A stretch of DNA of 63,018 nt from a virus: positions 1 through 63,018 of IMG/VR virus record IMGVR_UViG_3300048838_000780; one strand, given 5' to 3'. The first letter of the stretch is position 1. Every line of letters starts with the position of its first letter. The position numbers were made by a program, and so were the translations under genes. Of the stretch, positions 1-63,018 are shown one piece after another. The notes beneath the pieces are model-generated. The model was not told where the DNA came from. It did no database searches and worked only from the letters and a program-made list of their open reading frames with translations.

Positions 1-127
1 ATTTGGAAAGACGCGACTACTTATTCCCGTAACGACAAAGACCGGATCCCTTCCGTCTTCGAATACCAAAACGGGGGGCTTTGTATTACAGTGGTCCGGG
101 GTCACCGTTTCAACCCGGAAAATTGGG
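1..127. repeat. 127-bp end repeat, copy of 42748-42874
   Basis: These bases are identical to 42748-42874; base 128 (T) then differs from base 42875 (G). The copy shows that genome A closes on itself into a circle of 42,747 bp. A repeat of exactly 127 bases at a contig end is the length of a k-mer commonly used as the largest setting in short-read assemblers. I therefore read it as a graph-edge overlap, not a biological terminal repeat. Confidence 0.95.
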
Positions 128-279
128 TCGTACATTGTCACCAATTGGGGATCGACACGGCGGACCTCAAATTGGAGGTTGCAAAAACCACCCCCGAACA
201 AGCACAAGAAGCAGCAATCGAAATGGTACGGACGCGACTTCGTCGCCTTTACGCCTGTTTGCCCAAAGAAATTAAGTAA
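1..279 (+). CDS. 3' part of a 97-residue phage A protein of unknown function
   Basis: This is the downstream part of a gene that starts at 42733 and crosses the circle junction of genome A. Joining 42733-42747 to 1-279 gives an uninterrupted 97-residue protein. It is small and charged, with an Arg-rich C-terminal helix (REAIEM-type segment then VRTRLRRLYACL). No family is recognised. In the window the 5' part is instead fused to genome B sequence at 42874. The next gene starts 21 bases after the stop, behind the A-rich leader motif found before several A genes. Confidence 0.75.
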   Translation: MWKDATTYSRNDKDRIPSVFEYQNGGLCITVVRGHRFNPENWVVHCHQLGIDTADLKLEVAKTTPEQAQEAAIEMVRTRLRRLYACLPKEIK

Positions 280-300
280 CCACTAAAAAAACTTTGCTTT

Positions 301-1356
301 ATGTCACATGAAATTGATTTTTCGAAAGGATACCCCGCAATCGTAACAGTCGGGAAACCTGCATGGCACGGATTGGGTAAGACCGTAAACAAGATCGAAC
401 CCCTGGAAGCACTCAAGCAAGCGGGTTTGGATTTTAAGGTATTGTTGGCGCCCAATATCCACGCCTACCCGGTCGATCCGGCGACGGGGGATCCATACTT
501 CCCCTACCTCATTTCGGAAGAATCCTTCTTCACCTTCCGGACGGATACCGGAAAGGTCCTTGGCGACAAATTGGGCAAGTATTATTCCGTTCTTCAAAAC
601 TCCGAAGCAATCGAATTGATAACCCCCCTTTGCGAAATGGGGTTTAAGATCAACGTTGCGGGGGCGCTTCGCCACGGCCGGACGATCTTTCTTACCCTGG
701 AATTGGGGGAATACGTCGTCGGGAACAATGACAAGGTGAAGACTTACCTTGTCTTTACCAATACCCACGATGGAAGCCGGAATATTTACGCCTTTTTTAC
801 CGACGTCCGGGTCGTTTGTGCAAATACGTTGCACTTGGCTTTTGAGAAGGACGCCAACGGCAAAAGGTCCAAGGACGTTGTAAAGGTGGCGAAGACGGAA
901 CAAGCAATCGAATGGGTTTTACTGGCAGAAAAGCACACCACGAAGGCGCAAAAGGTCTTCGATCAAATGGCCAATATCCCCCTTTCCCCCGAACGCTTCT
1001 TCGACTACGTCGGGGCGGTCCTTTTCGACAACGCCGAACGTCGCAAACTTGCGTCCGGGGATCCTTCCTTCCTTTCGACCAGGAAGCGCAACCTTTTGTC
1101 CGACTTCTTCCGGTACGCTCAAGAAGGACCAGGACAAAAAGAGTACGCCGGTACCGTATGGGGCGCCTACAACGCGGTAACGGGTTACCTTGGCAACGTC
1201 AAGAACTACAAGGATCCTTCGACCAGGACCGAATCTATTTGGTTTGGCGAAAGTGCGAAAGTTTCGGAATTGGCCTTCGCCTATGCTTCTTCGCCTGAAA
1301 AAGTCCCGGCATTGTCGAAGTATGTGAAAAAGGACAAAGATTTTTTCCTCAACTAA
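301..1356 (+). CDS. DUF932 phage/plasmid-like protein
   Basis: The 351-residue product matches the DUF932 (TIGR03299, phage/plasmid-like) family from its N-terminus. Features seen are a PAWHGLG motif near residue 20, a central segment with TYLVFTNTHDGS, and a following R-V-V-C-A-N-T-L motif, all typical of this family. The biochemical role is unknown; members are common in phages and plasmids of many bacteria and are often expressed early. The start follows the leader CACTAAAAAAACTTTGC, shared with other A genes, and the gene ends before a clear terminator at 1388-1421. It probably shares a transcript with the three small genes upstream, including the S region. Confidence 0.85.
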   Translation: MSHEIDFSKGYPAIVTVGKPAWHGLGKTVNKIEPLEALKQAGLDFKVLLAPNIHAYPVDPATGDPYFPYLISEESFFTFRTDTGKVLGDKLGKYYSVLQNSEAIELITPLCEMGFKINVAGALRHGRTIFLTLELGEYVVGNNDKVKTYLVFTNTHDGSRNIYAFFTDVRVVCANTLHLAFEKDANGKRSKDVVKVAKTEQAIEWVLLAEKHTTKAQKVFDQMANIPLSPERFFDYVGAVLFDNAERRKLASGDPSFLSTRKRNLLSDFFRYAQEGPGQKEYAGTVWGAYNAVTGYLGNVKNYKDPSTRTESIWFGESAKVSELAFAYASSPEKVPALSKYVKKDKDFFLN

Positions 1357-1387
1357 ATAGCTGCAAACTAGGGACTTAGGAACTAAG

Positions 1388-1421
1388 GGACGACCCGGCG
1401 CCGGATCGTCCCTTGTTTTTT
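1388..1421 (+). terminator. Rho-independent terminator after the DUF932 gene
   Basis: GGGACGA and TCGTCCC form a perfect 7-bp stem around a short GC-rich inner hairpin, followed by TTGTTTTTT. It separates the S/DUF932 transcript from the gene at 1481. Confidence 0.75.
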
Positions 1422-1444
1422 AGGCATATTGTGTATTATCTTTA
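1413..1444 (+). promoter_or_regulatory. Candidate Bacteroidota-type promoter for 1481
   Basis: TTG at 1413-1415 is followed by 21 bases and TATCTTTA at 1437-1444, one mismatch from the TAnnTTTG -7 consensus. It overlaps the T-tract of the preceding terminator, as do the stronger A promoters. The start codon at 1481 lies 37 bases downstream. Confidence 0.45.
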
Positions 1445-1480
1445 CTATGCTTATCACACAAATAACAAAGCAAACGTACA

Positions 1481-2176
1481 ATGGAAGCACAAAAAAAGAC
1501 CTCCAACAATACCGTTTCAATGTCGCCGGAACAAGTTCGACAAAGGGTAATTGCCTTCGCAAGAAGGATTGCAAACGGACCAAAAGGCGAAAAGCCTTCC
1601 GAAATTATGCGCAAAGCGCACGTTTCCGGGGTAACCTTTTCGGCGCTTAAACACGCGCAACTATTCGAGCAAAAGGGCGGGAAATTCATTTTTGCCGGTC
1701 CGTTACAAATTGCCTTGGCGGCGAAGCAATTCGAGGAAGCAGCAAGAATAATCCTTGACGCCCGGGAAGTTTACAATTCCTTCCTTGTGGAAGAAAGGAA
1801 GAAGCGGGCAATTGCAACCCCTGGAAGCGAAGCGCCGGTAAGCGTCCAAGGGGTGAAATTAGAACTTCCCTTCCACGGGGGACAAAACGACAAGGATCTG
1901 AAAGGTACGGCGAAGGATCAACCGGTCCCGGAAGTCGACATAGTTTACAATTATTCCAACGGGGAAAGGACCGTCGAAGCGGTCGAAAGAAAGGGGATCC
2001 CCCTTACCTCAACCTATAAAACGAAGCCCGAAGGATACCCGGTCGTCATATCGAAAGACGCCTATTACCACGCAATCGCTTTTTGCATCTCGCAAGGAAG
2101 GGTATTGGCGGACGTCGTCGACGAAGCGGTCTTCTTCTTCTTGGCGGATCACCTTTCGAAAAAAGCCGGTCGATAA
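1481..2176 (+). CDS. Hypothetical 231-residue phage protein
   Basis: No family is recognised. The N-terminal 60 residues are basic and look helical; the middle (about 100-150) is Gly/Pro-rich and probably disordered; the C-terminus has a mixed alpha/beta pattern ending in a hydrophobic helix (VVDEAVFFFLADHL). The ATG at 1481 is the first in frame after the candidate promoter. Position between DUF932 and small membrane proteins suggests an early accessory function, but nothing in the sequence defines it. Confidence 0.7.
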   Translation: MEAQKKTSNNTVSMSPEQVRQRVIAFARRIANGPKGEKPSEIMRKAHVSGVTFSALKHAQLFEQKGGKFIFAGPLQIALAAKQFEEAARIILDAREVYNSFLVEERKKRAIATPGSEAPVSVQGVKLELPFHGGQNDKDLKGTAKDQPVPEVDIVYNYSNGERTVEAVERKGIPLTSTYKTKPEGYPVVISKDAYYHAIAFCISQGRVLADVVDEAVFFFLADHLSKKAGR

Positions 2177-2226
2177 TCCCAAGGGGGCGCTTTGCCCCTT
2201 TTCATATCACATAAAACGAATCCACA

Positions 2227-2445
2227 ATGGCAAAAGTGCAATTTACCACGGACCGAACTTTCGAAGTCGCCTTCGCAGAACTCAACTGCCAAAGGGCGGA
2301 ACAAAACAAAAAGCCAATATCGAAGAAGGCTTTTATTGGCTACTGTTTCGACTTCTTTTTTTCCCCGGAAGTTCCCCCGGCGGAAGGGGACAAAGCGGAA
2401 GTCTTTTCCTTCTTTATCTCAAAGATCCGAAGCAATGGCAAGTAA
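2227..2445 (+). CDS. Small hypothetical protein, 72 residues
   Basis: A compact ORF that starts after an A-rich leader (ATCACATAAAACGAATCCACAATG) similar to other A starts. The product is basic, with a central Phe-rich stretch (FDFFFSPEV). It overlaps the next gene by 11 bases, a normal spacing for this densely packed genome. No homologous family is recognised. Confidence 0.6.
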   Translation: MAKVQFTTDRTFEVAFAELNCQRAEQNKKPISKKAFIGYCFDFFFSPEVPPAEGDKAEVFSFFISKIRSNGK

Positions 2446-2764
2446 AAACAAACGGCGCTATTTCCGGCCAACGATAACCCTTTGGACGGACCTTTTAACG
2501 GGACTTGGTGCAATTGGCCTATTTTTTGTACTAATCGTCGGGGATTGGTCGGTAATAAAGGCGAATTCCGCTTGGATTATTGGCGCCTATGTTTTTGCCT
2601 TGGCGCTTTTATTCTTCCGGGTCGAATCAAAAAAAAAAGTAACCAATGAAAAACGCAACGCGGTTTATAACCTTCTTGGCGGCCGGTCTTTGCCTTGCCG
2701 TATCCCTTTCCATCGAAGCGGACTTTTATTCCCGTTTCTTGGCTTCGATCCTTGGGGAAGGTAA
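2435..2764 (+). CDS. Small two-segment membrane protein, 3' end probably frameshifted
   Basis: From the ATG at 2435 the product is a basic N-terminus followed by two hydrophobic segments (about residues 14-33 and 43-58), then Lys-Lys-Lys. Beyond a run of ten A residues at about 2629-2638 the frame reads into the next gene out of phase for another 38 codons, with composition unlike the rest. One extra A would end the protein at TGA 2647-2649, overlapping the next start as ATGA, the usual coupling in this genome. I therefore think the real gene is about 2435-2649 and that one base is missing by mutation, slippage or sequencing error. Confidence 0.55.
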   Translation: MASKNKRRYFRPTITLWTDLLTGLGAIGLFFVLIVGDWSVIKANSAWIIGAYVFALALLFFRVESKKKVTNEKRNAVYNLLGGRSLPCRIPFHRSGLLFPFLGFDPWGR

Positions 2765-3332
2765 GTACGTTTGGCTTCCGGTCCTTTCGGCCGTAACGGT
2801 CCAAGTTGCACGGTTGGCGACGTCCTGGAATAGCGCTTCTTTCGCGTCCCGGGATATGGTCCAACAAGCAACGGCAAACTTGAGAATTTCCGGAACGATT
2901 GCGATATACGAAACGGTCGAAGTAACCTTGTTTGGTCTTGCATACCTGGAAGGAGGAACGGCCGGGGCCTTCGTTCTTTTCGGATCGTTCTTTGTTTGGG
3001 TATCGTTCGCCTTGGAAATTATCTTGGTCCGTTCCCTCAACCCGAAGACGATACCTTCCGGAACGTCACAAGCGGAACAACCGGCACCGGAAACAGGAAC
3101 GGCGGTACAAACTTCCGGAACGTCACAAGCGGAACGAAGGGAACGTCCCCGACCAGGGGGCGGACCGTCCCGGGATCGTTCCACGAAACACGCAAAGCAA
3201 GATCTTCCTTTGGCAATCCTGGAAGCAAAGGAACGAATTGCAGCCACGGGACAACGGCCGTCCTACCAAGCAATTGCGGACCTTGTCGGTTGTTCCAAGA
3301 CTTCCGTTTCCCGGGTATTATCTGGCAGCTAA
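2646..3332 (+). CDS. Four-helix membrane protein with C-terminal helix-turn-helix
   Basis: The 228-residue product has about four hydrophobic segments in its first 130 residues. A disordered linker follows that contains a duplicated SGTSQAE element (about 138-144 and 157-163). The last 40 residues form a helix-turn-helix (AIADLVGCSKTSVSRVLSGS). A membrane anchor on a DNA-binding domain is reminiscent of actinobacterial DUF2637/SpdB-like proteins, although I do not claim homology. It may tether phage DNA or act as a membrane-bound regulator. The start overlaps the corrected stop of the upstream gene. Confidence 0.65.
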   Translation: MKNATRFITFLAAGLCLAVSLSIEADFYSRFLASILGEGKYVWLPVLSAVTVQVARLATSWNSASFASRDMVQQATANLRISGTIAIYETVEVTLFGLAYLEGGTAGAFVLFGSFFVWVSFALEIILVRSLNPKTIPSGTSQAEQPAPETGTAVQTSGTSQAERRERPRPGGGPSRDRSTKHAKQDLPLAILEAKERIAATGQRPSYQAIADLVGCSKTSVSRVLSGS

Positions 3333-3343
3333 ACAAAAAAATT

Positions 3344-3898
3344 ATGGTACTCCTATTCACTTTAAAAACGCTTGGTGTAATTGTTCTTTTGATCCTTGCC
3401 GTTCCCTTTGCTTGGATCCTTGCTTGGTTTATTCCGTTCCCGGGAACCGTATCCGGGTACGAATGGTCCCGGCATTTTAAAATTATGGAACAACTCCGAA
3501 ACTTGGACAAACGCGCCCGGGGGCTAAACGTCGGAACGATCCAACCCGAACCAGGAAACGAAGTCGACGAATACTTCGCCAATTGTTCCAAATACGAAAT
3601 GGTCCGGGAATTGTGGCAAATTTCCAAGACCTACCCCGACGCCTACCCCAAGACGGAAAACTATTGGCATGAAATGAGGGAAATTAGGGCAATGGGCTTC
3701 CGGACCGTCGACAAGGGGGACGATACTTTCGTCGGATACCGTGGCGACGATCCGACGGAAACGGTAAGGACTTACAAACCAAAGCAGACCGGCGGCAAAA
3801 TGTCCCGAATCGACCAGGAAATAAACGTCGTCGAATTGGATCCGATACCGTCCGAAGCGGGGACTAAGCCCCCCCCTACCGAAGAAGAACCGTCGTAA
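3344..3898 (+). CDS. Membrane-anchored hypothetical protein, 184 residues
   Basis: The ATG at 3344 follows AAACAAAAAAATT. The first 38 residues contain one long hydrophobic segment (LGVIVLLILAVPFAWILAWF). The rest is soluble, acidic and Pro-rich towards the end (KPPPTEEEPS). No family is recognised. It is the last gene before the strong double hairpin at 3921-3978, so 2227-3898 looks like one transcription unit of small membrane proteins. Confidence 0.6.
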   Translation: MVLLFTLKTLGVIVLLILAVPFAWILAWFIPFPGTVSGYEWSRHFKIMEQLRNLDKRARGLNVGTIQPEPGNEVDEYFANCSKYEMVRELWQISKTYPDAYPKTENYWHEMREIRAMGFRTVDKGDDTFVGYRGDDPTETVRTYKPKQTGGKMSRIDQEINVVELDPIPSEAGTKPPPTEEEPS

Positions 3899-3920
3899 CT
3901 TGTTGAGGGACAATTCCAAA

Positions 3921-3978
3921 AAAGCCCTACCCCGTCCAACGGAGTAGGGGGGGGGGTAAAAAAACCCCCCTTTTTTTT
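3921..3978 (+). terminator. Double hairpin terminator; second stem resembles the A iteron
   Basis: CCCTAC at 3925-3930 can pair with GTAGGG just downstream. A second hairpin of G residues (to about 3956) and CCCCCC (3965-3970) around TAAAAAAA is followed by eight T. The second hairpin sequence, GGGGTAAAAAAACCCCCC, resembles the 24-bp iterons at 7276-7347, so it could also be a binding site for the replication initiator. Confidence 0.7.
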
Positions 3979-4006
3979 GCTTTGTCTGATATAGTTGTTA
4001 TATTTG
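3976..4006 (+). promoter_or_regulatory. Bacteroidota-type promoter for the replication block
   Basis: TTTG at 3976-3979, 19 bases, then TATATTTG at 3999-4006. This matches the Bacteroides sigma-ABfr consensus (-33 TTTG, -7 TAnnTTTG) in both boxes and in spacing. The same arrangement recurs at 41743-41773. It drives the genes from 4068 onward and overlaps the T-tract of the preceding terminator. Confidence 0.75.
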
Positions 4007-4067
4007 TATCGTTGGCGGATCCCCCAAGGCAGGGGGCGCCTATTTTGTCACTAAACGACTTCGCAAT

Positions 4068-5387
4068 ATGAAACCAAGAATTTTAAAGCGACTTCCCAAG
4101 GAGGTTACAAGCGTACTTCGCAATCCCGGTCTTTTCCGTCCGGTAAACGTCGTCGGGGAAGATGCGGAATTAGTGGTCTTGAGATACCACGAAACCAGGA
4201 AGCAACGTATTTGGTGGAACGTCCAAACGGGACAACCCATTAACACGGACCAAATATTGCCCCTTCCTTATTCTCCGATTGGCGACGGGACTTATTGGTC
4301 CCTTTGGGTACCCGCCGGGGTCGATATTTATTCGCCAACCCCGAAGACCTTTGGTCCTGTTTCCATCCTGGAAGGGGAAGAAGGCGAAGCGGAAGACGCC
4401 AAACGATACGAAGCAATTTCCGGCCTTCTAAGCAACGACGACCAGGGGGAAGCACAAACCCCCAACGACGCGACGATCGTACAACCTACCCCCGAATCCG
4501 ACGACGACGAAGGCGAATTTTGGGAACAAGTAACCCCGATATACAACGGCTTTGCACCGGCGGAACTTCTTTACCGGTCCGATAAATTCAAGGATCGTTA
4601 TTACTTCCGGCGCCCGGAAGGATCCCCCCCCGTTGGTTACCTTTCAATGACGTCCTTTGTCAAGAAGGCGCTTCCTACTTCCCCTTATTTGCTCAAGTGG
4701 TACCAAACCCACGGCGCCCAAGCGGACGAAATGAGGGACGAACGGTCGGAATACGGGACGATTTTACATATCGTTTGCGTCCGGACCGTCATTAACGGGG
4801 GCGGATCCTTCCGGGAAATACGGGAAACATTCCGGGAAGCTGCAAAAGCGACGGAAGGCGCCAACGTCGAACAATGGGAAGAAGACGGCGTCCGGGACGT
4901 TTTAGCGTTCCTTACCTTCGTAGTCGAAACGGAGGTTGAAATATTGGCGGCGGAATACCCGGTCTATTCCGACAAATACGGTCTTGCGGGTTGTTTGGAC
5001 TTCGTCGTCCGGATCAAATTTGGACGGGTGAAGGTAAACGCAATCGTTGACCTGAAAAGCGGCCGGAAAGGGTTTTACGAATCGCACGAAGCACAATTGC
5101 ACGGATACAAGACCGTTTGGAACGAAGATCCGTACCGGCGGGAAGTATTCCCCGTTACCCATGTGTTTAATTGGCGTCCTTCCGCTTGGCGGGATATTCC
5201 AAAATATGAGTTGAAGAACCAAACGGAAAGCATTTTCGCGGAAACGATCGAACATCGTATGGAATTGGCAAGGTTGGAAGGTTGGGTCGATCCCCCGAAA
5301 TTCCGGCAAGTTATCGACGGCGAATTTACCTTGGAGAACTTCGATTGGAAAAACCATATTACTAACCTTCCAATTTTCGGGGAATGA
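4068..5387 (+). CDS. RecB/Cas4-like PD-(D/E)XK exonuclease
   Basis: The 439-residue product has an N-terminal region of about 190 residues of unknown fold with an acidic linker. A RecB-type nuclease domain follows. Motifs in order are YGTILH (the His that helps bind metal), a Glu-rich helix, G-C-L-D-F-V-V in the GxxD strand, IVDLKSG (the catalytic D-x-K) and EAQLHGYKTVW (the conserved Q-x-x-x-Y helix). Such proteins process DNA ends during phage recombination and replication. The next genes encode a Gp3-like protein, which supports a recombination module. The start lies behind the leader CACTAAACGACTTCGCAAT. Confidence 0.85.
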   Translation: MKPRILKRLPKEVTSVLRNPGLFRPVNVVGEDAELVVLRYHETRKQRIWWNVQTGQPINTDQILPLPYSPIGDGTYWSLWVPAGVDIYSPTPKTFGPVSILEGEEGEAEDAKRYEAISGLLSNDDQGEAQTPNDATIVQPTPESDDDEGEFWEQVTPIYNGFAPAELLYRSDKFKDRYYFRRPEGSPPVGYLSMTSFVKKALPTSPYLLKWYQTHGAQADEMRDERSEYGTILHIVCVRTVINGGGSFREIRETFREAAKATEGANVEQWEEDGVRDVLAFLTFVVETEVEILAAEYPVYSDKYGLAGCLDFVVRIKFGRVKVNAIVDLKSGRKGFYESHEAQLHGYKTVWNEDPYRREVFPVTHVFNWRPSAWRDIPKYELKNQTESIFAETIEHRMELARLEGWVDPPKFRQVIDGEFTLENFDWKNHITNLPIFGE

Positions 5388-5397
5388 TAACAGTAGT

Positions 5398-5538
5398 TTG
5401 TTTTGCCTGGAAGAATTAAACGGGATCTTTGAGGAATTCGACGTCCTTAGTTGGGATGATCCGACACATGAAACAAAAAAGGAAGAACTTTCCGGCAAGT
5501 GGTTTAAATTATTCAACAATCTAAAAGGGCAACAATGA
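5398..5538 (+). CDS. Small ORF with a TTG start, possibly frameshifted
   Basis: A 46-residue acidic reading frame starting at TTG 5398 and ending at TGA 5536-5538, where it overlaps the next start as ATGA. The ATG at 5384, coupled to the upstream stop, is in another frame and stops after eleven codons. One extra T in TGTTTTGCC (about 5399-5406) would join the two into a 51-residue protein coupled at both ends. Either the gene uses TTG or one base is missing. No family is recognised. Confidence 0.4.
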   Translation: MFCLEELNGIFEEFDVLSWDDPTHETKKEELSGKWFKLFNNLKGQQ

Positions 5539-6581
5539 GGATCAAACGCGACAAGACCAAAACGGCAACCTTCGGGCGCCTTGGTAAAATTAAGGTCGGG
5601 GAACGTCGTTTGGCGGACAATGGGAAGGAATACCCGGCATCGACGGACTTTTTTATCTTTTCGTCCCAAGTCCCCCGGCGGGTACAAAAGATCGAAAACC
5701 TTCTTTTGGGACTTCCTGAAAACAAGGAAGCGGGAAAGATCGTCGTTATCCCTTGCACCTTTGCAAGCGACGACGACGGGGAAGTATGTTCCCAATTCTA
5801 CGAACTACGGAACAAGGCGGGGCAAGTCGTCGCCAAGGGGGACGGATCGACCTTCTACGAATCGGGGTCGGAAGGGTACATCTTGAGGACGCCCGGGGAC
5901 GCTGCAAAGTACATGGAAGACCTCCAAAGGAAGACCCCGGAAGGCGTTTGGCGGGAATGCTTGGTACTTCGGGTCGTCGTCCTTGGCTTCGACGAATTGG
6001 GTACTTGGGAATTTCGGTCCTACGGCGTGGAAACGACGATCCCGTCGATTGTTGAGACGTTTGATAGTATAAAGTCCCTTGCCGGACGGGTACGCGGGAT
6101 CCCGTTTCGACTTGTGGTCGACAAGCAAAAATCGAACCGGTCCGGGGTCAACCGGCAATATCCCGTCGTAAACTTGTTTTGCGACTTTTCCCCGGAAGGA
6201 TTGGACAATATCCGCCTTCTTGGCGCCAACCTAACCGGGATCATTACGGCGGCCAAGTTGGAAGCAGCGACGACCCCGGAACTTCCCCCGGCGCCTTCCC
6301 CGGCATTGGAAGCAGCGACGGCGCCCGGATCTTCGGACCAGGAAGACAAACCCGTCGAAGAATACGTCTTCACCCTGGAAGAAATTACGGATCAATTCTT
6401 GAGCAATTACATTCTTCGTACCCCGTCGGACTTTACGGAAGCGGCAAAAGAGATTGCGGGGTCTTCCTTGTTGAGCAAGGAGGAAAAACAGGCAATCGCA
6501 AAGGAGTTGGGCGCCAAGGCGCAAGAAAAAGGGTACAAATGGGATCCGGAAAAACAGGCATACAATGGCGCGGCAAATTGA
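5535..6581 (+). CDS. Gp3-like / recombination directionality factor-like protein
   Basis: The 348-residue product opens with a G-R-L-G-K-I-K-V-G strand and a YPASTDFF element. It continues with TWEFRSYGVETTIPSIVE and a GIPFRLVV strand. This pattern is that of the Gp3-like family (named for the phiC31 excision factor), which in many lytic phages sits beside RecB-like nucleases, as here. The last 110 residues have a Pro/Ala linker and a helical tail. Phage A has no integrase, so a role in DNA binding or recombination is more likely than control of excision. Assignment is by pattern and neighbourhood. Confidence 0.55.
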   Translation: MRIKRDKTKTATFGRLGKIKVGERRLADNGKEYPASTDFFIFSSQVPRRVQKIENLLLGLPENKEAGKIVVIPCTFASDDDGEVCSQFYELRNKAGQVVAKGDGSTFYESGSEGYILRTPGDAAKYMEDLQRKTPEGVWRECLVLRVVVLGFDELGTWEFRSYGVETTIPSIVETFDSIKSLAGRVRGIPFRLVVDKQKSNRSGVNRQYPVVNLFCDFSPEGLDNIRLLGANLTGIITAAKLEAATTPELPPAPSPALEAATAPGSSDQEDKPVEEYVFTLEEITDQFLSNYILRTPSDFTEAAKEIAGSSLLSKEEKQAIAKELGAKAQEKGYKWDPEKQAYNGAAN

Positions 6582-6825
6582 CCTTTTCGACCTTATCGAC
6601 CCGTCCGATCCCCAATTCGAACGGTACACTTGCAAAAACCCAATGGTTAGAAAGTATGGGTTTGGACCGGAAGGGACCAAGTGTAAAACGTGCAAATTTC
6701 TTTGTCATAGGGATATGGGGAAGCGGTATTACAAATGTGAGAAGCGGGGACTAAGCCGGTCCGAAACGACGGACCATAGGGTAAACTTCCCCGCTTGCAT
6801 ATTTTACGAAAGCGACGTACCTTAA
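6565..6825 (+). CDS. Cys-rich putative zinc-binding protein
   Basis: An 86-residue protein with a C-K-T-C-K-F-L-C cluster, then YYKCEKRG and a final PAC. These Cys residues form a likely zinc site, and the order CxxC...YYKCExRG...DHR...AC is common in small phage proteins near replication genes. It overlaps the upstream gene by 17 bases. The function is unknown. Confidence 0.65.
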   Translation: MARQIDLFDLIDPSDPQFERYTCKNPMVRKYGFGPEGTKCKTCKFLCHRDMGKRYYKCEKRGLSRSETTDHRVNFPACIFYESDVP

Positions 6826-6854
6826 TCGACCCAATCACTTAAAAAAACTTTGCA

Positions 6855-7787
6855 ATGATAAACTACGATCCCCTTTTACTTGACGAACTAACCGAAGAAG
6901 AATTTTGGTTGGCGCAACAAGTCGCAAGGCATTTAAGCGTAACCGACGGGACGGCCTACCCCTCAACGAAAAGGCTGCAAGAATTGGTAAAGTGGTCCGA
7001 CATTAAGAAAGTACGTCGGGTACGCGACCAATTGGTACAAAAAAGGATCTTCGAAGTCGTCCCCCGTTTCCTTCCCGACGGGCGCCAAACCTCCAACGGG
7101 TTTCGCGTCGTCGGGAAACGAATTGGAATTTACCTTGGCGTCGACCAAGTCCAAGAAATGCGGGTACTTATCGAAGACCTCCAAGGACAAATAAGCGCTT
7201 TACAACAACTTCCGACCCCCGATACAGACCAGGACCAACCCTTGCAAATTGGGGGGGAAGATCCTTCCCCGGTAGGGGGTAAAAAAACTACCCCCCCACG
7301 GGGTAAAAAACATACCCCCCGGGGGGGTAAAGAATTGACCCCCGAACAAGAAATACAATTAACTGGAAATCTAAATAACCTATATTCTATTCCCGAAGGG
7401 TTGAACGACGACAAGTTTTTGGAAGACCTCCAATTGCTTTTAACTCAAAAAAAATGGAAGAAAAAGCCGGTTTCGGCCGTTCAGCTTGCGATAAACAAAC
7501 TTTCCGCCTACCCCGTGGAATTCGCCCGGGAATTGGTACAAAACGCAATCGTTGGAGAATACCAAGGGGTCGTTTTCCCTTCGACCCCGGAAGTCTTCAA
7601 GAAGTGGGCAACCTCTAATAATTTTTCACTAAAAAACAACTTGCACAATGGACAACCAACAACTTTCCAAGGTAACGGCTTCGACCGTCGATTTGCCGAA
7701 TCTTTCAACCGGACAATGGGTAAAATTGGAACAAGATACCAGGAAGACAACGTCGACCTTGGGGATCCCTCCTTCGACCGTTTCTAG
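6855..7787 (+). CDS. Replication initiator with internal iterons (lambda O-like organisation)
   Basis: The 310-residue product has an N-terminal winged-helix region (about 1-100, including YPSTKRLQELV and a following recognition helix). A low-complexity linker at about 135-165 is encoded by three 24-bp DNA repeats. The C-terminal domain looks like the phage replisome-organiser type. DNA repeats inside the initiator gene recall lambda O, whose gene contains the origin. The start follows CACTTAAAAAAACTTTGC. The following gene overlaps its 3' end by 140 bases and is the candidate helicase loader. A encodes no helicase or polymerase, so it must recruit those of the host. Confidence 0.65.
   Translation: MINYDPLLLDELTEEEFWLAQQVARHLSVTDGTAYPSTKRLQELVKWSDIKKVRRVRDQLVQKRIFEVVPRFLPDGRQTSNGFRVVGKRIGIYLGVDQVQEMRVLIEDLQGQISALQQLPTPDTDQDQPLQIGGEDPSPVGGKKTTPPRGKKHTPRGGKELTPEQEIQLTGNLNNLYSIPEGLNDDKFLEDLQLLLTQKKWKKKPVSAVQLAINKLSAYPVEFARELVQNAIVGEYQGVVFPSTPEVFKKWATSNNFSLKNNLHNGQPTTFQGNGFDRRFAESFNRTMGKIGTRYQEDNVDLGDPSFDRF
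7276..7347 (+). repeat. Three 24-bp iterons, candidate origin of genome A
   Basis: GGGGTAAA starts at 7276, 7300 and 7324, an exact 24-bp period. Each unit has the form GGGGTAAARAA, a few bases, then a C-run, so each is close to a palindrome of G-run and C-run. The period keeps the reading frame and gives an eight-residue repeat (G-K-K-x-T-P-x-x) in the initiator protein. The arrangement fits initiator-binding iterons within the initiator gene. Confidence 0.65.
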
Positions 7788-8583
7788 AATGCTTGCGGGT
7801 ATGGCATCGCCAAGCCGGAAGATCCGCAACCTCAACGGTCCGACCGTAAAACATTTCGTCGGATCCATACAAACGGCGGCCGTTTCCTATTGCGGGGCGG
7901 ATCCCGACAGGACAAGCGAAGTCGTTTGGTCCGAATGCTTGGAACAAGCCAAGCGGTTTTTTGCCGACGTAACGGTCGACGAAATCTTGGAAGCCTTCCG
8001 CCTTGCGGCGGCCGGACAATACCCCGACGTTAATTTGGCGGCATATCGGGGGCAAATGACGGCAACAATTTTTTGTGAAGTCCTGGCAGCGTACACAACG
8101 GACCGGAACAAAGTAAAAATAGCGGTCGACAAGGTCTTGGGACAGTGGACGCAAGACAACCTAAAAGACGCGGTCGAAAGAAAGAACGAACTTGCCCGGA
8201 TGCAGGTAGTTAAGGACTTCAAGGAGTTACGCGACAAGGTAGCGGCCGGGAAGACCCCCGTTCCCGACGTCGAAGAAATCCGTTTGTTTTGGTTCGACTT
8301 CTTGAAGGATACCGGGTTGTTGGATCTTCCACGGGAAGTAAAGGTCGTCCTTTGGGACAAGGCATTGGACTTGGTGAAGATCGACCTTTCGAAGCCTTCC
8401 GACCGGTACGAAGCCAATACCTTTCGGGCGCTTTTCAAACAACTTGAGGCGGGGACGATCCCTAATACCGTCCAAGGGAAGCGGGAAGCAAAATACAAGC
8501 GGTTGATAATCCAAAAGGCGCTTTGCCAACCGGTAACCCCTGGAAGCGATAGGACGGACCAAAAAAACTTCTTTTCGGAATGA
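7648..8583 (+). CDS. Putative replicative helicase loader
   Basis: The 311-residue product follows the initiator and overlaps it by 140 bases. The central region (about 110-170) reads EILEAFRLAAAGQYPDVNL then AYRGQM, a pattern seen in Bacteroidota phage proteins encoded beside replication initiators. No P-loop is visible. The helicase-loader role is inferred from synteny with lambda O-P. The start at 7648 is preferred over the ATG at 7789, just after the upstream stop, because CACTAAAAAACAACTTGCACA, the leader motif of this phage, lies directly before it. Confidence 0.5.
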   Translation: MDNQQLSKVTASTVDLPNLSTGQWVKLEQDTRKTTSTLGIPPSTVSRMLAGMASPSRKIRNLNGPTVKHFVGSIQTAAVSYCGADPDRTSEVVWSECLEQAKRFFADVTVDEILEAFRLAAAGQYPDVNLAAYRGQMTATIFCEVLAAYTTDRNKVKIAVDKVLGQWTQDNLKDAVERKNELARMQVVKDFKELRDKVAAGKTPVPDVEEIRLFWFDFLKDTGLLDLPREVKVVLWDKALDLVKIDLSKPSDRYEANTFRALFKQLEAGTIPNTVQGKREAKYKRLIIQKALCQPVTPGSDRTDQKNFFSE

Positions 8584-8972
8584 TACCCCTTTATCGCCCA
8601 CGGTTTCGATACCTCTATTTAATGCAAAAAGGCGACTCCAACGTCGTTAAAATAGGGGTATCGAATACCCCTTGGCTTCGCAAGCATTACATTGGGCAAA
8701 ACGTCCCCAATATCCGGATAATCCGTTGCGTCCGGACCAATAGGGCAAAGTTTTGGGAAGAAAAGTTGCATAATAAGTATGCTTCTTCCCGTTTTGTCCT
8801 TCGGGGCGGCGGATCCGGACGAACGGAATACTTCCGCCTAAATTGGGTCGAATTCGCCTTGGTACTCTACGACTTTTGGTTTATTAAGGTCTTCCCCCTT
8901 TCCCGGTTACTGGAATACGGGGTCGCCTTGTGGTTTGTTTACCTCCTTCTAAAAGATGCGGCCAATGGATAA
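8580..8972 (+). CDS. GIY-YIG nuclease family protein with C-terminal membrane segment
   Basis: The 130-residue product carries the GIY-YIG fold: RYLYLMQ as the first strand, VVKIGVS as the YIG-equivalent strand, then an Arg-rich helix and the FWEEKLHNKY helix with the conserved Glu. It resembles the MUG113/T5orf172 branch. A hydrophobic segment close to the C-terminus (ALWFVYLLL) is unusual for a nuclease. The start overlaps the upstream stop as ATGA. Roles in recombination or in attacking competitor DNA are both possible. Confidence 0.7.
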   Translation: MIPLYRPRFRYLYLMQKGDSNVVKIGVSNTPWLRKHYIGQNVPNIRIIRCVRTNRAKFWEEKLHNKYASSRFVLRGGGSGRTEYFRLNWVEFALVLYDFWFIKVFPLSRLLEYGVALWFVYLLLKDAANG

Positions 8973-9219
8973 TCTTAAATTTGCTTGCCCGGATCTTCCG
9001 GATCTTCCGGAAGACCTGGAATGTAAGCCGGTCGACAATGTCGCAACGGCGCAATTTCGCCGGATCTTCGACGATCGGTACTTCGTTACAATGGTATTCG
9101 AATCGGGGATGGAAGTTTACGGGGTTTTTGACTTGGAAAGCAAGGCGACACAAGACGACGTCGACTTCTACGTCTTCAAAAACGACCTTGGCCAACGACT
9201 TTCTTTTTACCTAAAATGA
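8965..9219 (+). CDS. Hypothetical 84-residue protein
   Basis: The ATG at 8965 overlaps the upstream stop; an in-frame ATG at 8956 is an alternative. The product is acidic, with a predicted beta-rich middle (FVTMVFESGMEVYGVFDL). No family is recognised. It lies in a run of six small coupled genes between the GIY-YIG and PD-(D/E)XK genes. Confidence 0.55.
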   Translation: MDNLKFACPDLPDLPEDLECKPVDNVATAQFRRIFDDRYFVTMVFESGMEVYGVFDLESKATQDDVDFYVFKNDLGQRLSFYLK

Positions 9220-9518
9220 TAATGACAATGGAAACACAAAAAAACGATTGTTACCAATGCAAGCACCGGCACCAAGTCCCGGGGTCTGCACATTCGATGT
9301 GTAAAGCATTCCCGGACAATGTAGGTATGTTAGTCCTAAACGAAATTGCCCGGGGCGCCTTGCCGACCGTTGAGATAAACGGCGCCGTAAAACTTACTTT
9401 TAACCCCGTCGGGATCGAAGGCGGTTGGTGTTATTGGCCGGTAAACTTCGACCCTTGTTGGATAACTTGCCAGTTATCCCGGGACGACTTTAAAGCGCTT
9501 GGACATGGGAAAGAATAA
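9216..9518 (+). CDS. Cys-rich zinc-binding-like protein, 100 residues
   Basis: Near the N-terminus is CYQCKHRHQVPGSAHSMC, a CxxC...Gs.HxxC arrangement common in small phage proteins and likely to bind zinc. Two more Cys occur in GGWCYWPVNFDPCWITC. The start overlaps the upstream stop as ATGA. The function is unknown. Confidence 0.6.
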   Translation: MIMTMETQKNDCYQCKHRHQVPGSAHSMCKAFPDNVGMLVLNEIARGALPTVEINGAVKLTFNPVGIEGGWCYWPVNFDPCWITCQLSRDDFKALGHGKE

Positions 9519-9801
9519 ATTTCAAGACTTCCCGTTTAACCCGGCACAAATGGCGCAATATCACCGGCCAATCGTTGCCGTTGAGATCAAACAAGCCGGG
9601 TACAACCTTTTTTCCGTCAAGATCGAACTTGCCGACGGGGAAGTATTTACGGCTGATTTTACCAATGTTATGTACGCGCTTGGAAATGGGTACTTACAGG
9701 CGGAGAACGAAGAAGGCGGCGTAATTATGGAATTTTCGTTGCGGTCTTCAATCCCTGGAAAGATGCAAGAAATTTACAACCAACAAATTAATAACCAATG
9801 A
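9505..9801 (+). CDS. Hypothetical 98-residue protein
   Basis: The ATG at 9505 overlaps the end of the upstream gene; the in-frame ATG at 9499 is possible. The product has a beta-strand pattern (PIVAVEIKQAGYNLFSVKIE) and resembles small single-domain early phage proteins. No family is recognised. Confidence 0.5.
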   Translation: MGKNKFQDFPFNPAQMAQYHRPIVAVEIKQAGYNLFSVKIELADGEVFTADFTNVMYALGNGYLQAENEEGGVIMEFSLRSSIPGKMQEIYNQQINNQ

Positions 9802-10040
9802 ACGACGACACGCGCACACTCAAGGCGTTTTTTTCCGGATCCGGCGAACCGACCTTCCCGGACGGATCAAAACTTAACCAGACGGCGCCAAACTGGAAGA
9901 ATTGTAATTGGGTGAAGTACCACGATCCCAAAACGAAGGAGTTAAAAGGTTGGGTCGAAGGTCCCCCGGCCGAAATTGGAAGCCTGGAAGTCGAATACTT
10001 GAAGCGGACGCCAAATTGGAACAAAAACATATTACCATGA
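9798..10040 (+). CDS. Hypothetical 80-residue protein
   Basis: Coupled to the upstream gene by ATGA. The product is Trp-rich and polar (PNWKNCNWVKYHDPKTKELK). No membrane segment and no known family. Confidence 0.5.
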   Translation: MNDDTRTLKAFFSGSGEPTFPDGSKLNQTAPNWKNCNWVKYHDPKTKELKGWVEGPPAEIGSLEVEYLKRTPNWNKNILP

Positions 10041-10288
10041 AAGAACAAACGAAATGCGGAACTTGCCCCTTCCCCGGGGGGTGTTCTTGGTGCGACGATA
10101 TGGATATTTTGGAAGACAAAAAAATGAAGTATGGCAAGGACAACAATACCGGCGGAAAGGATCGTAAAAACATTGGCGGCGGAATACGGGTTACCGGATC
10201 CGATCCCGGAACACTCCTTCCACCCGACAAGGGGTTGGCGCTTCGACTTTTTCTTCCAAACGACGACCGGACGAAAGGTAGCGCTTGA
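10037..10288 (+). CDS. Small Cys-rich ORF, 3' end uncertain
   Basis: The ATG at 10037 overlaps the upstream stop as ATGA. The first 30 codons give KCGTCPFPGGCSWCDD, four Cys in a zinc-knuckle-like arrangement. From the A-run near 10118 onward the frame overlaps the next gene for about 160 bases, with Gly-rich content that looks like a shadow reading. One A fewer in that run would end the protein at TGA just before the next ATG at 10131. The real product is probably about 29 residues. Confidence 0.45.
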   Translation: MKEQTKCGTCPFPGGCSWCDDMDILEDKKMKYGKDNNTGGKDRKNIGGGIRVTGSDPGTLLPPDKGLALRLFLPNDDRTKGSA

Positions 10289-10475
10289 GGTAGAAGGGGG
10301 CGTCTTCCGCAAAAACGGCGGCGCTCATTCTTCCATATCCGGGATCCTTCGGGATATTGAAAAGTACAATGAAGCGGCCAAAATGGGGATCTTTGTTTAC
10401 CGGGTCTTGCCGAAAGATCTTTATTCCCAACGAACTTTCGTCGATCTAAAAACGATCCTTGGTCTTGCAACTTAG
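10131..10475 (+). CDS. PD-(D/E)XK-type endonuclease (VRR-NUC/Vsr-like)
   Basis: The 114-residue product reads HPTRGWRFDFFF, then VALEVEGGVF, then HSSISGILRDIEKYNEAAKMG. The D-F-F-F and E-V-E-G-G strands supply the catalytic Asp and Glu of a compact PD-(D/E)XK nuclease. The following D-x-E-K-Y-N helix is typical of the phage family that often sits where other phages carry a Holliday junction resolvase. A role in branch resolution is inferred from position. It is the last gene of the replication block. Confidence 0.7.
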   Translation: MARTTIPAERIVKTLAAEYGLPDPIPEHSFHPTRGWRFDFFFQTTTGRKVALEVEGGVFRKNGGAHSSISGILRDIEKYNEAAKMGIFVYRVLPKDLYSQRTFVDLKTILGLAT

Positions 10476-10524
10476 ATTGTTTTGCAGTAACTTCGACGCG
10501 GTGTAAGATTCCATAACAAGGGGC

Positions 10525-10560
10525 GGGGGGGACGAATTCCCGAAGGGTCCCCCCCTTCAA
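10525..10560 (+). terminator. Hairpin at the end of the replication block
   Basis: GGGGGGGAC (10525-10533) pairs with GTCCCCCCC (10547-10555) around a 13-base loop, followed by TTCAATCTT. The stem is strong but the T-tract is weak. A related GGGGGGAC/GTCCCCCC hairpin recurs at 27875-27918. Confidence 0.55.
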
Positions 10561-10569
10561 TCTTCCAAA

Positions 10570-10878
10570 ATGAGTAAAGCCAAAGAATTGATTAACGAAC
10601 GGATCCGGGACCTCAAGACCGGCGAAGTCGGGTTGGTCGTTTCTACCAGGACGGACGAAGCGACGGGGGAAGAATTGGTCGGATACGTTACCGTCGACAA
10701 GGAGGGATCCCCGACAATCAATTGGCAGACCGTCGCAAACGTCGTCGTTATCATTGCAAACCTTTGGGAAATTATCTTCCCGATCATTAAGGATGCAATA
10801 AACTTCTTCTTTGGGGATCCTTCGACCTGGAAGGCAAGAAGGGAAGCAAGGAAGGCTATTCGGGACGCAAAAAGGTAA
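10570..10878 (+). CDS. Holin-like small membrane protein
   Basis: A 102-residue protein with one hydrophobic segment at about residues 55-75 (VANVVVIIANLWEIIFPII). Its C-terminus is short and very basic (WKARREARKAIRDAKR). Size, single membrane segment, basic tail and position directly before the endolysin gene support a holin or related lysis role, but no family match is claimed. Confidence 0.5.
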   Translation: MSKAKELINERIRDLKTGEVGLVVSTRTDEATGEELVGYVTVDKEGSPTINWQTVANVVVIIANLWEIIFPIIKDAINFFFGDPSTWKARREARKAIRDAKR

Positions 10879-10887
10879 CTTCTTTTC

Positions 10888-11685
10888 ATGGGATACAACT
10901 TGTTAGTAGATCATTTGAAGGGGGTTAAAATGTTAGCCCCCTTCTTTTCTTCCGGCGAAGAAGGCGAATTGCACCCGGAAGCAGAACAGACCCCCGAACC
11001 ATTGGAGGAAGCGGAAGTCCGACCCAACAAGCGTTTTTGGATCCTTGACCCGGGACACGGACCAAGGACCGTCGGCAAGCGGTCCCCGATGCTTCCGGAC
11101 GGGCGGCGGTTTTACGAATACCATTTTACCCGGGAAGTAACCAAAAACCTTATCCGGCTTTTGCAGGACGAAGGCGTTTCCTATGCCGTAACGGTCCCCC
11201 TTGGTGACCGGGACGTCGGGAACGATCTTCCAAGAAGGACCAACTTCGAAAACAATTACCCGGCGGAATACCCCAAGGCTTTTCTTTCGATACACTCCAA
11301 CGCGGGGAAGGTCCCGGATCCGTACAACGATTGGAGCAGCGCAAACGGGATCGAAACTTGGCATTACTTCCGGCCGGGTAACTCCGAACACCACGGAAAG
11401 CAATTTGCCCGGGTATTCCAAAAACACTTGGTCGAAGAATTCCGTTTGAAGGATAGGGGGTTGAAGTTTACCGACGACACGAAGATAAACCCGGAAACAG
11501 GGAAGAAGTACACCCAACTTTGGGTCCTTCGGAAGACCTTTTCCCCGGCGGTCTTGGTCGAAATTGGGTTTTACAACAACCTGGAAGAAGTGCAATTGTT
11601 GTTGGATCCGACGACCCCCGAACGGGCGGCAAAGGCTTTATTTGCCGCAATGGTCGAAATTGAAAACAATATTTCTTTGAGATGA
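10888..11685 (+). CDS. N-acetylmuramoyl-L-alanine amidase endolysin (Amidase_3)
   Basis: The 265-residue enzyme cleaves the amide bond between MurNAc and L-Ala in peptidoglycan. Zinc and catalytic motifs are visible: ILDPGHG (first His), the YEYHFTR region (Glu), LSIHSNA (second His) and VLVEIGFYNN (catalytic Glu). The first 45 residues form an acidic extension before the catalytic domain and contain no signal peptide, so export would depend on the holin. An in-frame ATG at 10930 is an alternative start. It is coupled to the downstream lipoprotein by ATGA. Confidence 0.9.
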   Translation: MGYNLLVDHLKGVKMLAPFFSSGEEGELHPEAEQTPEPLEEAEVRPNKRFWILDPGHGPRTVGKRSPMLPDGRRFYEYHFTREVTKNLIRLLQDEGVSYAVTVPLGDRDVGNDLPRRTNFENNYPAEYPKAFLSIHSNAGKVPDPYNDWSSANGIETWHYFRPGNSEHHGKQFARVFQKHLVEEFRLKDRGLKFTDDTKINPETGKKYTQLWVLRKTFSPAVLVEIGFYNNLEEVQLLLDPTTPERAAKALFAAMVEIENNISLR

Positions 11686-11933
11686 AAAGACGAAGCATTG
11701 TAGTATTATTTTTCCTTATCTTTGTTGCAGGATCTTGCGTCGATCCTTACGAAGCGACGGCGCCAACCTATTTCGACTTGGTAAACAAGGTCGATTCGTT
11801 GGACCAGGAATTAACCAGGGTTAAACACGCCTTGGAATTGACGCAAGACGCAATAAGGACCGAAAACATTAACAGTTTTACCGTCGATTCGGTAATTTTG
11901 GAAAGGCTTAAATACCTGTATTCCGTCCGCTAA
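11682..11933 (+). CDS. Lipoprotein, candidate spanin component
   Basis: An 83-residue product with a signal sequence ending in a lipobox (VAGSC, Cys 19). A predicted coiled coil follows at about 30-60 (FDLVNKVDSLDQELTRVKHA). A short lipoprotein encoded directly after the endolysin fits the outer-membrane half of a two-component spanin (Rz1-like). The start overlaps the amidase stop. Confidence 0.6.
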   Translation: MKRRSIVVLFFLIFVAGSCVDPYEATAPTYFDLVNKVDSLDQELTRVKHALELTQDAIRTENINSFTVDSVILERLKYLYSVR

Positions 11934-11969
11934 GAGTAGAAGATATTGCAAGTTTTTTAGTGATAACGG

Positions 11970-11995
11970 AAGGGGGGCAACCCCCTTTCTTGTTT
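11970..11995 (+). terminator. Hairpin after the lysis lipoprotein gene
   Basis: AAGGGGG and CCCCCTT form a stem around GCAA, followed by TCTTGTTT. It lies between the two lysis-region lipoprotein genes. Confidence 0.55.
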
Positions 11996-12007
11996 AACCT
12001 TCCGACT

Positions 12008-12349
12008 ATGAAAAAAGCGCTTTTCTTCCTCATTCCCCTTTTCCTCCTTTCTTGCCACACTTCCCGGGTACCCCTTCCCCCGGAAGGACAAAGCGGGATC
12101 CTTTATTACGACGGCAATTCGAAGTCGTTTTTTTGGATCGACCCTAAAGATTTTATCCAAGATCCTTCCCCGTCTTCTTGGGACGCGCCGAACCCTTGGG
12201 ATTGGGTCCCCGTGGATACAATGACAATTTTTAACGCCAATACCGGCAAGCCCCTTTATTTTTGGTCACACGGGAATTTTTACGAACCGTCCGGGAAGGA
12301 AGCATCGTCCGGCCGTCGTATTTTTGGATCAAAAGACCGGAACAATTGA
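12008..12349 (+). CDS. Second lysis-region lipoprotein, 113 residues
   Basis: The ATG at 12008 gives MKKALFFLIPLFLLSCHTS, a type II signal with Cys at residue 16. The mature part is Pro/Trp-rich with a GILYYDGNSKSFFWID strand pair. No family is recognised; it could be an outer-membrane component of lysis or an exclusion lipoprotein. The stop TGA overlaps the TTG start of the ParB-like gene. Confidence 0.6.
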   Translation: MKKALFFLIPLFLLSCHTSRVPLPPEGQSGILYYDGNSKSFFWIDPKDFIQDPSPSSWDAPNPWDWVPVDTMTIFNANTGKPLYFWSHGNFYEPSGKEASSGRRIFGSKDRNN

Positions 12350-13551
12350 GAATAAAGGACCTTTCCACGAACCCGGATAACCCCCGGACCATTACGGCGG
12401 CCGATATTCGGTTGGCGGCAATGTCAATTTTTACCTTCCCGGAAATGCTTCGTTACCGGCCTATTGTGTACGATCCGGTAAAAATGGTCCCCCTTGGCGG
12501 CAATGCAAGGCTTTTAGGGATCCAATGGCTTTACGACCGGCTCAAGAAGCGCAAGGCGGCGGATCTTCCCGAATGTACCGACGAAGAACAGGCGGCGCCG
12601 ATCCTGGAAGCGCTTTTCTTGTCGATCTTCGGACAAGAACGCCAATACAAGGGGGGACCAGAAACCTTAAAGGCTTATTTTGACCTTCGGGCAATTTACT
12701 TTGGAGAATTCCCGGCGGATAGCGTTGTACGCGCCGGTTTTACGGACGAACAAAAGCGGGAATTTATCGCCAAGGATAACGGACATTTTGGCAAACCCGA
12801 CTTCGAAGCGTTGGCCAATGAATACGACTTCTTGGAGTTGAAGGAATGGGGTATTTTTGTCCCCGGTATGGAAGAAGGCGACGAAGAAGTCCCCGGCGAA
12901 GATCCCCCGGCGGTCGACCAGGACGTCGACCAGGACGTCGACCAAACACCTTCCGAAAAATGGGTCCCGGATTGCTTGTTTGAAAGTAACAATGAATTTG
13001 ACATACCGACCCTACGACTTGATTTGCAGGCTTCCCAGGTTTTAAACCCCGTGGCGCCTTGGGGGTATTCCGCAAGGGACGCAAAGAATATTGGGACATA
13101 TCATTTTTACGTCGACGATTATCGTTTTACCGGTCTTTGGGACGATCCAAACAAATTGATAAAAGCCGGGGTCCCCGTCGTTATCGAACCAAATTTGTCT
13201 TTGTACGACAACACGCCAAGGGGATACGGTCTTTTCCTCATTTACAAAAAGCGTTGGATTGCGCGGTATTGGCAATCTTTCGGCGTCCGGGTCTTTGTCG
13301 ACCTCAACGTATCCCATAAATTCGCAAGGGAAAACTTGTTGGGCGTCCCGAAAGGTTGGAATTCGTACGCGACGCGGGGGTATTCCGACCGGTTGCAACT
13401 CCTGGAAGCGGAATACGACTTGGCCAAGGAACATTCCGGGAAGGAAGATCCTTACTTTGTGGTCTACGGCGGCGGGGAAAAAGTCCGGAAATGGGTACGG
13501 GAAAGAAACTTAACTTACATCGAACAAATAATGGCCGAAAAATTCCGATAG
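12346..13551 (+). CDS. ParB-like N-terminal domain fused to DUF4417
   Basis: The 401-residue protein starts at TTG 12346, overlapping the upstream stop as TTGA. This start is chosen because the ParB/sulfiredoxin-like motif begins at once (IKDLSTNPDNPRTI, then RPIVYD and PLGGNARL), and the first in-frame ATG at 12421 would remove it. A linker follows with a V-D-Q-D repeat (about 210-225). The C-terminal part matches DUF4417 (IGTYHFYVDDYRFTGLWDDP, then VPVVIEPNLSLYD, then QSFGVRVFVDLNV). ParB-like phage domains can bind or hydrolyse nucleotides or nick DNA. DUF4417 is of unknown function. Confidence 0.75.
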   Translation: MRIKDLSTNPDNPRTITAADIRLAAMSIFTFPEMLRYRPIVYDPVKMVPLGGNARLLGIQWLYDRLKKRKAADLPECTDEEQAAPILEALFLSIFGQERQYKGGPETLKAYFDLRAIYFGEFPADSVVRAGFTDEQKREFIAKDNGHFGKPDFEALANEYDFLELKEWGIFVPGMEEGDEEVPGEDPPAVDQDVDQDVDQTPSEKWVPDCLFESNNEFDIPTLRLDLQASQVLNPVAPWGYSARDAKNIGTYHFYVDDYRFTGLWDDPNKLIKAGVPVVIEPNLSLYDNTPRGYGLFLIYKKRWIARYWQSFGVRVFVDLNVSHKFARENLLGVPKGWNSYATRGYSDRLQLLEAEYDLAKEHSGKEDPYFVVYGGGEKVRKWVRERNLTYIEQIMAEKFR

Positions 13552-13582
13552 GAAGACCAGGGGGGGGAAGACAAAATAGTCG

Positions 13583-13613
13583 TTGATCGGGACGACAATT
13601 TCTTTTATCTTTA
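13583..13613 (+). promoter_or_regulatory. Candidate promoter before the HExxH gene
   Basis: TTG at 13583-13585, 20 bases, then TATCTTTA at 13606-13613, the same -7 variant as at 1437. The start codon at 13630 is close, implying a very short leader. Confidence 0.4.
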
Positions 13614-13629
13614 CCAAAAATCGGCAAAA

Positions 13630-14259
13630 ATGGGAAAAACGATCGGCGGAACAAGGATTGGAAAAAGGAACATCGACGTAATACCCCAAGGAGGGAAACC
13701 CATTGGAGAATTGGGATCTATTGCGGATATTCCGGACCGTCGGGTAAGGCTGCAAGTCCAAGAAGGTATTTCCAGATTCGAAGCAGTCTACGGAGTGCAA
13801 ACCAGGGAAGTTAAAACGGCGGAAATGGACGGCGTCTACGGGGTGGCATTTATCGGGGGTCCCCGGGAAGGTACCGTCGTTTTGGACCTCAAGTCGCACG
13901 GGAACGCCAAGAAATTGATTGCGGACAAAATGCGGGAATATGCCAACGGCTTTAAGGTCAAGACCAACGCGCCGATGAAGCATACCGTTATACACGAACT
14001 TGGGCATATCACTTGGAACTCACTTAAGGAGAAGCGCGGCGGGAAATGGGAAGCAGCCGGGAAGGAACTTCGCCAATTGTATTCGACCTTCCGAAAAGAA
14101 ACCTTGGCGGGTAAAAACCCGTTTTCCAGTTATGGAACAACGAACATCGACGAATTTTTCGCGGAAGGTATTACCGGGTCGATTATCGGGACGAAGCAGA
14201 CGCAAAGGAACAAATTCGTAAAAGGGATCCGGCGGATCGTCAAGAAGTACAAACTTTAA
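13630..14259 (+). CDS. HExxH putative zinc metallopeptidase
   Basis: The 209-residue product contains TVIHELGHITW, the zincin HExxH motif (about residue 120). Downstream NIDEFFAEG supplies a likely third ligand in the Glu-zincin manner. The N-terminus is basic and the C-terminus ends in KGIRRIVKKYKL. It sits before the packaging genes, so it may act on head or portal proteins or be a virion-delivered protease. The substrate cannot be read from the sequence. Confidence 0.7.
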   Translation: MGKTIGGTRIGKRNIDVIPQGGKPIGELGSIADIPDRRVRLQVQEGISRFEAVYGVQTREVKTAEMDGVYGVAFIGGPREGTVVLDLKSHGNAKKLIADKMREYANGFKVKTNAPMKHTVIHELGHITWNSLKEKRGGKWEAAGKELRQLYSTFRKETLAGKNPFSSYGTTNIDEFFAEGITGSIIGTKQTQRNKFVKGIRRIVKKYKL

Positions 14260-14270
14260 ACCTTCTATAC

Positions 14271-14618
14271 ATGGAAACATTGCAATTGGACAAACAGGCG
14301 GTTGACTATTGCGCCAAACTTTTTCCGCAATATAACCGGCCGGAACTGGAAAGGCGGATCCTGTTAGGGCGCCAAGTCTACAAGGACAAACTTTCCGAAC
14401 CAGGGGTTGAAAACCCTTTAACCCCGGAAGAATTGGGGTTGTTTGGGGTCTTCCAATACTACAAACTTTGGACGGAAGCAACGGACGAAGAACGCGCCGC
14501 AATCCCGGAAGACGTCCAGTTGGAGGAAGGCGCAATCGACCAGGAATTCGAAGAAATGGTCGGACGCCTCAACGCGGGGGAATTCGACCAGGACGAAGAA
14601 GAAGAATTGCCGGACTAA
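14271..14618 (+). CDS. Hypothetical acidic protein, 115 residues
   Basis: A strongly acidic product, ending in Asp/Glu runs (FDQDEEEELPD). It is predicted helical, with no membrane segment. It is the last gene before the terminator at 14653. No family is recognised. Confidence 0.6.
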   Translation: METLQLDKQAVDYCAKLFPQYNRPELERRILLGRQVYKDKLSEPGVENPLTPEELGLFGVFQYYKLWTEATDEERAAIPEDVQLEEGAIDQEFEEMVGRLNAGEFDQDEEEELPD

Positions 14619-14652
14619 TCCGAATTCTCATAACATTTGGTTTTTTGGGGTG

Positions 14653-14692
14653 AAGACCGGCGGCGTTGCACGTTTGCCGGTCTTATTTTATT
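14653..14692 (+). terminator. Rho-independent terminator before the terminase operon
   Basis: AAGACCGGC (14653-14661) pairs perfectly with GCCGGTCTT (14676-14684), followed by ATTTTATT. It separates the early/lysis genes from the packaging operon. Confidence 0.75.
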
Positions 14693-14729
14693 GCGTTTTC
14701 CCGTTCAATCTGTACACTAAAAAAAGACC

Positions 14730-15281
14730 ATGCCAAAGAACAAGACGGATCTAAAGCCGCAAATATTGGAACGGTTGGCAAGGGGTGAAGAATTGGCCGA
14801 AATTTGCGAAGCCTTGGCAATTTCCGTCCGGACGGTCCAAGATTGGAGGAACAAGGACCAGGACTTCGCCTTGCTTTATTCGTCCGTTGCAGATCGACAA
14901 GCGGAAGCCAAGGCGTCTTTTCTCCTTGTCCTGGAAAAGTCCTTGGGGATCGTCCAAACCGCTTGCAAGAAGGCGCAAATTTCCCGGACCACGTTTTACA
15001 CCTGGAAGAAGTCCGACCCCGATTTCGCGGCGGCCGTCGAAGAAGTCCAAAACGTCGCCTTGGACTTTGCGGAAGAAGCGTTGTTTAAGGCAATCCAAGA
15101 AGGGAATATTTCGGGAATTATCTTTTATCTGAAAACAAAAGGCAAGGACCGGGGGTACGTCGAACGCCAAGAAGTCGTCGGATCCCAAGTTAAGCCCCTG
15201 GAAGTTTCGTTAACCCTTTCGGCCAAGGATCTTTCTTCGGACGATCCCGACCCGGAAGAAGAAGGGTCGGACAATGACTAA
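14730..15281 (+). CDS. Terminase small subunit
   Basis: The 183-residue product has two helix-turn-helix-like repeats (EICEALAISVRTVQDWRN at about 25-45 and KKAQISRTTFYTWKKSD at about 80-100). Its central DFAEEALFKAIQEGN helix is typical of phBC6A51-like TerS proteins. It would recognise the packaging site and regulate the large subunit, encoded directly downstream with an 8-base overlap. The start follows CACTAAAAAAAGACC. Confidence 0.8.
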   Translation: MPKNKTDLKPQILERLARGEELAEICEALAISVRTVQDWRNKDQDFALLYSSVADRQAEAKASFLLVLEKSLGIVQTACKKAQISRTTFYTWKKSDPDFAAAVEEVQNVALDFAEEALFKAIQEGNISGIIFYLKTKGKDRGYVERQEVVGSQVKPLEVSLTLSAKDLSSDDPDPEEEGSDND

Positions 15282-16503
15282 CCAAGCGGCGCAAGATCCG
15301 GAATTGCATTTCGATACAAAGGTCGTCCGGTCGACGTTGGCGGCGCTTGTTTCCGGGATCCCCCTTCTTATCCACCAAGGGGGGACCTATTCGGGGAAGA
15401 CCTTTGGAATTATGCTTGGCCTTTACCTTTACCTAAAAGAAACTTCCGAAAGTCTTATCGTTTCCGTCGTTTCGTGTACCGTTCCACACTTGAAGCGGGG
15501 GGCGCTTCGGGACTTCGAAACAATTTCGACCCTTATATCCGGTCTTGTGTACTCCAACAAGTCGGACCATACCTTCCGGGTCGGCAATAGCATTATAGAA
15601 TTTTTTTCGGCGGACGATAACGGCAAGGTCCGGGGCGGGAAAAGGGATATTCTTTTCCTCAACGAAGGAAACCTAATTCCCCATGAACGTTACCGGCAAT
15701 TGGCGTTGCGTACCAAAAGGACGGCAATCGTCGATTTTAACCCCGTGGCGCAATTTTGGATCCACGAAGAATATTTGGGGCGCCCGGGAACGGTTTTTAA
15801 GCGCACAACGTACCGGGACAACCCGGCAACCCCGGCCAAGATCATTCGGGAATTGGAAATTTTGAAGGAAACAGACCCGGACTTTTACCGGATCTACGGT
15901 CTTGGGTACACGGGCGCAATAAAAGGACTTGTCTTCCCAAGGACCAGGACGGCGCAAAAATTCCCGGACAAGCCGGATCGTTTCGGGTATGGATTGGACT
16001 TTGGGTATTCTCAAGACGTAACCGCCTTGGTCCAATTGGGGACGTCCCGGGGGGAATTATTCGGAAGGGAATTGCTTTACGAAGTTGGATTAGATAACTT
16101 TGAGTTGCGGGACCGTTTAAAGGAATTGCAGATTTCCCGGAAGGCGACCATTTGGGCGGACGCGGCGGATCCAAAAAGCATTGCCGAACTTCGGAAATTT
16201 GGGTACAATGTACGGGCGGCAAAGAAAGGTCCCGATTCGGTAAAGTTCGGAATTGGGTTGCTGAAAAGATACCCGATAAACCTTACCTTTGATTCGTCCA
16301 ATTGGAGGAAGGAAGCAATAAACTATAAATGGGCGGAAGACAAGGACGGGAACGCGCTTAATACACCGGTCGATCTTTATAACCATTGTTGGGACGCGGC
16401 AAGATATTGGGCAATCGAAAGTTTGCCGGATATTAAGCCACGCGGCGCAAAATACGCAAGGAATGAACTATCTAACCAACCCCCGGGATCCGGTCGAAGC
16501 TAA
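15274..16503 (+). CDS. Terminase large subunit
   Basis: A 409-residue motor and nuclease of the Terminase_3/PBSX type. The Walker A is GGTYSGKT (about residue 38), the Walker B is ILFLNEGN, and the RNase H-like nuclease contributes YGLDFGYSQD, WADAADPKS and a final Asp in HCWDAARYW. It packages phage DNA into proheads and cuts concatemers. It is translated with TerS and overlaps the portal gene by 41 bases. Confidence 0.9.
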   Translation: MTNQAAQDPELHFDTKVVRSTLAALVSGIPLLIHQGGTYSGKTFGIMLGLYLYLKETSESLIVSVVSCTVPHLKRGALRDFETISTLISGLVYSNKSDHTFRVGNSIIEFFSADDNGKVRGGKRDILFLNEGNLIPHERYRQLALRTKRTAIVDFNPVAQFWIHEEYLGRPGTVFKRTTYRDNPATPAKIIRELEILKETDPDFYRIYGLGYTGAIKGLVFPRTRTAQKFPDKPDRFGYGLDFGYSQDVTALVQLGTSRGELFGRELLYEVGLDNFELRDRLKELQISRKATIWADAADPKSIAELRKFGYNVRAAKKGPDSVKFGIGLLKRYPINLTFDSSNWRKEAINYKWAEDKDGNALNTPVDLYNHCWDAARYWAIESLPDIKPRGAKYARNELSNQPPGSGRS

Positions 16504-18316
16504 AAAGTTTTTCCGGGACGTTATCGAAAAAGGAAGGCGGCATCGTTTCTACGAAAGGACCTTGGAAGTTGCAACTTTTGCCCGGGATATGATGACCGGC
16601 GAAGGCGAAGGCATGGAAGACCGGGTCCGGGAAATTCGACCCCATGAAACGGAGGAACAAAAGGACCAAAGGGTCCGGATAACGAACCCGTTAACCCCCT
16701 TCGCGCTCAACCAAGTTGTTTCGGTCTTCCGGAAGACCCGACGGGCGGAAGGGATCCGCTTTGTTTGGGAACACCCGGGGAAGGATAAAAAACCGAAGAT
16801 CGAAGCAGCAATAAGCGACTTTTTCGCGTCTTCGGACCTGAAAACTTGGGCCTTTGACGCCTTCGAATACTACACTTTTTGGGATCCAAACGCCTTCTTT
16901 GTCGTCGAAACGATGGAAGACGACGGGGGGATATGGGCGTACCCCTTCGAAGTGAAGTCGGAAGAAGCTATCTTCTACGAACACAAAAACGGGGATCTTC
17001 AATACCTTATCGTCCGGCAAGAAACGGAAGTCGAAACCGACGGCGCCAAGCAAAAACGGAAGGACTTTTACTTGTATTCGGTTGGCTTCGCTTTTCATTA
17101 CAAAGAAGTCGTCGACGGGCAAGACTTGGCGGCCGAAATGGAAGGCGGGTATTCCCTGGAAGATCTGGTCCCCAAGGAAGGGGGGCAACAATTCGTCTTT
17201 AAAGAATACACCTACAAGACAACGACCCTTCCGGTATTCTCCTTCGGAGTATTCCGGGACGGACAAACGAACCGGAACACCTTCGTAACTCCTTACGAAC
17301 CGGCAAGATTTTTATTGGAAGATCTTGTAAAGGACAAGTCGTTGGCGGATCTTTCGTTACTCCTTCACAACTTCCCCCAAAAACTTGTCTACGGTCCCCG
17401 ATGTGAATACGAAAGCAACGAAGGGGATCGTTGCGATATGGGGTACCTTGGCGGGGATCGTTCCCGGAAATGTCCTTCCTGCGAAGGGAAAGGGGTTTTA
17501 GTACATAGTACGGAACAAGACGTAATTTTGTTGGCGCTTCCGGATACCAACGAAGGATTTTTCCCCCTTTCTCAATTGGTCCACTATGCAACGCAAAATG
17601 AATGGTTACCACGTTTCCAAGCGGAAAGGTTGGTACTATTGGTCCAACAAGTTTTTTTGGCCGTCTTTCAAACGGAAGTGTACAACCAAGCACAAATAAG
17701 GACGACGGCAACGGAAAAATTATTGGAGTGGGACAAGGTGTACGACACCTTAGAACCGTACGCAACTGCAATTGCGACGGTCGTTCCCCGGGCGGCGGAA
17801 GTTATTTCGCAATTCTTGGACGCGGCGGAAGGCTTTACGGCGGCAATGTACGTTCCCCGGGACTTCAAAATGAGGGGGGAAGCAGAATTGTTAAACCTTT
17901 TGGCGGCGGCGTCCAATTCCGGGGCAATCCCCGAAGTGAAAGAAGCAATTTCTTTGGACCTGTTAAACCGGTTTTACCGGAACGATCCCGACGAAGTGGA
18001 ACTAATCCGGGCGCTTCGTTCCTTCCTCCCCTGGAAGGACAAGACCTTCGAACAAGCGTACGCAATCGCAATAAACCGGGCGCCAACGGATCCGGACCGG
18101 CTTTTGTGGGAAAACTTCGACCAAATTTCGCAAGCGGTCCGGGACGTCAGCAAGGAACTTTTTCACAAATTCCCCCGAGACAAACAACAAAAAATGATCT
18201 TGGACGAAGTCGAGAAGTACAAAAATAGGATAGTACCGGCGGAACTTCCCCCCGTCTTTGGTCCCGGGGGCGAACCGGGGACCGGCGGCGGCGAACCGGG
18301 CGCCGGTAACCTCTAA
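16463..18316 (+). CDS. Portal protein with an inserted zinc-binding knuckle
   Basis: The 617-residue product directly follows TerL and has portal-like size and helical C-terminal organisation. Around residues 313-345 is a four-Cys element (RCEYESNEGDRCDMGY then CPSCEGKG), a zinc-ribbon-like insertion seen in some Bacteroidota phage portals. The tail is Gly/Pro-rich. The assignment rests mainly on position, size and the following minor head gene. Confidence 0.75.
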   Translation: MNYLTNPRDPVEAKKFFRDVIEKGRRHRFYERTLEVATFARDMMTGEGEGMEDRVREIRPHETEEQKDQRVRITNPLTPFALNQVVSVFRKTRRAEGIRFVWEHPGKDKKPKIEAAISDFFASSDLKTWAFDAFEYYTFWDPNAFFVVETMEDDGGIWAYPFEVKSEEAIFYEHKNGDLQYLIVRQETEVETDGAKQKRKDFYLYSVGFAFHYKEVVDGQDLAAEMEGGYSLEDLVPKEGGQQFVFKEYTYKTTTLPVFSFGVFRDGQTNRNTFVTPYEPARFLLEDLVKDKSLADLSLLLHNFPQKLVYGPRCEYESNEGDRCDMGYLGGDRSRKCPSCEGKGVLVHSTEQDVILLALPDTNEGFFPLSQLVHYATQNEWLPRFQAERLVLLVQQVFLAVFQTEVYNQAQIRTTATEKLLEWDKVYDTLEPYATAIATVVPRAAEVISQFLDAAEGFTAAMYVPRDFKMRGEAELLNLLAAASNSGAIPEVKEAISLDLLNRFYRNDPDEVELIRALRSFLPWKDKTFEQAYAIAINRAPTDPDRLLWENFDQISQAVRDVSKELFHKFPRDKQQKMILDEVEKYKNRIVPAELPPVFGPGGEPGTGGGEPGAGNL

Positions 18317-18318
18317 GC

Positions 18319-19209
18319 ATGGGGCAACCAAAAACATACTACGAACAACGACGGGACCGGGTAGTATCCGGGTACTCCAAAGTATTTTCCGGGATCATTG
18401 ACGCAATAAGCGTTTTGGTCCTTGGGGAAGTATTGGGCGCCCTATCTTCTTTCGACTTCGACGAAAAGGGCAATTTTTCTTTTTCGGTTAGTAACCTTAC
18501 AAGATCCCGCCAAGTTGCGATAAGGGTTAGCGGTATTTTCCAGCAACAAAAGAAGCCCCTTGGCGCAAGGTTGATCGACGCGGTAAAGCGTCTTCTTGGC
18601 TTCAATCGGGATTATTTCCAATCCTTCAACGAATTCGAGCCGGAAGACCTGGAAAAGAAGGTCGAACGGTTGGTAATGGGGCGCCTTGGCTACGACGTCG
18701 GGACCGGGAACATTGCGCCGGGATCCTGGTTGGATGACATTTTTAACGGGTCCCAAGTTTCCGGATCTATTGGCCGGGACCTTGCAAACGCCATTGCATC
18801 CAAAATGAGTAGGGCGGAATTTATCCGGCAATTCCGTTTGCAGTTCACACAAGCCGGGTACCCGGCACGGCATTTTAAAACTTTCTCCTTCGACTTCTTC
18901 CAAGTCGTAGACCGGCAAATTAAATTGCTATACGCGGAAGAATTGGGACTAACCTTTGCCCGGTATGCGGGGACGGCGGAAGAAGATACCCGGGATTTTT
19001 GCTTGGAACGCCTAAACTTGGTATATTCATTTGAGGAAATAAAGTCTTGGGCAAAATTGGACTTTCGGGGCAAGTTGAAAATTGGGTATGACCCCTTTAT
19101 CCATTGCGGGGGCTTCAATTGTCGGCATCATTTGGCTTTTCTTGACAAAGAAGCGGTCGAATTGTTGGGGATCGAAACGGACAAATATCATTCAATCGTA
19201 CACAAATGA
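18319..19209 (+). CDS. Minor head / head morphogenesis protein (MuF/SPP1 gp7-like)
   Basis: The 296-residue product ends in the MuF-type signature: AGTAEEDTRDFCLERL, then an EEIKSW helix, then FIHCGGFNCRHHL. This Cys/His pattern is conserved in the Phage_Mu_F C-terminal domain. Such proteins enter the prohead with the portal. The start lies three bases after the portal stop, and the stop overlaps a small membrane-protein gene. Confidence 0.8.
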   Translation: MGQPKTYYEQRRDRVVSGYSKVFSGIIDAISVLVLGEVLGALSSFDFDEKGNFSFSVSNLTRSRQVAIRVSGIFQQQKKPLGARLIDAVKRLLGFNRDYFQSFNEFEPEDLEKKVERLVMGRLGYDVGTGNIAPGSWLDDIFNGSQVSGSIGRDLANAIASKMSRAEFIRQFRLQFTQAGYPARHFKTFSFDFFQVVDRQIKLLYAEELGLTFARYAGTAEEDTRDFCLERLNLVYSFEEIKSWAKLDFRGKLKIGYDPFIHCGGFNCRHHLAFLDKEAVELLGIETDKYHSIVHK

Positions 19210-19346
19210 CAAAAATCATTCTCCTATTTAATTGGGAAGTCCCCTTCTTCATTGTTTGCGGACTTCTTATTGCGGCGGCAATCCTTCTTCGCATGGGTAC
19301 CTTTTCCGATTGGGGTAAAAAAAATAAAAATGGGTTGGACCAATAG
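19206..19346 (+). CDS. Small single-span membrane protein, 46 residues
   Basis: The ATG overlaps the MuF stop as ATGA. The product has one hydrophobic segment at about 10-29 (VPFFIVCGLLIAAAILL) followed by a short basic tail. It overlaps the next gene by 17 bases. Both junctions fit the coupling style of this genome, so I consider it real despite its length. Function unknown. Confidence 0.5.
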   Translation: MTKIILLFNWEVPFFIVCGLLIAAAILLRMGTFSDWGKKNKNGLDQ

Positions 19347-21204
19347 ATACCGTTTTGTCCTGGAAGACGACGACGGAAATACCCGGGATTGCATCCCGTA
19401 CAACAAGGACCTATTAATAACCGGGGACCGGAAAAGTAACCGCTTTAACTGGTCCTATGTTATCGGGGATCCCGTCGTATTCGAAGGGGCGGACTTCGAT
19501 TGGTTGTACACCTTGGAACAAGACTTGGCGCCGGGGGACGCAACCCGTTGCGGAGGATCCGCCTTCCGGATCTACGAAACTTGCGGCGGGGTCGAAACGC
19601 TCAAGTACGAATTTTTTATAAACCTCAACGAAGCGGAATTCTTCCCGGACGATTGTACCGTCGTTTGCAAGTTGCAGCCCGTCGACGCCTTTTCTTGCAT
19701 ATACCGGCATTGGGAAGACGAATTGGACGTCTTGGATCTTGTCGTTACCAAACACAAGGTCCCGGGGCTTGTTGGGTACGTTGAAAGGGTGAATTGCCCG
19801 GAAGAAACTTTCTTGGAGCAAGACCCGGGGGATCTTCCAATATTGGCGGATAACTGTTTACCCGACGCCTTCGCCTGGAAAGTGCTTCAAACGTATTGGG
19901 TGACCTTTGACATTAACGGATTTTATCCATATACTTACGACGGGTACGCGATAACGGCATGGGTACGCGAAAGGGTCGACGATTCGGCAACCGAACCCCC
20001 GGGGGACGGTTGGATCGACTTAGGGGGCGATTCTTGGGTCCGGGAACTTGAATTGTACCCGGCAACGGACTATTTGGACTATTATTTTTCCATTCCCCCG
20101 ACGGATACCATACTAAAGATTATAAAAACCTACAAGATCGTTGGGGCGGATCCCAATATCGTAGAAAAGACCCCGTATTATACAAATCATATTTTGGGTT
20201 GGAATGTAGAAGCAAACGACCCGATCCCTCATTTGGAGTATTCCAATGGAATGCTTTTTGTCGACGTATTGGACGCCTTGGTAAACAATGGTTGCGCCTT
20301 GACCCTAAAAAGTAACTTCTTCCGGATCAACCCGGACGATCCTTTCCCGGCGGCCGAACCATACCCGACGGCGGCGGCCGGTTTCGACAAATTAATGATC
20401 TGGCAGCTATCCGACGTCGCACGTCCGGAAGTTTCCGAAGATGCAACCGACTTAAAAATTACCCTTCGGGACTTCCTGGAAGAATTGAGGAACGTATTTA
20501 ACGTCGATTGGACGATCGAAACGGGGGGGGTCTTCCGGATCGAACATATTTCCTACTTTGTCAACCAAAACGGCGAAGATCTAACCTTGGCGCCTTGGGA
20601 CCAATACACCCGCAAAAAGAACGCTTACCGGTACGATTCTGTAAAGATCCCAAAAGCGGAAACGTTTTCTTTCTCCTTCAAAACGACCCCGTTTTTTAAT
20701 GGTCTTCCGATCATTTATTCGTGGACTTGTGCTTCCTCCGATCTTAAGGACAAGAACTTTGTTGCAAAGCTGACAAGTACGGATCTTGGGTACATTAACC
20801 AAGTTGGGGACAATTCCCCCCTTTCCGGAATGTTTATTGGGGCAATGATCGACGGCGGCGGGTTTGGAATATACGACTACTATTTCGCACGGGAAGACGA
20901 CGGCGCCGGGAATCCACGGAACAACGGACACCTTGCGTTTACGAAGCTGCACCCGAACTATTGGAAATGGGATCGACCCCAAACGTCCGGCCAAATGAAC
21001 GGCACGGCGACGGCCTTTGTCTCAACGTTCCGGATAAAGCGGCAACAAGAAATAACAATCCCGGTCGATTGCGACTTCCTTTCGACTTGGGATCCCAACG
21101 ACTTAGTAAATACCTTCATTGGTTGGGGTGAAATAGACGCCTTCCAAATTAGTTTGGCGAATTGCACCCTTTCAATTGTTGTTATCCACGAACCAAACGT
21201 ATAA
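19330..21204 (+). CDS. Large structural protein, 624 residues, function unknown
   Basis: The ATG at 19330 is preferred over upstream in-frame codons because it follows AAAATAAAA and keeps a short overlap with the small membrane gene. The product is beta-rich and aromatic, acidic, with scattered Cys. It lies between the minor head gene and small head-tail joining genes, so a tail-tip, neck or fibre role is possible. No family is recognised. Confidence 0.65.
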   Translation: MGWTNRYRFVLEDDDGNTRDCIPYNKDLLITGDRKSNRFNWSYVIGDPVVFEGADFDWLYTLEQDLAPGDATRCGGSAFRIYETCGGVETLKYEFFINLNEAEFFPDDCTVVCKLQPVDAFSCIYRHWEDELDVLDLVVTKHKVPGLVGYVERVNCPEETFLEQDPGDLPILADNCLPDAFAWKVLQTYWVTFDINGFYPYTYDGYAITAWVRERVDDSATEPPGDGWIDLGGDSWVRELELYPATDYLDYYFSIPPTDTILKIIKTYKIVGADPNIVEKTPYYTNHILGWNVEANDPIPHLEYSNGMLFVDVLDALVNNGCALTLKSNFFRINPDDPFPAAEPYPTAAAGFDKLMIWQLSDVARPEVSEDATDLKITLRDFLEELRNVFNVDWTIETGGVFRIEHISYFVNQNGEDLTLAPWDQYTRKKNAYRYDSVKIPKAETFSFSFKTTPFFNGLPIIYSWTCASSDLKDKNFVAKLTSTDLGYINQVGDNSPLSGMFIGAMIDGGGFGIYDYYFAREDDGAGNPRNNGHLAFTKLHPNYWKWDRPQTSGQMNGTATAFVSTFRIKRQQEITIPVDCDFLSTWDPNDLVNTFIGWGEIDAFQISLANCTLSIVVIHEPNV

Positions 21205-21206
21205 AA

Positions 21207-22382
21207 ATGGCAATCGTCAACCCTGGAAATGCACTTCCCTTTTACGACAATATCTTGGACCAAGTCCGTTACCGGACCGGGGACCAAAACTTCCATATTG
21301 TTGCCGATTGGGAATACTTTATACCCTTCCAAGTCCCGTTACCGGATATTCCAACGACCTTTCGGGTACATATCGTCGGACGCGACATTGGACAAGTAAA
21401 CTACGACGTAACAGGAAACACCGCTTACTATTGCGACGGGGACCGTATGGTAATTGTCTTCGACGGTCAGATCCGGCCGGAACTGGAATGCGGGTACTAT
21501 TACGTCCAAATACAAACCGGTCCGACCTTGGCGGCGGTTAACTACTTTTCCGAAATGGTCTACGTTGAACAACGGAACGACCACGAAAAGTTAAAGTCTT
21601 CAAGCATTACCTACAACGGCACCGACGATGAATTTACCTTCAACTTTGCCGACCAAGTAACCACGGACAAACTAAGCACGGTAAACGAAGTTTACAGCGC
21701 CGGATCTTGGGTTGCAGCCGGGACCGGGACTTCCGTCGTCGTTTCGGGCGCTTCTTCCGTCTTCCCCCTTCCGGACGGAACGGAAGAAAGGTTTATCCGA
21801 CGGACGGTCGACCTTAAAAGCGGGTCGCTACTTCAAACGATCTTCCGGGTACATTGGAACCCGGCCGATAAAGTCGGGACGGTTACCATTGCGCCTTTTT
21901 CCACCAACAACAAACATCACCGAAAGGACCGGTTTTTTTTGACGGCGACAAACGCGGGGGACTTTAACAACGGGGATATTTTTATTTTGTACACCTTGGA
22001 CGGGATCTTGAGTTATACCCAACGGATCGACCTTCCCGGGTACTTGGACTTCCCCCGGGGCGAAACGACCTTGGGGACCATTACCGACGGCAACGGCAAC
22101 AACAAGGTAAAGTCGATCATTGCTAAGGAAAGAAGGGCGGTCCGCTTTGGGAAGATCCCGGACGACCTTTTGTTTTTCTTCCAGTTACTACCAAAGCATG
22201 ACACGGTAACCCTTACCGACGTAAACGGCGGCCGGACCTATACGCTTGCGGAAATGGAAGTAAGGGTCGAACCCGAACCAGGGGGGGACTTTTCCACCGT
22301 CGAACTTTCTTGGCGTTACCTTTCGACGTCCCTTGCCGGTTGCGACGAAACGTTAACCTTCGATGTTTGTACCTTTGAGTAA
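21207..22382 (+). CDS. Structural protein, 391 residues, function unknown
   Basis: It starts two bases after the upstream stop and overlaps the next start as TAATG. The product is beta-rich throughout, with many Tyr and Asp and no membrane segment. The composition resembles the upstream 624-residue protein, suggesting both belong to one surface or tail-tip assembly. No family is recognised. Confidence 0.6.
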   Translation: MAIVNPGNALPFYDNILDQVRYRTGDQNFHIVADWEYFIPFQVPLPDIPTTFRVHIVGRDIGQVNYDVTGNTAYYCDGDRMVIVFDGQIRPELECGYYYVQIQTGPTLAAVNYFSEMVYVEQRNDHEKLKSSSITYNGTDDEFTFNFADQVTTDKLSTVNEVYSAGSWVAAGTGTSVVVSGASSVFPLPDGTEERFIRRTVDLKSGSLLQTIFRVHWNPADKVGTVTIAPFSTNNKHHRKDRFFLTATNAGDFNNGDIFILYTLDGILSYTQRIDLPGYLDFPRGETTLGTITDGNGNNKVKSIIAKERRAVRFGKIPDDLLFFFQLLPKHDTVTLTDVNGGRTYTLAEMEVRVEPEPGGDFSTVELSWRYLSTSLAGCDETLTFDVCTFE

Positions 22383-22852
22383 TGGATATAAAAGAGTTAC
22401 ATAAAAGATTGGTCGAAGCAAGGGACGCAATTATCCGGGATCGTCCAAAAGAAACGTTGCGTATCTCTTTAAACCTTTTGGACTTGGTCCGGACCAGGAT
22501 ACAAACGTCCGGGACCAATTCAAAAAACGTCCAATTTACCCCCTATTCGGCTTCGTACGCCAAGCAAAGGGTAAAGGCGGGGTACCAAGCGGGTTACGTC
22601 GATTTTACCCGTACGGGGCGCCTATGGGCGAATATTGCCCCTTTTGTGGTCGACAATACCAGGGAAGTAACGATCGTCGAAATAAGCGCACGAAACCCCG
22701 ATCTGCAAAGCATACTAAACTACCAATCCGTTTTGCCTGGAAAGAAACCCCGGGGGAACATTCTTACCCCAACCGAAAAGGAATTGGCCTTCCTGGAAGC
22801 GGCACACTTGGCAAGGCTTCGTAAACATCTCGAAAAAGTCTTTGAACAATGA
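22382..22852 (+). CDS. Head-tail joining / virion morphogenesis protein
   Basis: A 156-residue basic protein with an internal SASYAKQRVKAGY then DFTRTGRLW element. This matches the phage virion-morphogenesis (tail-completion) family, in which a SxSYxxxK stretch is followed by LTGxxxxN-type residues. It probably caps or joins the tail. Coupled to both neighbours. Confidence 0.6.
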   Translation: MDIKELHKRLVEARDAIIRDRPKETLRISLNLLDLVRTRIQTSGTNSKNVQFTPYSASYAKQRVKAGYQAGYVDFTRTGRLWANIAPFVVDNTREVTIVEISARNPDLQSILNYQSVLPGKKPRGNILTPTEKELAFLEAAHLARLRKHLEKVFEQ

Positions 22853-23490
22853 CCTTTACAATTGCGGAAACTCTAAAAAACAAGATCCTTCCCCTTGGTT
22901 TTTGCGAACGCTTCGGAGGAATAGCGGTACCCTTTGAGATATACACGGCGAACAACAAACTTGTAAGGGTCCCGGTAACCTTTGGCGTTGACGGCCAAGC
23001 GTGTTACGAATCGGGAAAGTTGTTCGACCTTTCCCCGAATGATGCTTACCGGTCGGTAATGTTCTTCGAAGATCAAACGGGATCCACGGTCGTAACTCAA
23101 GGGAAGACCCATTTTTCGTTTTCCGGTACCTTCCGCCTTCTTGGTTGGTTGAACTTGGCGAAGTTGGGACACGAAGAAGGCGGGTACTTTACGGATCTTG
23201 TCGTCGGGACGATCGTTAAAACGCTTTTATCGGGGGACCGGTCCACGGTCTTAACTATTGACGACTTCGGGGGTACCCTGGAAGGCGCCGTCGTCCAAGT
23301 CGAAACGGTATCCATACCAAGGAAGGACCGGTCTTTGTTTTCCCGGTACACGGCGGCCGAATGGCAACAAGCCTTCGTCTACCCCTTCGACTTCTTCGCT
23401 ATCGACATACAAGCACGAATTACCGTTGGGCGGAATTGCTTTACGGAAGCAGACGCAACGGATCCAATAACTTGCATAACGATCTACTAA
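22849..23490 (+). CDS. Putative tail-terminator-region protein, 213 residues
   Basis: Coupled by ATGA to the joining protein and followed at once by a membrane-protein gene. The product is alpha/beta, ending in a Cys-containing strand (FTEADATDPITCITIY). Position between the joining protein and the chaperones suggests a tail terminator or connector; the sequence itself does not settle it. Confidence 0.5.
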   Translation: MTFTIAETLKNKILPLGFCERFGGIAVPFEIYTANNKLVRVPVTFGVDGQACYESGKLFDLSPNDAYRSVMFFEDQTGSTVVTQGKTHFSFSGTFRLLGWLNLAKLGHEEGGYFTDLVVGTIVKTLLSGDRSTVLTIDDFGGTLEGAVVQVETVSIPRKDRSLFSRYTAAEWQQAFVYPFDFFAIDIQARITVGRNCFTEADATDPITCITIY

Positions 23491-23829
23491 ATGGCCTTTG
23501 CAGCACTCTTGGGAATAGCTTTTGGCGCTTGGTCTTCCGTCTTTTGCCTTGCGCTAACCGAACCGGGGCAAGTCTTTTGGTTTGTTGGATCCTTCTTCCT
23601 TTGGTTGGACCGGAAGTTATCCCCGTACATTACTCCGAACCCCGTATATTTGGGGGTAAAGAAGGTCCTTTACCTTTGCCCGAAATGTCAGGCGGGGCAA
23701 TTGTCTTTTTGGCTTTACTTCGTTTGGTGTTACAAATACAACCCTTGGGATCATTTCGTTTGCGTATCCCTTGCGGTATTTGTGGGGTTTATTGTTGAAA
23801 ACTTTTACCAATGGCAACAACGCGCATAA
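23491..23829 (+). CDS. Membrane protein with CxxC motif
   Basis: A 112-residue protein with two or three hydrophobic segments (about 1-25, 68-80 and 86-102) and a CPKCQAGQLSFW motif in between. Small CPxCxxGQ membrane proteins occur in Bacteroidota phages, and I know of no assigned role. It overlaps the tail chaperone gene by 19 bases. Confidence 0.6.
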   Translation: MAFAALLGIAFGAWSSVFCLALTEPGQVFWFVGSFFLWLDRKLSPYITPNPVYLGVKKVLYLCPKCQAGQLSFWLYFVWCYKYNPWDHFVCVSLAVFVGFIVENFYQWQQRA

Positions 23830-24374
23830 AAAAACTACCAAAGGACGAACTTGGAAGATACCTTCCAACTTTCACCGCTTCCGGGAATAAATACCGGATC
23901 CTTTCCCCGGACGACGGTATCGGGATCGTTCGTTGGTCGATCTTGTCCAAAATGTCTTCCGTCCTTGGATATGGGGCGGACGTCAAGACGCAACTTGCAA
24001 ACCTCCAAAAAGCCCGGGCGATTGTAAACGAAGTCTTTAAAGGTCGGGGGGATATTCTGGAATTGGGGGTACATTTAAAGGCGATGGAAGACGGGATCCG
24101 GACGGATAACGAACGGCGTTTCCATTTCGCCTTTTACACGGCAACGATCTTTATTGTCCGGGAAGACGAAGACTTAACCAAGTTTTCCGACGACTTGGCA
24201 ACGGCCAAGATTGAAGATTGGAATAATGAGGGGTACGACGCGGCGGATTTTTTTTTCTTAGTTTTGAACAAAGCCCCCGACTTCTTAAATCCCTTGCCGT
24301 CTTCTTCCAAGGTAGGAGAAACGAACCCCGGGGAAGGATCTACGGGAAATATAGGGTCGAAGGGGGGCAAATAA
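23811..24374 (+). CDS. Tail assembly chaperone, short form (gpG-like)
   Basis: The 187-residue product is predicted helical in its centre and ends in a Gly/Ser-rich tail. It sits just before the tape measure gene, where tailed phages of the lambda type encode gpG and the frameshifted gpGT. Just before its TAA stop, the sequence G GGG GGC at 24362-24368 is in the right phase for -1 slippage into the ORF ending at 24574. The proteins would coat the tape measure during tail assembly. Confidence 0.65.
   Translation: MATTRIKKLPKDELGRYLPTFTASGNKYRILSPDDGIGIVRWSILSKMSSVLGYGADVKTQLANLQKARAIVNEVFKGRGDILELGVHLKAMEDGIRTDNERRFHFAFYTATIFIVREDEDLTKFSDDLATAKIEDWNNEGYDAADFFFLVLNKAPDFLNPLPSSSKVGETNPGEGSTGNIGSKGGK
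24362..24368 (+). promoter_or_regulatory. Candidate -1 ribosomal slippery heptamer
   Basis: In the frame of the upstream gene the codons are GGG GGC preceded by G, so both tRNAs can re-pair after a -1 shift (X XXY YYZ rule). The zero-frame stop TAA at 24372-24374 follows one codon later. The -1 frame stays open to 24574. Confidence 0.6.
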
Positions 24375-24574
24375 TCGACATCGAAAGGGAAATGTTAGAC
24401 AACCTGGAAGTTTCGATCGAATATTTGGTAGAGAATACGGGTTTTTCAGAAAGGGACTTGTTGACAATGCACGAAGCACGTTTTATGCGGACCTTAAATA
24501 GAACAATGCAAAAACAGGCGGCGAAAATTGAGGCGGCGAAAAAGGCGGCCGAAAAGCCCCCGAAACCGTACTAA
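24369..24574 (+). CDS. -1 frame extension of the tail chaperone (gpT-like)
   Basis: After the shift the frame reads through 24392, where a separate ATG occurs, and ends at 24574, one base before the tape measure ATG at 24576. It adds about 68 helical, Lys/Ala-rich residues (KIEAAKKAAEKPPKPY at the end). The extension alone from ATG 24392 would be a 60-residue protein. Its placement and size match the T extension of lambda-like chaperones. Confidence 0.6.
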
Positions 24575-24575
24575 A

Positions 24576-27305
24576 ATGGCAGGATTGCAGGACATAGTTT
24601 GGAGGTCGACAATCGACGACGCGGAATTTTTGGCGGCAATGCAACGAATGATCGACGCAAGCGCCAAATTCAACGAAGAAGTTACGGCAACGGGCAAGGC
24701 TTCGGACGAAACATTGTCGAAACTTGGCGACGCGGCCGTATCCATTTCCAACGACTTTAAGGAAATGGAAGGGCGTATGGTCAAGATTAAAAGCGGTTTC
24801 GGGGATATAAAACAGGCGGCGCAAGGGTACTTCGACAAGCTGAAAGAAGGCGCCTTGCGGGTCCGGGACTATGCCAAGTCCCTTCTTGAAAAGAACAAGG
24901 CGACAACCGACGCGGCGGCCGGTACCGGGGAAGCAACGTCCAAACTTGCCAAGTTTGGACAAATTGCATTGGCAACCGGTAAACTCATTGCAAAGGGTTT
25001 GGTTGCAAGCGGTATAGGGATCCTGGTTCTTGCCTTAACCGGTCTTTTTGCCTTCTTAACCAAGACGGAAAAGGGAATGAACTTGGTAAAGCAAGCGACG
25101 GCCGGACTAAGCGCGGTAATAAGCGTCCTGGTCGACCGGGCGGAATTGGTCGGGGCGGCCTTCGGATCCTTCTTTAAAGGCGACTTTAAAAAAGGGTTTC
25201 AACAATTGGGCGAATCTGTAAAGGGGGTTACCAAAGAAATGTACGAAGAAGCACGGGCGGCAATGGAATTGGAACGGGCGTTCCAACGATTAGAGGCGGC
25301 GCAAGTAGACTTCGACCGTCGAAATATTGCACTTCGGGCGAATCTCAACAAAAACCGGGCGGTTGCGGAAGACGAAACAAAGTCCTATCGGGACCGGTTG
25401 GCGGCGCTCCAAGCAAACTTGCAAATAGAAGACGTCCTAAACACGGAAAGGGTCTTGCAAGCGGAAGAAAACTTGCGCCTTGTGGAAGCAGAACAGGCAT
25501 TGCGCACGGATACCCTGGAAAAGACCCGGGCGATCAACGAAGCCAACTTGCAGCTATTGGAGGCGGAAGAAATACGCGACGCGGCAAGAAAGGCAATCCT
25601 TCAAGATATTAAGGCATTGCAAGAAGACCGCCAAAAAGCATTGGAGAAAGAACGGGACCGGGTCGCAAAATTGACGGCCGAATACGAAAAATTGGCCGAT
25701 AAGCTAAAAGACCAAGTCGCCAAGGCGGGGATTGATTCGGCGGACGGGTTGGAAAAACTGGCATTACAACGGGACTTTGCAATCCAACAAACCAAGGAGT
25801 TTGAAGCAGAATTAAGGAAGGCGGCGGCGGCGGCCGGGAAGATCCTTTCCCCGGAACAAGAAGAAGATATAAAGAAGTTGTACCAAGCTATCCAAGACCG
25901 GTACGACGAAGAATACCTAAAAGAAATCGTCCGGCAATTGGAGGAAGGGATAAAGGCGCAAGAAAAGGTCCAACAAGAACGCTTCGATATTGCGGACGAT
26001 ACATACCGGCGGGAAATCGACTTCCTAAACAAGCGAAAGGAAGTCCAATTGGCGGAACTTGACCTAATAACGGAAGGATCCGACGCGGCGTTAACCCTGG
26101 AAGAAGAAAAGGAGAAAAAACGCCTTGAGATACAACGACAAGCCCTAATAGCGGAACTTGCATTGGCCAAAGAACGCTTTGGACCGGATAGCTTGGAAGT
26201 GCAATTATTGGACGCGCAATTAAAGGCAATCGAAGCCGGTATAAAGCGGGTGGAAGGCGGAATAGGTCCCGTCTTATTGCGCCTTAAAACGAAGATCCTG
26301 GAAGCGTTGAACGTTACCGACGCGCAAGCCCAATTTATTGTCGATTCGTTCGCAAGCGTGTTTAACTCCATTACTCAACTTTCGCAATCGAGCTTCGAAA
26401 AGGAGTTAAACCAAAACGAAGCGTTGATCCAATCGTTAAGGGAACGGGTGGAAGATCTGCAATCGGAGTTGGAAAAGGAAGAAGAATACAAACGAAATGG
26501 GTTGGCGAACAATGTTTCCAACCTCCAACAAGCATTAAACCAGGAAACAACGGCGTTAAGCCAAGCAGAACAACAACGTATCGAACTCGAAAGGAAGGCG
26601 GCCAATCAACGCCTTGTCTTCGATTCGATCCAACAAGCGTCCAAGTTGGGTCTTGCGGCGGCCAACGTCATTACGGCCGAAAGTCCAAAGGGTCTTGTTG
26701 GTATTATTACGGCAACGGCGGCGCTTGCCTTGCTGTTTTCGATCTTCGCACAAGCCCAAGCGAACGCGGCCAAATTTGCAACTACAAAGAAGTTGAGGGA
26801 AGGGGGCGAATTGTTGGTCGGTCCTTCACACGAAAGCGGCGGGATCGACATATACTTAGCGGGGGAAAGTCGACCAAGATACAACGCGGAAGGCGGGGAA
26901 ATGGTCGTAAACAAGGAAACGACCCGGCGCCATATCGAATTTTTGCGGGAATTGAACGAAGGGAAGTACGATACCGTAGAATTTGAGCAACTTCTAAAGT
27001 CTTTGTCCCCGAAGAAATACCGGATCGGCAACCTTCGATCTATGGCAAGATCCGCAAAGCGGGATCCCCTTCGATACAAGGTCCCGGAAATTAAACGGAT
27101 CCAATCCCAATTGGAGCAATGGAACGAAGCGAAACACTTTCATAGCTTGGAAGAAACGATCGTCGAAGCGCAAGAACGATCGACGGCGCAAATAATCGAC
27201 TATTTGAAGTCCCGGCCAATAGATACACCCCTGGAAGGCGGGATCCTTCGGGAATATTGGAACGGCACCCAAAAGGTCCGGCAAATAATAGAGAAAGAAA
27301 GTTGA
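24576..27305 (+). CDS. Tail tape measure protein
   Basis: The 909-residue product is almost entirely helical and Ala/Glu/Lys-rich, with long coiled coils at about 200-480 and 590-680. A hydrophobic patch lies at about 135-165 (LVASGIGILVLALTGLFAFL) and a second near 690-730. These are the usual features of a tape measure protein, which sets tail length and helps channel DNA across the membrane. At roughly 1.5 angstrom per residue the tail would be about 135 nm (inference). The C-terminal 180 residues are less repetitive. Confidence 0.85.
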   Translation: MAGLQDIVWRSTIDDAEFLAAMQRMIDASAKFNEEVTATGKASDETLSKLGDAAVSISNDFKEMEGRMVKIKSGFGDIKQAAQGYFDKLKEGALRVRDYAKSLLEKNKATTDAAAGTGEATSKLAKFGQIALATGKLIAKGLVASGIGILVLALTGLFAFLTKTEKGMNLVKQATAGLSAVISVLVDRAELVGAAFGSFFKGDFKKGFQQLGESVKGVTKEMYEEARAAMELERAFQRLEAAQVDFDRRNIALRANLNKNRAVAEDETKSYRDRLAALQANLQIEDVLNTERVLQAEENLRLVEAEQALRTDTLEKTRAINEANLQLLEAEEIRDAARKAILQDIKALQEDRQKALEKERDRVAKLTAEYEKLADKLKDQVAKAGIDSADGLEKLALQRDFAIQQTKEFEAELRKAAAAAGKILSPEQEEDIKKLYQAIQDRYDEEYLKEIVRQLEEGIKAQEKVQQERFDIADDTYRREIDFLNKRKEVQLAELDLITEGSDAALTLEEEKEKKRLEIQRQALIAELALAKERFGPDSLEVQLLDAQLKAIEAGIKRVEGGIGPVLLRLKTKILEALNVTDAQAQFIVDSFASVFNSITQLSQSSFEKELNQNEALIQSLRERVEDLQSELEKEEEYKRNGLANNVSNLQQALNQETTALSQAEQQRIELERKAANQRLVFDSIQQASKLGLAAANVITAESPKGLVGIITATAALALLFSIFAQAQANAAKFATTKKLREGGELLVGPSHESGGIDIYLAGESRPRYNAEGGEMVVNKETTRRHIEFLRELNEGKYDTVEFEQLLKSLSPKKYRIGNLRSMARSAKRDPLRYKVPEIKRIQSQLEQWNEAKHFHSLEETIVEAQERSTAQIIDYLKSRPIDTPLEGGILREYWNGTQKVRQIIEKES

Positions 27306-27332
27306 AAGTTTCCGGTTAAACGGTTACTTTTG
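27302..27332 (+). promoter_or_regulatory. Promoter after the tape measure gene
   Basis: TTG at 27302-27304, 20 bases, then TACTTTTG at 27325-27332, an exact TAnnTTTG match. It would start the scaffold/capsid transcript. The next ATG is at 27357. Confidence 0.55.
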
Positions 27333-27356
27333 TTTCAACCAAAGGGAAAAGCTGCA

Positions 27357-27656
27357 ATGAACATTACGCAATATTTCGAGAAAGCCAACCCCGGGATAAA
27401 ACGCAAGGTCAAGTCCGGCGTTTTTGTCCCGATAATCCATACCGGCAAGAAGGAAGAAGGATCGACGACGATTCGCCAAAAGGTCGACAACGACGGGGAT
27501 CCTTTGGTCCGCTTCGTCCCGAAAGATCTTTTGGCGACCTATGAGGAATTCGGTTGGAGGAAGGCGGCAATTCCGAAAGCCCCCGTAGCGGATAACCAGG
27601 AAGAACAAGTCCCCGGCGACGAAGACCTCGCAAAGCGGGGACGCAAAAAAGCATAA
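27357..27656 (+). CDS. Hypothetical 99-residue protein
   Basis: The ATG at 27357 follows GCTGCA. The product is basic, with an N-terminal beta-like region and a C-terminal KRGRKKA tail. It is the first gene after the candidate promoter. Position before the scaffold gene suggests a head-associated protein; the family is unknown. Confidence 0.55.
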   Translation: MNITQYFEKANPGIKRKVKSGVFVPIIHTGKKEEGSTTIRQKVDNDGDPLVRFVPKDLLATYEEFGWRKAAIPKAPVADNQEEQVPGDEDLAKRGRKKA

Positions 27657-27657
27657 A

Positions 27658-27861
27658 ATGGATTGGATCCCAACCAACAAGACCACGGGGATAAAATACC
27701 CCCCTGTTTCCGACGACCAAAAACGGCGTATGGAACAAGACCCGCATACTCAAGGCAAATATTCCTTTGAAGCGGTGAAGGCGGCGGCCAAGCCTGTTTC
27801 GGCGGCGCCTACCCCGGCCAAGAAGGAGGAAAGGAAAGACGGACCGGCGGAAGATAAATAG
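27658..27861 (+). CDS. Hypothetical 67-residue protein
   Basis: It begins one base after the upstream stop. The second half is Ala/Pro/Lys-rich and looks disordered (AAAKPVSAAPTPAKKEERKD). No family is recognised. Confidence 0.5.
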   Translation: MDWIPTNKTTGIKYPPVSDDQKRRMEQDPHTQGKYSFEAVKAAAKPVSAAPTPAKKEERKDGPAEDK

Positions 27862-27874
27862 ACCACTGACAAGC

Positions 27875-27918
27875 GGGGGGACATATCAACGGCCTTCCCC
27901 TTTTGGCCGGGTCCCCCC
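27875..27918. other. Nested inverted repeat before the scaffold gene
   Basis: GGGGGGAC (27875-27882) pairs with GTCCCCCC (27911-27918), and inner CGGCC (27890-27894) pairs with GGCCG (27905-27909). No T-tract follows, so it may be an mRNA stabilising or regulatory hairpin and not a terminator. The 139-base gap 27862-28000 otherwise holds no ORF. Confidence 0.5.
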
Positions 27919-28000
27919 CTTAACGATGTAGGGCAATCCGGACGGCCTACAAGAAAGATCCGGGAACTTGGGCGGCGGCGCCTACAAAAAAACCTTTGCA

Positions 28001-28897
28001 ATGGATAACATTAATCTAAGTCTTGAGCAATTGGGGCGGCTTACCGGAAAGACCCCCGACGAACTGCAAACGTCGCTATTCGTCGACGGTGAAGAAGGAA
28101 AAGTCTTGGCGGAAGATGCGGAAGCCAAATTGTCGACCTTCTTTTCCTCTAAGTTTAAGTCCGTTGGGGACGACTTCCACAAAAAGGGCTTTAAACAGGC
28201 ATGGGAAAAGATAGGCGAAATTACTTCCAAAGATCCCGACTTCGACCCGAAAGGAAGGCAAGGCGAAGAATTGTTGTCCGCTTACATTCAATTTAAAGCA
28301 GAACAGGCGGCCAAACGTGCTTCTACCCTTTCCGAAGAAGACTTGGAGAAAAACCCGCTTGTTTCCTCATTCCTGGAAAAGCGAACCCAAGCACAACGCC
28401 AAAAGGTCGAAGAATTAAAGTCGCAATTTGAACGCGAAAAAGGCGAATTCTTGACGCAAACCAAGCGCACGATTGCGCGGTCGAAGTTGGTCGAAGCGAT
28501 CCCCCCGGGATCCCTTGGCGACGACCAGGACGAAGCGAAAAGAAGACTTGCCGTCTTGTTCGAATTGTTGGACAACCGCTTGGACTTCGTTGTTATCGAA
28601 GGCGGGGAAACAAAGTTGGTCGATCCAAAAACCCACGAACCATTAACGGACGCGGAATTAAACCCGGTCCGTTATTCCGATTGGGTGCAAACGTTCAACC
28701 CGTTTCCCTCACAAACGCAAACCCCGGGGCGGCAAACCCCGGGCGCCAAGACTTCGCAACCTGGAATTTCCGGCGACATTCGGGTAACTTCGAAAGAAGA
28801 CTACGAACGCCAATTGGCAAAAGCCGGGACGCGGCAAGAACGGGCGGCGGTTAACAACGCCTATGCGGACTTCCTTTTAAAGAATTCTCGCAAATAG
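28001..28897 (+). CDS. Capsid scaffolding protein
   Basis: The 298-residue product is helical and highly charged, with a coiled coil at about 115-165 (QRQKVEELKSQFEREKGEFL). A Pro/Thr/Gln-rich hinge at about 235-260 precedes a basic C-terminal helix. A charged coiled-coil protein directly upstream of the capsid gene is the normal arrangement for a scaffold. The ATG at 28001 is chosen because it follows AAAAAAACCTTTGCA, matching other starts of this phage. Confidence 0.7.
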   Translation: MDNINLSLEQLGRLTGKTPDELQTSLFVDGEEGKVLAEDAEAKLSTFFSSKFKSVGDDFHKKGFKQAWEKIGEITSKDPDFDPKGRQGEELLSAYIQFKAEQAAKRASTLSEEDLEKNPLVSSFLEKRTQAQRQKVEELKSQFEREKGEFLTQTKRTIARSKLVEAIPPGSLGDDQDEAKRRLAVLFELLDNRLDFVVIEGGETKLVDPKTHEPLTDAELNPVRYSDWVQTFNPFPSQTQTPGRQTPGAKTSQPGISGDIRVTSKEDYERQLAKAGTRQERAAVNNAYADFLLKNSRK

Positions 28898-28992
28898 GAT
28901 CCTTCTTCCTTTGAGGTAAACAATGTTCCCCCTTATCTGGCAACGGATAGGGGTAAACTTATTTCTTCTTAACCCAAACAAAAAAACGAACT

Positions 28993-30099
28993 ATGGCAGC
29001 CGGTGATTTTAGCGCTTCCGTACGATACAAGGCGCAAGCATTTTTGGAAGATATGTTCGGGGATATGACCCCCGCAATGAACGAATTTCGAACCCCCGCA
29101 AAGACGGTCGAACTTTTAATGTCAAGGCAAACGGCACGGACTACCCCGATAATGAAGGGGACCGTTTGCGTTGGACAGGACATTGTTTGGCTCAAATCCG
29201 GGGTTACTTCCGTGGACTACATCGGGACAACGGCGTCCGGCGCTTCGCTTACTTGCGACCTTGCGGACGGTCAAGAACTGGAAAGCGACGCCAAGACCTA
29301 TGCCGACAACCTTTTCGCCGTGGCAACGGTCGACGTCGACGACGACAAATGCAACAATATGGTAGACTTCGCCCGGGAAAGCGCCTTGGCGTGGAGAAAG
29401 GCAATGACGGATCTAAAGGTCGTCCTAAACACGAACGCAATTTCGTTCTTGGACGCCAATATCCAACAAAACCTTTTTTCCGACGTCGCAAGCGTTGACG
29501 CGGGGGGCGGCGCCTGGGCGGTCGACGGTGACGGGGCAACGATCCTTGTTCCCCAAATCGACCTTAACAACCCGGACACCCTGGCCTATTTGGACGTATT
29601 GGCCCAAAACAACCTACTGGAAGACTTCTTTATCCTTTCCGGTTGGCAAAACTTCTATACGTCCAACTACAATGCAGACTTTAAGCGCCTCAACGACAAC
29701 GAACGCGCTTTGATCGAACAATACCGCGCACACGATGTAAACTTCGACGTCCGGTCCTTGGATCAGACCTTGGGGGCGGCTTCCTCCTTCCTTATCAACC
29801 CGTCGTCTTTCGCCTACTGGAATACCGCTTGGTCGGCCGTGGATCCAATCCAAGTCGACTACGACAAATGGGAATTCCGGTTGGAAGATCCGGTATTGAA
29901 GATCCGGGATAACGGCACCCTTCGCCCGGTTTATTACGAAGTCGTTTACCAAAAGTTGTGCAAGAACCGGGATTCGAAGACCCGCCACCGCTTTACCCAC
30001 CGGTACGAAGTTAAGTACATCGGCGGACGCGACGTTGCACCCGCCGGGGTCCAAAGCGAAACGGGGATCGTCAAGATCCAAGGCGTTGCCGGTCTGTAA
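28993..30099 (+). CDS. Major capsid protein (probable)
   Basis: The 368-residue product starts with a helical arm (AAGDFSASVRYKAQAFLEDMF). It continues with mixed alpha/beta sequence ending in HRYEVKYIGGRDVAP. Size, lack of membrane segments, its own strong terminator and position after the scaffold gene all support the major capsid protein. I do not see a diagnostic motif, so the fold (HK97-like) is assumed from the tailed-phage context. Its place downstream of the tape measure gene is unusual. Confidence 0.7.
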   Translation: MAAGDFSASVRYKAQAFLEDMFGDMTPAMNEFRTPAKTVELLMSRQTARTTPIMKGTVCVGQDIVWLKSGVTSVDYIGTTASGASLTCDLADGQELESDAKTYADNLFAVATVDVDDDKCNNMVDFARESALAWRKAMTDLKVVLNTNAISFLDANIQQNLFSDVASVDAGGGAWAVDGDGATILVPQIDLNNPDTLAYLDVLAQNNLLEDFFILSGWQNFYTSNYNADFKRLNDNERALIEQYRAHDVNFDVRSLDQTLGAASSFLINPSSFAYWNTAWSAVDPIQVDYDKWEFRLEDPVLKIRDNGTLRPVYYEVVYQKLCKNRDSKTRHRFTHRYEVKYIGGRDVAPAGVQSETGIVKIQGVAGL

Positions 30100-30117
30100 G
30101 AACCTCCAACAACCCAA

Positions 30118-30156
30118 GAAGATCCGGGGGGGCGGCCCCCCCCGGATCTTAATTCT
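30118..30156 (+). terminator. Strong terminator after the capsid gene
   Basis: AAGATCCGGGGGG pairs with CCCCCCCGGATCTT around a short GC loop, followed by AATTCTT. It is one of the longest stems in genome A and fits a highly expressed capsid mRNA. Confidence 0.8.
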
Positions 30157-30180
30157 TCAACAAAAAAAAACAACAACCCA

Positions 30181-30735
30181 ATGAAACGGCCTTTTTTCAT
30201 TCTGGCATTGTTCGGCGCTCTACTGGCAACCCTTTTTGCCTTCCGGACGACCACCAACAACGACGCGACAACCTCCGAAGAATACGGCATCGTCTACGGC
30301 GAAAGCGGCGCCTTTGCGCCTGTATCCCTGGAAGACCTCAATTCGGCGCTGACGGCTTCGACCAATCCCGTCTACCAAACCGGGGAAACGATCGACACGA
30401 TTGCAAACGCGGCCAACGATACCCTTACTTTCGCGCCCAATCTCATTTCCAAGTGGATCTATAACCATACGGTCGACGTTACGTCCCTATCCGGTACGGT
30501 AAACATTATCGCCATTTTGCAGGAAAACAACGAACGGACCGGCGGTACATGGTACGAAGTGGAACGGGACACCCTGGCAGCAGCCGGACAAATCCGATTG
30601 CATGGGGCGTACAACGCTTCGAAAAATTCCCAAGTTACCGGTTTCGTTAAGGGGCTTCGACAACGCCTTGTCTTGGACGGATCCGGGACGCAATCGTCCC
30701 GGTACATTCACAACGGGACCTATAAAAAAGAATAA
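30181..30735 (+). CDS. Secreted/anchored structural-like protein, 184 residues
   Basis: It starts with a signal-like segment (FFILALFGALLATLFAF). The mature part is beta-rich and Thr/Asn-rich (VTSLSGTVNIIAILQENNE). No family is recognised. It lies between the capsid terminator and a second hairpin, so it has its own transcript boundary. A similar architecture, an N-terminal hydrophobic segment plus a beta domain, is found in genome B at 52446. Confidence 0.6.
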   Translation: MKRPFFILALFGALLATLFAFRTTTNNDATTSEEYGIVYGESGAFAPVSLEDLNSALTASTNPVYQTGETIDTIANAANDTLTFAPNLISKWIYNHTVDVTSLSGTVNIIAILQENNERTGGTWYEVERDTLAAAGQIRLHGAYNASKNSQVTGFVKGLRQRLVLDGSGTQSSRYIHNGTYKKE

Positions 30736-30760
30736 GTCTTAAGCGTGTTTCCATTGTACA

Positions 30761-30787
30761 ACCCCCCGGGGGCGGTCCCCCGGGGGT
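30761..30787 (+). terminator. GC-rich hairpin after the 184-residue gene
   Basis: ACCCCCCGGGGG and CCCCCGGGGGT form a stem around CGGT. No T-tract is obvious (CCCCTTACA follows), so termination efficiency is uncertain. Confidence 0.5.
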
Positions 30788-30816
30788 CCCCTTACACCCT
30801 CACAATGTAAAGACCT

Positions 30817-31008
30817 ATGAAACGAACTTCTTTTATTGTTGGCATTGCTTCGATACTGTTTTGCATTCTCCTTGTTTCGAAAAGTCCGGATCCCGTTACT
30901 CCTTCAATGACGAAAGCGGAAGAAACGATAAGACACAAAGACGAACGCGGCGCCGTACACGAACACCAAACCGGGCGCAAACAAAAAGTAAATGGATTGC
31001 TTAAGTAA
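30817..31008 (+). CDS. Small secreted or anchored protein, 63 residues
   Basis: One N-terminal hydrophobic segment (FIVGIASILFCILLVS) is followed by a basic, His-containing tail. It overlaps the next gene by 17 bases. No family is recognised. Confidence 0.5.
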   Translation: MKRTSFIVGIASILFCILLVSKSPDPVTPSMTKAEETIRHKDERGAVHEHQTGRKQKVNGLLK

Positions 31009-32071
31009 CCTTATTGGGCTAACCGACCGGACTTGTGATTGTTGGGACGATAGCAAGCCGGAAACTTGGGCGGACGTAAACGCTTCGGATAGTGGTCTAT
31101 TTGTAACCGACCCGGAATACGGATACGAAGCATTGGACCGGATCTTTGCGAATGCGGATTGCGGGGACGGGTCGATATGGGACCTTTTGCAACGCTCAAG
31201 GACAAAGGCAATTTCCAACTTTGTTACCGACTTGGGCGCCCAAATACAAAGTCTTTACAAAAACCGGGCGCAATTCGCCGGGACAATCGGACGTCCGAAC
31301 GCTTCAAGGGTCGAACCCCGGGGGCAAGAATATATCGGAATGATCCTTTACCCAAGGTTGCTGCAAGGGGCAAAATTCATTGTAACCCATATCCATATTG
31401 GGACCAACTTTTCCGGGGACGTTGACGTCGTTTTAACCTCCAACAACGGGGACTATTTTACACCCGTTACGACGACAATTACCGGCATCGCCAACCGCTT
31501 TGTAAGGGCGGCGGTCGATACTCCAATCGAACTTCCCTTCTATTCGGCATACCGGGAAGGGGACTTGCGTTATTACGCCTATTATTCGACGGCCGGGGGG
31601 ACAATTCAACCCTTGGGTAACTCCTTCTATTGTTGCGGGGGCAAGTCGAAACATGAAAAATTTTTGAAGGCGGGGGGCTTCGGGGTCGACACCTTAACCG
31701 ACCTTGGAGAAGTTACCGCCAAAGGATCCGGCGCCAACGGTCTTTCCCTGGAAGGGTACTTGTATTGTTCCGGGGTTGATTGGCTGTGTGACCTTGACAC
31801 AATAGGCGGGTATTCCCTAAAAATGGTCGTTGCAAGGGCTATCCAAATGAAGGCGGCGGCGTTGCTCTATTCAATGGATAACGATTCGACCAGGATAAAC
31901 CGTTTTACCGAACCGTCGTCCGGGAACATCGACCGAATGATCCGACTTAACGAATTGTACTTTAATCAAATAGTTTGGATTAGTCAAAACTTGCCAGTTT
32001 CGGCCGTCGATTGCTTACTATGCAACGACACGGCAACCGGGCGGATCCAAAAGAAAGCGTTAATCGTTTAA
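30992..32071 (+). CDS. Structural protein, 359 residues, function unknown
   Basis: The product has an N-terminal Cys-containing helical part, a central beta domain (about 110-210, with FSGDVDVVLTSNNGDYF) and a helical C-terminus. It lies between the capsid and tail-tube-like genes. A connector or tail-associated role is plausible. No family is recognised. Confidence 0.6.
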   Translation: MDCLSNLIGLTDRTCDCWDDSKPETWADVNASDSGLFVTDPEYGYEALDRIFANADCGDGSIWDLLQRSRTKAISNFVTDLGAQIQSLYKNRAQFAGTIGRPNASRVEPRGQEYIGMILYPRLLQGAKFIVTHIHIGTNFSGDVDVVLTSNNGDYFTPVTTTITGIANRFVRAAVDTPIELPFYSAYREGDLRYYAYYSTAGGTIQPLGNSFYCCGGKSKHEKFLKAGGFGVDTLTDLGEVTAKGSGANGLSLEGYLYCSGVDWLCDLDTIGGYSLKMVVARAIQMKAAALLYSMDNDSTRINRFTEPSSGNIDRMIRLNELYFNQIVWISQNLPVSAVDCLLCNDTATGRIQKKALIV

Positions 32072-32081
32072 ATCTCAAGCA

Positions 32082-32666
32082 ATGGCACTAATTAACTTCC
32101 TCACTTGCCCGGAAGATTGCGACACCGACGTATTGTTGCCCGCAATTTCGCAAGACCAGGATTGTTCGACTTGGGTCCCGAAAGATTCGCAAGTGTGCGA
32201 CCTGTTTATCGTCCCGACGGGGGCGCCGGATCCTTTTTCTTGGACGGTACCGGCAACCCCGGCGGATGCAACGACGATCGACAACACGGAAGCACTCAAC
32301 GCGGCGCCAAAACGTCTTGTTGGGGAAGGCGGAATAGCGGTCCCGGAAAAGCGGATAATCGAATATCCCAAGAAGAAGTCCAGAATTGCCGACCGTGACT
32401 ACACGCTGCAAATGCGCTTCCGTAACCTAACCGACGAAATGTACGCCTTCCTTCGCCAATTTCAATGCGGTTGGACCAACTTTACGTTTTACTACGCAAC
32501 GGTTGGGGGGCGCCTTTTCGGGAAGCAAAACGCGGGGATCCCGGTACAACGGGTCGACGTCGACTTCCCCTTGGGTGAAGGACGCGACGACAAAGAAGAA
32601 GCAATCTTAACGATCGTTTGGAATGCGGACGGTGACCCCGACCGTTGGCCAAACCCGTTCGCCTAA
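32082..32666 (+). CDS. Tail tube-like protein, paralogue 1
   Basis: The 194-residue product is clearly paralogous to the next gene. Both open with a MA-x-x-x-FLxCPxDCDxDxLLPxIxQDQDC motif, share MYAFLRxFQCGWTNFTF and a VGGRLFG strand, and end with a VDVDFPL strand. Size, beta content and position suggest major tail (tube) proteins. The duplication would give two tube subunits or a tube and a distal-ring protein. Confidence 0.6.
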   Translation: MALINFLTCPEDCDTDVLLPAISQDQDCSTWVPKDSQVCDLFIVPTGAPDPFSWTVPATPADATTIDNTEALNAAPKRLVGEGGIAVPEKRIIEYPKKKSRIADRDYTLQMRFRNLTDEMYAFLRQFQCGWTNFTFYYATVGGRLFGKQNAGIPVQRVDVDFPLGEGRDDKEEAILTIVWNADGDPDRWPNPFA

Positions 32667-32684
32667 AAGTAAGATCCTTGGGGT

Positions 32685-33350
32685 ATGGCAATAAATACCT
32701 TCCTTTCTTGTCCGGACGATTGCGACGACGACTTGTTGTTGCCTGGAATTCCACAAGACCAGGATTGTACGAATTGGTACCCCAAGGATTCCCAAGTAGG
32801 CGACTTGTTTTTATTCCCCTCTACGGCGCCCAAGCCTTCCGATTGGACGGATCCTAATACTTGGTCCGGGACGATAAACAACGTGGATACCTCCAACGCG
32901 GCGGGAAAGTGGATCGTTGGCGAAGGCGGGGTCGATGCGGTCCAAATTACCCTCCTTTCCCTTCCCAAGAAGAAAGAACGGGTAACGGGTCGAACGTTCG
33001 TCCTTTCCTTCGAGATCGACCATTTAAGCGGGTCGATGTACGCTTTTCTTCGTGCTTTTCAATGCGGTTGGACCAACTTTACGTTTTTTTACCGGACCGT
33101 CGGGGGGCGCCTTTTCGGGGCGGACGGGGGGATAATTCCAATATCCGTCGACGTCGACTTCCCATTGGACGAAGACCGGGAAGAATTCGAAACGGCGGTC
33201 GTCGGAATAACCTTTGAAGCAGACGCAACCCCGGACCGGGTAGACGGATCCGGCTTAGACGATGTTTTGGCCACGCTCAACCCGTGGATAACACCCGACG
33301 GCGACGAATGGGTAACCCCGGACGGCGACGCCTGGGTATGGTCCCCCTAA
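32685..33350 (+). CDS. Tail tube-like protein, paralogue 2
   Basis: A 221-residue paralogue of the upstream gene with the same CPxDCD start, FQCGWTNFTFFY core and VDVDFPLDE strand. It carries an extra C-terminal tail of about 25 residues containing a tandem TPDGDEWVTPDGDAW repeat. Such an extension often marks the surface-exposed copy of a tail subunit. Confidence 0.6.
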   Translation: MAINTFLSCPDDCDDDLLLPGIPQDQDCTNWYPKDSQVGDLFLFPSTAPKPSDWTDPNTWSGTINNVDTSNAAGKWIVGEGGVDAVQITLLSLPKKKERVTGRTFVLSFEIDHLSGSMYAFLRAFQCGWTNFTFFYRTVGGRLFGADGGIIPISVDVDFPLDEDREEFETAVVGITFEADATPDRVDGSGLDDVLATLNPWITPDGDEWVTPDGDAWVWSP

Positions 33351-33360
33351 ACAAAATTCA

Positions 33361-36300
33361 ATGAAGAATATTTTTCTATTTGGCTTCCTCCTTCTTGCAA
33401 CCATTTCTTTTGCCCAAGTGCGACCGGATAACTTCCCTTTGCAAACGGCGCCGGATTCGTCGAACTTCGAAGTATATTCCCAAAAGAACGGAATAACAAG
33501 GCGGGCAAACCTTTGGGCGCTCAAGAAGTATTTTGCCCCCTATATTAAGGCAACCCCAATTGCATACGTCCCGGCATCAACCGGTAATACCCTGGATCTT
33601 TCGACTTTCGCACTTACCGGCGGCGATTCGCTGTACTACATCGACGGCGCCGGACGGGCGGCGTTAATTTACGATCCAAATACCTTGCAATCGTTGACCC
33701 TTTCAAACGATACCCTTTACCTATCCGGCGGCGGTGGGGTCTACTTGGGCGGCGGCGGCGCCGGTATTACCGACGGGGACAAAGGCGACATAACGGTATC
33801 GGGATCCGGCACGGTATGGGATATAGACGCGGGGACCGTTGGATCCACGGAGGTAACGGATAACAGTTTGGCGGCCGGGGATCTTTTGGTCGACGTCATA
33901 TCGTCCGTGGACGGGGTAGCGAATGACGGGGGGAACATTGACCTTGTAGCGGGCGCAAATGTGACAATAACCCCGAACGACGGCGCCAATACCATTACCA
34001 TTGCGGCGACGGACACGGATACCCAATTGTCCGAAGAACAAGTCGAAGACTTTGTCGGGGGAATGCTTACGGGTAACACGGAAACAGGGATAACGGTTAC
34101 TTATGAGGATACCGACGGAACAATCGACTTCGTGGCGACGGATCCTTCCTTGAGCAACGAAGGGTCCCTAACCGTCGGGGCGGGGACGTCGACGACGTCG
34201 ACCATTTCTTCCAATACTTCCGGATCTACGGACGTAACTTTGGAAGCGGGGGCAAATATTCTTATTTCGGAAACAGGCAATACCATTACGATTGCGGCGT
34301 CTTCGGGAACTGCAACCGTCGGGGACGGCGACTACGGGGATATTGTGGTATCGGGAACGGGTACGGTATGGGATATAGACGCGGGGACCGTCGGATCCAC
34401 GGAGGTAACGGATAACAGCTTGGCGGCCGGGGATCTTTTGGTCGACGTCGTATCGTCCGTGGACGGGGTAGCAAACGACGGGGGGAACATCGACCTTGTC
34501 GCCGGATCCAATATCACAATAACCCCGGACGACGGCGCCAATACCATTACCATTGCATCGACGGACACGGATACCCAATTGTCCGAAGAACAAGTCGAAG
34601 ACTTCGTCGGGGGGATGCTTACGGGTAACACGGAAACAGGGATAACGGTTACTTATGAGGATACCGACGGAACAATCGACTTCGTGGCGACGGATCCTTC
34701 CTTGAGCAACGAAGGATCCCTAACCGTTGGGGCGGGGACGTCGACGACGTCGACCATTTCTTCGAATACTTCCGGATCCACGGCGGTAACCCTGGAAGCG
34801 GGGACGAATATTACCCTTTCAGAAACGGGCAATACCATTACGATTGCGGCGGCAATTGGGGCGGCCGGGTCCCCTGTTTACGGGGAAGCGTACAACGCAA
34901 CAAGCGACGCCTTGGCAATAACGGCCGGGGTCCCGGTAATTTCGGACGGTATGGTCGCCGGATCGACGAACGGTTTTTCGTATTCGGCCGGACGTCTTAC
35001 ATATTCGGGGGCGTCCGCAATGTTTTTTGTCACCTATTCGGCGGAAATTCATTCGACGGCGACGGGATCCCTTACAAAAGTTTGGATCTACAAAAACGGA
35101 TCTTCCGTTGCGGACACATACCGGGAAGAATACGCGGAAGCTGCAAGCGAGAAAGAAAACATAACGACCGGCGGCCTAATCTCTTTGGATAGTTTGGACT
35201 ACCTGGAAGTTTTTTTCGATGCTTCGGAGAATGCAACGATAACGATTGAAAGCGCCAATATTTCGACAATCCGGGTTGGTAATTCTTCCGGCGGCGACGG
35301 CGTATCCGACGGCGATAAAGGCGACATAACGGTATCGGGATCCGGCACGGTATGGGATATAGACGCGGGGACCGTCGGATCCACGGAGGTAACGGATAAC
35401 AGCTTGGCGGCCGGGGATCTTTTGGTCGACGTCGTATCGTCCTTGGACGGGGTAACCAATGACGGGGGCAATATTGACCTTGTAGCGGGCGCAAATGTGA
35501 CGATAACCCCGAATGACGGCGCCAATACCATTACCATTGCGGCGACGGACACGGATACCCAATTGTCCGAAGAACAAGTCGAAGACTTCGTCGGGGGGAT
35601 GCTTACGGGTAACACGGAAACAGGGATAACGGTTACTTATGAGGATACCGACGGAACAATCGACTTCGTGGCGACGGATCCTTCCTTGAGCAACGAAGGA
35701 TCCCTAACCGTTACGGCGGGGTCCGGTACGACGTCCGTTATTTCCTCCAATACGTCCGGATCCACGGACGTAACATTGTCGGCAAGTACCGGTCTTTCCA
35801 TATCAGAAACAGGCAATACCATTACCCTAACCAATACCGGGGACACGAACGCGGGGGACGACTTGACGACGTCGACAAGTTTTTCCGGCGATGTTTCCGG
35901 ATTATACAGCAACTTGCAACTTGGGGCAAACGTCGTCGGTACGGCGGAAGTAGACGGCACCTTAACGGCGGCGGATCTTGCGGTAAACGTCGTTTCTTCC
36001 GTCGAAAACGTCACCAACGACGGGGGGAACATCGACCTTGCGGCAAGCGGCATTGTAAGCATAACAGGCGACGACGGCGCTAATACTATTACCATTGGCG
36101 TTGCCAAGGTCAAACAAATAAAAGGCGCAACAATCGAAAGTCCTGGAAGCAGCGAAAACATTTCCCTTTTTTACACGGACCATGCGATAACCATTACCAG
36201 GGTATCCGACGTCGTCCGGGGGACAACCCCTTCCGTAACGTATAACATTCGACACGCAACGACCAGGGATAGCGGGTCGCCAAATGATGTTTTTGGATCA

Positions 36301-36450
36301 AATAGGACGGTTACTTCTACTTCCGGCGCAACTACGACGACGTTTAGCGACGCGACGATACCGGCTAACTCTTGGGTCTGGCTTATCACATCTGCAACAT
36401 CCGGAACAATTACGGATATAAATATTACCCTTCAATATGAGGCGGATTAA
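33361..36450 (+). CDS. Repeat-rich secreted-type fibre protein, 1029 residues
   Basis: It begins with a signal peptide ending in SFAQ (about 18 residues). Three copies of a repeat of about 180 residues follow (about 135-315, 320-500 and 650-835). Each contains VGSTEVTDNSLAAGDL, then GANTITIA, then EDTDGTIDFVATDPSLSNEG, and is rich in Asp, Thr and Gly. A non-repeated beta domain (about 500-640) lies between copies 2 and 3. Long Asp/Thr repeats are typical of fibre shafts in marine and freshwater Bacteroidota phages. The last 120 residues may be the receptor-binding tip. Confidence 0.75.
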   Translation: MKNIFLFGFLLLATISFAQVRPDNFPLQTAPDSSNFEVYSQKNGITRRANLWALKKYFAPYIKATPIAYVPASTGNTLDLSTFALTGGDSLYYIDGAGRAALIYDPNTLQSLTLSNDTLYLSGGGGVYLGGGGAGITDGDKGDITVSGSGTVWDIDAGTVGSTEVTDNSLAAGDLLVDVISSVDGVANDGGNIDLVAGANVTITPNDGANTITIAATDTDTQLSEEQVEDFVGGMLTGNTETGITVTYEDTDGTIDFVATDPSLSNEGSLTVGAGTSTTSTISSNTSGSTDVTLEAGANILISETGNTITIAASSGTATVGDGDYGDIVVSGTGTVWDIDAGTVGSTEVTDNSLAAGDLLVDVVSSVDGVANDGGNIDLVAGSNITITPDDGANTITIASTDTDTQLSEEQVEDFVGGMLTGNTETGITVTYEDTDGTIDFVATDPSLSNEGSLTVGAGTSTTSTISSNTSGSTAVTLEAGTNITLSETGNTITIAAAIGAAGSPVYGEAYNATSDALAITAGVPVISDGMVAGSTNGFSYSAGRLTYSGASAMFFVTYSAEIHSTATGSLTKVWIYKNGSSVADTYREEYAEAASEKENITTGGLISLDSLDYLEVFFDASENATITIESANISTIRVGNSSGGDGVSDGDKGDITVSGSGTVWDIDAGTVGSTEVTDNSLAAGDLLVDVVSSLDGVTNDGGNIDLVAGANVTITPNDGANTITIAATDTDTQLSEEQVEDFVGGMLTGNTETGITVTYEDTDGTIDFVATDPSLSNEGSLTVTAGSGTTSVISSNTSGSTDVTLSASTGLSISETGNTITLTNTGDTNAGDDLTTSTSFSGDVSGLYSNLQLGANVVGTAEVDGTLTAADLAVNVVSSVENVTNDGGNIDLAASGIVSITGDDGANTITIGVAKVKQIKGATIESPGSSENISLFYTDHAITITRVSDVVRGTTPSVTYNIRHATTRDSGSPNDVFGSNRTVTSTSGATTTTFSDATIPANSWVWLITSATSGTITDINITLQYEAD

Positions 36451-37165
36451 AGGATATTTAATTGTCGCACTTTTGCCCCTTTTTGGGGTTGGATACGCGC
36501 AAACGGTCGAAGAATTCGTCGGGGACGGGACTTGGTCTAAACCAAGTGGAGTTACCCAAGTAATTGTCGAATGTTGGGGCGGGGGAGGCGCCGGGGGCGG
36601 CGCAACCACGAACGGCACGGGCGGGGGCGGCGGCGCCGGGGGGCAATATGCAAAAAAGACGGTTACTTATAGTTCCGGGGCGGCCTCTATTTCGTACACG
36701 GTAGGCGGCGGCGCCGTGGGTAATACGGGAAATGGAGGGACCGGCGGCGAAACAAGTTGGAATAGCGGCGAAGTCGTAGCAAAGGGCGGCGCCGGGGGCG
36801 TGGCAAACAACGGAAGCGGGGGGACCGGATCAACAAGCGGGGGCGTTGGCGACATTGTTTACGCGGGCGGGTCCGGGGCGGCCGGGGCTACAAGTTCCGG
36901 CGGCGGCGGCGGCGGCGCCGGGTCTACGGGAACCGGGAAGAATGCTTCGGGAACAACGGCGGGCGGCGCAACAAGTGAAAACGGCGGCGCCGGGGGTAAT
37001 GGCAGATCAACAAGCGGGGCCGGTTTAGCCGGAAGTACCTTTGGCGGCGGCGGCGGCGGCGGGAAAAAGACGACGACGACCAATAGGGCGGGCGGCGCCG
37101 GGGCGCAAGGAATGATAAGAATTACCTATACTGTTAACCCAAGAAGGGTTTTTATAATTAACTGA
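36437..37165 (+). CDS. Glycine-rich adhesin with signal peptide
   Basis: A 242-residue protein with a signal peptide ending in GYAQ and a VEEFVGDGTWSKPSGVTQVI strand module. A Gly-rich domain of about 170 residues follows (many GGGGGGAG runs) and closes with an IRITYTV strand. This is the Gly-rich phage tail-tip/adhesin type, analogous in composition to T-even gp38, where poly-Gly loops set receptor choice. It overlaps the upstream fibre gene by 14 bases and lies between the two repeat fibres. Confidence 0.7.
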   Translation: MRRIKGYLIVALLPLFGVGYAQTVEEFVGDGTWSKPSGVTQVIVECWGGGGAGGGATTNGTGGGGGAGGQYAKKTVTYSSGAASISYTVGGGAVGNTGNGGTGGETSWNSGEVVAKGGAGGVANNGSGGTGSTSGGVGDIVYAGGSGAAGATSSGGGGGGAGSTGTGKNASGTTAGGATSENGGAGGNGRSTSGAGLAGSTFGGGGGGGKKTTTTNRAGGAGAQGMIRITYTVNPRRVFIIN

Positions 37166-37167
37166 CT

Positions 37168-40026
37168 ATGAAAGTATTGTATTTTTTCCCCTTTTTGCTT
37201 CTTCCCTTCTTTTTGAAGGGGCAAACACCAACCGGAAGTGTACAAATACCGTCGGGTACAACGGCGCAACGTCCAACTTCCCCGGGGGTCGGTGAATTCC
37301 GTATTAATACGGATTCGTTAAAAGTCGAATTTTGGTCCGGGTCCGCTTGGGTCCTTTTGGGGGTAGGCGGCGGCGGCGGCGTATCCGACGGGGACAAAGG
37401 GGACATTACCGTATCGTCTTCCGGGACGGCATGGAATATCGACGCGGGGGTCGTCGGATCCACGGAGGTAACGGATAACAGTTTGGCGGCCGGGGATCTT
37501 TTGGTCGACGTCATATCGTCCTTGGACGGGGTAGCAAACGACGGGGGCAATATTGACCTTGTAGCGGGCGCAAATGTGACAATAACCCCGAACGACGGCG
37601 CCAATACCATTACCATTGCGGCGACGGACACGGATACCCAATTGTCCGAAGAACAAGTCGAAGACTTTGTCGGGGGGATGCTTACGGGTAACACGGAAAC
37701 AGGGATAACGGTTACTTATGAGGATACCGACGGAACAATCGACTTCGTGGCGACGGATCCTTCCTTGAGCAATGAAGGGTCCCTAACCGTCGGGGCGGGG
37801 ACGTCGACGACGTCGACCATTTCTTCGAATACGTCCGGATCCACGGCGGTAACCCTGGAAGCGGGGACGAATATTACCCTTTCAGAAACGGGGAATACCA
37901 TTACCATTGCATCGACGGCGGCCGGAATATCCGACGGGGACAAAGGGGACATTACCGTATCGTCTTCCGGGACGGCATGGAATATCGACGCGGGGGTCGT
38001 CGGATCCACGGAGGTAACGGATAACAGTTTGGCGGCCGGGGATCTTTTGGTCGACGTCATATCGTCCTTGGACGGGGTAGCAAACGACGGGGGCAATATT
38101 GACCTTGTAGCGGGCGCAAATGTGACAATAACCCCGAACGACGGCGCCAATACCATTACCATTGCGGCGACGGACACGGATACCCAATTGTCCGAAGAAC
38201 AAGTCGAAGACTTTGTCGGGGGAATGCTTACGGGTAACACGGAAACAGGGATAACGGTTACTTATGAGGATACCGACGGAACAATCGACTTCGTGGCGAC
38301 GGATCCTTCCTTGAGCAATGAAGGGTCCCTAACCGTCGGGGCGGGGACGTCGACGACGTCGACCATTTCTTCGAATACGTCCGGATCCACGGCGGTAACC
38401 CTGGAAGCGGGGACGAATATTACCCTTTCAGAAACGGGGAATACCATTACCATTGCATCGACGGCGGCCGGAATATCCGACGGGGACAAAGGGGACATTA
38501 CCGTATCGTCTTCCGGGACGGCATGGAATATCGACGCGGGGGTCGTCGGATCCACGGAGGTAACGGATAACAGTTTGGCGGCCGGGGATCTTGCCGTCGA
38601 CGTCGTATCGTCCTTGGACGGGGTAGCAAACGACGGGGGCAATATTGACCTTGTAGCGGGCGCAAATGTGACAATAACCCCGAATGACGGCGCCAATACC
38701 ATTACCATTGCGGCGACGGACACGGATACCCAATTGTCCGAAGAACAAGTCGAAGACTTCGTCGGGGGGATGCTTACGGGTAACACGGAAACAGGGATAA
38801 CGGTTACTTATGAGGATACCGACGGAACAATCGACTTCGTGGCGACGGATCCTTCCTTGAGCAATGAAGGGTCCCTAACCGTCGGGGCGGGGACGTCGAC
38901 GACGTCGACCATTTCTTCGAATACGTCCGGATCCACGGCGGTAACCCTGGAAGCGGGGACGAATATTACCCTTTCAGAAACGGGCAATACCATTACCATT
39001 GCGGCGGCCGGGGGCGGCGGCGGGTCCCCTTCCGTTATCACTCCTTCGACCATTACGGCACAACAAGACAATTATTCCCCGACGGGTTGGGCGGATGCAA
39101 CTTTTGTCCGTCTTTCCGGCGATATAGATATGGATGCAATTACCGGATTTTCGGCGGAAACTTCCGGGGAAGTAAAGACCCTTGGAAACGTTGGGGACTA
39201 TACGATCTTCATTTCCCCGGAAAATACTTCTTCGACGGCTGCAAATCGCATTTCCTATCCGGAAGATATTTTGTTGGAACCAGGGGAAAGTATGCAAATA
39301 ATCTACGACGGGACTTTAACCCGTTGGGTCCCCTTGTCTTGTCCGTCAAAAGGATTTTCCAATATTCGCCGGTCTTGGTTCGCCAATAAAAGTTCCGGCC
39401 GGGCGGCGGAAGGGATAGCGGACGATATAAATATCCTTTTTGCCTATTCCGGGGGTAGCATTTCTTCGCAAAGTTCGACGGCGACGACCCCCCTTTCCGC
39501 ATGGGCATTGGCAACCGGTACGACGACGACCGGGGATTGTTACGGGTATATGGCTAAAGGGTCTGAAAACATGGGGTACATTGGATCCGCTTATATGTAC
39601 ACGGAATGTCTTTTCCAGCTTGAAGACTTAAGCGACGGGACCAACGGGTACGACCTTTATTTCCGCCTTACGACTTCCCCTTCGTCTACTTCCGTAACGG
39701 CAAACAATAGTCTTGGTATTCGTTATTCCGACGACGTCAATTCTGGAAAACTGGAAGCCTTTACGCGCAATTCGTCCGGGACAGAAACGACCCTGGATCT
39801 TGGGGTAACCGTTGCGGCGGATACTCCTTATCGCCTTGGCGTGTCTATAAACAAAGCGGGGACCTTGGCGACGTTCTTTGTAAACGATAATGTAGTAGGT
39901 CAGATAACGACCAATCTTCCAAGTGGAACGGATCTTGGAACGGCCTTCTTCATTAAGAAGACAGCCGGAACGACTTCCCGGACGGCGTATTTATTCCGAA
40001 TCTTAGGCGTGGCAGTGTTACCATAA
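37168..40026 (+). CDS. Repeat-rich secreted-type fibre protein, 952 residues
   Basis: A signal-like N-terminus (about 21 residues, LFFLKGQ) is followed by a linker and three 182-residue repeats nearly identical to each other and to those in the 1029-residue fibre. The C-terminal 340 residues are unique. They include a WVPLSCPSKGFSN segment and a beta domain of about 200 residues with a jelly-roll or lectin-like pattern (SLGIRYSDDVNSGKLEAF). This region is the likely receptor-binding tip. The next gene starts at the stop. Confidence 0.75.
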   Translation: MKVLYFFPFLLLPFFLKGQTPTGSVQIPSGTTAQRPTSPGVGEFRINTDSLKVEFWSGSAWVLLGVGGGGGVSDGDKGDITVSSSGTAWNIDAGVVGSTEVTDNSLAAGDLLVDVISSLDGVANDGGNIDLVAGANVTITPNDGANTITIAATDTDTQLSEEQVEDFVGGMLTGNTETGITVTYEDTDGTIDFVATDPSLSNEGSLTVGAGTSTTSTISSNTSGSTAVTLEAGTNITLSETGNTITIASTAAGISDGDKGDITVSSSGTAWNIDAGVVGSTEVTDNSLAAGDLLVDVISSLDGVANDGGNIDLVAGANVTITPNDGANTITIAATDTDTQLSEEQVEDFVGGMLTGNTETGITVTYEDTDGTIDFVATDPSLSNEGSLTVGAGTSTTSTISSNTSGSTAVTLEAGTNITLSETGNTITIASTAAGISDGDKGDITVSSSGTAWNIDAGVVGSTEVTDNSLAAGDLAVDVVSSLDGVANDGGNIDLVAGANVTITPNDGANTITIAATDTDTQLSEEQVEDFVGGMLTGNTETGITVTYEDTDGTIDFVATDPSLSNEGSLTVGAGTSTTSTISSNTSGSTAVTLEAGTNITLSETGNTITIAAAGGGGGSPSVITPSTITAQQDNYSPTGWADATFVRLSGDIDMDAITGFSAETSGEVKTLGNVGDYTIFISPENTSSTAANRISYPEDILLEPGESMQIIYDGTLTRWVPLSCPSKGFSNIRRSWFANKSSGRAAEGIADDINILFAYSGGSISSQSSTATTPLSAWALATGTTTTGDCYGYMAKGSENMGYIGSAYMYTECLFQLEDLSDGTNGYDLYFRLTTSPSSTSVTANNSLGIRYSDDVNSGKLEAFTRNSSGTETTLDLGVTVAADTPYRLGVSINKAGTLATFFVNDNVVGQITTNLPSGTDLGTAFFIKKTAGTTSRTAYLFRILGVAVLP

Positions 40027-40409
40027 TGATTGCAATTGTTGTCCTTGTCATTTTGTCGGCTATTTGCAGCGCTTTAATGGACGTAGGGAATTTTCACCCG
40101 TCGCAATTACGTTTGCCTTCTTGGTGGAAGCATAATTGGACGGCGAAATACGTTGGCGGGGATCCTGAAAACGGCCGGGTTAAATGGAAGATCGGACCTT
40201 TTGAGGTTGTAAAGCCGGTACAACTTTCCGACGGTTGGCATTTCTCAAAAATGGTCTTCGTCATTGCCAATATTTTGTCCGTTGTTGTTGCTTTAACGGT
40301 TGAAAAAAAGTTAAATTCCGTCATAATTGGGGGCGCTTTTGTTGGTCTTGGCGTCTTGTGGAATACGACTTTTTCACTTTTTTACAACAAAATTTTTCGG
40401 ACGAAATGA
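40026..40409 (+). CDS. Membrane protein, 127 residues
   Basis: Hydrophobic segments lie at about 1-18, 77-92 and 97-115. Between the first two is HPSQLRLPSWWKHNW then a KWKIGPFEVVKPVQLSDGWHF region. Short proteins of this pattern occur in Bacteroidota phages and mobile elements, often beside holin-like genes; no function is established. Coupled to both neighbours. Confidence 0.6.
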   Translation: MIAIVVLVILSAICSALMDVGNFHPSQLRLPSWWKHNWTAKYVGGDPENGRVKWKIGPFEVVKPVQLSDGWHFSKMVFVIANILSVVVALTVEKKLNSVIIGGAFVGLGVLWNTTFSLFYNKIFRTK

Positions 40410-40630
40410 AGAACTTACTACACGGAGGAACGGCCGTCGGAAGCTACTTAATAAGCGGTATCGCCTTTTTGACCCATGCAAGCGAATGGGTCGGGGTCCT
40501 TTCCGGCATTGCCGGGGCTTTTGTTACCGTAACCCTTGGACTTCGCAACTATGCGGAATACCGGGACAAAATGACGGATATTAGAATAAAAGAAGCGCAA
40601 GCCGGGTTAAACAACCTGGAAAAGCATTAA
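40406..40630 (+). CDS. Holin-like protein, two membrane segments
   Basis: The ATG at 40406 overlaps the upstream stop as ATGA. The 74-residue product has two hydrophobic segments (about 8-24 and 31-46) and a charged C-terminal helix (YRDKMTDIRIKEAQAGLNNL). This is a common class II holin layout. A separate lysis cassette lies at 10.5-12.4 kb, so A may carry two pore formers, or this one serves another purpose. Confidence 0.55.
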   Translation: MKNLLHGGTAVGSYLISGIAFLTHASEWVGVLSGIAGAFVTVTLGLRNYAEYRDKMTDIRIKEAQAGLNNLEKH

Positions 40631-40657
40631 CTTTCGTAAAATTCAAAATTCTTTAAT

Positions 40658-41164
40658 ATGGGAACAATTGTTAAGCTAAACGCGGCTATTGCCGCACTCA
40701 TTACCACGGCGCTAAGTATGGGGTTGGACGCCCTAATCGCGGCCGTTTCCAAGTCCCCGATTGCAAAAGCCGGTTTGGAAAGTGTAAAAAACCGGTTGAT
40801 CCAAACGACTTCCGCACTTGCGGACGCAGACCCGAACGATACCGAACAACTGGAAAAAATCTGGTTGAAGCAATTTGTTGGGGAAGACGTCTACGAAATT
40901 GGGGCGGAACAATTCCAAGCGGGATTGGCGAAGATCCAAAGCGAACGGCTCAAGCGCCTTGCCGCGCATATCGGCCGGTATGGTTTGGAAGTGGTAAAAT
41001 TGGTCACCGACGACGACCCCAACAACGAAGCGCAATTGCGGGAACATTTGGCAAAGTTCTTCGAAGACGCCGAAACGGAAGCGATTATCGTCGAAGACTA
41101 CGTCCGGGCGGGGTTGACGGCGGCGGCGGCCGGGATCCGGAACGGCGGCGACGCCAACGGGTGA
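40658..41164 (+). CDS. Hypothetical helical protein, 168 residues
   Basis: The N-terminal 30 residues are hydrophobic and Ala-rich (NAAIAALITTALSMGLDALI). The remainder is helical and charged, ending in a Gly/Asp tail. It may be membrane-associated. No family is recognised. Confidence 0.55.
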   Translation: MGTIVKLNAAIAALITTALSMGLDALIAAVSKSPIAKAGLESVKNRLIQTTSALADADPNDTEQLEKIWLKQFVGEDVYEIGAEQFQAGLAKIQSERLKRLAAHIGRYGLEVVKLVTDDDPNNEAQLREHLAKFFEDAETEAIIVEDYVRAGLTAAAAGIRNGGDANG

Positions 41165-41209
41165 AGGACCAGGGACGCAACCAATTTACAAACTCCAAAC
41201 TTTTTCGCA

Positions 41210-41638
41210 ATGGCAAACAACCCGTACAACCTACCCGGCGAAGCGCGGCCTAATATGCGGTCGATCAACGTTATCCTTTGTTGTCACTTCCCGACGTTCG
41301 CCCAAAGTTTTACGTTGATCGTACCTTTGGAGACGTCGTATTGGGCAAGGGGCGGCGCCTTCCTTTTACTCCTTTCGATCCTGAAAGCGAAGGAGGCAAA
41401 CCCCAAGTTTCGGGGGTTCTTGGATAGGATCTTAGACCCTACCAGGAAGCAGGAAAACGAATACGCCCAAGCTACCTTCGTACCGGCACGGCGCCCGGGG
41501 ATCCCCCCGGCGGAAGTGCTGCAAATGACTGTTACGGATACCAGGGACGAAGCCTTCCAAAGACTTATCACCGGCGTCAAGGTGGAAGGGGACGACCCCC
41601 GGGATCTTCCCGAACTTCCCCCCGAAGAAGTTGAGTAG
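41210..41638 (+). CDS. Hypothetical protein, 142 residues
   Basis: The start is preceded by ACAAACTCCAAACTTTTTCGCA, a variant of the start context of this phage. The first 60 residues contain a hydrophobic stretch (ARGGAFLLLLSIL). The C-terminus is acidic (DLPELPPEEVE). It is the last gene before the terminator at 41669 and so ends the late transcript. Confidence 0.55.
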   Translation: MANNPYNLPGEARPNMRSINVILCCHFPTFAQSFTLIVPLETSYWARGGAFLLLLSILKAKEANPKFRGFLDRILDPTRKQENEYAQATFVPARRPGIPPAEVLQMTVTDTRDEAFQRLITGVKVEGDDPRDLPELPPEEVE

Positions 41639-41668
41639 GTGTTTTTGTTTCACATAATGAAGGAGTAA

Positions 41669-41700
41669 GCCCGGTCCGATTTTTTCGGGTCGGGTTTTTT
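41669..41700 (+). terminator. Terminator at the end of the late genes of A
   Basis: GCCCGGTCCGA pairs with TCGGGTCGGG (two mismatches), followed by TTTTTTCTTTT. It isolates the promoter at 41743. Confidence 0.65.
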
Positions 41701-41730
41701 CTTTTCCCGGAAAAAAAACTTGCCCTTTTT

Positions 41731-41754
41731 TTTGGATAAAAATTTGGATAAAAA
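41731..41754 (+). repeat. Tandem 12-bp repeat overlapping a promoter
   Basis: TTTGGATAAAAA occurs twice head to tail. The second copy contains the -33 TTTG of the promoter at 41743-41773, so the pair could be an operator for a repressor or activator of the S-region transcript. Confidence 0.5.
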
Positions 41755-41773
41755 GAAAATGGTAGTATATTTG
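41743..41773 (+). promoter_or_regulatory. Bacteroidota-type promoter before the S-region genes
   Basis: TTTG at 41743-41746, 19 bases, then TATATTTG at 41766-41773. The boxes and spacing equal those at 3976-4006. It would transcribe 41812 onward across the circle junction to the DUF932 gene. Confidence 0.75.
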
Positions 41774-41811
41774 TTGCTGTTGTTACGCTTATATCACTAA
41801 ACAATCTTGCA

Positions 41812-42300
41812 ATGAACAGCTTAAATCTTGAGCGCTTCCGGAACATCATTCTTGGGGATCCTTCCCCGTCCGCTTTGGATATTCGTACCAAGATCCAAGA
41901 AGTAGCGCAAATTGCCAACCGGCTAAACGACCTTGCATCGGAGGAAGAAAATTGGCGCAAGGCGTCCGCCTTGGGTACCTTGGCCTTGGACCTCCAAAAA
42001 GCCTTGGAAGTTTTTTACCTGGAATACAACGCGGCCGAACTTTGCCGCAAGACCCGGGACCATTTGGTCGAAGTCGGTTGGGAAGGCTTCGTCCAAATGT
42101 TACCCAAGGAATACCTTTCGATTGTGGATGCAATCGACCTCAAGTTTGGATCGGCCGATAACCCCTTCGAAGAATTCGTCTTCGACTTCGATTGGCATTT
42201 GGTCCCCTTGTCCGGATCGGATCCCCGAAAGTGGATCCCTGAAGATTGGGAAACGCTTTGTCGGCATTTTTCGGCAACCTATACAATGATTTTTCGCTAA
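41812..42300 (+). CDS. Hypothetical protein, 162 residues (first early gene of A)
   Basis: It follows the strong promoter at 41743 and the leader CACTAAACAATCTTGCA. The N-terminal half is helical (IRTKIQEVAQIANRLNDLA); the C-terminal half is acidic, aromatic and beta-like (FVFDFDWHLVPL). No family is recognised. Its last 63 codons lie inside segment S and occur again at 62892-63018, fused to a genome B lipoprotein signal. Confidence 0.65.
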   Translation: MNSLNLERFRNIILGDPSPSALDIRTKIQEVAQIANRLNDLASEEENWRKASALGTLALDLQKALEVFYLEYNAAELCRKTRDHLVEVGWEGFVQMLPKEYLSIVDAIDLKFGSADNPFEEFVFDFDWHLVPLSGSDPRKWIPEDWETLCRHFSATYTMIFR

Positions 42301-42874
42301 CCAGGGGGGGGACCTTCCCCCCTTCTTCATTCTTTCAACCAAAACTATCTTACCAATGAAACGCGCCTATTTTAAAGGACTTTCGGACCGTTTTGTCGTC
42401 CGGCCAACTTATTTCGTTTCGACGTCGGGTCTTAAGCATATTTGGAAAGGTCTTCCAATCGAAGTCTTGTCCTTCGGCGAAACGGGGTACCCAATCTTCG
42501 ACCCGGAAGCGGTCGTCTTGGTCGAAATGCTTTTGGAAACAATCCAACTTTTTACTACCCCCCCACTACACGGACCGAACCAGGGGATAGAAGACCTTCC
42601 ACAAGCAACGGGGGAAAAGTTCATCCAATTAACCCCGAAGGAATACCAGGAACTAACAACGATCCCCGTTACCTACGCTTTCGAAGTGAAGTTGTGGGAA
42701 TTGCACGAAATTGTTTACGACCTCTAAAAAGTATGGAAATGGAAAACATTTGGAAAGACGCGACTACTTATTCCCGTAACGACAAAGACCGGATCCCTTC
42801 CGTCTTCGAATACCAAAACGGGGGGCTTTGTATTACAGTGGTCCGGGGTCACCGTTTCAACCCGGAAAATTGGG
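42109..42874. other. Segment S: A-type sequence shared by the two joined circles
   Basis: The first 127 bases of S are repeated at the end of the window (62892-63018) and its last 127 at the start (1-127). S therefore has two ways in (from A at 42108 and from B at 62891) and two ways out (to A at 128 and to B at 42875). It contains the 3' end of the 162-residue gene, all of the 123-residue gene and the first 47 codons of the next. Codon use is that of A. Circle A is 42,747 bp; B plus S is about 20,783 bp. Confidence 0.9.
42356..42727 (+). CDS. Hypothetical protein, 123 residues, inside segment S
   Basis: The ATG follows CAACCAAAACTATCTTACCA. The product has no membrane segment; the centre is Pro-rich and the last third helical (AFEVKLWELHEIVYDL). 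No family is recognised. It is the only complete gene in the shared segment, so if S is really present in both genomes this would be the one intact protein that B gained from A. Confidence 0.6.
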   Translation: MKRAYFKGLSDRFVVRPTYFVSTSGLKHIWKGLPIEVLSFGETGYPIFDPEAVVLVEMLLETIQLFTTPPLHGPNQGIEDLPQATGEKFIQLTPKEYQELTTIPVTYAFEVKLWELHEIVYDL

Positions 42875-43326
42875 GCGTGTGCGTAAACGGTGAATGCGAA
42901 TGCCCGCCACAATGGACCGGGCCCAGCTGCTCCCAGGAGGTGACGCCGGTCAAAATGCGGGTAACGTACATTGCTCTCAACTCCTTCCCTCCTACCGACG
43001 GCAACGGCGCCGGCTGGGATCTGTTCGACGGGCCAGACGTGTACCTCTCTATCTGGAAAGATGGAGTGCAGCTGTACAAATCCAATTGGTACGAAGATCT
43101 TACCATTGGCGCATTTTGGGAAACCAACTTTGAATTTTCCGACCCAACGGCAACCTATAATCTCCGCGTCTACGATTACGACGACGGCATTACCGCGGAT
43201 GACCTCATGGGATGGATTGATTTCACGCCGTACCGCCCAGGGCAGAAGTTTCCCACCTCCTACCCTGTCAGCTGCTCGGGATGTATCGTTTCTTTCGAAT
43301 TTACTGGCGTGTCCTACTTCCATTAA
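42733..43326 (+). CDS. Chimeric ORF: A gene 5' part fused in frame to B EGF lipoprotein 3' part
   Basis: Codons up to Trp 47 belong to the A gene that in circle A continues at 1-279. From Gly 48 (42874) the sequence is B type and begins with GVCVNGECECPPQWTGPSCS, the second half of an EGF-like domain. A domain of about 120 residues follows that resembles C2-type calcium-binding domains (YLSIWKDGVQLYKSNW, then LRVYDYDDG and DLMGWIDFTP). The 5' half of the B gene is at 62793-62891. The fusion is in frame but is most likely a junction product, not a functional gene. It converges on the integrase gene with a 4-base overlap. Confidence 0.7.
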   Translation: MEMENIWKDATTYSRNDKDRIPSVFEYQNGGLCITVVRGHRFNPENWGVCVNGECECPPQWTGPSCSQEVTPVKMRVTYIALNSFPPTDGNGAGWDLFDGPDVYLSIWKDGVQLYKSNWYEDLTIGAFWETNFEFSDPTATYNLRVYDYDDGITADDLMGWIDFTPYRPGQKFPTSYPVSCSGCIVSFEFTGVSYFH

Positions 43327-43916
43327 AATATCTTCTTCTCCAGCCGGCGGATCTTCTCCGCCGGCTTCTCATGGATGTACTTCATGGTAATTTTCGGATC
43401 GTGGTGGCCTGCCTGTTTCATAAGGTCCAGCAGGCTGATATTTTCGCTCAGATCTGTGAGCCCAGAATCCTTCCAGCTGTAAAAAGAAAGCCCCAGGATA
43501 CTCTTTATTGCCCCAGACCTATAAAGTTGCTCTAAGGCCCGTTTGTGTGCGTGGTAGAAGGCATCTTTTTTGGCTGGAGATCTCCCGACTTTCAGGCCTG
43601 GGCCAAATACAAACCTGTCAGGGGCATATTTCGAAACAATCTGCTCCAGCGCCGGCAAAATGGCATTTGGTACAGTAACAGTGCGGGGTTTTTGCGTTTT
43701 GGTGATCGATCCCGGCAGCCTGATAACCTTCTCCTCTACATCGATGCAATGAACCTGCATTTTCCGGAGCTCATTGGGCCGGATGAAGCAGTAATAAGAC
43801 AGCAGCACTCCGAGGAATAGCCCAGGGTTGTTTTCCGCTATCCAGGCCGCCACCGTCCGGCGCTCTTCGTCGGAGAAGTTACGCCGGCGCTTTTGTGCCG
43901 GCTTTTTCTTTGTCAC
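43323..43916 (-). CDS. Tyrosine recombinase (integrase), N-terminus incomplete
   Basis: From a GTG at 43916 the product is 197 residues and holds the catalytic domain: YYCFIRPNELRKM (first Arg), ITKTQKPRTVTVP (Lys), SFYSWKDSGLTDL (the position usually HxxR), QAGHHDPKITMKYIH (His and nucleophile Tyr). The same frame stays open upstream for about 60 more codons to about 44100 and encodes a SAM-like core segment (NNYQTILKALFNELKAREYI). No ATG is present, and the frame runs into the repressor gene. The gene is thus truncated, frameshifted or started unusually. It would integrate or resolve B. Confidence 0.75.
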   Translation of the reverse strand: MTKKKPAQKRRRNFSDEERRTVAAWIAENNPGLFLGVLLSYYCFIRPNELRKMQVHCIDVEEKVIRLPGSITKTQKPRTVTVPNAILPALEQIVSKYAPDRFVFGPGLKVGRSPAKKDAFYHAHKRALEQLYRSGAIKSILGLSFYSWKDSGLTDLSENISLLDLMKQAGHHDPKITMKYIHEKPAEKIRRLEKKIF

Positions 43917-43954
43917 CTGATCCCAGGGGTTGGCCTGGATGTATTCCCGGGCCT

Positions 43955-44236
43955 TCAGCTCATTGAAAAGAGCTTTGAGAATAGTCTGGTAATTGTTGCT
44001 GGTGGCTCCTCTACCCTCTCTGGGATGTTCTCCCGCCTCAAAATTTGATACAGTAAATTGTCGATCGATATTCCGGTCATTTGTGCAACCTTGGTAACAA
44101 TCTCCAGCGGTGGAGGTGTTTTGCCCGTTTCGTAGTTGCTCAAAATCACTCTGGTGATTCCAAGTTTGTCTGCAAAGGCCTCCTGGCTCATGCCTTGAGC
44201 TTTGCGGATCAGGTTTAAGTTGTGGGGAAAACTCAT
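43955..44236 (-). CDS. XRE-family repressor
   Basis: The 93-residue product has a classic XRE helix-turn-helix at about 6-62 (LIRKAQGMSQEAFADKLGIT then VILSNYETGKTPPPLEIVTK). The last 30 residues overlap the open integrase frame and may not all be native. It is divergent from the gene at 44368 across a control region with three palindromes, so it is the likely lysogeny-type repressor of B. Confidence 0.75.
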   Translation of the reverse strand: MSFPHNLNLIRKAQGMSQEAFADKLGITRVILSNYETGKTPPPLEIVTKVAQMTGISIDNLLYQILRRENIPERVEEPPATITRLFSKLFSMS

Positions 44237-44262
44237 AGGAATGACTGTTTAGTGCTCTCTAA

Positions 44263-44310
44263 AAAATACCCTGTTCTGGGTATTTTGTACAAAATTTATT
44301 CAAGTGAATA
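44263..44310. promoter_or_regulatory. Operator region with three adjacent palindromes
   Basis: AAAATACCC-TGTTCT-GGGTATTTT at 44263-44286, ATTTTGTACAAAAT at 44282-44295 and TATTCAAGTGAATA at 44297-44310 are all perfect inverted repeats. They lie between the divergent repressor and Cro-like genes. Three sites side by side recall the operators of phage genetic switches. Confidence 0.65.
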
Positions 44311-44330
44311 GAATATGTGCATAATGTTAT

Positions 44331-44338
44331 TATTTTTG
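44331..44338 (+). promoter_or_regulatory. -7 box of the rightward promoter of the switch
   Basis: TATTTTTG matches TAnnTTTG and lies 30 bases before the ATG at 44368. The -33 region would fall in the palindrome at 44297-44310, so repressor binding there would block it. No good TTTG is present at the expected spacing. Confidence 0.45.
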
Positions 44339-44367
44339 TGCTAACACAGCACGAAGATAATACAGCC

Positions 44368-44616
44368 ATGACAAAAGAAGCCATCAAACAACTTCCTCAC
44401 GACCTTTCCACCCTGCTGCCCAAAGGCGCCATAAAGGAGATCTCCGAAACCACCGGCCTGGATCGTAACAGCGTCCGGATGATTCTCCTGGGCATTTGGA
44501 GCAATGAGGCGGTTATCCAGGCCGCGCTCTCGATCCTCGACCGCCAAAGAGCTGCTATTGAGGAAACGACAGCCATCCTTTCAAAAAGTAACAATTTCAT
44601 GGGATCTACTTGTTAG
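44368..44616 (+). CDS. Cro-like DNA-binding protein
   Basis: The 82-residue product (ATG 44368) contains an HTH-like stretch (IKEISETTGLDRNSVRMILL) and a helical remainder. It is the first rightward gene across from the repressor. Short proteins with this layout are common in Bacteroidota prophages and integrative elements. A Cro or early activator role is inferred from position. Confidence 0.6.
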   Translation: MTKEAIKQLPHDLSTLLPKGAIKEISETTGLDRNSVRMILLGIWSNEAVIQAALSILDRQRAAIEETTAILSKSNNFMGSTC

Positions 44617-44626
44617 TAGCGCAACT

Positions 44627-44657
44627 GCCCGGGGGCTTTGCCCCTGGGCTTTTTTTC
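44627..44657 (+). terminator. Terminator after the Cro-like gene
   Basis: GCCCGGGGGC pairs with GCCCCTGGGC (one mismatch) around TTT, followed by seven T. Confidence 0.75.
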
Positions 44658-44698
44658 AGCATTCCCCTACCCTTTTTATAATCTTAAACACTTTGCTC

Positions 44699-45283
44699 AT
44701 GCAAAAGAAGAATTTTGTTAACCCTGCCTTCGCCGAGATCTACGACAGCATTACCGGCGTAATGCCTCAGATCACCTTTTACGGTATTATCGGCACCTAC
44801 TTGATCACCGCGGCGCTGAATGTGTTTTTCATCCCGCTGCCCGTCTACCTGTCTTTACCTGCCGCCCTTGCCATCCAGTTTGGCCGCTTTGCAATTGTGT
44901 TCATGGATTTCCTCAATCCCACCGGCCGCCGCTCTCCCTGGCCTGGGCTGATCGCCACCGTGGCCACCGTGGTAGCTATCACGGAGCTGGGGTTTTCGAT
45001 TATGGATCTGGCCTGGACAGGCCCGAAGTTCTGGGCTACATTCCTTTTCGGCTCTATGATGATTTCATTTGGATACCTGCTGGAGGTGAATTTTATCTCC
45101 AAAGGCGCCGAAGCGTTTGGCATGACCGGCCGGCCGGCTACCCAGGGCGCTGCCTCTGCTCCGGCTGAATCTATCCCCTACCCTGCACCCGCAAAGAAGG
45201 CCGCTTTCCAGGAGGAAAGGCCTACCCCTTTGTTCGACCTCGGGGAGCTAATCCCCAGCTCCAACGGAAACGGCAGGCATTAA
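44699..45283 (+). CDS. Membrane protein, 194 residues
   Basis: From ATG 44699 the product has about four hydrophobic segments (about 24-42, 45-62, 80-95 and 105-125). A Pro/Ala-rich cytoplasmic-type tail of about 60 residues follows. No family is recognised. In the -1 frame the coding sequence remains open past the stop into a zinc-ribbon ORF ending at 45438. Confidence 0.6.
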   Translation: MQKKNFVNPAFAEIYDSITGVMPQITFYGIIGTYLITAALNVFFIPLPVYLSLPAALAIQFGRFAIVFMDFLNPTGRRSPWPGLIATVATVVAITELGFSIMDLAWTGPKFWATFLFGSMMISFGYLLEVNFISKGAEAFGMTGRPATQGAASAPAESIPYPAPAKKAAFQEERPTPLFDLGELIPSSNGNGRH

Positions 45284-45438
45284 GCCTCCAATCGGCTCCC
45301 CGATCCTGTGCCCATTGTGGCCGGGATCTGGGGTACCGGACCGATCAGAAACCTAATCTTAAATTCTGCTCCCCAAGGTGTAAAACTGCCTTCTACCGAA
45401 CTGAAAAACAGGCAATAACGGGGAACAGCTTAAAGTAA
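45283..45438 (+). CDS. Zinc-ribbon ORF without an obvious start codon
   Basis: The frame encodes SCAHCGRDLGYRT then KFCSPRCKTAFYRTEK, a CxxC...CxxxC zinc finger of the type found in small DNA- or RNA-binding proteins. It stays open far upstream inside the preceding gene but has no ATG, GTG or TTG near the finger. Either it starts at a rare codon, is reached by a -1 frameshift from the membrane-protein gene, or has lost its start. The left boundary given here is nominal. Confidence 0.4.
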   Translation, partial: SLQSAPRSCAHCGRDLGYRTDQKPNLKFCSPRCKTAFYRTEKQAITGNSLK

Positions 45439-45444
45439 AAGCAA

Positions 45445-45630
45445 ATGGATTCATTTTTGAATAAAAAGGAAGCCGCTGAATTTTGCAAAGTAAGTGTGGT
45501 CACCTTACATAGGTGGATTGCAGACAACAGTATAAGGTGTATAAAAATCAACGGTAGAGTACTTTTTTTAAAATCTCACTTGATTGAGGATCTACAAAAG
45601 TTTGAAAAAGCACCTAAGCGTGACGAATAA
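45445..45630 (+). CDS. MerR/HTH_17-type excisionase-like protein
   Basis: The 61-residue product begins LNKKEAAEFCKVSVVTLHRW and continues ADNSIRCIKINGRVLFLKSH, the helix-turn-helix plus wing of HTH_17 excisionase-like proteins. Base composition is more AT-rich than its neighbours. It may direct excision with the integrase at 43323 or regulate early genes. Confidence 0.75.
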   Translation: MDSFLNKKEAAEFCKVSVVTLHRWIADNSIRCIKINGRVLFLKSHLIEDLQKFEKAPKRDE

Positions 45631-45654
45631 CGTATGTTCCTAATTGGGTTTAAC

Positions 45655-45686
45655 GGCTCCCTCAGCGATGGGGGAGCCCTTTAAAA
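45655..45686 (+). terminator. Hairpin after the excisionase-like gene
   Basis: GGCTCCC pairs with GGGAGCC around TCAGCGATGG, followed by CTTTAAAAAA. The stem is good but the T-tract is short. Confidence 0.55.
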
Positions 45687-45696
45687 AACTAGATCT

Positions 45697-46044
45697 ATGA
45701 CTATTGAGCAAGCCTTCAAAATAATGGGTATCATATCCGATGCGCAAGAACTGAAAAGACACATGGACAAAATAACCAAACTCCGCCTCCTCTGCCTCAA
45801 ATGGGTTTTCCTGCTGGAAGGATATGGCAACTACGACCAGTACAGCCACCACGCACAAGAAAGTATTGAACGGGTGCTCCGGCTGGACAACAAACACCCA
45901 GACCAATGGAAAGACCAGGAGTGTATTGATTTCATGACCCAAATCATTGAAGATGGAGAACAGAATTGCTTATACATCCCTTCGGAACCAAATGGAAAGC
46001 GTGTTAACGGCCATGTTCCAGGATCTGCAAATGTACAAGGGTAG
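45697..46044 (+). CDS. Hypothetical protein, 115 residues
   Basis: The product is helical (IMGIISDAQELKRHMDKITK), with no membrane segment. It overlaps the next gene by 53 bases if that one starts at 45992. It lies upstream of the replication ATPase. No family is recognised. Confidence 0.5.
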   Translation: MTIEQAFKIMGIISDAQELKRHMDKITKLRLLCLKWVFLLEGYGNYDQYSHHAQESIERVLRLDNKHPDQWKDQECIDFMTQIIEDGEQNCLYIPSEPNGKRVNGHVPGSANVQG

Positions 46045-46294
46045 GCCCAACGCAAACGCTGATTACATTGAGAAGCTGGAGCGCCGGATCTCTACGCTGA
46101 TGGCCTTTTACCGCGCCGCCGACGGCGCCATACTGGAAGCTGAAGAGGAGAAGAGCCAGGCCTTTTACAAGGGCCTGAAGAAGGGTAGGGAAGAGGCCCA
46201 GCAACAGCCCCACCGGCTCGATCCGGCAAACCGCGAAGCATACCGAGATTACACCATTTCCCGAGCCCGCAGCAGCTGGCCAGAACTTTTCTAA
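45992..46294 (+). CDS. Hypothetical coiled-coil protein, 100 residues
   Basis: A charged helical product (YIEKLERRISTLMAFYRAAD then EAEEEKSQAFYKGLKKGREE). A start further upstream at 45947 (TTG) is possible but would lengthen the overlap. Likely part of the replication operon with the DUF3987 gene 10 bases downstream. Confidence 0.5.
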   Translation: MESVLTAMFQDLQMYKGRPNANADYIEKLERRISTLMAFYRAADGAILEAEEEKSQAFYKGLKKGREEAQQQPHRLDPANREAYRDYTISRARSSWPELF

Positions 46295-46304
46295 ATAATC
46301 CCAG

Positions 46305-47747
46305 ATGGTCAAAGATGATTTCTTACGCGAAGTGGAAGCGCTCGCACTGGCGAAGCAACAGCAGGAGGAGCAGGAGACACAGGATATTTCCACCCGTTTC
46401 CAGGCTCTCATGCAAGAGAAAAAGCAGGGTAGCAACCCTTTCCCCACCGATGCGCTACCCAAACGCCTGGGCGATATCGCCAAGGTTTTCAATACCTGCT
46501 ACGGTTTACCGATCGATTATTATGGCCTGGGGATGCTTACCGCGGCATCCATCGCCATTGGCAATGCCTACGTGGTGCGCTACAAATACAACCAGTGTTA
46601 CCCGCCTATGCTTTACAGCGCCATTGTGGGCAACAGCTCGATAGGGAAGACGCCGGCAATTATGCACTGCCTTAGCCCGATCTTCGACCTGGAGGACCAG
46701 TACCGCCACCAGTACGACGGCCAAATGCAGGCCTGGAAACAGGAGTGCTTTGAGCTCCAGGTGAGCGGCATGAAGCGGGAAGACCCGCCCAAGCCGATCC
46801 AGCGAGAGCTCATTATCAACGATGCCACCAGCGAGGCAATCACCATTGCCCTGAGCCACAACCCCAGGGGCCTGCTGCTCTTCCAGGATGAGCTCAACGC
46901 CTGGATAAAAAGTCAGAACCAATACCGGAAGGGTAGCGATGGAGAGTTTTGGCTCTCTGTCTGGAGCAACCAAAGCCGGAAGGTTAGCAGGGTTGGCAAA
47001 GATCCGCTCTATGCCAAAAATCCCTTTGTGTCGGTGATCGGTGGCGTTCAGCCTTCTATTCTCAACGACTTTGCAGGGGAGGGGAGAGCGGAAAATGGAT
47101 ATCTGGCCAGGATTCTCTTTGCCTGGCCCGACGAGATGAAGAAGCCCCACGAAAGCGACAACAGCCCAGATCCGGAAGTTTTCGCCGCGTACCGGGAGAT
47201 CATCAAGCGCCTGCACAACCTGCCGCACAACTTCACTGAGGAGGGTTTTGGCGAAGCCATCCAGATCAGCCTCACCAGCAGGGCCCTGGCTGCTTACAAA
47301 CGCTGGCACCGAGACAACACCGACCAGATCAACGCCGAGGAGAACGACGTTGTAAAATCGATCCTGGGCAAAATGGAGCAATACCTCCTCCGCCTGGCCC
47401 TGATTATTTCCCTGCTCGATCTGGCCATACAAAAGGAAACCTGGACTGAAGAGGAGCTACAAGCCCACGAGATAGGGGAGGACGAAGTGATAAGGGCCAT
47501 GCTGCTGATCGGCTATTTCAAAAAAACCGCCATGCGGGTGATCGGCAGCGTAGAAAGCCCGGTGAAGAAATTGAGCCCTGAAAAGGAGGCCTTTTACGAG
47601 GCCCTACCCGAAGAGTTCAGCACAAAAAGCGCCCTGGAGGCCGGAGAGAAAGCCGACATTTCCGAACGTACCATAAAGAGGATGCTCAATGATTTTACTC
47701 TCTTCCGCCAGCTGGGGAGGGGGAGGTATAGAAAGGTTTATGTGTGA
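46305..47747 (+). CDS. DUF3987 replication ATPase
   Basis: The 480-residue product has the DUF3987 arrangement: an N-terminal helical part, Walker A VGNSSIGKTPA (about residue 109) and Walker B GLLLFQDELNAW. Motifs FWLSVWSNQSRKVSR, SVIGGVQP and a C-terminal winged-helix-like region follow (ADISERTIKRMLNDFTLFRQ). DUF3987 proteins are helicase/primase-associated ATPases of mobile elements and phages. It is the best candidate for the replication motor of B. The iteron array at 48793 lies 1 kb downstream. Confidence 0.8.
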   Translation: MVKDDFLREVEALALAKQQQEEQETQDISTRFQALMQEKKQGSNPFPTDALPKRLGDIAKVFNTCYGLPIDYYGLGMLTAASIAIGNAYVVRYKYNQCYPPMLYSAIVGNSSIGKTPAIMHCLSPIFDLEDQYRHQYDGQMQAWKQECFELQVSGMKREDPPKPIQRELIINDATSEAITIALSHNPRGLLLFQDELNAWIKSQNQYRKGSDGEFWLSVWSNQSRKVSRVGKDPLYAKNPFVSVIGGVQPSILNDFAGEGRAENGYLARILFAWPDEMKKPHESDNSPDPEVFAAYREIIKRLHNLPHNFTEEGFGEAIQISLTSRALAAYKRWHRDNTDQINAEENDVVKSILGKMEQYLLRLALIISLLDLAIQKETWTEEELQAHEIGEDEVIRAMLLIGYFKKTAMRVIGSVESPVKKLSPEKEAFYEALPEEFSTKSALEAGEKADISERTIKRMLNDFTLFRQLGRGRYRKVYV

Positions 47748-47764
47748 TAAAACCTAATTGTAAA

Positions 47765-48007
47765 ATGGAAAAAGGTATGAAAACCGAGCCTAAATTTAAG
47801 GTAGGAGATATTTTGAAAATAAAGCCCTCTTATCAAAAACTTAATCCGTATCACACAATTAAGATCAAAAAGGTGTACATCAACTACATGAAAAAAGAAC
47901 AGTATGGATACAAATTTGAATACAAAACATCTTTGGATAATAATTGGAAGTACTGTACCCATAGACCTGAATATAATTTAGCCATAGAGTACGACCATGC
48001 CCATTGA
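47765..48007 (+). CDS. Small basic protein, 80 residues, AT-rich
   Basis: The product is Lys/Tyr-rich, with a KFKVGDILKIKPSYQKLNPY start that resembles a small SH3/KOW-like barrel. The gene is clearly richer in A+T than its neighbours and may be a recent arrival. It overlaps the HNH gene by 11 bases. Confidence 0.5.
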   Translation: MEKGMKTEPKFKVGDILKIKPSYQKLNPYHTIKIKKVYINYMKKEQYGYKFEYKTSLDNNWKYCTHRPEYNLAIEYDHAH

Positions 48008-48317
48008 TTACTCCGAATACCCGCCCAACTGGTTCACCGAGCTCCGGCCGGCAGTGCTCGATAGGGCAGGGCACTGCTGTGAAGGATCTCCAGCATACCC
48101 AGACTGCCGGGTACCCAACCACCAGCCCCACCCGATCACCGGCAGCAAAGTAGTGCTCACCATTGCACACATGGACCGAGACAAAACCAACAACGACCTG
48201 GACAACCTCCGCGCCCTCTGCCAACGCTGCCACCTCCGGCACGACATTGCCCAGCACGTGGAAAACCGCAAGTATGGAAGGAACTGGAAACGGTATCAAT
48301 TGAGTTTAAATTTATAG
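47997..48317 (+). CDS. HNH endonuclease
   Basis: The 106-residue protein has the beta-beta-alpha metal motif: LTIAHMDRDKTNNDLDNLRA followed by LCQRCHLRHD, with His, Asn and His in order plus CxxC-type Cys residues. Phage HNH proteins may nick DNA in replication, packaging or homing. B lacks a terminase, so a packaging role in the tailed-phage sense is unlikely. Confidence 0.75.
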   Translation: MPIDYSEYPPNWFTELRPAVLDRAGHCCEGSPAYPDCRVPNHQPHPITGSKVVLTIAHMDRDKTNNDLDNLRALCQRCHLRHDIAQHVENRKYGRNWKRYQLSLNL

Positions 48318-48319
48318 CC

Positions 48320-48532
48320 ATGCCAATAACCAACATACCGAAGCTGATAAACCCCAATGAGCACGTTACCGAAGCCCAGCAGAAAGCCCGCCTGGAGATC
48401 TGCGCTACCTGCCCGCGGAAGGGTAGGAGATTTGGCCTCGACAAATGCAACGTGTGCAGATGTTTCCTTAATGCCAAAACCTTGCTGAAGTCCGAACGCT
48501 GCCCGCTCGCAAAGTGGGAGAGAATACTCTGA
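48320..48532 (+). CDS. Small four-Cys zinc protein
   Basis: A 70-residue protein reading ICATCPRKGRRFGLDKCNVC then RCFLNAKTLLKSERCPLAKW. This C-x-x-C...C-x-x-C pattern with a final CP..KW is common in small phage proteins. Starts two bases after the HNH stop and is followed by a terminator, so it closes the replication operon. Confidence 0.65.
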   Translation: MPITNIPKLINPNEHVTEAQQKARLEICATCPRKGRRFGLDKCNVCRCFLNAKTLLKSERCPLAKWERIL

Positions 48533-48560
48533 GAAATTATCTTTGACCTCTTTACAAAAG

Positions 48561-48596
48561 CCCTCACTGGCCAACCAGTGGGGGTTTTTCTTTTCC
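48561..48596 (+). terminator. Terminator of the replication operon of B
   Basis: CCCTCACTGG pairs with CCAGTGGGGG (one mismatch) around CCAA, followed by TTTTTCTTTT. Confidence 0.8.
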
Positions 48597-48792
48597 GGAA
48601 AGAAGAGGTGAAAAAATTTTCACAATCGACCCTTTGGGCCAAAATTGCAAAACTCGATAACAGTGTGTTGAAGTAAAACGAGGCGATAAAAGTTGGCACT
48701 AATGGCACAAAAGGGGGTGTTTATAGGTATAAGAAAGTATATAAAGTATTGATTATTATATTATTAGTATTAGATAGTTAGTATAACAAATA

Positions 48793-49048
48793 GTGCCAAA
48801 TCGTGCCAAAAAAGGGGCAGTTCGTGCCAAAAATGTTGCAGTTCGTGCCAAAAAAGTGGCAGTTCGTGCCAAACCGATATATGAAGGTTTCTTCATTAGT
48901 GCCAAATTTGGGCAGTTCGTGCCAAAAAGTTTTTTTTCAATGTTTACGCAGGTTTCAGCCGAAATCGTGCCAACTTGTGCCAAATTAAAAAAACGCTGGA
49001 ACACTTATAAACACAGGCCGACCCGCGAGTTAGTGCCAAAGTGCCAAC
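48793..49048 (+). repeat. GTGCCAAA iteron array, candidate origin of B
   Basis: GTGCCAA(A) starts at 48793, 48803, 48824, 48845, 48866, 48899, 48919, 48967, 48977, 49033 and 49041. Four copies from 48803 to 48866 are spaced 21 bp, two helical turns, and three share the longer unit GCAGTTCGTGCCAAA. Inverted copies (TTGGCAC, TGGCACA) lie near 48694-48708. Regular spacing on one DNA face supports cooperative binding by an initiator protein. Confidence 0.75.
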
Positions 49049-49133
49049 TTTTTTCGCGTCTCCAAAAACGGATGTAGGGGAGGGAAGAGGGTAAAAAGGC
49101 CAAAAATCTTTCACATTCATTGCACAAAAATTG

Positions 49134-49141
49134 TACATTTG
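49134..49141 (+). promoter_or_regulatory. -7 box upstream of the late gene cluster of B
   Basis: TACATTTG matches TAnnTTTG. A near-palindrome TGCACAA-AAA-TTGTACA (49121-49137) overlaps it and may be an operator. The -33 element is not clear. Confidence 0.4.
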
Positions 49142-49152
49142 TAATGCGCTAA

Positions 49153-49186
49153 GGGTAGCTGTCAGGTAGAACCTGTGTAACTATCC
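49153..49186. other. Nested hairpin in the leader of the late cluster
   Basis: Inner CAGGT-AGA-ACCTG (49163-49175) is perfect; outer GGGTAG (49153-49158) and CTATCC (49181-49186) pair with one mismatch. It lies between the promoter box and the ATG at 49231, so it would be in the 5' leader RNA, or could be a recombination site core. Confidence 0.4.
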
Positions 49187-49230
49187 AGTAGAAAACAAGT
49201 GGATCCCGCAACAAAACCCATGATCTGCCT

Positions 49231-49467
49231 ATGTGTATGCGGATTTCCAAAAAGCGCCTTGCCATTATCTTCGAGCTATACAGCCGCCGCACTGGCAGGC
49301 ATTACCCCGAACGGCTCCGAAAAGAAGTTTTCACAGATACGGTTTTGCAGGAGATTGGCCTCACGGCAGAAGATTACCGGAGAACCCGCGTGTTCGACGC
49401 TGCCACCACAATGAAGATCATTTCATACTTCTCAATCCCAAAAGATGCTCTCGACAAAAGTGTATAG
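49231..49467 (+). CDS. Hypothetical protein, 78 residues
   Basis: The product is basic at the N-terminus (MRISKKRLAIIFELYSRRTG) with helices following. It resembles small helical DNA-associated proteins but no family is recognised. An in-frame ATG at 49237 is an alternative start. It overlaps the next gene by 23 bases. Confidence 0.5.
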   Translation: MCMRISKKRLAIIFELYSRRTGRHYPERLRKEVFTDTVLQEIGLTAEDYRRTRVFDAATTMKIISYFSIPKDALDKSV

Positions 49468-49648
49468 CCTCTGGGCTAGAGATCCCGACGATCCCGGAAA
49501 GGTCGTAGTTACCCGCCAGAAGGAAATAGGAGGGGAGGCAGTAAACTGGACTGTGAACATTCCCGTAGATCCTAAAAAGCCTCTCGACCCAGACAAACCG
49601 CTGAAAGTTCGATTTTTCAACAGAAAAGCAATAAGAGTATGGCAGTAA
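49445..49648 (+). CDS. Hypothetical protein, 67 residues
   Basis: A beta-like basic protein with a Pro/Asp-rich centre (PVDPKKPLDPDKPLKV). Coupled to the next gene by a 10-base overlap. No family is recognised. Confidence 0.45.
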   Translation: MLSTKVYSLWARDPDDPGKVVVTRQKEIGGEAVNWTVNIPVDPKKPLDPDKPLKVRFFNRKAIRVWQ

Positions 49649-49941
49649 AAACAGATCCATGCATTGAGCTGCTGAGGCAGATGTACGCCGCCATTGCCGA
49701 AGCCATTGAGGCCCTCCGCGATCACGATAAGCTCAAAGACACCGCCGAACGGCTCCGGAAGACGGTGAAGATCCAGGAGGAAAAGATTGATGAGCTCAGC
49801 CTCCTGCTCTCCACGCTGAAGCGCCTGACAGAAAAGCGGGTGAAGATCTGCCCGGTATGCAACGGCGCTGGCGCCTATATGCAAAACGGACACCCGGAGG
49901 AGTGCTTAAAGTGCGATGGGGTGGGGGCCATTGAAGCATGA
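49639..49941 (+). CDS. Coiled-coil protein with DnaJ-type zinc ribbon
   Basis: The first 65 residues form a long helix (TAERLRKTVKIQEEKIDELS). The C-terminus has CPVCNGAGAY and CLKCDGVG, two halves of a DnaJ-like CxxCxGxG zinc module. Such proteins may act as assembly or folding aids. Coupled to both neighbours. Confidence 0.6.
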   Translation: MAVKTDPCIELLRQMYAAIAEAIEALRDHDKLKDTAERLRKTVKIQEEKIDELSLLLSTLKRLTEKRVKICPVCNGAGAYMQNGHPEECLKCDGVGAIEA

Positions 49942-50075
49942 AAGTAAAATTCACAAAGCAAGACCGCCTTTTTTTGCTCCCTACAATTATGTTGGAAGTA
50001 TGGAACAAACAGGTTTACTTTTTTTTCCTTCACTTCAGAATTATTATTGAATATGAACGCACTCGTAAACATTGA
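49938..50075 (+). CDS. Small basic aromatic protein, 45 residues
   Basis: The ATG overlaps the upstream stop as ATGA. The product is Phe/Tyr/Ile-rich (VYFFFLHFRIIIEY) and basic, and could associate with membranes. It overlaps the next small gene by 23 bases. Confidence is limited by length. Confidence 0.4.
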   Translation: MKVKFTKQDRLFLLPTIMLEVWNKQVYFFFLHFRIIIEYERTRKH

Positions 50076-50169
50076 TTGGTACCTGATTGGAGAAATCGCT
50101 TTCTACACTTTTTGCGCCCTGGTGCTCGCCTCGTTTGTTGTGCTGCTGGTAAGAAATCGGAGAAGGTAA
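50053..50169 (+). CDS. Single-span membrane peptide, 38 residues
   Basis: The product is almost one membrane segment (EIAFYTFCALVLASFVVLLV) with a basic end (RNRRR). Tiny membrane proteins of this kind are frequent in membrane-containing phages. It precedes a terminator at 50204. Confidence 0.5.
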   Translation: MNALVNIDWYLIGEIAFYTFCALVLASFVVLLVRNRRR

Positions 50170-50203
50170 TTTTGCATTCTGGGATTAAGTGTTTATTGGT
50201 TTG

Positions 50204-50237
50204 AGCTCCTGGACGACCTCCAGGGGCTTTTCTTTTA
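50204..50237 (+). terminator. Terminator before the virion-like cluster
   Basis: AGCTCCTGG pairs with CCAGGGGCT (one mismatch) around ACGACCT, followed by TTTCTTTT. Confidence 0.7.
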
Positions 50238-50314
50238 CACCTTATCCCAAACCTCCTACGCAGTAAGACAAAACCGTTTGGAAGTGTGCAACGCCTTGTT
50301 TTACATTGGTGCCC

Positions 50315-50764
50315 ATGAGGACAAACCAGATTCTCAATTACGCCGGCATCGCCGCACTATTCTATGTCATCGCCACCAATCTGGGGGGCTGGCTGACATC
50401 AAAAATTTCCATTGGCTCCATCAAAATGAAGCTGGGCCAAACATCTCCGACAGGGCAGACCCTTACCCTGTTTATTCCCGTCAAAAACTCCGCTCCGGTA
50501 TCTTACCCGCTCGAATCTTTCCAGGGTATGCTCTTTTGGGGCACTAACCCGCTGGCCCAGGTGATCATTAACCAGGAGGTGACAATTGCGGGCAATGGTA
50601 CTACCGAAATTCCAGTAAATGTATTCATACCGTTTGCCAACCTGGGCACCCAGCTGGTAAACATCATATCGGCCGGCGACTGGCTGGCAGGCGCAAAGAT
50701 CAAAGGCCTGCTCCGCGCCGGTGGCGTTAACGTACCTATTGAGCAAACTATCCAACTGCTGTAA
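50315..50764 (+). CDS. Membrane-anchored beta-domain protein, 149 residues
   Basis: From ATG 50315 there is one N-terminal hydrophobic segment (NYAGIAALFYVIATNLGGWL). A beta-sandwich-like domain follows, resembling LEA_2 proteins (TLTLFIPVKNSAPVSYPLES, then VIINQEVTIAGNGTTEIPV). Candidate minor virion or spike-base protein. The stop overlaps the next ATG. Confidence 0.55.
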   Translation: MRTNQILNYAGIAALFYVIATNLGGWLTSKISIGSIKMKLGQTSPTGQTLTLFIPVKNSAPVSYPLESFQGMLFWGTNPLAQVIINQEVTIAGNGTTEIPVNVFIPFANLGTQLVNIISAGDWLAGAKIKGLLRAGGVNVPIEQTIQLL

Positions 50765-51390
50765 TGGATCTCAAACGCATTGCCGACCGATACATACGGA
50801 AGACCTCCAACAGGGAGGAAACGATCTTTGAAAATGGCGACACCGAAGACATTATTTCTGTGATCCTTCGCGCCGACGGTATGGCCGCACATTTTACGGA
50901 GCAATTCGCGCCGTATCTCCGGGGCCAGACCACGAAGGAAACCGCGGAAAACGTCTGGAACTTCGTAAAAGCTCACATCCGCTACCGAAAGGATAGGGTA
51001 GGGCATGAGCGGGTAAAAAGCCCTGGCAAGCTCTGGGAAGACGGAGAAGGCGACTGTAAAAGTTACAGCGTGTTCATGGCATCGATCTACCGCAACCTGG
51101 GCATTACCTACAAATACCGCTTTGCTCATTACCCAAACGGCCGGCTGGATCGGGATGTAAACCACGTGTTTCCCGTGGTGATCGACCAGCGGGGGCATGA
51201 GATCCCTACCGACGCCGTGGCCGATTACTTCAATTATGAGGAGCCTTATGAATACGCCATAGACTACGATCCAAACACCGGCCAGCAGGCAATAAATGGC
51301 CTTTCTGGCTTTCAGATACCGACCTGGTTTAAATATGCCTTGGCCATTTTGCTGGGTATCGGTATTTGTAAATGGGCAAACGATAAATGA
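50764..51390 (+). CDS. Transglutaminase-fold cysteine protease with C-terminal anchor
   Basis: The 208-residue protein has a transglutaminase-like core: KLWEDGEGDCKSYSVFMASI (catalytic Cys), DVNHVFPVVID (His) and EIPTDAV (Asp). A C-terminal membrane segment (WFKYALAILLGIGICKWA) would hold it at a membrane. In a virion-type cluster it may be a maturation protease, or it may act on the cell envelope or host proteins. Assignment of the fold is firm; the role is inferred. Confidence 0.75.
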   Translation: MDLKRIADRYIRKTSNREETIFENGDTEDIISVILRADGMAAHFTEQFAPYLRGQTTKETAENVWNFVKAHIRYRKDRVGHERVKSPGKLWEDGEGDCKSYSVFMASIYRNLGITYKYRFAHYPNGRLDRDVNHVFPVVIDQRGHEIPTDAVADYFNYEEPYEYAIDYDPNTGQQAINGLSGFQIPTWFKYALAILLGIGICKWANDK

Positions 51391-52436
51391 CAAAAATCAG
51401 CTACATACACGGAATAGGCGCCACCGCTGAAGAGCGCAAGCAAAGAGCCGCTGAAGTTCCCGGGCCGTCTCTGATCGATTACACGAAATGGACGGAGGGA
51501 GAGCTCCAGCTCGTGCTTTTGGCCGAGCAGATCAATATGCTGGCCGCCTACGCTCCGGAAGACAAAGAGCTGCAAAAATCCAAACAGATCCTCCAGGATG
51601 TGCTTTACCGTGGTGTACACCGCGCCGGTGGCCTGCCTGGCGGCATCTTCACCGGCCGCCTGGCTACCGTGCTGGCAGCGATCAGAAACGCCAGGCAACT
51701 GGCACGGCCGGCAGCGGGGGAGATCACCGGCCGCAAAAACGGCATCTCCGGAGGTATCGGAGATCCGATCATACCATACGAAGACTGCCAGGTAGTGGTT
51801 GACGATCCCAACGACCCGCTGGGCGCCTGGACCTACACAGACGCCGCCTGTGTGAAAAGAAACGAGATCAAAAAGATCCTCAACGACAACCTGGAAAACT
51901 CCGCTCACCATATCCTCTACGACTTTGTGGCCAATCCCAACCTCACCCCGCCCATTGTCGCAGTGAAGACGCAAAACCACCGGGCCGCCCGCGCCACCTT
52001 GTCGCAGATCTCCAAACTGAGCTCCACCAGTCTGAAAATGTGGATTCGTAATGGAGTGATCCGGAACAACATTGCCCAGGGCGCCGGCGCCATACAGCCG
52101 GAGGATACCATTGCAACGCTCAAATCTGGCGCAATAGCTGGCATCGGCGAGCCGCTGACGGCCGCCGCCCTGGTGGCGATCATCAAGGCCATTGCTGCCG
52201 CCATTTCTGCAGCCAGCGCCCTGGTATTGCTCCTGAAGCAAAAAGACCCGCAAACCGCCGCACTGTGGAACCAGCTCCAGGGCATTGGTACCGGCGTTTT
52301 CGGACCTGAGCAAAACGACTGGTATACGGGAGCTGGAGGAGGAAACGAAACGCAGCCAGGCACTGCCGGCGATATTGAAAAACTTTTGCCCTATGGCCTG
52401 ATCCTGGCTGGGGCGTATGTACTAATTGAAAATTAA
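51387..52436 (+). CDS. Large membrane-associated protein, 349 residues
   Basis: Mostly helical, with a Gly-rich middle (ITGRKNGISGGIGDPIIPYE) and two hydrophobic C-terminal stretches (AALVAIIKAIAAAISAASAL and LPYGLILAGAYVLI). It carries no P-loop, so it is not the missing packaging ATPase. Coupled to the protease gene by ATGA. Possibly an internal membrane virion protein. Confidence 0.55.
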   Translation: MTKISYIHGIGATAEERKQRAAEVPGPSLIDYTKWTEGELQLVLLAEQINMLAAYAPEDKELQKSKQILQDVLYRGVHRAGGLPGGIFTGRLATVLAAIRNARQLARPAAGEITGRKNGISGGIGDPIIPYEDCQVVVDDPNDPLGAWTYTDAACVKRNEIKKILNDNLENSAHHILYDFVANPNLTPPIVAVKTQNHRAARATLSQISKLSSTSLKMWIRNGVIRNNIAQGAGAIQPEDTIATLKSGAIAGIGEPLTAAALVAIIKAIAAAISAASALVLLLKQKDPQTAALWNQLQGIGTGVFGPEQNDWYTGAGGGNETQPGTAGDIEKLLPYGLILAGAYVLIEN

Positions 52437-52445
52437 TCGATCAAC

Positions 52446-52877
52446 ATGAAAAATCCATTCATCTACTCAATTCTGCTGGCCGTGGTGGTGATCATCGCCA
52501 TGGTATTCCTGCCCAGCGCCAACGTGGAAAAAGCCCGCCCGAATCGCTACGAATCGACCAGCATCGATACGCTGGTAGAAAGCGAAAGCGCCACGTTTAC
52601 CATTCCGGATATTATCCGAAACCAGGTAGCCTATTTTTTTCAGGTGACGGTTGCACAGGACAGCTTTGCAACCGACGCCATTGCCATCGTGAAGGAAAGC
52701 GCATGGGATACGGAAAACCGCTGGAGCAACAAAGACACGCTCACTATCAGCGGAGCGGGCACCTTTGGCATAGAGGGGGTAACAAATGCCGCCAGGCTTA
52801 TGATCGAAATTCAGACCGACACCACCAACCAGCAGGGGCGCTATTGGCTAGCTGGAACGCTGGTGGAAACCTTCTGA
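52446..52877 (+). CDS. Membrane-anchored beta-rich protein, 143 residues
   Basis: One N-terminal hydrophobic segment (IYSILLAVVVIIAMVFL) is followed by a beta-rich Thr/Asp domain (DTLTISGAGTFGIEGVTNAA). The layout is like the anchored 149-residue protein at 50315 and the A protein at 30181. Candidate virion surface or spike protein. Confidence 0.5.
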   Translation: MKNPFIYSILLAVVVIIAMVFLPSANVEKARPNRYESTSIDTLVESESATFTIPDIIRNQVAYFFQVTVAQDSFATDAIAIVKESAWDTENRWSNKDTLTISGAGTFGIEGVTNAARLMIEIQTDTTNQQGRYWLAGTLVETF

Positions 52878-52879
52878 CG

Positions 52880-53023
52880 ATGAAAAAGCAAAACCGCCGC
52901 CGCCTGAGTTTTCCCGAAGCCACGGCCGTAGTGGCGCCGCTGGCGCCGCCTGCCACGCCGAAGAAGAAAAAAGCCAAGGCCAAGAAGAAGAATTTTATAA
53001 CCAAAACCGATAACAACGCATGA
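52880..53023 (+). CDS. Very basic peptide, 47 residues
   Basis: From ATG 52880: an Arg-rich start (KKQNRRRLSF), an Ala/Pro linker and a Lys cluster (PKKKKAKAKKKN). Such composition suits DNA condensation. The stop overlaps the next ATG. No known family. Confidence 0.5.
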   Translation: MKKQNRRRLSFPEATAVVAPLAPPATPKKKKAKAKKKNFITKTDNNA

Positions 53024-53238
53024 AAGGACAGATCTCCGCGCCTGCCGTCTCCAGGAAGGTTGGCAAGCGCACGTACAAAAGGCTCACTTGCCACACCACC
53101 GTAGCAGCGGCAAAAAAGCGGAAAACCAGCCTCAACAAGGGTGGATACTCCGCAATGGTCGTTGGAAAATGTGTCTACAAAGGCCCGAAGCTGAAGACCG
53201 CAAGAAAGAAAACCGCCCGCCGTCGTCGCAGGGCATAA
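53020..53238 (+). CDS. Basic DNA-condensing-type protein, 72 residues
   Basis: Strongly basic throughout, ending KTARRRRRA-like, with little acidic content. Two adjacent highly basic small proteins in a virion cluster resemble core proteins that package DNA in non-tailed viruses, by composition only. Coupled to the upstream gene. Confidence 0.55.
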   Translation: MKGQISAPAVSRKVGKRTYKRLTCHTTVAAAKKRKTSLNKGGYSAMVVGKCVYKGPKLKTARKKTARRRRRA

Positions 53239-53266
53239 CCATTTCATCAATCAAAATCATTCAATT

Positions 53267-53638
53267 ATGGCCTGTTCTGTTTGTCAGAAAAGCCGAAAAC
53301 GAATCAACGGTATGAAAAAGACCAATCTCACCAAAACGCTGGGCGACGTGGCAGCGGGCACCGCTGGCCTGGTTGCCGCCCAGATGCTCAACAAAATCTC
53401 CTTCATCGGAGCCAACCCCATGATTGGGGGCGCTGTAAAGATCGTCGGGGGCGCCGTGCTCGCCGGCTCGACCAAAGGCATTATGCAAAAGGTCGCCATG
53501 GGCGTTGCCCTGGGTGGTGGCGTTGACCTGGCCACCAACTTCATCGCGCCGAAGGTCGAAGGCATTGGCTACCTGGGCACCCGTGGCGGATCCACGTCGG
53601 TGGCCAACGTGGCCGGATATGGTCCGATCGTGGACTAA
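53267..53638 (+). CDS. Gly/Ala-rich membrane protein with N-terminal CxxC
   Basis: The 123-residue product starts MACSVCQKSRKR and continues with Gly/Ala-rich hydrophobic segments (VAAGTAGLVAAQMLNKISFI, GAVKIVGGAVLAGSTKGIM, VAMGVALGGGVDLATNFI). Proteins like this are frequent inner-membrane or minor capsid components of membrane-containing phages. An in-frame ATG at 53312 is an alternative start. Confidence 0.55.
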   Translation: MACSVCQKSRKRINGMKKTNLTKTLGDVAAGTAGLVAAQMLNKISFIGANPMIGGAVKIVGGAVLAGSTKGIMQKVAMGVALGGGVDLATNFIAPKVEGIGYLGTRGGSTSVANVAGYGPIVD

Positions 53639-53685
53639 CGAAGAATCAACCATTTCTCTAACCCAAACAATAACACATCAAGACA

Positions 53686-54447
53686 ATGAAGAATCTTGAG
53701 CATAAATCCGGATCGATCGTTTACACGCCGGACGTAAACCGCGCCGCGTACAACCGTTTCCTGGCGTTTCTCTCCATGATCAGCCCGGGGGTTGAGTTCA
53801 TCATCACCCCGTTCTACATCCGCCTGGAGCAGGCCCTGAGCGCCACCAAGAGCAAATACACCTTCTCGTTCTACGAGAACCAGGGCTCCGACCGCCAGCA
53901 GGAAATCAAGCTGAACAGAAACGACCTGTTCATGATGACCCATGCCGGCCTTTGCCTGGCCAAACAGGACATTACCGCCGGCGACTACGGCAACTACCTG
54001 CCGCATTCCTTCCCTGATCCGAACTACTTCTCCGGCCTCTCCGGTGGTGTGAATGAGTTTGAATGCCTGAACACCGTGTACAACGGCAAACTCAACTTCC
54101 TCACCAAACCGGTGCAGCGGATCGAGAACCTGAGCACGGTACCGTTCCTGAAGATCCCGCAACAGCAGACGTTCCTCACAGCGGGCAGCCAGCTGAACGA
54201 CGAGCCGGCCGAGTTCCGCCTCAACGACGTGCTGGTAGATCTCCAGCCCAACCTCATCCTCTCCGGCCAGGAAAACCACCAGGTAGAGCTGGAGCTGGGC
54301 GCCGGTACCACCACGCTGATCGCTGGCGGTTTCGACAACAGCGGCAACGCCGTTGACACGTCGAACATCGCCATTTTCTTCGGCGTGGGCTATAAAGCCG
54401 TCAACGCTGCCACCGCCGCCAGCCGGTGGGCCGTCGGTGCGTATTGA
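53686..54447 (+). CDS. Candidate major capsid protein of B
   Basis: The 253-residue protein has no membrane segment. It is rich in Asn, Phe and beta pattern, with its own leader and a strong terminator after it, which suggests high expression. The sequence (EFIITPFYIRLEQALSATKS, then VELELGAGTTTLIAGGFDNS) could form a jelly-roll, but no motif proves this. It is the largest soluble non-enzymatic protein of the cluster, hence the candidate capsid. Confidence 0.5.
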   Translation: MKNLEHKSGSIVYTPDVNRAAYNRFLAFLSMISPGVEFIITPFYIRLEQALSATKSKYTFSFYENQGSDRQQEIKLNRNDLFMMTHAGLCLAKQDITAGDYGNYLPHSFPDPNYFSGLSGGVNEFECLNTVYNGKLNFLTKPVQRIENLSTVPFLKIPQQQTFLTAGSQLNDEPAEFRLNDVLVDLQPNLILSGQENHQVELELGAGTTTLIAGGFDNSGNAVDTSNIAIFFGVGYKAVNAATAASRWAVGAY

Positions 54448-54463
54448 TCCATCACTCTCATAA

Positions 54464-54498
54464 TAAAAGCCTGGGGGGGAACACCTCCCCAGCTTTTC
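54464..54498 (+). terminator. Terminator after the capsid candidate
   Basis: AAAAGCCTGGGG pairs with CCCCAGCTTTT around GGGAACACCT, followed by CTAAAA. This strong hairpin directly after the capsid candidate parallels the one after the A capsid gene. Confidence 0.75.
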
Positions 54499-54513
54499 TA
54501 AAACTGGACGACC

Positions 54514-54984
54514 ATGCAACAAGCATATGCAACACCCGCCCGGCTGGATTCGCTGAAGATCGCCGGCGTGGTTCCCAAGTCTACCAGCATTGAGGTGGTG
54601 ATCCCTAACGCGACTGGTAAATACTACCTGCCCGATTCCGACATTTTGCGCGGCAAAAACATCGTAGGCATTATCTGCCAGGTGCAAACCCAGGTAGGTG
54701 GCGCCGACACCGTTTTTACGCCGTCGGGCCGCACGGTGGTAGACCAGCAGGTTATCAATGACGCCACGCTAACGCTGGAATCTGACAGCCTCCGCGTGCT
54801 GGATGAGCACCCGCTCAACCATTTCGTGATCAACAACACGGGAGACAGGAAATACACCGCCCTGGATGGGATCCGTGGTTTCAACCCCACCAAATCCTAT
54901 ATCCTGATCGGCAACCCCGCCGCGCCGGCTGGTAAGCTGGTGACGGATGAGGCCTTTCTCCTGCACTTTCTCTACACAGACTAA
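54514..54984 (+). CDS. Second candidate coat protein, 156 residues
   Basis: A beta-rich soluble protein (SIEVVIPNATGKYYLPDSD, then KYTALDGIRGFNP) with the size of a single jelly-roll subunit. Its place directly after the 253-residue protein suggests a two-protein shell or a penton-like protein. This is inference from size and context. Confidence 0.45.
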   Translation: MQQAYATPARLDSLKIAGVVPKSTSIEVVIPNATGKYYLPDSDILRGKNIVGIICQVQTQVGGADTVFTPSGRTVVDQQVINDATLTLESDSLRVLDEHPLNHFVINNTGDRKYTALDGIRGFNPTKSYILIGNPAAPAGKLVTDEAFLLHFLYTD

Positions 54985-54996
54985 ACCGCTACCAAT

Positions 54997-55743
54997 ATGG
55001 CAATGCCAACCCTTGACGGATTAAAAGAGTGGTTCTTTCTCCAAACCAAAGAAGGGCAGCCCTGTGGCTGGCGCCTCTTCCGCGGATCGAACACCAACAA
55101 AAATTATGATGGTGGATCTGCTGAAAGCGAAAACCCGGAAATAGGCTGGGAAAAGCTCCGCGCCCACCTGGAGGCCGAAGAGTGGGAGCCCGGCGAACAA
55201 GTTACCATCCGTGTATACGGCAATGGTAAACTGAACGGTGGGGGCTCCGATATCATTTACCGGCCGATCTCCAGGCATCAAACGAGGGTAGGCATTGCCG
55301 GTATTGGTGGCGGGATCGGAGGAGATCCCCAGGCTTACATTGCCCAGCAGGTAAGCAAGGAGATAGAGCTCTATGACCTACGCCGGCAGGTGCAGGATCT
55401 GGAGCAGGCATTGAACGAGAAAAGCAGCGTAGTGGACAGGGTGATCAACACCGTGGTGGAACATCCCAACTTTGACCCCAACACTTTGGTAAACGGTATC
55501 GGCGCACTGCTCATGAACCTGATACCCCAGCGGGCCAACGTCGGGGTGCAGGGCTTTGGCCAGCCGACGGCGCCGCACACCGGCGAACACTCTGCCCAGG
55601 CAGACCGCATTGCAGGCGCCCTCAATCGCTTGCAAGCGCACTTCCCGGAGCAACCAATTGAGATCTTATTGGAAAAACTGGCTGATTTCGTGGACAGCAA
55701 CCCCACAGTGGCCAAGAACGTGTTAACCAACCTTTTCAAATGA
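54997..55743 (+). CDS. Structural or assembly protein, 248 residues
   Basis: An N-terminal alpha/beta domain (about 1-90, with GWRLFRGSNTNKNYDGG), a Gly-rich linker (IAGIGGGIGGDP), a coiled coil at about 115-145 (EIELYDLRRQVQDLEQALNE) and a helical C-terminus. The coiled coil after a globular head suggests scaffold or spike-stalk function. No family is recognised. Coupled to the next gene. Confidence 0.5.
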   Translation: MAMPTLDGLKEWFFLQTKEGQPCGWRLFRGSNTNKNYDGGSAESENPEIGWEKLRAHLEAEEWEPGEQVTIRVYGNGKLNGGGSDIIYRPISRHQTRVGIAGIGGGIGGDPQAYIAQQVSKEIELYDLRRQVQDLEQALNEKSSVVDRVINTVVEHPNFDPNTLVNGIGALLMNLIPQRANVGVQGFGQPTAPHTGEHSAQADRIAGALNRLQAHFPEQPIEILLEKLADFVDSNPTVAKNVLTNLFK

Positions 55744-56060
55744 AACCAGTGGTAGACGGGCACATAGTACAGGAGTTTTCGCTCAAAACGCGCCAGATCA
55801 ACGAACCTGGAAAAATTTCCATCCGTGCCAACAGCGTAACCCTTTGGAATACGGGAACCAATACGGTTATCCTGGATAATGTGTTTGAGATCCCGGCCGG
55901 TGCCTCTTTCCAGTTCGGAGATAACAACCTGCTCAACATGATCGTGCAGGAGTTCAACGTGAAGTTTTCCGGCGCTGGAACGGACAAACTGCAAATAGCT
56001 GAAGTAATTGTAAACGACAGGCGCCTGGCGCACTACGTCGAGCGCCCGACGGCAAAATAA
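55740..56060 (+). CDS. Small jelly-roll-like protein, 106 residues
   Basis: Beta strands are spaced as in a small sandwich (ISIRANSVTLWNTGTNTVIL then PAGASFQFGD). No membrane segment. Candidate capsid accessory or penton protein. Confidence 0.45.
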   Translation: MKPVVDGHIVQEFSLKTRQINEPGKISIRANSVTLWNTGTNTVILDNVFEIPAGASFQFGDNNLLNMIVQEFNVKFSGAGTDKLQIAEVIVNDRRLAHYVERPTAK

Positions 56061-56067
56061 ACCATGT

Positions 56068-56397
56068 ATGAGCTTCATTGGATGCAACCCAGCCGGAGGA
56101 TCTGGAAGCGGTGGCGGTGGCGAAACGCCAACAGCCGACACCCTGACCATTACCAGCGGTGAAAATACCACCGATTTCAACCGCGCAGCTGGGGCCCTCA
56201 AATTTAAGATCACCAACGCAGGCCCGGCAGCCGGCGGCACGGCCGACACCGCCACGGTGAACGGCGCCAACCTGTTTCCCGGCGATAGCCTGGAGTTTGA
56301 GGCGAAGCTCGACCCAGTGAACAATGTTTTCAAGACCCTCCCGGCAATGACAATTGTCACCAACGGGGCAACGCTGTTCTGGTATGAAGAAAGGTAA
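56068..56397 (+). CDS. Gly-rich small beta protein, 109 residues
   Basis: It starts with a Gly/Ser-rich stretch (NPAGGSGSGGGGETPTADTL). A Thr-rich beta domain follows, resembling the 106-residue upstream protein (VNGANLFPGDSLEFEAKLDP versus ILDNVFEIPAGASFQFGDNN). The two may be distant paralogues. It overlaps the next gene by 14 bases. Confidence 0.45.
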   Translation: MSFIGCNPAGGSGSGGGGETPTADTLTITSGENTTDFNRAAGALKFKITNAGPAAGGTADTATVNGANLFPGDSLEFEAKLDPVNNVFKTLPAMTIVTNGATLFWYEER

Positions 56398-56953
56398 AGT
56401 GTGGAGTTTTCTCATAGTAATTTCCCTCATCGGACTGAGCCCGGCAATTGGCTGGGCTCAATTCCCTTTCTACGACATCGAGCTGGAGCCGGTATGTGCC
56501 GACAGCGCCGGCGTACAAACCACGCTGTACAGCGCCCAGCTGTACGTTTTGGGCCGGAATGGATTTGATGTTGTGTACCAGTACTATTTCGACCAGGCGG
56601 GCAACAAGGTAACGCCTGGAGGTGGCGTAACGATCTCCCCAGGGGCCTGCTGGGAGCAGGTGACGGAAGACACCGCCCAGGTGCTCACCTTCGAAAGCGC
56701 CTTTTCTGGGGGAGACTACACAATACCAGGCGATACCTACGATTGGGTAAGCATCGTTAACCAGGGGGGCACTACCCACCTGATCACCTTTCCGGCCAGC
56801 GGGGGCACTATGCGCCTGCTGCCCGGAGAGGCCTATTATTTTCGCTCGCACTTCGACGAGTTTTACCGGAAGCGCATGAGAAACCCCACCATTGTGATCA
56901 GCCAGGGGGTGGCAGGATTGAATAACCTAAGAGTATACGCCGAGGCAAAATGA
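56384..56953 (+). CDS. Secreted protein, 189 residues
   Basis: From ATG 56384 a signal peptide ends in GWAQ. The mature part is beta-rich with Cys (DIELEPVCADSAGV) and a VNQGGTTHLITFPASGGT segment. Part of a run of exported proteins in the host-contact end of the cluster. Coupled to the fibre gene. Confidence 0.55.
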   Translation: MKKGKVWSFLIVISLIGLSPAIGWAQFPFYDIELEPVCADSAGVQTTLYSAQLYVLGRNGFDVVYQYYFDQAGNKVTPGGGVTISPGACWEQVTEDTAQVLTFESAFSGGDYTIPGDTYDWVSIVNQGGTTHLITFPASGGTMRLLPGEAYYFRSHFDEFYRKRMRNPTIVISQGVAGLNNLRVYAEAK

Positions 56954-58800
56954 AAAGGGTAGCACTATTCATATTTTTGGTTTTTTGGGGGTTCTTTCAG
57001 GCTGGATACGGGCAAGGAAGCGAGACAAGGTATGACGTGGAGTATGCCCGTATCTGCCTGATTGATAGCATCGCGCCGGATACGCTGGTACAGTTCTGGC
57101 GTTTCACCCAGGCGAACAATCCCGGCGCCCTGGCCCTGGATTATACTTTTGACCTGGCCGGGGGCTACACCGTGGCCGGTACCGTCCTCCCCTGCTGCTC
57201 CTGCCTGACGGCTGCCAGCGATACCGCCGGTTTTTCTCCCTGCCAGCCAACCGGTATAGGTTGGGGCTGGAAAATTGCCATTGCTCTGGTGCTTTTGCTC
57301 GCTGCCAGCTGGCTGATAAGTGTATGGGGCCTGCTCGAATTTGGCAGGCGATACCAGAAGGCCGCGAGAATCGCGTATATCCTACTTATATCCATCCTGT
57401 TTTCGTACAGCTCACTCTCAGCGCAATCAGAAACCACCTACGATGTGGAATATCAGTGCATTTGTCTGGTGGATAGCATCGCGCCGGGAAACGTGGTTCA
57501 ATTCTGGCGTTTCACCCAGGCCAACAATCCCGGCGCCCTGGCCCTGGATTATACTTTTGACCTGGCCGGGGGCTACACCGTGGCCGGTACCGTCATGGGC
57601 TGCAATGATTACTACCTGGGGGATAATGTGAATAGTGGAGGGGGTACCGCTGGCACGTTGCCGATCTGGACGGGGGCTAATACGCTGGGGAATAGCAGCC
57701 TTTCGGAAGCGAGCGGTGTGCTTTCTTCGAGCCTTACCGGGGCGCTGAAGCTGCCAGCGGGGACGGATGCACAGGACCCGGTTTGGAGTACTGGGATGTT
57801 GAGGTACAATACTACTACTGCCGGATTACAAGGCTATAATGGTGCAGAAAGATATTTACCATGGTCAGACAATGACAATTTTACTACTGCTTATATTCCG
57901 TACAGTAATGGATCATCACTTACAACTAGTGCCGATTTGGGCTTTTACATTGTTACTGGCAGTAATAGATTAGGTGTTCTTAATGCAAAATTAGGTACTA
58001 CATATGCCGGAACAATTAGAGGCCGATTAGATGTATCTGGGCAGGCTGGCGATCATACATCATATTTTGAATGCACAGGAAGCACTTTTTCTTCATCTAT
58101 TTTTAGTGTTAACACTAACGTAAATGGATGGGGTCCATTTTTCGTACTTCCAGAAAACAGCAATAAACCTAATCTTTTTTTAGGAGAGTCTAACACCATT
58201 CAAAGAACAAGCCAAAAAGAAACAATCAAAATATCAGGAAATAACAGCACAAATAATAATGGTAATTTTTTTGTGGGTGTTAATGGTGGCAAATCAATTT
58301 CATGGGAATATTCTCGATCTATAGGACCATCAGCCCAGCCATCATATAAATTTGAATCTGCACGTATTGTTCCTATATGCACAGCAAATGTATATGGGGA
58401 TATGGAAACAGGTTTAAGGTTTTATAACACTGTGGCCAACACGCTTACATATACTGCTCAGCTAGATAGTGCGGGGTTGATTCTTCCGTTGTACGCACCC
58501 GGAACGCTTACCGGAACGCCCGCCACTACTGCCGCTTTCAATTCTTCGGGGCGTCTTATTCAGGTACCAGAAAAATGGGCCGCCATCTCCACCTCCACCG
58601 ACGCCAGCGGAGACATCGTAGTAGCCCACGGCATGGGCGCCACGCCGACCAGTGTACAGGTAACAGTAACCGGCACCACGCCGTATGTGGTGACAGTCCA
58701 CAGTATAGACGCCACTAATTTTACAGTAAGGTTTTACGATATGACAGGGGCAGCGGTGGCATCCACCGCGGTAACCGCCACCTGGCACGCAAAAACATAA
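56950..58800 (+). CDS. Composite secreted fibre/receptor-binding protein, 616 residues
   Basis: A first signal peptide ends in GYGQ. Module 1 (about 24-85) and module 2 (about 160-221) are near-identical at their 3' parts (FWRFTQANNPGALALDYTFD). Between them lie a Cys-rich turn, a membrane segment (IAIALVLLLAASWLISVWGL) and what looks like a second, internal signal peptide ending in SLSAQ. A repeat-poor shaft follows, then an AT-rich domain (57840-58450) and a GC-rich C-terminal beta domain. It appears to be a fusion of duplicated genes with a replaced recognition domain. Confidence 0.65.
   Translation: MKRVALFIFLVFWGFFQAGYGQGSETRYDVEYARICLIDSIAPDTLVQFWRFTQANNPGALALDYTFDLAGGYTVAGTVLPCCSCLTAASDTAGFSPCQPTGIGWGWKIAIALVLLLAASWLISVWGLLEFGRRYQKAARIAYILLISILFSYSSLSAQSETTYDVEYQCICLVDSIAPGNVVQFWRFTQANNPGALALDYTFDLAGGYTVAGTVMGCNDYYLGDNVNSGGGTAGTLPIWTGANTLGNSSLSEASGVLSSSLTGALKLPAGTDAQDPVWSTGMLRYNTTTAGLQGYNGAERYLPWSDNDNFTTAYIPYSNGSSLTTSADLGFYIVTGSNRLGVLNAKLGTTYAGTIRGRLDVSGQAGDHTSYFECTGSTFSSSIFSVNTNVNGWGPFFVLPENSNKPNLFLGESNTIQRTSQKETIKISGNNSTNNNGNFFVGVNGGKSISWEYSRSIGPSAQPSYKFESARIVPICTANVYGDMETGLRFYNTVANTLTYTAQLDSAGLILPLYAPGTLTGTPATTAAFNSSGRLIQVPEKWAAISTSTDASGDIVVAHGMGATPTSVQVTVTGTTPYVVTVHSIDATNFTVRFYDMTGAAVASTAVTATWHAKT
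57020..57594 (+). repeat. 408-bp-offset duplication inside the B fibre gene
   Basis: 57020-57186 is repeated at 57428-57594. The last 80 bases of the unit are almost identical (GGCGTTTCACCCAGGC through GGCCGGTACCGTC). The offset of 408 bases keeps the frame. The second copy is preceded by an internal signal-like segment, so the duplication probably copied the start of a secreted protein gene. Confidence 0.8.
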
Positions 58801-58806
58801 CCACGC

Positions 58807-59457
58807 ATGAAACAGATATTCCTCTTTTTACTCCTCCTCCCCTTCCTCGCTCCCGCGCAAAGCGATCTGGAAGTTACCGACGTGCTCCAGGAGATCGTCG
58901 AAGATGCTGGCGTGTACTACGTCGTCACCACCACTAAGTTTTCAGCAGGTCCGCCGCAGGTAATACCGCAGAAGATCGGAGGACGCCAGGAAATGCTTAC
59001 CTATGCCCAGACAGCCGCCGTAAACCAGCAGCAGGCCATTGCCGCCGCCAGGCGGGTAGTGGTAGAAGACGCGCCGATAGCCTTCCGGCAATTCCTTGGC
59101 CTGGACACGCTTATCAGGGAGATTACCGGGGGAGATACTACCATATACGACCTCAACGCCGGTAGCTACTTCGCACAGTACGAAGGGCGCTACCGCGTCA
59201 GATCGGCCAGCGGGGTAACGGACTACACCGCCAAGATTATACGCCTGGCCAATGGCCAGCTACGCCTGGAGCGGGAAAGCGACGGGGTAAGATACAGCCT
59301 GCTGGTGCTCAGCCCGAAAAGTTTCCGGCTGGTGAACATACCGATAGGCAGCGTACCGGCTGCCGTGTACGACATGAGCGAGATCAGCCCAATGCCCGAC
59401 GGCAAGCCCAGGTACCGGGATGAAACGCGCATTTTCACCATTGTGAAGCTGGAGTAA
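58807..59457 (+). CDS. Secreted protein, 216 residues
   Basis: The signal peptide (IFLFLLLLPFLAPAQ) is followed by an alpha/beta protein with NQQQAIAAARRVVVEDAPIA helix and a C-terminal beta part (FRLVNIPIGSVPAAVYDMSE). No family is recognised. Its stop overlaps the next start. Likely works with the fibre protein upstream. Confidence 0.55.
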   Translation: MKQIFLFLLLLPFLAPAQSDLEVTDVLQEIVEDAGVYYVVTTTKFSAGPPQVIPQKIGGRQEMLTYAQTAAVNQQQAIAAARRVVVEDAPIAFRQFLGLDTLIREITGGDTTIYDLNAGSYFAQYEGRYRVRSASGVTDYTAKIIRLANGQLRLERESDGVRYSLLVLSPKSFRLVNIPIGSVPAAVYDMSEISPMPDGKPRYRDETRIFTIVKLE

Positions 59458-59879
59458 TGGCCGCGTACCTGCTCCGCATCCTCGGCAGCCTGGCCGCCAT
59501 GTTTGTGGCGGGCTTCATGAACCAGGCCAACGACATTGCCGGAAATGTGGTATGGTACCGCGAAAGCATATTCCCCCAGCCTGGCGAAAGCGCCGGGGCA
59601 TTCTGGGGCACCCAGGGAGAAACCTGGATCAACAAATGGGCAATCAACGAAGCAGGGGCGCCGCTGGTCGGCACGGAGCGGTTTTTGTTCTCCTCTACCC
59701 TGCTGGTCTGGCTTACAGACCTCTGGCATTTCTCGAAGAGCTGCCAGATACTGGCATTCCAGGCGGCTGTACTGCTGTACCGCCGCCCAGATAAAAAAAT
59801 ACTCTACCTGGCCGATCTGGTCGCGCTGAAAATCGCCTTTTCGGCAGGCTGGTACGCCGGAAACGTACTATTGAGATGA
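59457..59879 (+). CDS. Membrane protein, 140 residues
   Basis: Hydrophobic segments lie at about 3-20, 76-92, 98-110 and 118-138. The loop between the first two is soluble and Gly/Glu-rich (QPGESAGAFWGTQGETW). No family is recognised. Coupled to both neighbours. Confidence 0.5.
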   Translation: MAAYLLRILGSLAAMFVAGFMNQANDIAGNVVWYRESIFPQPGESAGAFWGTQGETWINKWAINEAGAPLVGTERFLFSSTLLVWLTDLWHFSKSCQILAFQAAVLLYRRPDKKILYLADLVALKIAFSAGWYAGNVLLR

Positions 59880-60148
59880 CGCAAGACAAAACCGTGAACA
59901 TGAGCCCATGGGCCTGGATACTCGACCTGCTGAAAAAGCAGGGCCTTTCTTTCGTGTTGTTGGGCTTTGCCGTCTGGTATTTTTACGGAGAGGTGAAACG
60001 GCTGGAGGAGAAAGCGGATCTGTGCCAGTCAAAGATTATTACCCTCTACCAGGAGGTGATTATCAGGAATACGCACACGCTGGAGGATGTTACGTGGTAT
60101 TTGGATGAGCTGTACCAAAACAAGGATAGACAGAAAAATAAAAAATGA
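59876..60148 (+). CDS. Anchored coiled-coil protein, 90 residues
   Basis: One hydrophobic segment (about 22-38, FVLLGFAVWYFYG) is followed by a charged coiled coil (EVKRLEEKADLCQSKIITLY) and a Lys-rich end. The layout is spanin-like (inner-membrane i-spanin), but no partner lipoprotein is obvious nearby. Confidence 0.5.
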   Translation: MTQDKTVNMSPWAWILDLLKKQGLSFVLLGFAVWYFYGEVKRLEEKADLCQSKIITLYQEVIIRNTHTLEDVTWYLDELYQNKDRQKNKK

Positions 60149-60151
60149 TCT

Positions 60152-60403
60152 ATGCGAAACTTATTGCTTTTTGGAATTGGTGTATTGGTCGGCATGGAGC
60201 TGGCCAAAAGCAGGAAGGCCAGCCAGACGCCGGCCGACAACAGCCCGGCACTGACCGACAACCAGACGCCGACAATGGGGGGCCTGTACCAGTACAACCC
60301 GAGCGGATTGAAAGGAGCAATCCCCTATCAGCCATACGGCGTACGCTGGGGCTCCGGCAATCAATATTTAGACACGACGAAAAAGGCGCAGCTGGCAATA
60401 TGA
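60152..60403 (+). CDS. Small anchored protein, 83 residues
   Basis: A short N-terminal hydrophobic segment (NLLLFGIGVLVGMEL) is followed by a polar Gln/Pro/Tyr-rich tail. Its stop overlaps the amidase start. It may be a membrane tether in the lysis or entry complex. Confidence 0.45.
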   Translation: MRNLLLFGIGVLVGMELAKSRKASQTPADNSPALTDNQTPTMGGLYQYNPSGLKGAIPYQPYGVRWGSGNQYLDTTKKAQLAI

Positions 60404-60951
60404 AGCTGAAGCCCTGGCAATGGATTGGCCTGGGGGGAGGGTTGCTTTTCCTCTGGCAAAAAATGCAAGCCGCTGGTATGGTGAACATCATCGACATAAC
60501 GAAGAAATTGCCCAAAGGATCGGGCTCCTACCCTTCCAGGCCGTTGGAAGCTATCAATATGTTCGTGCTGCACCATAGCGCCACCACCAGCGGAGATCCT
60601 TGGGCCTATGCCAGGTATCACGTGGAAAACAATGGCTGGCCAGGCATTGGCTACCATTTTGTGATCCAGAAAGACGGCACCGTTTACCAGACCAACAAAC
60701 TAACCACCGCCAGTTACCACGCCAGTGGAGTGAACAGCCAAAGCGTGGGCATTTGCCTTACTGGCTTTTACGACAACACCCAGCCGCCACCGGCTCAATA
60801 TAATGCCCTGATCGGGCTATTTCGGCTTCTTCGGGATACGCTCGGCCAAAAACCGATTTACGGACACAATAAGTTTTCTTCCAAATCCTGCCCTGGCTCG
60901 GCTCTCGATGTTGCAGGCATCGAGGCCGAAGCATGGGGCCTAAATGTGTAG
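60400..60951 (+). CDS. Membrane-anchored N-acetylmuramoyl-L-alanine amidase (Amidase_2)
   Basis: From ATG 60400 an N-terminal hydrophobic segment (WIGLGGGLLFLWQKM) precedes an Amidase_2/PGRP-type domain. MFVLHHSATTS gives the first zinc His, GIGYHFVIQKDG the second, and GHNKFSSKSCPG the last zinc-ligand and Cys region. The enzyme cleaves MurNAc-L-Ala bonds. The anchor suggests a virion-associated entry enzyme or a signal-anchor-release endolysin. Confidence 0.8.
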   Translation: MKLKPWQWIGLGGGLLFLWQKMQAAGMVNIIDITKKLPKGSGSYPSRPLEAINMFVLHHSATTSGDPWAYARYHVENNGWPGIGYHFVIQKDGTVYQTNKLTTASYHASGVNSQSVGICLTGFYDNTQPPPAQYNALIGLFRLLRDTLGQKPIYGHNKFSSKSCPGSALDVAGIEAEAWGLNV

Positions 60952-60953
60952 CC

Positions 60954-61544
60954 ATGCCAGGAGGAGTAGTTCTTTCCGGAACACCGGGCCAAATTGCCCA
61001 GGTCGTCATTGTAGGCAGCCAAGCCAGCAGAACCGCCCAGGAATCGGCGCTTATTGCCGCCGCTAACCAGGCATGGTTTGCCCTGCCGGCAGATATGGAC
61101 CTCCCGATCTGGCCAGACGGCGCCGCCGTCGTCGAGGCCGGCGTATTTCCGAAGTCTGCCAACGTCAGGCCCGGCCAGGTGCTCTATGCGCAATACAAAG
61201 ACGGTGGCAATTGGGAGATCCGCGCCCGGCTCGAATGGCCCAGCATGGTGGCTATGAAAGATACCTACCTGGCTGTCCTGCTCAACCAAAACCTCCCGGC
61301 TACCGGCCAGGAGTTTCAACCAGAAGAAGACAAAAAGCTCTCTCTGGGGCTCGGGCTGTTCAATCTGTGGATACCGGATTTCCTCCCAAACCTCCCTCCT
61401 CTCGTCTGGCTGCTCATTGCCCTACTCTCCGGATATGGCGCCTATGAGAAAAAGAAAATCGTGCCACGGGTGGCCCTGGGCGCCGTGGCGTGGATCGCCG
61501 CCGCCAAATTCATCCAGTCTAACCAAAAAAATATCCGCTTATGA
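60954..61544 (+). CDS. Membrane protein with soluble N-terminal domain, 196 residues
   Basis: From ATG 60954 the first 115 residues are soluble (beta/alpha, Ala/Val-rich). Two hydrophobic segments follow at about 138-155 and 165-180 (PPLVWLLIALLSGYG, then RVALGAVAWIAAAKFI). Coupled to the next gene by ATGA. No family is recognised. Confidence 0.5.
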   Translation: MPGGVVLSGTPGQIAQVVIVGSQASRTAQESALIAAANQAWFALPADMDLPIWPDGAAVVEAGVFPKSANVRPGQVLYAQYKDGGNWEIRARLEWPSMVAMKDTYLAVLLNQNLPATGQEFQPEEDKKLSLGLGLFNLWIPDFLPNLPPLVWLLIALLSGYGAYEKKKIVPRVALGAVAWIAAAKFIQSNQKNIRL

Positions 61545-61939
61545 AAAAGATCCTCGCTCTGTTTTCTCTTCTGCTGATCGCCATTATGGCATTTGCCCAG
61601 CAGGCCGTTGGCGATACCATTGTATTGCCTGATCCCCTTGGGCCCAGCTCTACCCTGCCCGATTTCCTCAACCTTTACAGCCTCCTGGAGGGCGCTGTAA
61701 TCGTCATACTCGGATATCTCCATAACTGGATCCCGGGTTTGAATCTCATACCGGCAAAATGGTTCCGTATTGTGCTTATTGGCGCCGGGGTGGGGGTTAT
61801 TTTCGTAGCCCTGGGATTCGCCAATGGTATCGGCACCGTCTTTGTATTTTTGCAGGCCGTTGGCTTTTATTCCCTTATCCTGAAGCCGGTGGCGCCCAGC
61901 CCTCCCGTACCTCCCAAACCTGAAAAAACCGGCAGATGA
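61541..61939 (+). CDS. Holin-like secreted/membrane protein, 132 residues
   Basis: A signal-like start (LALFSLLLIAIMAFAQ) is followed by about three hydrophobic segments (EGAVIVILGYLHNWI, FRIVLIGAGVGVIFVALGFA, VFVFLQAVGFYSLIL) and a Pro-rich tail. Position near the amidase suggests a holin. Coupled to both neighbours. Confidence 0.5.
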   Translation: MKKILALFSLLLIAIMAFAQQAVGDTIVLPDPLGPSSTLPDFLNLYSLLEGAVIVILGYLHNWIPGLNLIPAKWFRIVLIGAGVGVIFVALGFANGIGTVFVFLQAVGFYSLILKPVAPSPPVPPKPEKTGR

Positions 61940-62247
61940 TCAAATTACCCGACAATCCAGGCGCCCGCCGGTGGCTGCAAATCAACTGGCGAATTACTGA
62001 CGCATTCGGCGCAATCGAAAAAGAGGGCAGCCTCAAACTATACACCAGCCGTTGGGCTTTCGGTGAGCCTTACCTGCTGCTGGAGGTGATCCAGGAGCTG
62101 GGAAGAAACCCCAAAGAGTTTCTGGGCAATCGATCACGCCTGAATATTACTTGGTCCACGTTGCCAGTGCCCCACCCTCTTAGCACAACTGAAGAAGGTT
62201 TCCGGGAATGGTTCAAAAAAGAAAGCGCAGATGAAGAAGTCCGATAA
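61936..62247 (+). CDS. Hypothetical soluble protein, 103 residues
   Basis: A soluble alpha/beta product (WRITDAFGAIEKEGSLKLYT). No membrane segment and no recognised family. Overlaps the next gene by 17 bases. Confidence 0.5.
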   Translation: MIKLPDNPGARRWLQINWRITDAFGAIEKEGSLKLYTSRWAFGEPYLLLEVIQELGRNPKEFLGNRSRLNITWSTLPVPHPLSTTEEGFREWFKKESADEEVR

Positions 62248-62518
62248 CTTGCTCACCATTGGCCTGATCGGCGTGGGGATCTACCTGCTGACCAAACAGC
62301 AGCAGCCCAGGTACAATTACTACCCGCAATACCCGCAGATCCCACCGGCGCCGCCGCCCAATACGGCACAGTGGCAACAATGGGTAAGCCTGGTAGTAAA
62401 TTCCTTTGGCGCCGTGGCAAACCTCTGGGCGCCAGGTGGGCCGTTTTACAATCAACCACTCAACCAAACCCAGGCCATTGAAATAGGCCAGGGTACGGAT
62501 TATTCCGATTACGTATGA
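62231..62518 (+). CDS. Anchored Pro/Tyr-rich protein, 95 residues
   Basis: A hydrophobic N-terminus (LLTIGLIGVGIYLLT) is followed by a Gln/Pro/Tyr tract (QPRYNYYPQYPQIPPAPPP) and a helical end. Similar to the anchored protein at 60152 in plan. Coupled to the next gene. Confidence 0.45.
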   Translation: MKKSDNLLTIGLIGVGIYLLTKQQQPRYNYYPQYPQIPPAPPPNTAQWQQWVSLVVNSFGAVANLWAPGGPFYNQPLNQTQAIEIGQGTDYSDYV

Positions 62519-62712
62519 TAGGCAAGAAAGTCTATATCCAAGATCTCGACCAGGTGGGCCGCGTCCGGTCAATGGCCGGCGAACAAATTGAAACCGTCGA
62601 AGTACAGACGCCGGACGGGCCCAAACTGGTTAACGTGCTGGAGAAGGGGTACAAGGTGATCAACCTGGTACTGGCTATCCTTCAGCTACTGTTGAAGTTT
62701 TTTGGGAAGTAA
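62515..62712 (+). CDS. Small protein with C-terminal hydrophobic helix, 65 residues
   Basis: A small beta-like N-terminal part (KKVYIQDLDQVGRVRSMAGE) is followed by a hydrophobic amphipathic end (VINLVLAILQLLLKFFGK). Last gene before the terminator of B. Confidence 0.45.
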   Translation: MIGKKVYIQDLDQVGRVRSMAGEQIETVEVQTPDGPKLVNVLEKGYKVINLVLAILQLLLKFFGK

Positions 62713-62736
62713 GGTTTCACAAATAGCGATGAAAAA

Positions 62737-62766
62737 ATCCGGGGCGTTTGCTCCGGCTTTTGTATT
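62737..62766 (+). terminator. Terminator at the end of the late cluster of B
   Basis: ATCCGGGGC pairs with GCTCCGG (one mismatch) around GTTT, followed by CTTTTGTATTTT. It precedes the EGF lipoprotein gene. Confidence 0.6.
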
Positions 62767-62792
62767 TTCGGGAAAACCAAAACCTTTTCCCA

Positions 62793-63018
62793 ATGAAAAA
62801 AATCCTTTTCCTCGCCGGCCTACTGGCGCTGGCATCCTGCCAAAAAGATCCCCAGGAAAAACTCTGTGAGGGCATTATTTGCAACAATGGTGAATACCTT
62901 TCGATTGTGGATGCAATCGACCTCAAGTTTGGATCGGCCGATAACCCCTTCGAAGAATTCGTCTTCGACTTCGATTGGCATTTGGTCCCCTTGTCCGGAT
63001 CGGATCCCCGAAAGTGGA
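62793..63018 (+). CDS. 5' half of the B EGF-like lipoprotein, fused in frame to segment S
   Basis: The first 33 codons encode a lipoprotein signal (FLAGLLALASC, Cys 16) and CEGIICNNG, the first half of an EGF-like domain. At 62892 the sequence switches to a copy of 42109 onward, in the native A frame (EYLSIVDAIDLKF). Joining codon 33 (GGT) to GGC at 42874 rebuilds a six-Cys EGF repeat, CNNGGVCVNGECEC, and a lipoprotein of 183 residues with a C2-like domain. The gene was therefore intact in native B. Confidence 0.8.
   Translation, partial: MKKILFLAGLLALASCQKDPQEKLCEGIICNNGEYLSIVDAIDLKFGSADNPFEEFVFDFDWHLVPLSGSDPRKW
62892..63018. repeat. 127-bp end repeat, copy of 42109-42235
   Basis: These bases are identical to 42109-42235; just upstream, base 62891 (T) differs from base 42108 (G). 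Together with the start repeat (1-127 = 42748-42874) this shows that the window begins and ends on k-mer-length overlaps at the two borders of segment S. Confidence 0.95.

Follow-up and report, generated by a model that had tools for sequence, protein, structure and literature searches.

There is good reason to think that the gene at positions 56950-58800 of the window (the whole 63,018-base stretch analyzed here, which is the IMG/VR virus record IMGVR_UViG_3300048838_000780) codes for a fibre or spike that is secreted and probably binds a receptor, in a virus-like replicon of about 20 kb, and that this gene is a mosaic made by recombination. That its AT-rich central block was imported from a foreign AT-rich genome is well supported. 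A function in receptor binding is suggested by the position of the gene, by its neighbors, and by the link of its C-terminal domain to tailspikes. The features on which these conclusions depend are as follows.

56390-56953, plus strand: upstream secreted gene with one more module, the third and a diverged one (26% to copy 1)
56950-58800, plus strand: fibre gene, a single open frame of 616 aa
56950-57015, plus strand: predicted N-terminal signal peptide, residues 1-22, MKRVALFIFLVFWGFFQAGYG/Q, suggested by hydropathy and an (A/G)/Q cleavage layout
57016-57195, plus strand: module copy 1 (SETRYDVEY...AGTVLPC)
57115-57186, plus strand: 72-nt stretch identical to its partner at 57523-57594, probably a gene-conversion tract, or else a site of unequal recombination
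57253-57339, plus strand: membrane helix, residues 102-130, peak hydropathy 2.81
57358-57423, plus strand: second signal-peptide-like segment, residues 137-158, hydropathy 2.01, ending in ...KAARIAYILLISILFSYSSLSA/Q
57427-57603, plus strand: module copy 2 (SETTYDVEY...AGTVMGC)
57706-57840, plus strand: fibre base motif LPAGTDAQDPVWSTGMLRYNTTTAGLQGYN, which several families of phage structural proteins share in their N-terminal parts
57808-58470, plus strand: AT-rich central block, residues 287-507, bounded by a change-point fit on third codon positions
58546-58797, plus strand: C-terminal domain, also present in a crAss-like phage (87%) and in a podovirus-like tailspike (57%)
58807-59457, plus strand: secreted partner gene, 216 aa, distantly homologous over its full length to the gene located after the C-terminal domain in contig L002

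The fibre gene belongs to the smaller of two joined replicons

The record consists of two replicons joined together, because bases 1-131 recur at 42748-42878 and bases 42109-42235 recur at its very end (62892-63018). Replicon A (about 42.7 kb) has, as read from its open reading frames (ORFs), the gene content of a tailed phage. Replicon B, of about 20 kb (42.9-62.9 kb), carries the fibre gene together with genes for an integrase (PF00589), a DUF3987 helicase-type protein, a transglutaminase-like protein, an amidase endolysin, and many small membrane proteins. A general reading of its ORFs revealed no terminase, portal, or tape-measure genes, and neither the suspected capsid gene nor the helicase has relatives in the viral or genome contigs. 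Single-sequence AlphaFold models of the suspected capsid protein and of the fibre reached a pLDDT of 32-33 (32 for the fibre), a level at which neither fold can be relied on, and a search of solved structures returned chance matches only. The join itself is a replicon A segment of about 770 nt (42109-42878) that breaks a replicon B lipoprotein gene, which reads CEGIICNNG / VCVNGECECPPQWTGPSC at the break, with a few bases of microhomology at the join; a chimera from assembly or library preparation would account for it, as would a genuine insertion. Three further observations were made in replicon B. Four tandem 21-nt units of the AAAAAgtGGCAGTTCGTGCCA type lie between genes at 48788-48871 and are possibly origin iterons. 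The gene at 50306-50764 encodes a protein with an N-terminal membrane anchor and an LEA_2-type domain (Pfam E value of 2.8e-5, just under the cut-off). Finally, the membrane-anchored protein encoded at 52446-52877 resembles the product of 30181-30735 in replicon A, with a phmmer E value of 1.4e-5 obtained in a small database.

Two signal-peptide-plus-module units share one open frame in the assembly

From its N terminus, the fibre protein comprises a signal peptide, a module of about 58 aa, the membrane helix, the signal-like segment, a second module, the base motif, the AT-rich middle, and the C-terminal domain. Signal peptides were called from hydropathy and cleavage-site layout only, and the (A/G)/Q layout seen at the N terminus of the fibre is common to other secreted genes in the window. 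The first-pass annotation had described a fusion in which two copies of a secreted module, 408 bp apart, are joined through a membrane segment and an internal signal peptide. This description holds on both counts: what is fused is two signal-peptide-plus-module units, with the helix and the internal signal-like segment forming the two hydropathy peaks listed above, and the 174-nt copies at 57022-57195 and 57430-57603 are 84% identical with starts exactly 408 nt apart. Since the module sits at the same place behind each signal segment (...YGQ-GSETRYDVEY and ...SAQ-SETTYDVEY), the duplicated unit is the signal peptide plus the module, rather than the module alone.

It could be argued that there are two separate genes in reality, and that the fusion is either a sequencing error or bypassed by an internal start. 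The second unit does possess its own signal-like segment, in front of which lies a basic stretch (GRRYQKAAR), and the nearest in-frame starts, GTG at 57289 and TTG at 57295, are both found within the membrane helix. However, the stretch from this helix to the second signal-like segment contains no ATG, GTG, or TTG in frame. Nor could one indel both terminate the first gene and provide the second with a start, as the available stops (57314 and 57317) are not in the same alternative frame as the available ATG (57324). For these two reasons we regard the two halves as a true fusion in the assembly, and two separate genes as an unlikely arrangement.

The differences between the two module copies are informative about their history. 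Of the 28 mismatches, 17 fall at third codon positions, which indicates that selection has acted on the protein encoded by each copy. These mismatches cluster in the 5' part of the module, while the 3' half is identical and has a sharp edge: none of 20,000 shuffles produced an uninterrupted match of 72 nt, or one of 93 nt containing a single mismatch. This pattern would be explained most simply by an older duplication, with gene conversion or unequal recombination as a second, recent event. Outside replicon B, no relatives of the module were found in the viral contigs, either by alignment or by exact DNA search. The base motif that follows the second copy gave weak PHROG matches (best E value of 1.7e-4, another of 2.3e-4), and matched cyanophage structural proteins with E values of 0.1-0.9. 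When the full fibre was used as query, the viral contigs returned one match, L001, which we rejected as spurious because it falls within an unrelated protein of another phage.

The central block has the codon usage of an AT-rich genome

The most AT-rich 600 nt in the whole 63 kb are found at 57834-58433, within the fibre gene, and have a GC content of 35.5%. The first-pass annotation had drawn attention to an AT-rich region at 57840-58450 with an abrupt return to normal composition. This region is real, its coordinates are about right when compared with the fitted bounds of 57808-58470, and composition does revert abruptly. The gain in log-likelihood at the fitted change points is 53, against a maximum of 10.7 in 200 shuffles. 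GC content at third codon positions (GC3) is 0.21 within the block and 0.64 in the remainder of the gene; in 20 other replicon B genes it ranges from 0.56 to 0.82. Because the shift is one of synonymous third positions, it is not accounted for by amino-acid composition. The sliding GC and codon analysis that had been proposed thus bears out the compositional claim, and usage in the block fits an AT-rich genome. Its mean log-likelihood per codon is -1.63 under replicon B usage versus -1.02 under that of a crAss-like phage (contig L002, described below), and none of the 221-codon windows in the other genes of replicon B favors the crAss-like usage. These scores indicate an AT-rich genome as the source of the block, though not necessarily L002. 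The proposal that a foreign domain was imported between conserved ends is well supported as far as the foreign block is concerned, by both GC3 and codon usage, and for the right end only as far as conservation is concerned. On the left, the boundary of the block is located within a motif, GMLRYNTTTAGLQGYNG, which is found near the N terminus in several phage structural families and is a plausible place for recombination.

The search for a donor that had been called for produced none: the block has no relative in the viral contigs or the phages, and the full fibre has no match in the plasmids. This empty search would suit a different explanation, namely that no transfer took place and the block is an old domain in which selection, acting for instance on expression or mRNA structure, has maintained the odd composition. 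However, several features are at odds with this: composition changes abruptly at both ends, the change resides in third positions, the codon usage is that of another genome type, no other replicon B gene comes near such a composition, and the crAss-like phage has the reverse patch at this gene, evidence that transfer does take place there. We consider retention of an old domain improbable.

Even less probable, to the point of being hardly credible, is production of the variable middle by a diversity-generating retroelement (DGR) or an invertible cassette. Fibre genes are usual targets of such systems (PMC6199706), but neither alters base composition across a block of 660 nt. No match to a reverse transcriptase (PF00078) was found in the record, and no inverted repeats were found at the fibre gene, the one inverted pair in the window being located elsewhere.

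The C-terminal domain and the downstream gene have relatives in other phages

The C-terminal 84 residues of the fibre, used as query, matched two contigs, L002 and L003; in the genome contigs there was no match by alignment. L002 (also G001), or IMGVR_UViG_3300048839_001287, is 58 kb long with about 34% GC and is most likely a crAss-like phage, as judged from its crAss-type virion proteins. The latter match phrog_15100 with E values of 1e-92 and 7e-46; there is also a hit to the crAss muzzle C-terminal domain (PF25729) with an E value of 1e-3, which is below the cut-off of that family and weak taken alone. The C-terminal domains of L002 and replicon B are 87% identical at the amino-acid level and 78% at the nucleotide level, with 37 of the 56 differences at third positions and a longest identical run of 23 nt. 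In L002 this piece has 53% GC in a contig of 34% GC, and its log-likelihood is -1.27 under replicon B usage versus -1.47 under the usage of its own contig. Only the end of the fibre gene is present in the L002 contig, whose first fibre residue is equivalent to 518 of replicon B, which is after the block; its other end was read for the missing front of the fibre, which is absent there.

The match in L003, a podovirus-like contig, provides the best support for calling the replicon B gene a fibre or spike. At 2718-5087 this contig encodes a tailspike-like protein with a C terminus 57% identical to that of replicon B, and with a front that matches PHROG tail fibre and spike families with E values down to 2e-31. 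In the same contig (2718-5405), the tailspike gene is followed by a second gene with a nearly identical N-terminal domain, the two being tandem spike paralogues.

These relationships contradict one element of the first-pass annotation, in which the middle alone was mobile. The C-terminal end moves too, as it is found, 87% identical in amino acids, in an unrelated crAss-like phage where it forms a foreign GC-rich patch. Because the L002 C-terminal domain is a GC-rich patch and the block in replicon B has AT-rich usage, we conclude that a replicon of about 55% GC and AT-rich phages have exchanged portions of their fibre genes.

The similarity between replicon B and L002 continues beyond the fibre. 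Directly after the fibre gene, L002 encodes a secreted protein of 213 aa, which is 22% identical over its full length to the product of the replicon B partner gene. A pairwise BLAST between the two gives an E value of 0.57, which is not significant by itself. However, when the proteins were aligned minus their signal peptides, the score had a z of 5.6-6.5 over shuffles, with none of 2000 shuffles reaching it, compared to z below 2.5 for five other replicon B proteins used as controls. A search of the phages with the partner gene returned no match.

The 23-nt identity run also bears on the possibility that the fibre gene is an assembly chimera, in which the assembler crossed into the fibre gene of an AT-rich phage and back through sequence held in common. 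The record already joins two replicons via the segment of about 770 nt, so mis-joins are possible, and the left bound of the block is a motif common to many phage fibres. Against this, two in-frame switches 660 nt apart would be needed, and the 127-nt overlap at the end of the record suggests a long assembly word, whereas the known identity run in the C-terminal domain is only 23 nt. We judge such a chimera very improbable.

Discussion

How such a gene might be assembled and how its product might work can be outlined as follows. The block would have been imported by a recombination event beginning in the fibre base motif and ending ahead of the C-terminal domain. It may represent the variable, ligand-contacting part of the protein, with the C-terminal domain as a common tip or folding domain. 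Signal peptidase could process the double-signal-peptide precursor to yield a membrane-anchored module and a released fibre, so that the mature, exported fibre would consist of module 2, the base motif, the block, and the C-terminal domain. Since L002 has a near-identical tip followed by a distant homologue of the partner, the fibre tip and its partner may together constitute a recognition module of unrelated viruses whose parts are exchanged. We find it doubtful that all of this applies in its most developed form, in which a Sec-exported polyprotein with two signal peptides is cut into an anchored module and a fibre bearing that module too, in equal amounts that meet outside the cytoplasm, and in which crAss-like phages exchange a tip-plus-partner cassette with this Bacteroidota virus, itself apparently tailless.

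That viruses swap fibre domains is well known. The less usual parts of what we report are the fusion with two signal peptides and the exchange with a replicon that has no recognizable tail genes. The patches left by exchange at this gene are of opposite composition in the two genomes: the GC-rich replicon has acquired AT-rich sequence, and in the AT-rich crAss-like phage the foreign sequence is GC-rich. The finding points to a recognition module common to more than one virus group.

Comparison with known systems highlights both similarities and differences. The distantly related Alteromonas phages A5, V22, and P24 have in common a host-recognition module made of a tail fibre and a chaperone, in which the C-terminal part of the fibre is the most conserved, with 60% similarity there, and the chaperone is 44-56% similar (PMC10579305). 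Our case is similar in that the C terminus of the fibre and the next gene are common to otherwise unrelated genomes. However, the Alteromonas partners are all tailed phages of one host genus, whereas here one of the partners is without recognizable tail genes; furthermore, unlike the Alteromonas chaperone, the downstream protein has a signal-like N terminus and is 22% identical, and the genome bodies are of opposite base composition. Receptor-binding modules are reported to have been swapped among Kuttervirus tailspikes (PMC8432352), and the exchange of the receptor-binding part of a mosaic gene is a point of resemblance. A point of difference is that the fibre in replicon B has N-terminal and internal signal-like segments and a membrane helix. 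Variation of a phage binding protein is also what the DGRs of Bacteroides phages bring about, but those operate with a reverse transcriptase and a template repeat, which are lacking here, and the phage DGR proteins are without detectable signal peptides or transmembrane regions (PMC6199706), features that we predict in the fibre.

As to the nature of replicon B, it resembles the Flavobacterium phage FLiP and the tailless FLiP group (PMC5894146) in that no terminase or portal was seen and there are many small membrane proteins, which is a resemblance only. Membership of this group (Finnlakeviridae) was considered and rejected: a phmmer comparison of all replicon B ORFs with those of FLiP produced nothing credible, and so no counterpart of its capsid or replication proteins.

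Finally, a few observations concern the fibre-like genes of the other replicon. The putative fibre genes of both replicons start with signal-peptide-like segments, and signal-like starts, most of them with an A/Q or G/Q layout, are found in the putative virion or fibre genes of replicon A at 30181-30735, 33361-36450, 36437-37165, and 37168-40026. In the same replicon, two adjoining genes at 32082-33350 are tandem duplicates, with stretches that are 76-85% identical. Six near-identical repeats of 300 nt (86-99%) extend over 33762-38768, across two long fibre-like genes; their spacing is mostly 546-552 nt, and they point to recent exchange between both genes.
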